IMG/VR virus record: IMGVR_UViG_3300009164_000291
Location: 1 to 27,485 of that record
Strand: one strand, 5' to 3'
Source: a virus
DNA: 27,485 nucleotides
Shown: piece after piece, positions 1-27,485 of the stretch
How the letters are laid out: each line of letters begins with the position of its first letter
Numbering within the stretch: position 1 is the stretch's first letter
Translations under genes and position numbers: made by a program
Notes under the pieces: generated by a model
Database searches by the model: none
What the model was told of the DNA's origin: nothing
Seen by the model: only the letters and a program-made list of their open reading frames with translations

Positions 1-243
1 TAATGCTGCTAGCTCATCTTGGTGTATACTTGTTATAGGAATCAACTGTCTCACCTTACAAGAATCTTTAGATTTTAATATAATAATACTTGCAGTATCT
101 ACAACACTATAATTTTTTCCAGCTATGAGTGCATCTTTAGATGCATTATCATCAATAAGATTACCAAGATCATCACTTATAGTGAATGGTCCAGATAATC
201 TTCTGCTAGATGATATTAATTTTATTAGTATTACTTTTGACAT
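1..243 (-). CDS. Start of a small beta-rich protein (3' end outside window)
   Basis: The ATG at 243 lies 13 bases after the muzzle stop, and the frame stays open for 81 codons to the window edge. The visible part, beginning MSKVILIKLISSSRRLSG, is followed by GPFTISDDLGNLID, then ASKDALIAGKNYSVVD and IIILKSKDSCK. This is the same domain as the first half of the 154-residue protein at 8705-9169, so the two are paralogues at the ends of neighbouring transcripts. It is probably a virion-associated protein. The size and the distal part are unknown because the gene is cut. Confidence 0.72.
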   Translation of the reverse strand, partial: MSKVILIKLISSSRRLSGPFTISDDLGNLIDDNASKDALIAGKNYSVVDTASIIILKSKDSCKVRQLIPITSIHQDELAAL

Positions 244-256
244 TTATTATATTATT

Positions 257-3200
257 TTAAAGTATTGTCACTGTACCACTTAATGAACAATCTATAACAT
301 GAGCATTTCCTGTTAAATCACATCCTGTATATCTAGTTGTACTAGAAGTAGTTGTACTAGATGTTGATGATGTTGATGAGGAAGTTGATGTAGTGGTTGT
401 ATTAGGAGGAAGAACACTACCAGCAAATACATCTATTACACCATCATCACAACAGCTATTCAATCCTGAATAAAAGAAATTGTTTTCAGCTATATAGAAA
501 TTAGGAATATAGCTATGGAAGCTCACCCAACTCTTTGTATTCATATTAAATGAAAGAGTCCAAGATTTGTTACAGAAGTATTCAGGATCTGCAACATCTA
601 CCACTTGTGTAAGAGTAGAATCTCCAAACTTTCTTTCTATATAGAATTCTTTTGTTTCTTCATTATATTTTATATCCTTACCAGGTAGAGGGATGTAATC
701 TAGTTTTGTTATAATCACTCTATCAAACTTAGAGTCATACACACCATGTAAACCAATTCCATTAAAATGATTATCAACATCTGCAGTGGGGAAATATCTA
801 AGAATTTCAAATGCTAAATGGTCTGTAAAGAATCTGTTCATACCAGAACCAAACATAGAAAGATCTTGAACTTGTCCACCTATTCCTTGTATTAAAAACA
901 CTTGTCCTCTCTTAGCATCTATTGTTATTTGTCCTTGAGGAATCTTTAATAGCATTTTATTTTGACTTCCTACATATCCAAGATCTGTTTCTGCAAAATC
1001 TATTGGAGGAGAAGATTTAAATAATGAACTATTTCCCATATAAGCAGCTTGTGGATTGCTTGTATCTATAGTGAGAAGCGTATTATATAAAAGACTTTTA
1101 TTTTCAAATCTAGCTAGTATAGCTTTGTTTTGAATACCATCTAAAGATGTAAGCTTACCATAGTTTTGTGGAAAATCAAATGATGATATAGGACGATAGA
1201 TTAACCAGCTATTAATTTTATTATCACTATAGTTTTGTTGAGGATCAGAATAAATTGCTCTAAATGGATAGTTGGTGTAACAAAGTTGCTGTTTCCAATC
1301 TACAGGTAGATGTGAGAAATAGTTTTCTTTATTTTGTTTAGAATAAGTTACATTATAGTGATATGTATTATCTTGTCTTATTGTAACAAAACTTTCTTGT
1401 AACCAATCATCAGGAATACCTGTACTTACATGTGGAAAGAAATCACCTTCTTTATTATTAAATGCTTGTCTAAGATCTACATTTATACTTGATTCACAAT
1501 AGAATGAAGGAATACCATAAGCAAACAAATAAAAATATCCATCATAATATGTACTATTTGAATTTAAATTATGACTTGAAGCTGCAGTGATTTTATTAGG
1601 ACAATCAAAGTTGTGTGCCTTTGTTGATATAATATTTGTTAAATATTGAGGCTCACTAGTAACTACAGTAAAATTAGATAGTTCTGATCTTGATGAATGC
1701 CAGTACTTAGGATAGGCAACATTACCAATCTCATCATAGAATATATCTGAATCATCAGGAGCTCCCACTCTATTATCAATAAAGAAAGGAATTTTTGTTT
1801 TAAATGCAAACTTACTAATAAATGTATCTCCACCAAATACTATTTCACTTGAAGAAGCTGTATTAAAATCTTTTTGGAATCCTGTATCTATTGTATCATA
1901 TGAATACATTTGTCCCCATTGATTAACAAATATATTTTTTAAAGAAGCATAGTATGAAACAACATTAATAGAGTTTTCTTTTCCAGGAGTAGGACACATA
2001 TTCTTTTCAGAAATTGTATATCTTGATTTATCACTAACCTTAGAAGATCCATTAATTATTAAACTAGGTGTTTCATTTGGAAAAGGTAAAGGTACAGCTA
2101 TACTGTTATCTCCTGTTCCTATAACATTAATAGTGGATGTTCCACCACCAGAATTTAATAATATAGGATAGGATGTAGAATTAAATGAAACACTACAGGT
2201 ATCTTTAGTTATACTAATTATTGTAGATCCAAGTGCAGGATCTGTATATTCATATGTTGCAAATGGTATAAATATAGAACCACCTGAATAGCAAATTACA
2301 TAAGTGGTATAATTAACTTTATATTCTTTTTCAGTTGTTTTGAGATATACAGAGGATTCTCTATTCCAATTGTTTATATTTAAATTATCACCAGCTGATT
2401 GTACACCAGGGATGAGGTATTGAGCAATATCTAGATTTCTTTGCTTTATTCCTAAGTTATTACCTATTTCAGAGTTGTAATTATAACTAGCTATAGAATT
2501 AAAAGAATAAGCATAATTCTTTCTAGTGATACCATTTATATATATAGTTAGATAGGATTGATATGCAGCAAACATAGCAGTTGCAGTAAAACCACCAGCA
2601 CCAGTATTTGATAGCTCTGCTGATGATTGTAATGCAGCAGACTGTGCCTCATAACTTAATAGTTTATATGCAGCATTATTTCTAACTTGTACATGGTGAG
2701 CATTTCCTGAACCATATATTACATTCTCTAGTTTTAAAACAGTTCCTAAGAAAGGTTGTCCAAAAGATGTTTCAGGAGAATTAAATACATGTCTAAATTG
2801 AGATGAGCTATCTGTAAATCCATTTAAAGGAGTTTCAACAACACATTGACTACCTCCATCAACTGTTCTTATATATGTAATAGTAATGTGAGAAGGACAA
2901 ATATCTCCTCCTGGACAATTATCTCCATAAGGAGCACCTGTACCTGGTTTAACTTGTACTGTTGCCTTAAATCTACAATTATTAAGACAAGTGTAACCAC
3001 TCATGCCTATAGATTGCACATCACCAAATATATTTATAAATTTTACAGTACATCCTTTACAACCAGTACTAGTAATTTTATACTCATCATAAACTGCTAC
3101 AGCAACTGTTACCTGTCCTTCTAATGCACTAGGTTCACCAATTGCACATTGAACAACTTGTTCACCTGCTTTTAAAGTTAATTTAGTTTCTTTATTTGTA

Positions 3201-5122
3201 TTGCAATCAGAATATCTTACTGTTGCATCAGTAGTTGCTGTTATTGTATAACCTTTACATAAATTTTTATATGCATTATTAGCAAGTAGTAAAAATGGAT
3301 CATCTGAAATATCATTGTAAGGATAGTTTGGATAGTAGAGAGATTGATCTTCTCTCTTATACTTTCCAACATTTCTAAGAATACCCTTAGCTACAATTGA
3401 TTTATTTGTACCTCTGTCACCTCTTACAATCTTATATCCTGTAATATCATTCTTTTGTTCATTAGTAAGATCTGATGCAGAAATTAATTGTTCTATTTGT
3501 AAACTACTTATCTTAACTCCTATTGGGAATACAGCATTACTTCCCATCACCATACTCTCAGGATTTGAAAAAATCTTAGATTCAAATATAGGACTTACAA
3601 GAACATCAGGAAACTTATGATGTCTAATTGGTTGGTTAGAAAGAGTTCCCCATACATCTACATTACATGGATAGGTTTCAGTAGATTCCCAATATGCAAA
3701 TTCACCATATTGATAAGGTCCTTTATAGCTAGCTGCTGGTGAATATCCAGGAGAGGTTCCTATTACAGAAGCTGTGTTATATATTTTCCAATAAGGACTA
3801 TATCCCACACCATCAAGATATGTATCAGGTTCTCCTATAAAGTCAGGATTTAATTCAGAGATATTAGGATTTGAATTTTCAACAAAGCTTTTTGCTCTAC
3901 CAGGTATATGAAATCCATCTGTTTGTTTACCATTCTTTAATAAAAAAACTATCTCAAATGCATACACCTCATCCCTAAGATAGCTTCTTAAGTTTGTAGC
4001 ATTAAGCTCATCTGAATAATCCTCCGTATCTGGTATTCTGTAAGTTTCCCATTGTAATATTATTCCATTAGCAATCTGTTGATAGTTTATTCTATCTATA
4101 GATGTAAGATTGTCCCAAACAAGAATATCTTGTACAGCTGTAAGATCTTGAGCTATATCATAATAAGGAAACTTTTCAAATATATCACTTGTACTAAGTC
4201 TTATTTGAGTTTGATTCTGACCAGTATATGTAATTTTTTTACTTGATTTATCAATAAAATATGTACCAACTAGTTCTACAGAAGTGATGGCATTCACTGT
4301 TTTAATTACAGCTATATTGAAATATTGAAAGTATCCAGTGATATCTATATTATTAATACTTAATACAATAGACTTACCCACCTCATAATTAAAATCAGGT
4401 GTAGTTAGTTTTGTATTAGTAATAGGTGTAGGATTTGTAACAGAATAATAAGATGTATATCCATCTCCTATTGAATCACAATACTGAATAGCAAATTGAT
4501 ATGTACCAGCTGTAAGAGCTCCACCTGTTGTAATATCTGTTATTTCTAATTGAGGAATATCAAAAGTTGGTTGTATTTTTATTTTATTACAATCAACCTC
4601 AGGTATTGTCTCATTAGCACAAACATCTGTTCCAGGTTTTATTTTATAAGGAAGGTTAGTAAGATCTAAATATCTTCTAGGATTAAGACCATCTGTCCAA
4701 TAAACTTCTGTTGTACAATTTGTAATCTTATGTACAATCTTATGTATAGGATATTGAATACTAAAGTTTAAACAAGGAGCACTAATATACGTATTATAAA
4801 TACAATTATTATTATCCATATATCCAATCTCTGATTGTTGTGTATCAGGGTTTGTTATAAAGAATATATGCTTATTTTGTTCAGCAATAAAGTGTTCTCC
4901 AATTAATTGATATCCTTGTGGAAACTGTAAACAAAATTCATTACCAGGTTCATTCTGATAGTTAATAGAACTTGCATCAAAGTTTTCAACAGCAGCATTT
5001 AATGCATACGTAAGAGCACCCTTAGGAATCTGATTTATGGAATTATCCATATTCATTCCTGTAGTACCTTGATTATACTCAGTCTTAATATTGCCTTGAT
5101 TAGTTGTTTCTTCTCCAGCCAT
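257..5122 (-). CDS. Tail stabilization ('muzzle') protein, P22 gp10-like
   Basis: A 1621-residue protein, the largest here. The N-terminus shows NMDNSINQIPKGALTYALNA, then YQNEPGNEFCL, then LIGEHFIAEQNKHIFF and TEVYWTDGLNPRRYLDL, which I recall as hallmarks of the crAss-like muzzle/tail stabilization protein (phiCrAss001 gp44-like). Repeated beta strands suggest a propeller-like barrel, as for P22 gp10. A Cys-rich stretch near residues 690-750 (CKGCTVKF, CLNNC, CPGGDICP) looks like an insertion. Residues about 1575-1596 are a Thr/Ser tract followed by a short tail with two Cys (TGCDLTGNAHVIDC). It should form the distal tail barrel through which DNA passes, assembled on the ring protein encoded just upstream with a 23-base overlap. 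Confidence 0.85.
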   Translation of the reverse strand: MAGEETTNQGNIKTEYNQGTTGMNMDNSINQIPKGALTYALNAAVENFDASSINYQNEPGNEFCLQFPQGYQLIGEHFIAEQNKHIFFITNPDTQQSEIGYMDNNNCIYNTYISAPCLNFSIQYPIHKIVHKITNCTTEVYWTDGLNPRRYLDLTNLPYKIKPGTDVCANETIPEVDCNKIKIQPTFDIPQLEITDITTGGALTAGTYQFAIQYCDSIGDGYTSYYSVTNPTPITNTKLTTPDFNYEVGKSIVLSINNIDITGYFQYFNIAVIKTVNAITSVELVGTYFIDKSSKKITYTGQNQTQIRLSTSDIFEKFPYYDIAQDLTAVQDILVWDNLTSIDRINYQQIANGIILQWETYRIPDTEDYSDELNATNLRSYLRDEVYAFEIVFLLKNGKQTDGFHIPGRAKSFVENSNPNISELNPDFIGEPDTYLDGVGYSPYWKIYNTASVIGTSPGYSPAASYKGPYQYGEFAYWESTETYPCNVDVWGTLSNQPIRHHKFPDVLVSPIFESKIFSNPESMVMGSNAVFPIGVKISSLQIEQLISASDLTNEQKNDITGYKIVRGDRGTNKSIVAKGILRNVGKYKREDQSLYYPNYPYNDISDDPFLLLANNAYKNLCKGYTITATTDATVRYSDCNTNKETKLTLKAGEQVVQCAIGEPSALEGQVTVAVAVYDEYKITSTGCKGCTVKFINIFGDVQSIGMSGYTCLNNCRFKATVQVKPGTGAPYGDNCPGGDICPSHITITYIRTVDGGSQCVVETPLNGFTDSSSQFRHVFNSPETSFGQPFLGTVLKLENVIYGSGNAHHVQVRNNAAYKLLSYEAQSAALQSSAELSNTGAGGFTATAMFAAYQSYLTIYINGITRKNYAYSFNSIASYNYNSEIGNNLGIKQRNLDIAQYLIPGVQSAGDNLNINNWNRESSVYLKTTEKEYKVNYTTYVICYSGGSIFIPFATYEYTDPALGSTIISITKDTCSVSFNSTSYPILLNSGGGTSTINVIGTGDNSIAVPLPFPNETPSLIINGSSKVSDKSRYTISEKNMCPTPGKENSINVVSYYASLKNIFVNQWGQMYSYDTIDTGFQKDFNTASSSEIVFGGDTFISKFAFKTKIPFFIDNRVGAPDDSDIFYDEIGNVAYPKYWHSSRSELSNFTVVTSEPQYLTNIISTKAHNFDCPNKITAASSHNLNSNSTYYDGYFYLFAYGIPSFYCESSINVDLRQAFNNKEGDFFPHVSTGIPDDWLQESFVTIRQDNTYHYNVTYSKQNKENYFSHLPVDWKQQLCYTNYPFRAIYSDPQQNYSDNKINSWLIYRPISSFDFPQNYGKLTSLDGIQNKAILARFENKSLLYNTLLTIDTSNPQAAYMGNSSLFKSSPPIDFAETDLGYVGSQNKMLLKIPQGQITIDAKRGQVFLIQGIGGQVQDLSMFGSGMNRFFTDHLAFEILRYFPTADVDNHFNGIGLHGVYDSKFDRVIITKLDYIPLPGKDIKYNEETKEFYIERKFGDSTLTQVVDVADPEYFCNKSWTLSFNMNTKSWVSFHSYIPNFYIAENNFFYSGLNSCCDDGVIDVFAGSVLPPNTTTTSTSSSTSSTSSTTTSSTTRYTGCDLTGNAHVIDCSLSGTVTIL
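335..400 (-). repeat. Thr/Ser tract near the C-terminus of the muzzle protein
   Basis: Twenty-two consecutive Thr/Ser codons at about residues 1575-1596 follow Pro-Pro-Asn and precede Arg-Tyr and a 23-residue tail. No enzyme or repeat domain follows. Confidence 0.85.
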
Positions 5123-6077
5123 ATCTATTTATTCTGTTTGGTAATTCGTACATGTTGTTTCTATTCAAATCATTCTTTATTCTTCTCTGCTTCTCCCAAG
5201 GTGTTTGCTTCTTAATTTCAATATCAGCCATGATGAATGCTTCTTCAGAAAGTTGTTTATAATAAACAAGCTTCTGTTGTAACTGTTGAAAGGTTTCATC
5301 ATTAGTTTGATTTGTAAGAGTTTCAAATATTTTATATTTAATAAATGCCTCAATATACTCCCTAATACGATAGTTATCTGGAATCATTTGATTACCTGTA
5401 TCATCATATTCTATAGCATAGAATATTAGTCTTACTACAGCATTTCTAAAGTTTGTTACAAACTTATTATCTCTTATGTCAAAACTATCAACAGAAGAAC
5501 CACCAGGTGTAGAAGATCCATTAGGTGTTCCTGCATGTCCATAGAATTCCCAGTTATCATTATAACTAACATCACAGTTATGTCTTGCAGATATATTTCC
5601 TGGTTTAAGAAGATATGAGTTGGAATAAGATCTTGCCATCTCATTATTTGTTTTATATACAGATTGTATTAATTCAGGCATACATACACCATTACATCCT
5701 GGATTTGAACAAGAAGGATTTGTACATGAGTTACCACCTATTGTTAGTGGAGAAACTTGTATAGTTGATTGTGTAGCAGTTTGAGAATAGAATGAATTAG
5801 CTGTCTGATATGGGTATTGAGGAATCTCAGCACACATCCAAGCTTCTCTTACAGCAAAGAAGTTATCTGGAAGTCTAGCTTGAAAGTCTTCTATATGTAA
5901 TAGTTGTTCAGAAATAACATATGTAGTTCTACCTAGTTTCCTTAAGCATTTATCTGTATATGTAGGAAACATAAGATCATCTACAGCACCTGTATCAAAA
6001 TAGCTTTTAAGCTCTTCCTTTACAGTTGAATAGACAATCTCTGGAGAGGTGAAGTTGTATTTGTAATAGTATGACAT
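5100..6077 (-). CDS. Tail ring / tubular protein, P22 gp4-like
   Basis: A 325-residue protein. The motifs DKCLRKLGRTTYVI near residues 42-55 and EDFQARLPDNFFAVREAWMC near 63-82 are strongly characteristic of the crAss-like tail tubular (gp4-like) ring protein, as I recall for phiCrAss001 gp43. It would form a ring under the portal that carries the muzzle. Residues about 116-132 form a Cys-rich loop (CTNPSCSNPGCNGVC, five Cys in all). The C-terminus is helical and basic (KKQTPWEKQRRIKNDL). It overlaps the muzzle gene by 23 bases, which supports coupled expression of these two partners. Confidence 0.82.
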   Translation of the reverse strand: MSYYYKYNFTSPEIVYSTVKEELKSYFDTGAVDDLMFPTYTDKCLRKLGRTTYVISEQLLHIEDFQARLPDNFFAVREAWMCAEIPQYPYQTANSFYSQTATQSTIQVSPLTIGGNSCTNPSCSNPGCNGVCMPELIQSVYKTNNEMARSYSNSYLLKPGNISARHNCDVSYNDNWEFYGHAGTPNGSSTPGGSSVDSFDIRDNKFVTNFRNAVVRLIFYAIEYDDTGNQMIPDNYRIREYIEAFIKYKIFETLTNQTNDETFQQLQQKLVYYKQLSEEAFIMADIEIKKQTPWEKQRRIKNDLNRNNMYELPNRINRYGWRRNN

Positions 6078-6083
6078 GTTATT

Positions 6084-6557
6084 TTATTTTTTCCATTCCC
6101 TGTAGAGATGTTGATACTTCTCATCAGTTTTAATGTAGTGTGATAGTAATCTTGATGTAGTGCGTGATGGTTTGAAATACCAGAGAGCAATATTTCTTAT
6201 TCTTGCTGTTTCTTTAAACCAATGCCAACCAAAAAAGAATCCTTCTGTGTGGTAGTTAAAGTTGTATATAATCTTACCTTTTTCTTTTGTTTTCTTCCAA
6301 TCTACAGGAAGATTTACAAACTCATCATTAAGTCCTTTCTTCTTTCTTCGCTTCTTCTTATTAATAGAAAACTCCCCAAATCCAAAAGGGAGCTTAGCTT
6401 TTTCACCTGTCTCTAGTATATAGTTTTTGAAAGCATCATTGAATGAATAGAGAATATTTCTCCACTCATCATATGTAAGTTTTATAGATGGGTGCTTCTT
6501 ACAGAACAGTTTGTAGTTTTCTTTACTTGCAGATCTCCAATCAATTGCAATTCTCAT
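6084..6557 (-). CDS. IHF/HU-like protein of the tail cluster
   Basis: A 157-residue basic protein. Residues about 26-50 form helices (LTYDEWRNILYSFNDAFKNY). They are followed by LPFGFGEFSINKKKRRKKK, which resembles the GFGxF turn and basic arm of HU/IHF DNA-binding proteins. The C-terminal half is longer than in HU (about 90 residues) and aromatic-rich (EGFFFGWHWFKE). crAss-like phages are known to encode IHF-like proteins in the tail gene block, and this fits in place and motif. It might bend or hold phage DNA near the portal, or the fold may be reused as a connector ring; sequence alone cannot decide. It starts inside the preceding stop (TAATG). Confidence 0.68.
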   Translation of the reverse strand: MRIAIDWRSASKENYKLFCKKHPSIKLTYDEWRNILYSFNDAFKNYILETGEKAKLPFGFGEFSINKKKRRKKKGLNDEFVNLPVDWKKTKEKGKIIYNFNYHTEGFFFGWHWFKETARIRNIALWYFKPSRTTSRLLSHYIKTDEKYQHLYREWKK

Positions 6558-7285
6558 TATTTTCCATTTGGTGCATTTGCTGCTTGACCATCTATATCAT
6601 CAGCAGTCATGTCTGTTTTAATTCTAAAATATGTAGATAGAAGCTTTTGAGATGTTAATTCTAACACTTGTTTTTCTAAATATCCAGGACAAGGAAATTC
6701 CTTATCTAAAGGATTGATACAATAGTCTTCATCTGTAACTTGTGAGTTTCCACAGTTACAGTTAGAATATAAAACATCATTAGGAATATCTTCTTCAAAG
6801 AATGCAGACACTCTCACTGATTCTAATAATGGATTTGTAACATATATATAATCATTCAGTACCCAGAAGTAAGATTCATTCTTAATTATAGGAAGCTTTA
6901 ATAAGTTCATATATCTGTTAACTGTAATCTCTTTGAACTTCTTACCCTTTCCACCCATTGCATTAATAGAATAAACACCCTGTATAACATATTGATAATT
7001 ACCTTCTGCTATACGTGGAATTTTATATTTACTTCTAGCTATTGAACATTCATCTACATAATCACAACATTCTGATAATGGAACTTGTACCATCTCTAAA
7101 CATGGAAGAGTGGTAAATAATGTTCCTGTAGCCCAGAGTTTTCTTAGATTTGTTTCTCTCTTAACTAAGAAGTTTGTATTGTTTCTAATCTCAGATGCAA
7201 TTACACGATCAGTTATCAAGTTATCACTTGACAATAATTTGTGCATTGAACGCACATCTGAAACTAATTTTCTTAATGTTGACAT
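6557..7285 (-). CDS. Conserved crAss-like connector/structural protein
   Basis: A 242-residue protein. The N-terminal region is helical and basic (VSDVRSMHKLLSSDNLITDR), followed by KRETNLRKLWATGTLF and PCLEMVQVPLSECCDYVDEC. The C-terminal part has a Cys-rich patch (NCNCGN) and a helical tail (GYLEKQVLELTSQKLLSTYF). I recall these motifs from a protein placed between the phosphoesterase and ring-protein genes in many crAss-like phages, where it is a virion part. A connector-ring role is inferred from context. Its stop and the next start share one base (TAATG), suggesting coupled translation. No enzyme motif is seen. Confidence 0.75.
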   Translation of the reverse strand: MSTLRKLVSDVRSMHKLLSSDNLITDRVIASEIRNNTNFLVKRETNLRKLWATGTLFTTLPCLEMVQVPLSECCDYVDECSIARSKYKIPRIAEGNYQYVIQGVYSINAMGGKGKKFKEITVNRYMNLLKLPIIKNESYFWVLNDYIYVTNPLLESVRVSAFFEEDIPNDVLYSNCNCGNSQVTDEDYCINPLDKEFPCPGYLEKQVLELTSQKLLSTYFRIKTDMTADDIDGQAANAPNGK

Positions 7286-7288
7286 AGT

Positions 7289-8521
7289 TTATATTCTTGA
7301 TTCGAATTCTCCTATCTTTCCAAGAGTAGGATGGTATATGAGCACAAGACCAGCTCTTATTGAATGAACAAAATTATGATCAGCATGCCATCTATCAGTA
7401 CCTGAAAGAGAAGGCATTTGTTGTATTCTCACTCCTTTCACCTCTTTAGCCATATAGTGATGTTTATCACCTGTATGAACCTCTCTATATTTAGCAGCAC
7501 CAAAATCAAATCCATCTTTACCTGTAGCAAATAATAAAGGAAGATCATCTATCTTACAGTTACCATGATGATAACCTATGAATGTATTTCCAAGAACAAC
7601 AGATTTAGTTGTTGAATGTTCTCTCTGGAAACTAACATCTGTTACACCTTTAAAGTAAACCTCAAGAGCATGTGCTAAGTAGAAAGACTTAGTGCGATCA
7701 TGATTACCCTGTACTAATACAACTTCTACATGATTACTTATCAATCTTAGATATTCAATAGCAGTTACTAAAAGATCAAACCCTATTTCATATTCATTAT
7801 CATATCCAGTGAGCACATCTTGTGGTGTGCCATTTGTAGTTTGGTTCTGGTAGTTATCTGTGTGGAAGAAGTCATTTGATATAGGAAACACTACAGTGTC
7901 TATATTATATGAGTTTCTCACCTTCTCTACAAGATCATGAAGAGTCTTAAGATATTGTATCTTCTTATCTTCTATTGTTTCTCCTTCTAGTGTTTTCTTA
8001 GCTAAATGGAAGTCAGATATAGAAACCTCAACATTCACTTCCTCATATCCTCTTTCTTCATCATTATTACTTACAGTTAATACCTTTGGTTCATATGTCT
8101 CAAGAAACTTAGAAAAGTCTTCAGCTGTATAATCCTTTGGTTGTTTGAGAGTTGCAAACACTGAACTAGTAAATTTACCGTTTGACTTTTGTTTAGTCCA
8201 GTAGTTTGATATCTTATATTTATCTAAATTGATCTTATGTAGTCTAGCTAACTCAAGATCATCTTTAGGTTCAAAGTTTGTTTCAATTGTAGATTCTAAT
8301 GTTCCTTTCTCATTGTTCACTTTTACAACCATCTCCTCTAGAACACTAACATAATGTGCAACTTCTGCATCATCTCTCACTCTTTCTTTGTTTCTTAGTT
8401 CTTTTAATAATTCATCAATCACCTCTTCTGTCACTCCTAGCTTTTCTGCATAAACTTTTTTGCTCTTTTTCCAGTGGAGCATTTGTTCAAGTTGTTCTAA
8501 TAAGCTTTGATTTACTGACAT
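7289..8521 (-). CDS. Calcineurin-like metallophosphoesterase
   Basis: A 410-residue protein. Residues about 18-45 resemble a helix-turn-helix (SKKVYAEKLGVTEEVIDELL) and 50-160 form a helical arm. The phosphoesterase core shows the family's metal-binding blocks in order: DFH at 170-172, SND with Asp 217 followed by FFH to 220, GNHD at 272-275, and HTGDKHH at 349-355. The expected reaction is two-metal hydrolysis of a phosphodiester or phosphomonoester; the substrate is unknown. Such an enzyme is a regular member of crAss-like tail clusters, which hints at a job in packaging, DNA end handling or entry, though this is inference. It opens the last transcript after a terminator and is followed after 3 bases by the connector gene. 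Confidence 0.85.
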   Translation of the reverse strand: MSVNQSLLEQLEQMLHWKKSKKVYAEKLGVTEEVIDELLKELRNKERVRDDAEVAHYVSVLEEMVVKVNNEKGTLESTIETNFEPKDDLELARLHKINLDKYKISNYWTKQKSNGKFTSSVFATLKQPKDYTAEDFSKFLETYEPKVLTVSNNDEERGYEEVNVEVSISDFHLAKKTLEGETIEDKKIQYLKTLHDLVEKVRNSYNIDTVVFPISNDFFHTDNYQNQTTNGTPQDVLTGYDNEYEIGFDLLVTAIEYLRLISNHVEVVLVQGNHDRTKSFYLAHALEVYFKGVTDVSFQREHSTTKSVVLGNTFIGYHHGNCKIDDLPLLFATGKDGFDFGAAKYREVHTGDKHHYMAKEVKGVRIQQMPSLSGTDRWHADHNFVHSIRAGLVLIYHPTLGKIGEFESRI

Positions 8522-8620
8522 ATGTAGTTTTTATTGGTTAAAATTAGCCTAAAGGTAAGAAGATATTTAATAATTACCAAATCTTTTTAACTAATTTAAT
8601 TATATAGATTAACCAAACTG

Positions 8621-8658
8621 ATTATAAAATAAAACTCCCAGGGTAGAAACCCCAGGAG
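8621..8658 (-). terminator. Intrinsic terminator ending the fibre transcript
   Basis: On the minus strand CTCCTGGGGT pairs with ACCCTGGGAG (8 Watson-Crick pairs and 2 G-U pairs) around a four-base loop. The RNA then runs TTTTATTTTAT. This is the classic form of a Rho-independent terminator. It lies 46 bases after the stop of the 154-residue gene and 100 bases before the start of the metallophosphoesterase gene. Confidence 0.88.
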
Positions 8659-8662
8659 AACT

Positions 8663-8686
8663 TCCTGAAAAACCAACAAATCAGGA
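8663..8686 (-). other. Small hairpin ahead of the terminator
   Basis: Six-base arms TCCTGA and TCAGGA flank a 12-base loop between the stop at 8705 and the stronger terminator. It could protect the transcript end or be incidental. Confidence 0.35.
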
Positions 8687-8704
8687 TTTTTGTATAATTT
8701 ATAT

Positions 8705-9169
8705 CTATGAAATAGCACCACAAACTGTGACACAACTAACACTTTCTGAAGTGGCATTTAATATTGCACCAGTATTAGCAGAACCACTATTACCAGTTAT
8801 TAAATATGCTGAATCATATGGTGGATCAACTGTAGTGTACCATTTACCAATAGTTAATGCAGAAGAACTTCTTACATATATATTACCTGGTCTACTAGTT
8901 CCACAAGCAGCACAATCTGTTAATGTTGCAATATAGTAGAAAGCAGGAGTTGTTCCTGATACATTTATGTCTATTTGATTCTTACATTGTCCTTGAGATT
9001 GTACTCTTATTACAGTAGTGGCAGGATCTACCTCCACTGGATATCCAGCTAGAAGATCAGACTTACTAACATTTGTTGGAGGTATAGGTATGGAATAATT
9101 TACATTTGAATATATGTTGAATGGTCCTACATCAGTACCAGCAACTGTTAATTGTACTAAAACTGTCAT
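8705..9169 (-). CDS. Small beta-rich virion-associated protein (154 residues)
   Basis: Two parts are visible. Residues 1-65 hold a beta domain (VLVQLTVAGTDVGPFNIY, then SKSDLLAGYPVEVD, then VIRVQSQGQCK). Residues 70-154 hold a second beta unit with IYVRSSSALTIGKWYTTV and a Cys-rich end (CVTVCGAIS). The first domain is clearly related to the partial gene at 1-243, which has GPFTISD, SKDALIAGKNYSVVD and IIILKSKDSCK in the same order. It is the last gene of the fibre transcript and is followed by a strong intrinsic terminator. Function is unknown; a fibre accessory or small tip protein is plausible. It ends in TAG. Confidence 0.72.
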   Translation of the reverse strand: MTVLVQLTVAGTDVGPFNIYSNVNYSIPIPPTNVSKSDLLAGYPVEVDPATTVIRVQSQGQCKNQIDINVSGTTPAFYYIATLTDCAACGTSRPGNIYVRSSSALTIGKWYTTVDPPYDSAYLITGNSGSANTGAILNATSESVSCVTVCGAIS

Positions 9170-9180
9170 ATCTATTTGGT

Positions 9181-10257
9181 TTAAAGGTTAAAGTTTGTTG
9201 TTAAAGATTGTATAGGTTGAGCTGTCCCATGTACATAATTAGTTAAATCATTAATGAATTGTACATTATAAGGACTTGATATGTTTATAGAATAAACTGA
9301 TTTTATAGCTTGATTATATTGATTATTTGCTATTATATAAATACCATTATTATATTCAAACATACCACAAGGATTCTTTATTCCCTGGGATGAAAGATTA
9401 ATATCTAGCTCTAGAGCTCCATCTGGAAAAGCATATTGTGAAATATAGAAAGTTGTAACATTATTACTCACTGTCTTATTTAAAAGAATCATCTTTTGAT
9501 CATCTACAACATTTGTTATAAAAAAATCACCCACTATTCTTCTGTTAGGTTCAATATCAAACACTTCATACCTTACAGAATCTGCATCATTTATATTTAA
9601 AACAATTAATTTAACAGGATCTGTTGATTCATCAAATGTATATATTAAACTATTATTCATTGTGAATATAGCATTTGGAAGAACTGATAGATTATTAGGA
9701 TAACGTATTTCTCTATTAAAAGATGCTGAAAATGGATTTAGTGTAATAGATGTTTCATATATCTTAGATCGATTATATAGATGTATAACATTTGGTAGAC
9801 CTTCTCCTGAACTTAAAGCTGTTCCTATTTCAGGAGAACATACATAGTTTACGAATTCTAATAATGTAGAAATTCTTGTTAATGGATTGTAATGATAAAT
9901 TTTTGAAGGAGCAATACTATTATCATTCATTAATATATAATCATTAGGAAGAGCTATTGTAGTGGTGGTAGTTGTAGTTGATGTACTAGTAGAAGTGGAA
10001 GTGGAAGAGGTACTAGTTGTAGTGGTTGGTCTTATACAAGAGCTAAGATAAGTTATAAATTCATCATTGAATGTTGGATTGTTAGTCAACTCATTAAGAA
10101 TCATATCTGTTATATTCTCATCAGTTAAAACTGCATCTATATGTTCTAATGCTAATGTAACATTTTGACCATCAAGTAGTGGTATACATGATAGTGCTTC
10201 TCCTATGTAAGAAACAAAATCTGTGTGTGTTTTTATATTACTATTACAATGTGACAT
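9181..10257 (-). CDS. Anchor, Thr linker and propeller-like adhesin
   Basis: A 358-residue protein in three parts. Residues 1-77 are the first anchor module (YIGEALSCIPL from 17) ending SSCIRP. Residues 78-100 are a Thr/Ser linker. Residues 101-358 form a beta domain with repeated strands of the type YHYNPLTRISTLL, IFTMNNSLIYTFDES, TTFYISQYAFPDGALELDI and FEYNNGIYIIANNQ. The spacing and aromatic-rich strands suggest a beta-propeller or similar repeat domain, which is inference. It would present a receptor-binding head on a flexible stalk. The gene lies directly after the anchor-only gene and 11 bases before the 154-residue gene. Confidence 0.75.
   Translation of the reverse strand: MSHCNSNIKTHTDFVSYIGEALSCIPLLDGQNVTLALEHIDAVLTDENITDMILNELTNNPTFNDEFITYLSSCIRPTTTTSTSSTSTSTSTSTTTTTTTIALPNDYILMNDNSIAPSKIYHYNPLTRISTLLEFVNYVCSPEIGTALSSGEGLPNVIHLYNRSKIYETSITLNPFSASFNREIRYPNNLSVLPNAIFTMNNSLIYTFDESTDPVKLIVLNINDADSVRYEVFDIEPNRRIVGDFFITNVVDDQKMILLNKTVSNNVTTFYISQYAFPDGALELDINLSSQGIKNPCGMFEYNNGIYIIANNQYNQAIKSVYSINISSPYNVQFINDLTNYVHGTAQPIQSLTTNFNL
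9958..10026 (-). repeat. Thr/Ser linker between anchor and beta domain
   Basis: Twenty-three consecutive Thr or Ser codons encode residues 78-100, using a mix of ACA, ACC, ACT, AGT, TCA, TCC and TCT. The tract follows Cys-Ile-Arg-Pro. Confidence 0.9.
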
Positions 10258-10467
10258 CTAATTACTTAAGTTTGAGTTCCAAATAAGCTCAATAAAATTA
10301 TTTCTAAAAGCACTGTCTGTATTCAATCTAATTATAAATTTATTAACCAAGTTTGCTGGAGATAATATACTGTCTATCTTTTGTATTATTAAAGAAAGAT
10401 CATTACATGTATTTACATTTATATTAGAAAGATCTTCTCCAATGTATATTATATCATTTGTATTCAT
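10258..10467 (-). CDS. Free-standing anchor-module protein (69 residues)
   Basis: The protein consists of little more than the first anchor module: YIGEDLSNINV at residues 8-18, then LSLIIQKIDSIL, then a helical end (FRNNFIELIW). It lines up along its length with the first 75 or so residues of the next protein (358 residues): YIGE at the motif start, ID-x-(I/V)-L in the middle and (D/N)xxFIxxI/L near the end. It has no Thr linker and no distal domain. The stop TAG directly abuts the next ATG. It may be a fibre gene that lost its distal part by deletion, or a small partner that fills or caps the same docking site. Confidence 0.68.
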   Translation of the reverse strand: MNTNDIIYIGEDLSNINVNTCNDLSLIIQKIDSILSPANLVNKFIIRLNTDSAFRNNFIELIWNSNLSN

Positions 10468-10482
10468 GTGTCAAATATTAAT

Positions 10483-12201
10483 TTATCTGTTTGTTGTAGT
10501 GCTTGTAGTTGTAGGAGCAGGAGCAACTATTACAGTGATAGTATCTGTAGCAGAACAATCAAATCCACTATTATCAGTTCCTATCACTCTATACACCCAT
10601 GTACCTGCATCTGTAGGAGTGATAGTTTCAGGAGTGTTTGCTATCATTGGTAATCTTCCAACAATTCCATTTCCTTCTATATTAAAATCATATGTATTAT
10701 ATGTTTGATTTACATATGCAACTGTTGCATTAAATGATTCACCAAGTGTAATATTATAAGTGTTAGCTAATAATGAGATTTGATCAGGCTGTATTATAGT
10801 AACATCAATTCGTACTTTTGGTCCTTCACATCCACGAAAGAAAACTTCTGATACAAACAATACAAAAATAGTTATACCATTTTCCCCTACTGCTGTATTA
10901 TATCTATTACTTGTACCTTCCTGTAAAAGATTAAGATCTGCATCATACCATCTAAATGTTGGTGTTATACTTCCAGAATTAGAACTTACTTCTGCAGAAG
11001 GATATCCATATCCACATTGTTGGTTATTGTTATTTACAGATACTGCTTGAGGAACATCATTATTTACAAACACTGTACCACTTTGTATAGCTGAACAAGT
11101 ATCATCATTCAATGTTGCTGTAAGAACAAATTCATTATCTGCAATTATAGATCTTGTAATAGTGTGACTAGGACCTGTTAAATATGTATTTCCAAATACA
11201 TCATGCCAAGAATAACCACTTGATGGTACACCTGGAGCATATGCATTTAATTGTATTGTAACATTATTTCCATCATTACATGCTTCAATTGGTGTAACAC
11301 TAAAAGTTTCTATTACAGTATATAACTTAGTTTGTATAGTTATATTTGCATATGTTCTACATTTGATATAAAATGGTTCTTGGCTATCTGGAGCTAGAGC
11401 TAGTAATGTGTATGTATAAGTTCCAGGAATTGTAGGAGTGATGGTTGGATTTCTTAATGTACTACCTGTTGGCATACCACTACCTATAGCAGGAGAGGCT
11501 GTCCATTGATATGTTACATATGGATCTGTTGTAACAGGAGTGTAGTTTAATTCAAAAGACTGTCCTAAACATGATACATCTCTTGTACTAGTGAGTGCTA
11601 TCTCTGGAGATGGTGTTACTGTTGCTACTACAAGTGTTCTTAAAGTACTTTCACATCCTTTACTATTTACAACAGATACATAAAAGTAAGTGGTTTCTGT
11701 TATAACATAATTTACTAAAAGAGCAGTGTGTTCATTTGGTATGTATTCTCCACCTGTTTCAGTTAAATACCAATTATAAGTAGGACCATAAGGAAGAAGA
11801 AAACATGTAGGAACATTAGGTCCACATTGTATAGATCCATAACCAGTTGATGTATTAATAGGAGGTTTACAAGGAACTTTAAAAAATTCATTACACATTA
11901 AACTTCCTGAATTTCCTATACAATCAAATCTTTCTGTATTATCAGGAAAGCAATCATGTGAACAATCTTCGTTATTTAAATTATTTGGAGTTTCTATACA
12001 AATTGGAATATTATCTTGTAATGCAGTGATGAATAATGACGTAACACCAGCAGGACAAATTGCTGAGTTTATAGAACTAAGAACAGATGTTAGAGATGCA
12101 TTAGTTGAAACATTAATGTTTGCTAATGCAGGTCCATTATAGACAACATCATCAGATGTCACTTCTACACTTTTACATATATCTATTCCACAATTTGTCA
12201 T
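10483..12201 (-). CDS. Adhesin with Ig-like domains and Thr tail
   Basis: A 572-residue protein. Residues 1-48 carry the first anchor module with two leading Cys (CGIDIC) and YNGPALANINV. The rest looks like several Ig/PKD-like beta-sandwich domains in a row. Typical marks are YNWYLTETGG with a paired Cys, the run YTPVTTDPYVTYQWTASP, PTIPGTYTYTLLALAP, then GYSWHDVFG, FRWYDADLN, and a last one with TPTDAGTWVYRVIGTDNSG. About five domains fit by eye. It ends in a PTTTSTTTNR tail. Such domains are common in Bacteroidota surface adhesins and in phage structural proteins, where they bind glycans or decorate the particle. A surface-binding fibre is likely. Confidence 0.78.
   Translation of the reverse strand: MTNCGIDICKSVEVTSDDVVYNGPALANINVSTNASLTSVLSSINSAICPAGVTSLFITALQDNIPICIETPNNLNNEDCSHDCFPDNTERFDCIGNSGSLMCNEFFKVPCKPPINTSTGYGSIQCGPNVPTCFLLPYGPTYNWYLTETGGEYIPNEHTALLVNYVITETTYFYVSVVNSKGCESTLRTLVVATVTPSPEIALTSTRDVSCLGQSFELNYTPVTTDPYVTYQWTASPAIGSGMPTGSTLRNPTITPTIPGTYTYTLLALAPDSQEPFYIKCRTYANITIQTKLYTVIETFSVTPIEACNDGNNVTIQLNAYAPGVPSSGYSWHDVFGNTYLTGPSHTITRSIIADNEFVLTATLNDDTCSAIQSGTVFVNNDVPQAVSVNNNNQQCGYGYPSAEVSSNSGSITPTFRWYDADLNLLQEGTSNRYNTAVGENGITIFVLFVSEVFFRGCEGPKVRIDVTIIQPDQISLLANTYNITLGESFNATVAYVNQTYNTYDFNIEGNGIVGRLPMIANTPETITPTDAGTWVYRVIGTDNSGFDCSATDTITVIVAPAPTTTSTTTNR
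10492..10512 (-). repeat. Short Thr/Ser tract at the C-terminus of the Ig-like adhesin
   Basis: Seven codons encode residues 564-570 (TTTSTTT) just before the final Asn-Arg; a Pro-rich APAP precedes them. Confidence 0.75.
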
Positions 12202-12221
12202 TTGTATTAGTTAGTTTTAAA

Positions 12222-14009
12222 TTATAATTTAACTTTTACAACATCTTCATCTCTCCATAAAGTTCCTGGAGTAAGACCTGTTGGTGATGTTGGTAGATTT
12301 CTAAATATATTCTTTTCAGCATTAAATATATTTGTATCTTTTGTTCCAAAACCAGCATCACTAATATCTCCTTGAACTATACCATAAGACTTTGTAATTG
12401 TTCCTTTTCCTGGAGTTCCATTAACATATCTTTGTAAGCTTTCAATCCATAAACCTATACAATTACTTATTGTTCCATAATATGCAGGAACAATAGGGTT
12501 TCCACTAACAGCTGAAGGAACTGATGGAGAAGTTGCTCTAAATGCAACATATGTAGTTAAATTAGTAGGAGTGGTTGATATATAATCATATTTTAAAACA
12601 GGAATAGTAGAAATAGTTGTTCCCCAACTAGCTGGTGTAGTTCCTGTTGCTACAAAATAAGTTCCTTGATTATTGTTAGGTGCTCCTACATTTGTAAAGT
12701 TCATTCCTGATGAAACTCTATTTATAGTGTAACCTTGTCCAATTATTAATACACCACTACTGATTCCTAAAGTTTCAGGTTCTCTTTGAAAAATACCATT
12801 TGCAACAACTCCACATAATGTACCAGTTATACTAGCAGCTGGAGCAAAATAAACACCACCACTAACTCCAGCCATATAACCATATTGAAAGTCTACATTT
12901 TGTGTAACTCTAGTTCCAGATAATGCAGCACCTCCAGAAAGTCCATTCATTGAATTAATATTAGCAATAAGTGGTTCTATTGTATTTAATAAATATACTT
13001 CACTACCTGTAGTTCCATAACCACTACCAGCTATATTTCTTGGATCAATTGCATTATATACAAATAATTTTTGACGTGTATTATCAGTACGATTGAAACC
13101 ATATTGATCATATCCAATAGCAACACAGTTACCAAAATAAGTATCACCTGCAAACTCATTATGATCAAGTGAACCTTTTTGTTGAATACCATAAGAGTAA
13201 GTAGTATTTGTATTAATAACAGTGTTTGTTCTTTGATTATCAATTCTCAATCCTACTAATTCAGAAATAGTTCCAGTGTAAGGGGAGTTAGCATCTGATA
13301 CAGGAGGCATGATTCTATTATTAATAAAAATATCAATACTTGAATTATAAATAAAATAACCTTGTGATGCTGTTGCAGATATATTTCCATAAGATGTTAC
13401 TTTTGAACCATCATGTGCTCCAAAAATAAAACGGTTAAATCCAGCTGTATAATAAGCCTCTGATGATGAACTTGCTTCTATAGAAGTTTTTGCAGGATAA
13501 AAATTAAATAAATTTGATCCACCAGCTAGTGATAAAGAACTAGATAGATTTCCTTGAGTTACATCTTGATACAAACTAAAACTAGTAAAAGTTGCACTAA
13601 GTCCTGAAGAAGAAATTGGAAATCTTGTCTCTATTTTTTTATCAAAAGTTAAATTTTTGCCAGCAATATCTATTTTTGTATCTTCCAATAGTGTTCCACC
13701 TAAGTAAACTGCACTACTTCCTGTAGCACTTAACTTTAATCCATTATCTGCAGATATTTCTGATCCTAATGTTTTTGGAATAAGATTTGTATCTTCTATA
13801 CCATCTCTATACCAATATTCTGTAAATGTTCCACCAGTTAGTTTTATTCCTACAGTGAGACCTATATGTCTTTGTGGTTTAAGAATAGCACCATTAGCTA
13901 ATTCTTTTGTTTCATAGTAACCAGTTGCTCCAAGTATATTAACACCATATCTATTATCTAAAGGTTTACTAGATATAGTGTTAATGTTGTCATTTAAATT
14001 TATTGCCAT
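12222..14009 (-). CDS. Tail fibre with two YGI-Q modules
   Basis: A 595-residue protein. Residues 1-72 carry the second anchor module (PLDNRYG from 16, GLTVGI, EYWYRDG). Residues about 95-120 hold an LGG linker (VYLGGTLLEDT). The middle is beta-rich and Gly/Ala/Ser-rich. A module of form 'Leu-x-Ile-(Asp/Glu)...YGI-x-Q...Phe' occurs twice: near 250-290 (SYGIQQKGSLDHNEFAG) and near 520-560 (KSYGIVQGDISD, then TNIF). The end, TGLTPGTLWRDEDVVKVKL, is a short tip motif recalled from other Bacteroidota phage fibres. No enzyme residues are recognisable. A side-fibre adhesin role is likely. Confidence 0.75.
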   Translation of the reverse strand: MAINLNDNINTISSKPLDNRYGVNILGATGYYETKELANGAILKPQRHIGLTVGIKLTGGTFTEYWYRDGIEDTNLIPKTLGSEISADNGLKLSATGSSAVYLGGTLLEDTKIDIAGKNLTFDKKIETRFPISSSGLSATFTSFSLYQDVTQGNLSSSLSLAGGSNLFNFYPAKTSIEASSSSEAYYTAGFNRFIFGAHDGSKVTSYGNISATASQGYFIYNSSIDIFINNRIMPPVSDANSPYTGTISELVGLRIDNQRTNTVINTNTTYSYGIQQKGSLDHNEFAGDTYFGNCVAIGYDQYGFNRTDNTRQKLFVYNAIDPRNIAGSGYGTTGSEVYLLNTIEPLIANINSMNGLSGGAALSGTRVTQNVDFQYGYMAGVSGGVYFAPAASITGTLCGVVANGIFQREPETLGISSGVLIIGQGYTINRVSSGMNFTNVGAPNNNQGTYFVATGTTPASWGTTISTIPVLKYDYISTTPTNLTTYVAFRATSPSVPSAVSGNPIVPAYYGTISNCIGLWIESLQRYVNGTPGKGTITKSYGIVQGDISDAGFGTKDTNIFNAEKNIFRNLPTSPTGLTPGTLWRDEDVVKVKL

Positions 14010-14027
14010 TATGTTAGGTTTTATTTA

Positions 14028-17000
14028 TTAAGTGTATGATATAATTCTCCAGTCTGTTCCAGTATAGTATTCAAATCTATTGTCTTGAGTGTTATAAAAT
14101 AATTCACCCTGTTGTGCATCTGAAGGTCTACCAGCAGTTCCATAATACTGTGCCACTCTAATACCTCTTCTAGAACCTCTTTGATCTATCTGTGTATTAA
14201 CATTCATTGATTTACCATTCACCTCTACCAAACCCTGATCAGGTCTTCCATCAACAGTTCCTTCAGTTGCAATAACAGAAGCATATTTATCACTTGGTGA
14301 TACATAAGGATAAACTCCTTGAACAATAGAACCACTTGTCCATACTGCTGGTGAAACTCCATTTGATGTAAATGCCCATCCTGTTTGGTTAGAACTACCT
14401 TGTAAAGTTGTTCCTATACCATTACCAAAATTATCTCCACCTAATTTACTTACTAATTTATATCTATTACCATTATCTAGTAAATTACGTCCAGTGTATA
14501 TCTCAGTTTGGTCATAATAGTTAGCAATAACAGAACCATTTGTCCACGTTGTTGCTGTATATGTTCCAGTTCCTGCCACTTTAAATACCCATCCTTCTTC
14601 ACCAGCTGTTCCTGCTATTAATGAATAATTAGGGATTAAAGGAATATTAGCAAAGCTATCTGTGGAATATTGTTTTTTAGACTTTAATATATAAACTTTA
14701 TTATCTCCTTTAGTAAGAGTATATTTATTATTATAAGTTTGAATCCATAAATGATCACCAACTCTTTCATCATAGTAGTGAGCTAACTGAGAACCAGTTG
14801 TATTTGTTAATACAGTATTTTCAAAAATTTGAAAAGATTGAACATCAGTAGGTAACCATGTATTTGCAGCTTTATATCTTTCATAAGCTTTATATGCACT
14901 ACTAGTGTAATTTGTTGTAAATAATTCACTAGATGGTTTAGTTATAGTAAAATTACTAAGACTTCCAGCTCCATCTATAGTATCAGGAGAGTCTCTTAGT
15001 ACACTTGTGATATAGTTTTGGTTAAAGTCATACTCAGCTACTTTTACACCACTAGCAGTAGTAGAATATAAAACATTACTATCAACAACATTTAAACTAT
15101 TATTTATATATGTAGGCCCTTCAAATATATTTGTATCAGGAGAACCAGCCTGTACAATCCCATATGTTTTACTTATAGGAAAAGCTATTGTATCTTGTGA
15201 ATCTATGTATATACCTGCAGCTTGTGTTAAAGTTCCTCTAAAGTCAATATCTTTTATAGGAGATGTCACTCTTATTCCAATTAATCTATTAATTGTACCA
15301 AATCCTGTAAAATTACTTGATGTAGTTAATGAAGTGAGAGCACTATTATAATCTAATATATCTACATTTGCATTACCAATAGTATTATTTGCACTACTAC
15401 CTATATAATCCATATTACTAATAAGACCAGCATGATATGATGTAGGATCAAATAACTGTGTAGTGGGATTTTTTGGTGCTTCTAATTCGAAAGAATATTT
15501 AGAAACCAGTCCTGCAAAATTAGTATTAGCATTTGTATCACCACCAGTTACAAATCGAACTTTTGCTAAAGTTCCAACATTAAATTTATTTGCAGAAGTA
15601 GCTATTGCACCATTATTTAATAAAGTTAAAAGATGATTGTTGTCATTATTAGTTATTGTAGTGGAGGCTTCTGTTAATACTCCACCTAATTTTATATCAT
15701 TTGTTCCACTCAATCCATTACTACCTGTTGCTGTAGTAACTATATCTGTTATATCTGTTTTAGTTAATTGATTACTTTCACCAATAGAAACTACATATGT
15801 AGGTGTTTCATTAACAACAAGTCCAGCTATAGTGAGTGTATTTGTTGCATTGGTTGTAATAGTTCTTGCTGAAGTAAGTGTTCCTCCAAGTTTTATATTA
15901 CTACCTGTTGATTTAGTAACACCATCATCAGCTGTAATACCTGATGCTGTGATATATGCATTACTATCTAAACTACCATCTCCTTTTACAAATTGACTAG
16001 AGGTTCCTGATATATATGATATTGCGCCAGATGCAGATTTAACTATTCCACTTCCTAATAGAGGTGCTTGATATGCTGTAGATACAGATATAATTCCATC
16101 AGTAGTAACATTTACACCTGATCCAATTTTTACACCACCTAATACAACTGATGTAGCTACAGGTACTGTAGTAGATATATTCCATGTTCTATCAGTAGAA
16201 AGATCTTGTTTAGTTCCATTTATTGTAATATTTCTAGCAGTTGGAGTGTATTCAGTACTATCATAAGATATAGTTGTACCACTTGCCTTTACAAATCCTG
16301 TACCATTAAGCTGAGTTTGTCCTCCTAATCCTGATAGAGTGTATGTAGGGACATTTAACACTCCTGATGTTAATGTACTTGATCCATTATTTCCTGTTAC
16401 AGTGAGAGATGTAAACAGTGCACTTTGAGGAGTTGGTATATTTAATACATTATTTACTAAAGTGGCTACTCCTGAACCTGTAGTTGTTAGACTTGTTATA
16501 CGATTATTATAAGCTGTATTCCAATTATTAGCTGAAGTTATTCTATCATCTGCTAGTTTACCATTCCATGTAAGAGTATGAGAGGTTCCTGAGGATACCA
16601 TTTGAACATTGGTATCACTAACAAAAGATTGTGTTGTTCCAGTTAATCCACCTAATGATACTATAGCAGAAGTTAAATATGCAGTAGCATCTGTTGACCA
16701 AGTTCCACTTGTATATCTTAATAATCCATTAGCAGGTGTTGTTACATAATAAGGAACTTTTGTAATGTCTATAGCAACACTACCAGATGTAGTGAATGTT
16801 GTAAAGCTCATACCTGTTCCTGCAGCTACACTTGTCACTGTACCACCACCACCAGTTATAGCTTGTGTACTAAGTACACCATCAGAATTTACAGTGACCA
16901 TTTTTACAATTCCTCCTGTTGCTAATCTAGGAAGAATAGTGCTAGTACCATCATCTTTAAATCTAACATTACCATCACCATCTGCTAGTAATATCCAATT

Positions 17001-18425
17001 ATTTGTACCACTAGGAAAAGTTGTAGATATTATATTACTACCTATTATTGTATTTTTATTACCAGTGGTAAATGAAGTACCTGTATTATACCCTATAAAT
17101 ATATTTGAATCACCAGATATTATATCAAAACCTGTAGAACTACCTAATATTGTATTATAACTACCTGTTCCTCTTCTAAATGCTGAACGTCCAATAACAG
17201 TATTATCACTTCCAGTAACAATACCATTACCAGAATTATATCCTACTGCAGTATTATTATTTCCAGTTGTATTACTATATAGTGCTCTTGATCCTATAGC
17301 AGAGTTAAGTTGACCAGATGTATTACTAAAATTTGCAAAAGGTCCTACACTAATATTATAAGTACCAGTTATATTATTTTGAAGTGCACTAGTTCCAATA
17401 GCTATATTATTATAACCTGTAGTATTTTTATAAAGAGCATATGAACCAAGAGCTGTATTATTATAACCACTTGAGTTTGCTGCTAAAGTACCAGGACCAA
17501 CACCTGTATTATATTTTCCACTAACACTATCAGTATTAGTAGAAAAAATATTATATTTACCAGTATTATTACCTATAAATAAATTATCTGAATAATTATT
17601 TCTTATTTCTGTTATTATAGTTTCACTACTATCAAGTAATTTAGTTGAAGGTATACTTGGAGTAATTATTTGTTTTACACTAATAATAATAGTACCAGCA
17701 AAATTATTTGTTGGTGTAATAACAAGTCCAGCAGTTGAATCAGTTACTTTTGGAGTAAAAGTATTTGATTTATAATGATCAATTTGAGAAGTATAGTCTA
17801 CAGATCTGTAAGTTTCTCCACCAAATGTAAGTTGAAATGAACCAGCTGTTCTAGTTACAGTGAAAGATATATAATAGTATTCTCCGGCAGTTGGAAGAAA
17901 AGAATTAGTTAATGGTAGTACAGGTCCTGCTGCATGAACCCATCCACTATCAAAGTTACCTGTCCATCCAGCAGAATTCCATCCTGTTGCTACTAATTCA
18001 ACTCCAAGAGTTGGTGTATCAGATTGAATGCTACCTTTAAAACTTTTTAAACCAGCAATAGTTTGAGCTGCTGTTGTAAGTATTCCAGGATTACTACCAT
18101 CAGCTGGACTTAATTGTAAACTGTTTCCAGATATAGTAGCAGCTTTAGAATCAGAAGTTGTATTGACATTTCCCATTGCTAATGTCTGTCCTGTTGCATT
18201 TTTTTCTACTAAATCAGCTTCAACATTTATATCATCTTTAAACCAATATTCTTTAACACCATTTCCATCAGCTATAGCAACTGTAAGACCTTTATATCTA
18301 AGACCTATTGCTACATTATCGATAACATCTTTTTTATTAATATAAGGAACTGTACCATTAAAGTATTTAGAATCTAATGGTATTTGTTGACCAACTATTA
18401 TATTATCTGATAATTGTATTGACAT
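14028..18425 (-). CDS. Giant tail fibre with 17-residue repeat region
   Basis: A 1465-residue protein. Residues 1-70 carry the second anchor module (PLDSKY at 16-21, GLTVAI, EYWFKDD). Residues 307-458 are nine tandem repeats of 17 residues of the type TALGSYALYKNTTGYNN, which resemble adhesin-head or beta-roll repeats. Residues about 510-900 are Gly/Ser/Thr-rich shaft with SVAAGTGMSF, then paired segments with LxxxxxGVLNVPT. Two LGG linker motifs (IKLGGTL and IKLGGVL) precede a YGIVQ module near 1085-1095. The last 35 residues (GRPSDAQQGELFYNT, then RFEYYTGTDW) form a terminal cap seen in other Bacteroidota phage fibres. No S74 chaperone triad is evident. It is likely the main long adhesion fibre. 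Confidence 0.78.
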   Translation of the reverse strand: MSIQLSDNIIVGQQIPLDSKYFNGTVPYINKKDVIDNVAIGLRYKGLTVAIADGNGVKEYWFKDDINVEADLVEKNATGQTLAMGNVNTTSDSKAATISGNSLQLSPADGSNPGILTTAAQTIAGLKSFKGSIQSDTPTLGVELVATGWNSAGWTGNFDSGWVHAAGPVLPLTNSFLPTAGEYYYISFTVTRTAGSFQLTFGGETYRSVDYTSQIDHYKSNTFTPKVTDSTAGLVITPTNNFAGTIIISVKQIITPSIPSTKLLDSSETIITEIRNNYSDNLFIGNNTGKYNIFSTNTDSVSGKYNTGVGPGTLAANSSGYNNTALGSYALYKNTTGYNNIAIGTSALQNNITGTYNISVGPFANFSNTSGQLNSAIGSRALYSNTTGNNNTAVGYNSGNGIVTGSDNTVIGRSAFRRGTGSYNTILGSSTGFDIISGDSNIFIGYNTGTSFTTGNKNTIIGSNIISTTFPSGTNNWILLADGDGNVRFKDDGTSTILPRLATGGIVKMVTVNSDGVLSTQAITGGGGTVTSVAAGTGMSFTTFTTSGSVAIDITKVPYYVTTPANGLLRYTSGTWSTDATAYLTSAIVSLGGLTGTTQSFVSDTNVQMVSSGTSHTLTWNGKLADDRITSANNWNTAYNNRITSLTTTGSGVATLVNNVLNIPTPQSALFTSLTVTGNNGSSTLTSGVLNVPTYTLSGLGGQTQLNGTGFVKASGTTISYDSTEYTPTARNITINGTKQDLSTDRTWNISTTVPVATSVVLGGVKIGSGVNVTTDGIISVSTAYQAPLLGSGIVKSASGAISYISGTSSQFVKGDGSLDSNAYITASGITADDGVTKSTGSNIKLGGTLTSARTITTNATNTLTIAGLVVNETPTYVVSIGESNQLTKTDITDIVTTATGSNGLSGTNDIKLGGVLTEASTTITNNDNNHLLTLLNNGAIATSANKFNVGTLAKVRFVTGGDTNANTNFAGLVSKYSFELEAPKNPTTQLFDPTSYHAGLISNMDYIGSSANNTIGNANVDILDYNSALTSLTTSSNFTGFGTINRLIGIRVTSPIKDIDFRGTLTQAAGIYIDSQDTIAFPISKTYGIVQAGSPDTNIFEGPTYINNSLNVVDSNVLYSTTASGVKVAEYDFNQNYITSVLRDSPDTIDGAGSLSNFTITKPSSELFTTNYTSSAYKAYERYKAANTWLPTDVQSFQIFENTVLTNTTGSQLAHYYDERVGDHLWIQTYNNKYTLTKGDNKVYILKSKKQYSTDSFANIPLIPNYSLIAGTAGEEGWVFKVAGTGTYTATTWTNGSVIANYYDQTEIYTGRNLLDNGNRYKLVSKLGGDNFGNGIGTTLQGSSNQTGWAFTSNGVSPAVWTSGSIVQGVYPYVSPSDKYASVIATEGTVDGRPDQGLVEVNGKSMNVNTQIDQRGSRRGIRVAQYYGTAGRPSDAQQGELFYNTQDNRFEYYTGTDWRIISYT
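17052..17507 (-). repeat. Nine tandem 17-residue (51-base) repeats inside the giant fibre
   Basis: The repeats run from residue 307 to 458. Eight are 17 residues and one is 16. The pattern is (T/I)-x-(I/V/L)-G, four to five variable positions including Ala, a polar stretch, T/S-G, then x-x-N. Examples are TALGSYALYKNTTGYNN and SAIGSRALYSNTTGNNN. A tenth partial unit (TIIG) follows. The strict period and Gly/Asn positions suggest a repetitive beta-coil, as in trimeric adhesin heads. DNA identity between units is moderate, so the repeats are old. Confidence 0.9.
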
Positions 18426-18428
18426 ATA

Positions 18429-20069
18429 TTATGAATTTCTCAATTGGATTTCAGTATTAGTATTTGTAAGAATTGGACTTATATGTATTGTATAATCTAT
18501 ATTTGTCCAATATGATTCATGAGAACTACAAGATAAATCAGTTCCTGAATCAAAAGGAGAAGTCTTACTTGTTAAAAGTCCTTTATCAAGTTCAGTTACA
18601 TAATAGAATGTTTTTTTTGTAGATGTAGCAGGATAGGCTACAGACATATATTGACCATTTGGTGCATAAGGAATTTTTAATGTTCCTGTAGAATCTTTTA
18701 CTACTTTTGTAGCTGTTCCATCATTTATAGCTTCTTGCATGTCAGCAGCAGTTATTTTTGAATCCCTTTTATAATAGTAATATGGATAGAGTCCTGTAAA
18801 AGAAGTGGATTGTGAAGCTGATGTTCCTGCAGGATATGGACTATCATAATCAGCACCTTTACTATCTTTAGGTTGAGGTCCTACTAAATAGGTGACTGTT
18901 CCACTAAATGTATTTGAACCATTTAGTACTTCATAATTAGATTTAGTTAATGTATTTTGTTGTTGTTGTGTTCCAGTTATTGTATAATAAGAAAGATTTC
19001 CTGTTCTATAGTTTTGAAGTGCAGTAGGATTCCAAATATCATTTACTAATTTTCCTTCAATCTTACCTTTATTAAATGCAAAAGTTAATACAAAAGATAT
19101 TCTTGATCCTACTTCTGATGGATTAGTAGCATCATTACTTAAATCAAATGATGGAGGTATAAATGTAGGAGTGAATGTTGTTAATAATAACTTTTCTACA
19201 AAATCTTGTAATGTTGTTCCTTTAGCTATTGTTTGTTGTGCCTTTATTGCACCAACTTGTAAATTTGACTTTATATCTAAAGTGGTAGCTCCACTATTAA
19301 GACTACCAATATATTCAGTTAAAGCACTTACAGAAGGATAGTTAGTAGTATTATTAGGATCATCAGTTATTTGTTCTTTACTGGTAACTTTATTAAGTAC
19401 ATTTTCTGGAGTGAATCCTAAGCCTACATCTAGAATATCCCATTTAGTATCATCTTGTCCTGGAGTATTATCAATAGCTCTTACACTAGAACCTACAGCA
19501 ACAGGTGTTCCACCAAGAGTACCTGCTACACTAATAAAAAAAATATCTCCTTTTAATATAGCACCAGCTTCTCCACTTCCACGAACATTAGGATAGATAT
19601 TTCCAGATGCATCCCAATTACCTCTATCATTTAATAACCCAACCACTAAACCATCAGCATAAGTTTTTGTTGCTTTTACAGAGGGATATTTAGTATCACT
19701 TGTAGCAGTATTTGCAGCATCAGTAACTATATTAGTAGAAAGATTACTAGTGATCTGTACTACAGCAGTATCTATTGAAATTGAAGGGGCTTGAGGAGTA
19801 GTATTACTTACACTAATACCATTGCCTTGTGAAATACTTGTAATACCATTATTGCTATTACTTTTTTTCTTAACAAGGGTATCAACATTAGTTTCATACC
19901 AATATTCAACAACAGAACTACCTTCTATTACACCCACTGTAAGACCAATATATTTTTCTGTTGTAGGAATAGAAGAATTAGCTACTACATCAGAAGTATA
20001 TGGACCATACCTATTATCAAGTGGTTTAGGAGATATGGTTCTAATATTATCGTTAAAATTTATTGCCAT
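18429..20069 (-). CDS. Tail fibre / adhesin, second anchor type with shared C-terminal domain
   Basis: A 546-residue protein. Residues 1-70 carry the second anchor module: NDN at 6-8, PLDNRYG from 16, then GLTVGV and VEYWYE. The middle (about 75-290) contains fibre-like repeats around SNLSTNIVTDAANTATSDTK and DDPNNTTNYPSVSALTEYI, two related segments with a YPSV(K/S)A core. Residues about 300-546 form the C-terminal domain shared with the 509-residue protein (TGLYPYYYYK, then YWTNIDYTIHISP near the end). It is probably a receptor-binding fibre. It starts 3 bases after the previous stop and ends 3 bases before the next start, so it is clearly cotranscribed. Confidence 0.75.
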   Translation of the reverse strand: MAINFNDNIRTISPKPLDNRYGPYTSDVVANSSIPTTEKYIGLTVGVIEGSSVVEYWYETNVDTLVKKKSNSNNGITSISQGNGISVSNTTPQAPSISIDTAVVQITSNLSTNIVTDAANTATSDTKYPSVKATKTYADGLVVGLLNDRGNWDASGNIYPNVRGSGEAGAILKGDIFFISVAGTLGGTPVAVGSSVRAIDNTPGQDDTKWDILDVGLGFTPENVLNKVTSKEQITDDPNNTTNYPSVSALTEYIGSLNSGATTLDIKSNLQVGAIKAQQTIAKGTTLQDFVEKLLLTTFTPTFIPPSFDLSNDATNPSEVGSRISFVLTFAFNKGKIEGKLVNDIWNPTALQNYRTGNLSYYTITGTQQQQNTLTKSNYEVLNGSNTFSGTVTYLVGPQPKDSKGADYDSPYPAGTSASQSTSFTGLYPYYYYKRDSKITAADMQEAINDGTATKVVKDSTGTLKIPYAPNGQYMSVAYPATSTKKTFYYVTELDKGLLTSKTSPFDSGTDLSCSSHESYWTNIDYTIHISPILTNTNTEIQLRNS

Positions 20070-20072
20070 AAA

Positions 20073-21602
20073 TTATTGTGGAGAAACTTCGTTTCTAAAT
20101 TCAAAAGTTGCATCATTAGCTGCAAAGGTAGCAAAAAGTGAAGTGTATATTTTGTATTTAACACCAGTCCAATATGGATTAGGATTACTATGTAAAAGTT
20201 TATCTTCAATTCTGTTAAAAGTTTTACCTGGTCCTATTCCACCTCGATTACTAGTAGTTACATACCATGATTGTTTAGCATCACATACATCAGGATGAGC
20301 AAACCATAAATATTTAGAAGTTGTATTACCAAAGTTAATTTTAATAGTATTTGCTGATGATTCTAAAACTTTTTTACAAAGAGTTCCATTATTTACATTA
20401 TAATTATTTATAAGAGTTGCAATTTCTTCAGAAGTAGGAGGTGTAGCTGAATCAGGATTATTTGTAGAAATTCCCCAGAAATATGGATAGATACCTGTTA
20501 TTGTTTTTGCATCACTATCAAGTGTAAAGTCTGTAGATTGTTCTTGTGGAGCATTTGTTTTTCTTACATCAAAAGCTGTAGGATCTGGTTCATTCTTACT
20601 TGTTTTTTTCTTTAATCCTCTACCGTATGTTCCATAAACTTTATAATAATAAGTGACATCTGTTCCACTTGTGACTGGTTCTATTGTAAGAGCTTGAGTG
20701 AAAGCACTAGTTGGTGCATAAGTGTAGTTTTTACTATTTGGATCATCAAATCCAAATTGTGATCCAAATACAGCTCCTTCTGTACCTTGTAAATTTGTAT
20801 ATAGTATTTGTTGTGCATAAGTTCCACTATCATACTTTTTTCTAGAAACACGAAGTGCTTGAAATGCACCAGCATCCCATCTATATCCTGTAGGTGTAAA
20901 TGAAATATTTTGTACAGTTCCAATCTCAACAGGACTAGCTGGTAAAGAACCTACTATAAGTATTTCAGGAATTTTATAAGTGGGAAGTTGTAAAGGGAAT
21001 AATATTATATCTAATACTTCAACTAAATTTTTTGTTTTCCAAAAACTTGCTTCTTTAGGAGCTGCTCCACCAACTTGTACAGATGTAACAGTATCTGTAA
21101 CCAATGTATTATAAAGTGTTGATAGAGTGTCATGACCTGTATTTATAGTAAGTCCTACATTATCAGCTACATTTATTTGAGGAGATAAAACTGATGTTGA
21201 TGAATATTTTATAACACCATTACTATCTCTTGTTAATATAAATGTAGGAGTTGTTTCTGATTGTAATCCAGCAAGTGTAAGAGTGTTTGTTGCATCTGTG
21301 GTGATTGTTGTTGGTGTTATTAATGGACCACCAAGAGTTATTGTATTTGTGTAAAGATCTTTTGCAAGACCATTATTTGCATCAACAGTGAATGCAGGAT
21401 TATTACAAACTATATTATCAAGTTTTTGTATAGCTAAACATAAACTATCATCATTTTGAATACCTGAACATGCAAGATTTGGTCCTATATATTTAACTGT
21501 TTCACAGCTTATAACATTAGAACCTTCACAACCTGTTGTATTTGGATCTATGTAAAAAGCTGATTGTATATTATAACAAGGGTTACAAGAAGAACATGAC
21601 AT
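20073..21602 (-). CDS. Tail fibre / adhesin, first anchor type with shared C-terminal domain
   Basis: A 509-residue protein. Residues 3-9 are Cys-rich (CSSCNPC). The anchor motif spans 38-63 (YIGPNLACSGI, then LCLAIQKLD). Residues about 75-140 are a fibre linker with TITLGG and NTLTLAGL, a motif shared with the 1465-residue fibre. From about residue 195 a large beta-rich domain includes TGIYPYFWGIS, then LWFAHP, then YWTGVKYKIY near the end. The same domain, much diverged, ends the next protein (546 residues) although that protein has a different N-terminus. No signal peptide or enzyme motif is present, so a receptor-binding fibre is likely. The downstream gene starts 3 bases after the stop. 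Confidence 0.75.
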   Translation of the reverse strand: MSCSSCNPCYNIQSAFYIDPNTTGCEGSNVISCETVKYIGPNLACSGIQNDDSLCLAIQKLDNIVCNNPAFTVDANNGLAKDLYTNTITLGGPLITPTTITTDATNTLTLAGLQSETTPTFILTRDSNGVIKYSSTSVLSPQINVADNVGLTINTGHDTLSTLYNTLVTDTVTSVQVGGAAPKEASFWKTKNLVEVLDIILFPLQLPTYKIPEILIVGSLPASPVEIGTVQNISFTPTGYRWDAGAFQALRVSRKKYDSGTYAQQILYTNLQGTEGAVFGSQFGFDDPNSKNYTYAPTSAFTQALTIEPVTSGTDVTYYYKVYGTYGRGLKKKTSKNEPDPTAFDVRKTNAPQEQSTDFTLDSDAKTITGIYPYFWGISTNNPDSATPPTSEEIATLINNYNVNNGTLCKKVLESSANTIKINFGNTTSKYLWFAHPDVCDAKQSWYVTTSNRGGIGPGKTFNRIEDKLLHSNPNPYWTGVKYKIYTSLFATFAANDATFEFRNEVSPQ

Positions 21603-21614
21603 AGTATATTAATT

Positions 21615-21722
21615 TTATTGAGTTGTGGTTGTTGTTGTTGTGGTTATGCATTTTTTATTTACATAACAACTTTTTGGATAGTAGACAGTTATTGTCTCAC
21701 ATTTATAATTAGAATTACGCAT
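21615..21722 (-). CDS. Tiny Cys- and Thr-rich protein (35 residues)
   Basis: The ATG at 21722 overlaps the end of the 369-residue gene by 8 bases in another frame, and the TAA is at 21615-21617, 12 bases before the next gene. The product begins MRNSNYKCETITVYYPKSC and ends KKCIT7Q, so three Cys precede an eight-Thr tract. The join Cys-Ile-Thr(n) is the same as in the 385-residue virion protein, and the ACA/ACT-based tract lies in frame, so this looks like a real gene rather than chance. It may be a minimal linker-tailed protein or the remnant of a fibre that lost its distal domain. Confidence 0.6.
   Translation of the reverse strand: MRNSNYKCETITVYYPKSCYVNKKCITTTTTTTTQ
21621..21644 (-). repeat. 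Eight-Thr tract ending the 35-residue protein
   Basis: Eight consecutive Thr codons (ACC, ACA x4, ACC, ACA, ACT) follow Cys-Ile and precede the final Gln. Confidence 0.8.
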
Positions 21723-22824
21723 TTGGAATATACATTATGTAGTAACAACCAATTCCTGGTTGATAGTTATTATGAGGTTGATTTCCACCTTGTGTTGCAA
21801 CATTTACACTTACACTAACAACAGTATCTGATGTATTTTGTTTACTGTAAGCAGTAATATTACCACCAGTACCCCAACCTCTATTTAGATAAGGATCTCC
21901 ACCTCCATAGAAACTATATAAACTTTCACTACCTTGTATATGATGGTGAGGTTGAGCTGTTGCAGTAGTTCCTGGATGAGTGTGAGAAGGCAAGTTATCA
22001 ACTACTAATGACACCTTATTAGCTCCTTGTAGTGATCCTTTTACATAAGTGGGATTACCTGATGTTGCAGGATCAACAGCTGGATAGTAATTATAAGCTC
22101 CCATAGAGCCATCTGTAGCACCTACAGCAACAACACCTCTTCTATCTGGTGTTCCATTCTGACCATTACATAAATACACTTGTTCCCAAACTCCTGTTCC
22201 TATACCTGTTCCACCAAATCCTGCAAGATTTCCATAATATTCATAAGCAACATATGGAACCATTTTTAAATAGTTCTTATTCTCTGGTGTTTGTGAAGAT
22301 AGGTATATAGCAATTAATTCATTAAGATTTTCTGTCTTTACATAGTTTGTTTCAAGATCATATCCAAGAGCTGCAACATCTGTAATTAATTGACAAACTT
22401 TATCAACTAATGCCATCACTACATCTTTAATTGTAGGATTTTCTGGAAGAATTAAACACATTGTATCACAACATCCAGATGTGCAATAGTTATTTAAAGA
22501 TTCTACTGTTGTTGCTAATGTAGTCACTTGTGTTTGAAGATCGCATGATGCATCTTTTAATGCTTTGAAAAGATCAAGTGCTGTGATGTTGTTTACATTA
22601 GGAAGATATTTAGAAACTATCTCACAAAGTTCACTTGGTGAAATAGCTAATTTAATACCTGTAGCATCTAAAGTGGATTGTAAATAAGTAGAAAGTTGTT
22701 GTTCTACATGTAATAATGTATCTCCATTACTTATTCCCAGAGATGGAATATCTACTCCAGTGTATCTTACACATTTATCAGAAACTGTTTGTGCACAGCC
22801 ATTATAACAATTTGTACAGCTCAT
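21715..22824 (-). CDS. Short tail fibre with phage tail-collar-like C-terminal domain
   Basis: A 369-residue protein. Residues 3-18 are Cys-rich (CTNCYNGC). Residues 21-48 hold the array's first anchor motif (YTGVDIPSLGI, then an amphipathic stretch). Residues 50-190 are helical or mixed. The C-terminal third resembles the phage tail-collar domain found in short tail fibres: LCNGQNGTPDRRG (after W-E-Q-V), LPSHTHPG near 275-282, PHHH soon after, and the closing QPHNNYQPGIGCYYIMYIP. In T4-type fibres, HxH motifs near such a domain bind metal ions along a trimer axis; SHTH and PHHH could do the same here, though that is inference. It probably acts as a host-binding fibre. Its stop overlaps the next small gene by 8 bases. 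Confidence 0.8.
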   Translation of the reverse strand: MSCTNCYNGCAQTVSDKCVRYTGVDIPSLGISNGDTLLHVEQQLSTYLQSTLDATGIKLAISPSELCEIVSKYLPNVNNITALDLFKALKDASCDLQTQVTTLATTVESLNNYCTSGCCDTMCLILPENPTIKDVVMALVDKVCQLITDVAALGYDLETNYVKTENLNELIAIYLSSQTPENKNYLKMVPYVAYEYYGNLAGFGGTGIGTGVWEQVYLCNGQNGTPDRRGVVAVGATDGSMGAYNYYPAVDPATSGNPTYVKGSLQGANKVSLVVDNLPSHTHPGTTATAQPHHHIQGSESLYSFYGGGDPYLNRGWGTGGNITAYSKQNTSDTVVSVSVNVATQGGNQPHNNYQPGIGCYYIMYIPNA

Positions 22825-23091
22825 TTATTTGAATTTTAAAAGTTTAACCCTACTAGCTATCATTTCTACACTATAAGAACATAAATATTCTTCATTACAT
22901 AATCTATATGTTAATATTCTTTTGTAATTTAATAGATCATTTATTGCTACACTATTTATTGATTTGTTTAATGCAAACGCAATATTATTATATAAATTGT
23001 TAGACAATTCATAAAGCTTATCATCAATATCTGATAATAAAGCAGGAATGCTAGAACATTCTACACAATTTGTTAATCTTATTGATAACAT
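22825..23091 (-). CDS. Small conserved helical protein
   Basis: An 88-residue protein beginning MLSIRLTNCVECSSIPALL, with CVEC near the start and a helical middle (DDKLYELSNNLYNNIAFALN), ending in a basic VKLLKFK tail. It starts 5 bases after the 30-residue Cys protein, and its TAA directly abuts the ATG of the next gene. With the 187- and 30-residue proteins it forms a compact set that I associate with crAss-like structural blocks. No enzyme motif or membrane segment is visible. A small virion or assembly protein acting with its neighbours is the most that can be inferred. Confidence 0.7.
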   Translation of the reverse strand: MLSIRLTNCVECSSIPALLSDIDDKLYELSNNLYNNIAFALNKSINSVAINDLLNYKRILTYRLCNEEYLCSYSVEMIASRVKLLKFK

Positions 23092-23096
23092 GTTAA

Positions 23097-23189
23097 TTAT
23101 TTTTTTATACTACTGCAGGAATTACATAAACCATTGGTTAGTTGACAACCACAGCCTACATTAGTACCACAATTTGAACACTTAGCCAT
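23097..23189 (-). CDS. Tiny Cys-rich, zinc-ribbon-like protein (30 residues)
   Basis: The ATG at 23189 lies one base after the preceding stop (TAATATG), and the TAA at 23097-23099 lies 5 bases before the next ATG. The protein begins MAKCSNCGTNVGCGCQ and continues with NGLCNSCSSIKK. That gives CxxC at residues 4-7, CxC at 13-15 and CxxC at 22-25, six Cys in 30 residues. The spacing resembles a miniature zinc ribbon or knuckle. Tight packing between two conserved genes, and a coding frame that uses the whole gap, argue it is real. I recall similar tiny proteins in crAss-like genomes. It might be a metal-stabilised virion part or assembly factor; function is unknown. Confidence 0.8.
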   Translation of the reverse strand: MAKCSNCGTNVGCGCQLTNGLCNSCSSIKK

Positions 23190-23190
23190 A

Positions 23191-23754
23191 TTAATAAAAG
23201 TTGGTTAGATAATTATTACCAGAGCACTGACATCCATTAGCCATAAAATTACTAAGCATTTTACTTGCTTGATTGTATAATTTATTTGCTTGATTTATTG
23301 CACAGTTATTAGCAGCTGCAATTGCACCCTGTATGAAAAAGTAAATACTATTTAATTCTACCTTCTGTTGTGTCTTGATAGCAAGATCACATTCCATCAT
23401 ATCTAATTTCATAAATGCTTCATCAAATCTCTCTTGTAATTGCTCAACACGCATTATTGATTTTTCTACAAAGTTTGTAAATGAAGGAGTTACAGAATAT
23501 CTTAAAAAATAAACACCATCAGGAAGAGGAGTGATTGGATCTCCTACAGTAGTTAGTCCAAGTGATGTTGAATTAAATATATTAAAATCATTAGGAGTAA
23601 ATGGAAGAATCACCTTATCAAATCCAGGAACTGTTATCTCAATTGTAGGAACTGTTACAGGAGGATATGGAGGATATGTAGAAGCATCAGCCACACCTAA
23701 TGTTCTTGAGTCATAGGTGGGAAGTACTAATATGTCTAGTTTTAAATATACCAT
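23191..23754 (-). CDS. Conserved crAss-like structural protein
   Basis: A 187-residue protein. The N-terminal half is beta-like and Pro-rich (STYPPYPPVTVPTIEI). The C-terminal half is helical (EKSIMRVEQLQERFDEAFMK, then NSIYFFIQGAIAAANN) and ends in a CQCSGNNYLTNFY tail. I recall a protein with this two-part design and the same SIMRV, KLDMMECD and NNCA motifs in many crAss-like and related Bacteroidota phages. Its role is not known to me; a tail or fibre-attachment part is inferred from its place at the head of the fibre array. It begins just after the terminator and is followed after one base by the 30-residue Cys protein. No membrane segment is convincing, as the FFIQGAIAAANN stretch is short. 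Confidence 0.78.
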   Translation of the reverse strand: MVYLKLDILVLPTYDSRTLGVADASTYPPYPPVTVPTIEITVPGFDKVILPFTPNDFNIFNSTSLGLTTVGDPITPLPDGVYFLRYSVTPSFTNFVEKSIMRVEQLQERFDEAFMKLDMMECDLAIKTQQKVELNSIYFFIQGAIAAANNCAINQANKLYNQASKMLSNFMANGCQCSGNNYLTNFY

Positions 23755-23769
23755 GTTTTTTAAAATAAA

Positions 23770-23814
23770 TATGCCAGAGGATTTTGAGATTTAATCCTCT
23801 CTCCCTCTGGCATA
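23770..23814 (-). terminator. Intrinsic terminator after the probable auxiliary capsid gene
   Basis: The 11-base arms TATGCCAGAGG and CCTCTGGCATA pair perfectly, on the minus strand from 23814-23804 to 23780-23770. The minus-strand RNA then reads ATTTATTTT. Inside it, GAGGATT (23799-23793) and AATCCTC (23783-23777) can pair as an alternative inner stem that competes for the same CCTC bases. It lies 25 bases after the stop at 23839 and ends 15 bases before the next start codon. Confidence 0.78.
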
Positions 23815-23838
23815 GGTTATATGATTTCTTTCTTTCTA

Positions 23839-24996
23839 TTAAGGAATCGGAGTAGCAGTTGTTGTTGTAGTGCTAGTTGAATATGATGTTGTAGTAGTTG
23901 TAGTGATACAAGAATTATCACCAGTAGCAGCTCCTAAAGCAGCACTCAATATAGCATACAAATCAGTTTCTTCAGTACTACCTTTTATAACAGCAATTAT
24001 TACCATTGAATCTTCATGAATGTAATCACCCCATTGGTAAGCTGATTTATCATACTCATTAAATTTAATGTAATAAGTGTTATAAATAGCAGTATCACTA
24101 GTTACCCAACTTTCAAAGTTTTGATTGTAACCAGCCATTCTATAAAGATGCTTCAAATAACCAGCTTGGTAGCTGGAGAAGTTTTTCTCTAATTGTCTAA
24201 TCTCATCAGCAGTTCCATCAGGATAAGAAGAACGTTGAGTGATAGTAGAAGTAGCAACAATGTTACAATTGTCATCAACAATGAAATCAGCAGTTGTAGC
24301 AGGACCAGAATAAACAAAAGTACGGAAGTACATTCTGTCATATTCATAAGGGAATGCAGCAACGTCACTAGGAACACCATACTTATTTAATGGTTTACCA
24401 GAAATACGTAAGATTGTTCCTCCAAAATTTTCAAAATTGTAGAAAGTGCTGAAGCTAATGTTATCTGGATTATCACCAGGAGCAGCTGCAGTTAATTTTG
24501 CAATAAATTGATTAATTAAAGCATTTGTGTCAACTGTATCACATGGATCACCACCACAGTCACAACAAGGAGCTTGTACAGTTACTGAACGTGTAAAACC
24601 ATTGAAGTACAATGTATCAATGTAAGAAGAGTGTGCACGTAATGTTAAAGTTACGATATCACCACATTTTACATTCCAGTTAGATACATCAGTGATTTGA
24701 ACAGCAGATGTGCCACAACCAGTTACTTTGTACCATTCTGTTACATTAGTTCCAGAACCAGCATTGTTTTTACCAGAGATCTTATCAGATCTTTTGGTTC
24801 CTTGTAAATAAGTGTTACTTCTACCTTGTGCAATGTAGAAATAAGGTGCTGCAGCAATGTTACCAAAAGTAGCTACAGAATAATCATTTTTGAAGACACC
24901 TAATTTACCAGCTATTAAAGCTTGTGTAGATCCAGAACTAGCAATTCCACTGCCACTGGGAACTACGAAGAGGGTAGTTAATGAAAAATCAGACAT
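23839..24996 (-). CDS. Abundant virion protein, probable auxiliary capsid protein
   Basis: A 385-residue, beta-rich protein starting at ATG behind a classic Bacteroidota-style leader (AATTAAATATAAACAAA) without a Shine-Dalgarno sequence. A Cys cluster (APCCDCGGDPCDTVD) sits near residues 142-156 between two beta-rich halves. The last 21 residues are a Thr/Ser tract ending TATPIP. Half of its 10 Arg codons are CGT, a bias otherwise seen here only in the major capsid gene, so I infer a high-copy product. Placement two genes after the capsid protein and a dedicated terminator behind it fit an auxiliary capsid or decoration protein as described for crAss-like virions. An alternative is another abundant tail protein. 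The Thr-rich tail could be an exposed linker or glycosylation site. Confidence 0.68.
   Translation of the reverse strand: MSDFSLTTLFVVPSGSGIASSGSTQALIAGKLGVFKNDYSVATFGNIAAAPYFYIAQGRSNTYLQGTKRSDKISGKNNAGSGTNVTEWYKVTGCGTSAVQITDVSNWNVKCGDIVTLTLRAHSSYIDTLYFNGFTRSVTVQAPCCDCGGDPCDTVDTNALINQFIAKLTAAAPGDNPDNISFSTFYNFENFGGTILRISGKPLNKYGVPSDVAAFPYEYDRMYFRTFVYSGPATTADFIVDDNCNIVATSTITQRSSYPDGTADEIRQLEKNFSSYQAGYLKHLYRMAGYNQNFESWVTSDTAIYNTYYIKFNEYDKSAYQWGDYIHEDSMVIIAVIKGSTEETDLYAILSAALGAATGDNSCITTTTTTSYSTSTTTTTATPIP
23851..23904 (-). repeat. Thr/Ser tract at C-terminus of the 385-residue protein
   Basis: Eighteen codons, mostly ACA/ACT, encode residues about 365-382: Thr and Ser with one Tyr and one Ala. 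The tract begins straight after Cys-Ile and is followed only by Pro-Ile-Pro. Confidence 0.85.
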
Positions 24997-25022
24997 TTTG
25001 TTTATATTTAATTGTTAAAAAT

Positions 25023-25754
25023 CTATTCGTTTGTTTGTATTCTAAGAGCTGCACTTTGAACAGCAGATTGATTCTCTGTATACATTGCTAAGTTTTCCAC
25101 TGTAAGATCTAGGAGTTCATCTTCCAGGTATGTCTCTAGTTCACAATCCTGATCAAATGATGGTTCACCATCTAGCATGATATATCCTTCTTTATTTATG
25201 TATTGAGGATATCTCATATAACTTACATATATATCACTTGGTATGAATGTACCATCTGTGAATATAGAGATTTCATCTGAGGATAAGAAGTTGAATGTTT
25301 CTTGATATTCAAAGCTTGGTTTGTAGTGTTCATTGTTTAATATAAACTGAAGATCACTATGTTTAGCCATATCTCTATTAATCCAAATCTTTCTATTCTT
25401 ACATCTTCCTTTACTAGCTATTACATATGAATCTACATAGAACATATATTTAGGAGTGAGTAAATGAATGTTAGCAGCCCACTGATTTAATTCTTTGTTC
25501 TTTATCTTTAATGGTAATCTACCATTGTTGTAAGCTACTACTAAGCTCTGAAGATCTTCATATCTTTTCTTAAAAGAATCAAGTCCCATTCCAGAATTTG
25601 TACTTTGACCATCAACCTTTTGCTTTATCAGCTTAATCTGAGCTTCATTTAGAGCCAAAATCTTATCTTCTAATTGAATCTGTTGGTGATCATTAGTAGA
25701 TAGTTTATTTAGTCTCTGATCAATCTTATATAATAAACTATCTACTGGTATCAT
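25023..25754 (-). CDS. Conserved crAss-like structural protein, probable head-tail connector
   Basis: A 243-residue protein whose ATG overlaps the preceding TGA (ATGA). The first 60 residues are predicted helical or coiled-coil (LYKIDQRLNKLSTNDHQQIQ). The middle is beta-rich (RKIWINRDMAKHSDL, then FNFLSSDEISIFTDGTFIPS), and the end is helical with the run CELETYLEDELLDLTVENLA. That C-terminal helix, LxDLTVxNLAMYTEN, is a feature I remember from a widely conserved crAss-like virion protein in this position. A ring or adaptor role between portal and tail is inference from layout: beta core plus helical arm, and gene position between the capsid protein and the tail genes. No catalytic motif is visible. 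It ends in TAG, evidence against TAG recoding. Confidence 0.72.
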   Translation of the reverse strand: MIPVDSLLYKIDQRLNKLSTNDHQQIQLEDKILALNEAQIKLIKQKVDGQSTNSGMGLDSFKKRYEDLQSLVVAYNNGRLPLKIKNKELNQWAANIHLLTPKYMFYVDSYVIASKGRCKNRKIWINRDMAKHSDLQFILNNEHYKPSFEYQETFNFLSSDEISIFTDGTFIPSDIYVSYMRYPQYINKEGYIMLDGEPSFDQDCELETYLEDELLDLTVENLAMYTENQSAVQSAALRIQTNE

Positions 25755-26719
25755 ATTGAGGCTAGTTTCTTAGTTTTTAATTTTTGTTCTAGTGTAATTA
25801 GTTCATCCTGATTATCATCATCAGCTAAGAACTTCACTAATTCATCTTCATCTTTAGCAACTTCAAACTCACCTTCATAAACTTTACCATTTGATTTCAA
25901 ACGATATACAGAGTGATTGATAGCTTGCTTTACAAGATCTTTTATATGTAGTAAGTTTTCCTTCATATCTGCAAATCTGTTAAAAACTTCAACTGGATTT
26001 AATCCTTGGAATTTGCCATTCTTGAATTCTGTTTGTTTAAGCATATTATCAACTTGATTGTATACAGATTCTTCTTTTGTATCTTCTGTTACAGGAAGTC
26101 CTAACAATCTAGCAACTTTTTTCTTTTTCTCTGGAGTCATAGAATCAAACTTAACAATAGCTTTATTTATAAGTTGTTTCTTCTTGAATATCACTGCATT
26201 TTCAATCTCATCATCAGCTACATAGAACTGAGTTTCTGCAGAGAATTCACCTCTTTCCCAAGCTTGATAACTAGAAGCAATTGTTGGATGAACTCTCAAC
26301 CAAGAAAATGCTAGTTCTTGAAAAGGGATAGAAAGATCAAAGTAGTTATCACCATCTAATAATTTAACAGCTTGTACATGCATTGTATCTTCTGTAGAAG
26401 TAGAGAGTCCATAGTTCCAGAAAGATGAACGAGGTCCTAAGTCAATATCACCTAGTGCTGATTCAAGTTTAGCTTTTAAAGCTGTAACTCTTTCTATTTC
26501 AAGTTCTTTTTCTAGAGGATCTTGTATTCTTCTAATGTACGAAGCATTAGGATCAAGTCCTGTTCTATACTGTCCATCTAATTCTTTGTAAGGATACTTG
26601 AATACACCTGTACCAGGGATCCTTGTTAAACCTTTAGTGGATAGTCCACCTTGCATTGTCTGCAATTGAGAATTGTTATACTCCTTTTTAATAGTGGAGA
26701 TTTTGCCTATCTTACCCAT
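25751..26719 (-). CDS. Conserved crAss-like virion protein next to the capsid gene
   Basis: A 322-residue soluble protein with no signal peptide or membrane segment. The N-terminus (GKIGKISTIKKEYNN) is basic. The middle holds FWNYGLSTSTEDTMHVQ and the C-terminal half is charged and helix-rich (MTPEKKKKVARLLGLPV), ending in an acidic patch (KDEDELVKFLADDDNQDEL) before a Lys-rich tail. I recall proteins of this kind just after the capsid gene in crAss-like phages but know no established function. A capsid-assembly or connector role is inference from position. The start follows the hairpin-bearing gap behind an A-rich leader. The stop overlaps the next start in an ATGA arrangement, which suggests translational coupling. 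Confidence 0.75.
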   Translation of the reverse strand: MGKIGKISTIKKEYNNSQLQTMQGGLSTKGLTRIPGTGVFKYPYKELDGQYRTGLDPNASYIRRIQDPLEKELEIERVTALKAKLESALGDIDLGPRSSFWNYGLSTSTEDTMHVQAVKLLDGDNYFDLSIPFQELAFSWLRVHPTIASSYQAWERGEFSAETQFYVADDEIENAVIFKKKQLINKAIVKFDSMTPEKKKKVARLLGLPVTEDTKEESVYNQVDNMLKQTEFKNGKFQGLNPVEVFNRFADMKENLLHIKDLVKQAINHSVYRLKSNGKVYEGEFEVAKDEDELVKFLADDDNQDELITLEQKLKTKKLASI

Positions 26720-26778
26720 GATGTAGTTGTTTATTTGGTTTTTTAATTAGCAGAGAAGTGAACATCGAAGTTCTAGCA

Positions 26779-26794
26779 ATTGGGATTCCCCAAT
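26779..26794 (-). other. Short 6-bp hairpin in the capsid 3' gap
   Basis: The arms ATTGGG and CCCAAT flank a 4-base loop. The hairpin sits 24 bases beyond the larger hairpin in the transcription direction and 60 bases before the next start codon. Part of its 5' arm (minus strand) overlaps the segment complementary to the loop of the larger hairpin, so the two pairings exclude each other. Confidence 0.4.
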
Positions 26795-26818
26795 CCAAAT
26801 CTCTGTAGTTTGAGAAGA

Positions 26819-26845
26819 TTCTCCCAGCTTGGATTGCTGGGAGAA
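26819..26845 (-). terminator. Perfect 10-bp stem-loop downstream of the capsid gene
   Basis: The arms TTCTCCCAGC (26819-26828) and GCTGGGAGAA (26836-26845) are perfectly complementary around a 7-base loop. The hairpin lies 67 bases past the capsid stop. Read on the minus strand it has no convincing U-tract after it, so it may be a weak or factor-dependent terminator, an mRNA-stabilising 3' end, or a processing site. Its loop is complementary to a downstream segment at 26792-26798. Confidence 0.55.
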
Positions 26846-26911
26846 AATCATCTCGGTAGGTTAAATGATTCAGGTGCTGTTCTTTCTACGGTAAGCACAA
26901 GAATACTGTTA

Positions 26912-27485
26912 TTAGAATTGTGGAATCTCTTCAATCAAAACTGTACGTGATAAATCCTCAATGAACACATCACAACGGTCTTTCATCCAGATCTCATATC
27001 CTGGGAATTTGTTTGCAGAACTCATACCTTGAGACTTAGCAAAACCTAAGTGGTGACGAGTACCATCAATATATCCCCAAGTCATAGAAGGAGCACCTTT
27101 CATTCTTACTTCTCTGATGTTGTTAACCATTGAACCATCACTCATTGGTGATACATCAAATACCATAAATACTGGTGTAGACTTCTTGTTCTGACCAAAT
27201 TCCAAGTTAGATTGTGGTAAATCTAATTCTTTTAAGTGGATTAATTCAACACGTCCTGTTTCACGTGTAACCATTGCATCAAATGCAAAGTTATAAGTGA
27301 TGTGTTGACCTTCTCCTTGCATGTAACGATTTCCAGAATCAGCCATGAAGGTAAGACCGCTGTTTAAAGCGTCATTCTTCAAAGCTTGTTGGAACACGTC
27401 AAACCCAGCTTCGTTAGTGTACATTTTAACTCTACGATCCTTAACATCCACACGTCTGTAGAATAAATCACCAAACACAGAACGA
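26912..27485 (-). CDS. Major capsid protein, C-terminal part (5' end outside window)
   Basis: The frame is open to the window edge. The first visible full codons are Arg and Ser, and the GTG at 27478 is an internal Val rather than a start, so the gene begins outside the window. About 190 residues are visible. The run GNRYMQGEGQHITYNF, the later MTWGYIDGTRHHLGF and the end IEEIPQF match my memory of crAss-like phage capsid proteins (HK97 fold, about 490-500 residues), which would make this the last 40%. The protein would form the icosahedral shell. Of 13 visible Arg codons, 9 are CGT, unlike the AGA-rich genes around it, which suits a very highly expressed protein. It is followed by a 192-base gap holding two hairpins. 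The identification is by family recall and context, not by alignment. Confidence 0.82.
   Translation of the reverse strand, partial: RSVFGDLFYRRVDVKDRRVKMYTNEAGFDVFQQALKNDALNSGLTFMADSGNRYMQGEGQHITYNFAFDAMVTRETGRVELIHLKELDLPQSNLEFGQNKKSTPVFMVFDVSPMSDGSMVNNIREVRMKGAPSMTWGYIDGTRHHLGFAKSQGMSSANKFPGYEIWMKDRCDVFIEDLSRTVLIEEIPQF

Follow-up and report, generated by a model that had tools for sequence, protein, structure and literature searches.

A proposed two-tier adhesin operon in a crAss-like phage, with a lineage-specific anchor and a portable adapter–guest gene pair

How a single virion could hold the products of a long run of adhesin genes is the question raised by the DNA analyzed here, a stretch of 27,485 bases (the window) that makes up the full IMG/VR record IMGVR_UViG_3300009164_000291 and holds all its structural genes on the minus strand. 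An initial annotation had described eight open reading frames between positions 9181 and 22824 as a fibre array built on two families of N-terminal module, A (369, 509, 572, 69, and 358 residues) and B (546, 1465, and 595 residues), each loading interchangeable adhesins onto its own virion docking site and all encoded as one transcript. All eight reading frames are present at those lengths, and the A and B families are real, but in our best reading they do not represent two equivalent virion docks. The matter bears on how crAss-like phages carry many adhesins and switch host; in the structure of phicrAss001, the outer fibre assemblies were too flexible for good resolution (PMC10172136).

The phage, its hub slot and the order of the array

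The window contains a tail module of the Crassvirales type, with a muzzle protein, multiple ring proteins and an IHF-like protein in conserved order. The 1621-residue muzzle protein is of the gp44 type (PHROG match, E 1e-108), the ring proteins R242 and R325 match phicrAss001 gp40 (5e-53) and gp43 (1e-28), the IHF-like R157 matches gp42 (2e-37), and p322 and p243 correspond to gp33 and gp34/35, all in the same order as in phicrAss001. This virus is a crAss-like phage, far from gut isolates. Another gene, p385 (23839-24996), lies in the slot of gp36 and shows a weak, non-significant alignment to it around RMAGYN/RGMGYPN.

Two genes adjoining the array lie in the positions of tail hub proteins A and B (Table 1). 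On the basis of synteny and fold, p187 is probably a homolog of gp38. Its AlphaFold model (pLDDT 86) was matched by Foldseek to a protein of phage phi17:2 (E 3e-14) and to proteins of the crass-phages cr118_1 (E 4e-4) and cr128_1 (E 4e-3), the last two with a probability of 1.0, and the cr128_1 match (167 aa) has the same length as the gene annotated as gp38-like in the THA slot of that phage. The sequence relationship to gp38 is weak (hhalign 18%, the best of 21 proteins); against the PDB, the model gave only fibronectin-III/Ig-like matches over residues 1-104, and 7qoj chain G was not among the matches listed. The neighboring p88 occupies the THB slot in 139 of 155 loci and gave no profile match to gp39. 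In some relatives (L062, L070, L072, and L019) p88 carries an extra Thr/Ser linker and an adhesin-like distal domain, which suggests that the putative hub itself can display decoration.

Table 1. Features of the array and its surroundings
Feature	Positions	Strand	Description
Second module C protein	1..243	-	Follows the muzzle gene; truncated at the edge of the window
Intrinsic terminator after the array	8635..8658	-	Hairpin
p154	8705..9169	-	Module C N-terminus; last gene of the array
A358	9181..10257	-	Module A, 23-residue Thr/Ser linker (78-100), distal domain
A69	10258..10467	-	Module A alone, nothing attached
A572	10483..12201	-	Module A, Ig-like CHU_C/PKD domains, Thr/Ser tract at the end
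B595	12222..14009	-	Module B, distal domain (190-570); no adapter immediately upstream
B1465	14028..18425	-	Module B, hexapeptide-like repeats at 281-426 (tail-spike PHROG), long distal part
B546	18429..20069	-	Module B N-terminus, with a further adapter domain of its own (about 285-546)
A509	20073..21602	-	Module A, LGG-type shaft repeat (73-140), adapter domain (about 140-505)
Adapter C-terminal half (A509 residues 337-509)	20076..20594	-	Proposed socket for module B (A6 alignment)
A369	21715..22824	-	Module A (residues about 15-50) and conserved collar-like C-terminal domain; PHROG tail protein matches
p88	22825..23091	-	Slot of tail hub protein B (THB, gp39), from synteny
p187	23191..23754	-	Probable homolog of tail hub protein A (THA, phicrAss001 gp38), from synteny and fold match

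Among the 104 related loci that contain both flanking genes, the array opens with p88 and a fixed A protein (about 370 residues), continues with more genes of types A, B or C, usually a C gene in the last place, and is followed by an exonuclease gene; other kinds of gene inside these arrays number only 11. The array of the window is the longest at 14.3 kb, the others spanning 0.9-7.6 kb as partly limited by the 10-kb flank. The extent first given to it was one gene short, since p154, with an N-terminal module of a third family (C) that had been overlooked, precedes the conserved terminator. A terminator-like hairpin follows the array in 91 of 92 distinct homologous regions, compared with 19 in a shuffled control. 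Both gene spacing and this terminator are compatible with one transcript, but promoter-like sites occur at chance level (99 vs. 97.4 by chance) and the claim of a single promoter was rejected. In one related locus (L001, 4626-7390) a single A protein lies between p88 and the exonuclease gene, where the window has nine genes, and its exonuclease is 91% identical to that of the window while its A369 orthologue is just 39% identical, indicating that the region is a mosaic.

Three families of N-terminal module and a pool of distal domains

Module A has an N-terminal core of about 35 residues. In leave-one-out profile searches, it was recovered above chance in A509 (E 4e-6), A69 (1.5e-7), A572 (1.5e-4), and A358 (2e-3), the best of 2735 decoys scoring E 0.08-0.9. 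The fifth protein assigned to the family, A369, was missed by the profile of the other four (E 170) and is without the (I/L)-(D/N) ending; it was rescued by profile-profile comparison only, in which A369-type N-termini (n = 144) aligned with all other A modules (hhalign 95%, E 2e-8; each of 12 control families at most 12%), and we assign it to module A on that comparison. Starting from the five sequences of the window, a profile search collected 161 A proteins from 81 loci in its first round and 173 once it had converged, and in every one the module lies inside the first 60 residues. Across related loci, it is present in 153 of 155 as 309 copies, every one of them N-terminal. Some relatives encode bare A proteins of 69-127 residues; the AlphaFold model of A69 is a small, mainly helical unit (pLDDT 93) and the module A model had no useful match in the PDB.

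The three module B proteins of the window share invariant P16-L17-D18, GLTV, and EYW motifs, and each was found by leave-one-out search (E 2e-17, 5e-11, and 6e-19). The module is about 80 residues long and starts at residue 1-5 in 120 of 125 proteins. It is rare among crAss-like relatives and common in unrelated phages: an IMG/VR scan with module B returned 77 loci outside the crAss-like lineage, the longest of their contigs measuring 365 kb. The lineage's own A, C, p88, p187, ring and muzzle genes were absent from all 77. Family C comprises 131 proteins of 60 to 928 residues in 71 of the first loci, the module covering residues 1 to about 110. Relatives have up to six C copies per locus, including bare copies of 72-85 residues, and many of them have a conserved C protein of about 288 residues after the muzzle gene.

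The distal parts of the array proteins, first said to differ almost completely, are in fact partly shared. A509 73-140 aligns with B1465 830-897 (42%), A509 363-488 with B546 419-531, and B1465 1044-1113 with B595 224-298. Moreover, a single domain family is found on A, C, p88, and muzzle anchors (best pairs about 57-62% identity), the A358 distal domain resembles the muzzle C-termini of relatives (E about 1e-17), and the B595 distal domain is also carried by A-headed fibres of relatives. The idea of interchangeable adhesins holds insofar as common N-termini bear exchanged distal parts, but it does not extend to A369, which is a fixed gene and not an interchangeable adhesin, its type being the first array gene in nearly all of the 104 loci.

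Runs of at least 10 Thr/Ser residues occur in A (47/173), C (30/131), p88 (15/65), muzzle (33/78), and p385 (7/61) proteins but are absent from the ring, IHF, exonuclease, p187, p243, and p322 proteins and from the B proteins (0/12). Cross-anchor distal alignments begin within 12 residues of such a tract in 40 of 59 cases for p88 (12.8 expected from random starts), 40 of 62 for muzzle (12.9), 35 of 64 for C (9.2), and 38 of 93 for A (11.5). Slippage of ACN repeats was rejected as the source of the tracts: adjacent Thr codons are identical at a frequency of 0.351 against 0.349 expected, and since codon choice is independent within runs the tracts look like protein-level linkers rather than microsatellites. 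A joint at the DNA level was likewise rejected as the sole route of swapping, the A-B sharing starting at a B-side tract in 0 of 27 cases. Within the window, tracts are found as linkers or at the extreme C-terminus in the products of 9181-10257, 10483-12201, 257-5122, and 23839-24996. Across the set of loci, the C-terminus lies no more than 8 residues from a tract in 122 proteins of the fibre, hub, muzzle or p385 kinds (e.g., TTTTTTTI). Among the close loci L027-L031, A105 and A309 have one anchor and differ by a distal domain gained or lost at a Thr/Ser tract. A full-text literature search found nothing on threonine-rich tail proteins in crAss-like phages.

Pairing of the adapter domain with module B

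The C-terminal half of the A509 adapter domain is present in 7 of the 7 adapter-covering B loci of the lineage and in 73 of the 77 B loci of other phages; across 32 members of the family PHROG gave a single weak match, and the PDB gave no relative. In the 104 complete crAss-like arrays, the adapter accompanies B in 4 of 4 cases and is found in none of the 100 arrays that are without B. In the other phages, the adapter gene lies upstream of B on the same strand in those 73 loci, with a gap of at most 38 bp in 67 of them, and these adapters bear dozens of unrelated N-termini. The reciprocal scan with the adapter gave 49 new loci, 48 of them with B 5-46 bp downstream and the remaining one stopping at a contig edge. 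Counted by gene, 114 of 117 adapters have B as the next gene, as do 17 of 17 adapters that are themselves B-headed, like B546. The numbers of adapters and B genes are equal in most loci (1:1 in 88, 2:2 in 40, 3:3 in 8), and in 17 loci a lone adapter is accompanied by two B genes. A B profile made from crAss-like proteins alone recovered B in the same loci (75/76). The pairing is therefore close to obligate in both directions. The distances among 127 adapter domains correlate with those of their B modules at 0.63, whereas re-pairing within loci gave 0.516 (sd 0.018) and reached 0.63 in 0 of 500 trials, so that adapter and B co-vary beyond locus ancestry.

These pairing data are genetic, and it is conceivable, though unlikely in our judgment, that the two proteins form a functional pair other than socket and plug, for example with the adapter as a folding or assembly helper for B, or with the two co-inherited for reasons of expression. 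A spacing of 0-46 bp is compatible with a co-translated chaperone, and co-duplication of the adapter-B gene pair could equally yield the covariation within loci. However, adapters carry varied N-termini that are of fibre type or lineage-specific, as is module A here, and the adapter domain forms the end of 26 of 239 B-headed proteins, which fits a structural part of the virion better than a soluble chaperone.

The original proposal of two independent virion docks, with A on one and B on another, agrees with the N-terminal position of both modules. Module A stands as a plausible anchor, but the second dock appears improbable because B occurs in phages without any tested virion gene of the lineage and nearly only alongside the adapter; it is absent from 100 of the 104 arrays, all of them adapter-less. 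Since B nearly always follows an adapter and is found in phages lacking the virion genes of this lineage, we infer that B fibres dock on the adapter at the tip of A509 and not on the crAss virion. It is similarly improbable that modules A and B are trimerization caps or registration elements and that other parts dock, a role that the small helical A69 model and the existence of bare A and bare C proteins would suit but that gives no reason for a cap to be lineage-specific, as A is, or tied to one partner domain, as B is.

The proposed attachment scheme and known branched adhesins

The module families, the grammar of the array, the near-obligate adapter-B pairing, the covariation of cognate partners and the sharing of domains across anchors were all observed directly, and they are probably best explained by a two-tier adhesin operon in which A proteins anchor to the virion, the adapter tip offers sockets to B proteins and C closes the operon. 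In the first tier, module A would hold the fixed A369 and the variable A509, A572, A69, and A358 on the virion, the likeliest site being the tail-hub collar that the neighboring p187 and p88 encode. Module A is the best candidate for virion docking in view of its position beside the hub genes and its lineage-specificity, being absent from all 77 B loci of other phages. In the second tier, the distal adapter domain of A509 would be the socket for module B N-termini. B546 would plug into A509 and act as both guest and host, its own adapter copy offering a socket to B1465, so that the predicted chain runs from the virion through A509 and B546 to B1465. B595, which like the second B gene of several relatives is without an adapter of its own, would be an extra B fibre; two guests may share an adapter, or B595 may attach elsewhere. 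Distal domains would be swapped among anchors, often at Thr/Ser linkers, and the adapter and B may travel between unrelated phages as a two-gene unit by a change of the adapter N-terminus.

We lean somewhat towards the view that the adapter and module B make up an undescribed and portable plug-and-socket system, unrelated to T4gp10, in crAss-like and very large uncultured phages. Searches of Pfam and of the named PHROGs gave no entry for the pair. By tblastn with the adapter and B against 50,697 phage records, the sole match was a weak one to the adapter in a faecal phage that is itself uncultured, and scans of bacterial genomes with each confirmed no relative and gave no prophage or host clue; from this near-absence, the pair looks like a feature of uncultured phages. 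If the system is real, a phage that fuses its own anchor to an adapter domain would tap a common pool of B adhesins. The logic of attachment would then be readable in genomes as a lineage-specific anchor, an adapter-guest pair able to move between phages, and a set of distal domains common to the anchors, and the pair offers a defined candidate protein-protein interface as well as a marker for annotating receptor-binding proteins (RBPs) in environmental phages.

Among named phages, Cellulophaga phage phi17:2 and Leptolyngbya phage Lbo-JY46 have ring proteins and p187 homologs in common with this lineage and encode A-headed proteins of 774, 669, and 814 residues (E 8e-8, 2e-7, and 6e-6); their array content is different, and no module B was detected in the regions read. 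In phicrAss001, the tail-fibre hub consists of THA gp38 and THB gp39, and the fibre gp22 docks on it (PMC10172136). The virion genes of the window are collinear with those of phicrAss001 (gp33, gp34/35, the hub slot, gp40, gp42, gp43, gp44), and p187 is predicted to share its fold with a Steigviridae protein whose length and slot mark it as the gp38 homolog. The fibre genes are placed differently, between the hub genes and the gp40 homolog here and between the portal and capsid genes in phicrAss001, and the N-terminus of gp22 has no detectable profile similarity to module A.

The closest functional parallel is with the anchor-branch RBP systems of phages G7C, K1-5, KP32, the Menlow group, and CBA120, in which a first RBP has a T4gp10-like docking domain and a second attaches to it through a conserved N-terminus (PMC6872550). 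The window likewise has a guest with a conserved N-terminal module beside a host protein with a conserved candidate docking domain. Common to both are a virion-anchored first protein, its docking here being read from the genes, multi-protein chains, here predicted, adjacent genes, and exchangeable distal parts. Guests cut down to the anchor are also known there, as in KpV767 (69 residues), and may be compared with the bare A69. In contrast, the anchor-branch socket is T4gp10-like and close to the N-terminus of the first protein, whereas the candidate socket here is a C-terminal domain, with no T4gp10 match in Pfam or PHROG for A509 or 8 other adapters, and the guest module of about 80 residues is unlike those systems. 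By this analogy, and with physical docking predicted from the arrangement of the genes, the adapter-B array would be a form of branched adhesin system, wired differently from the initial annotation.
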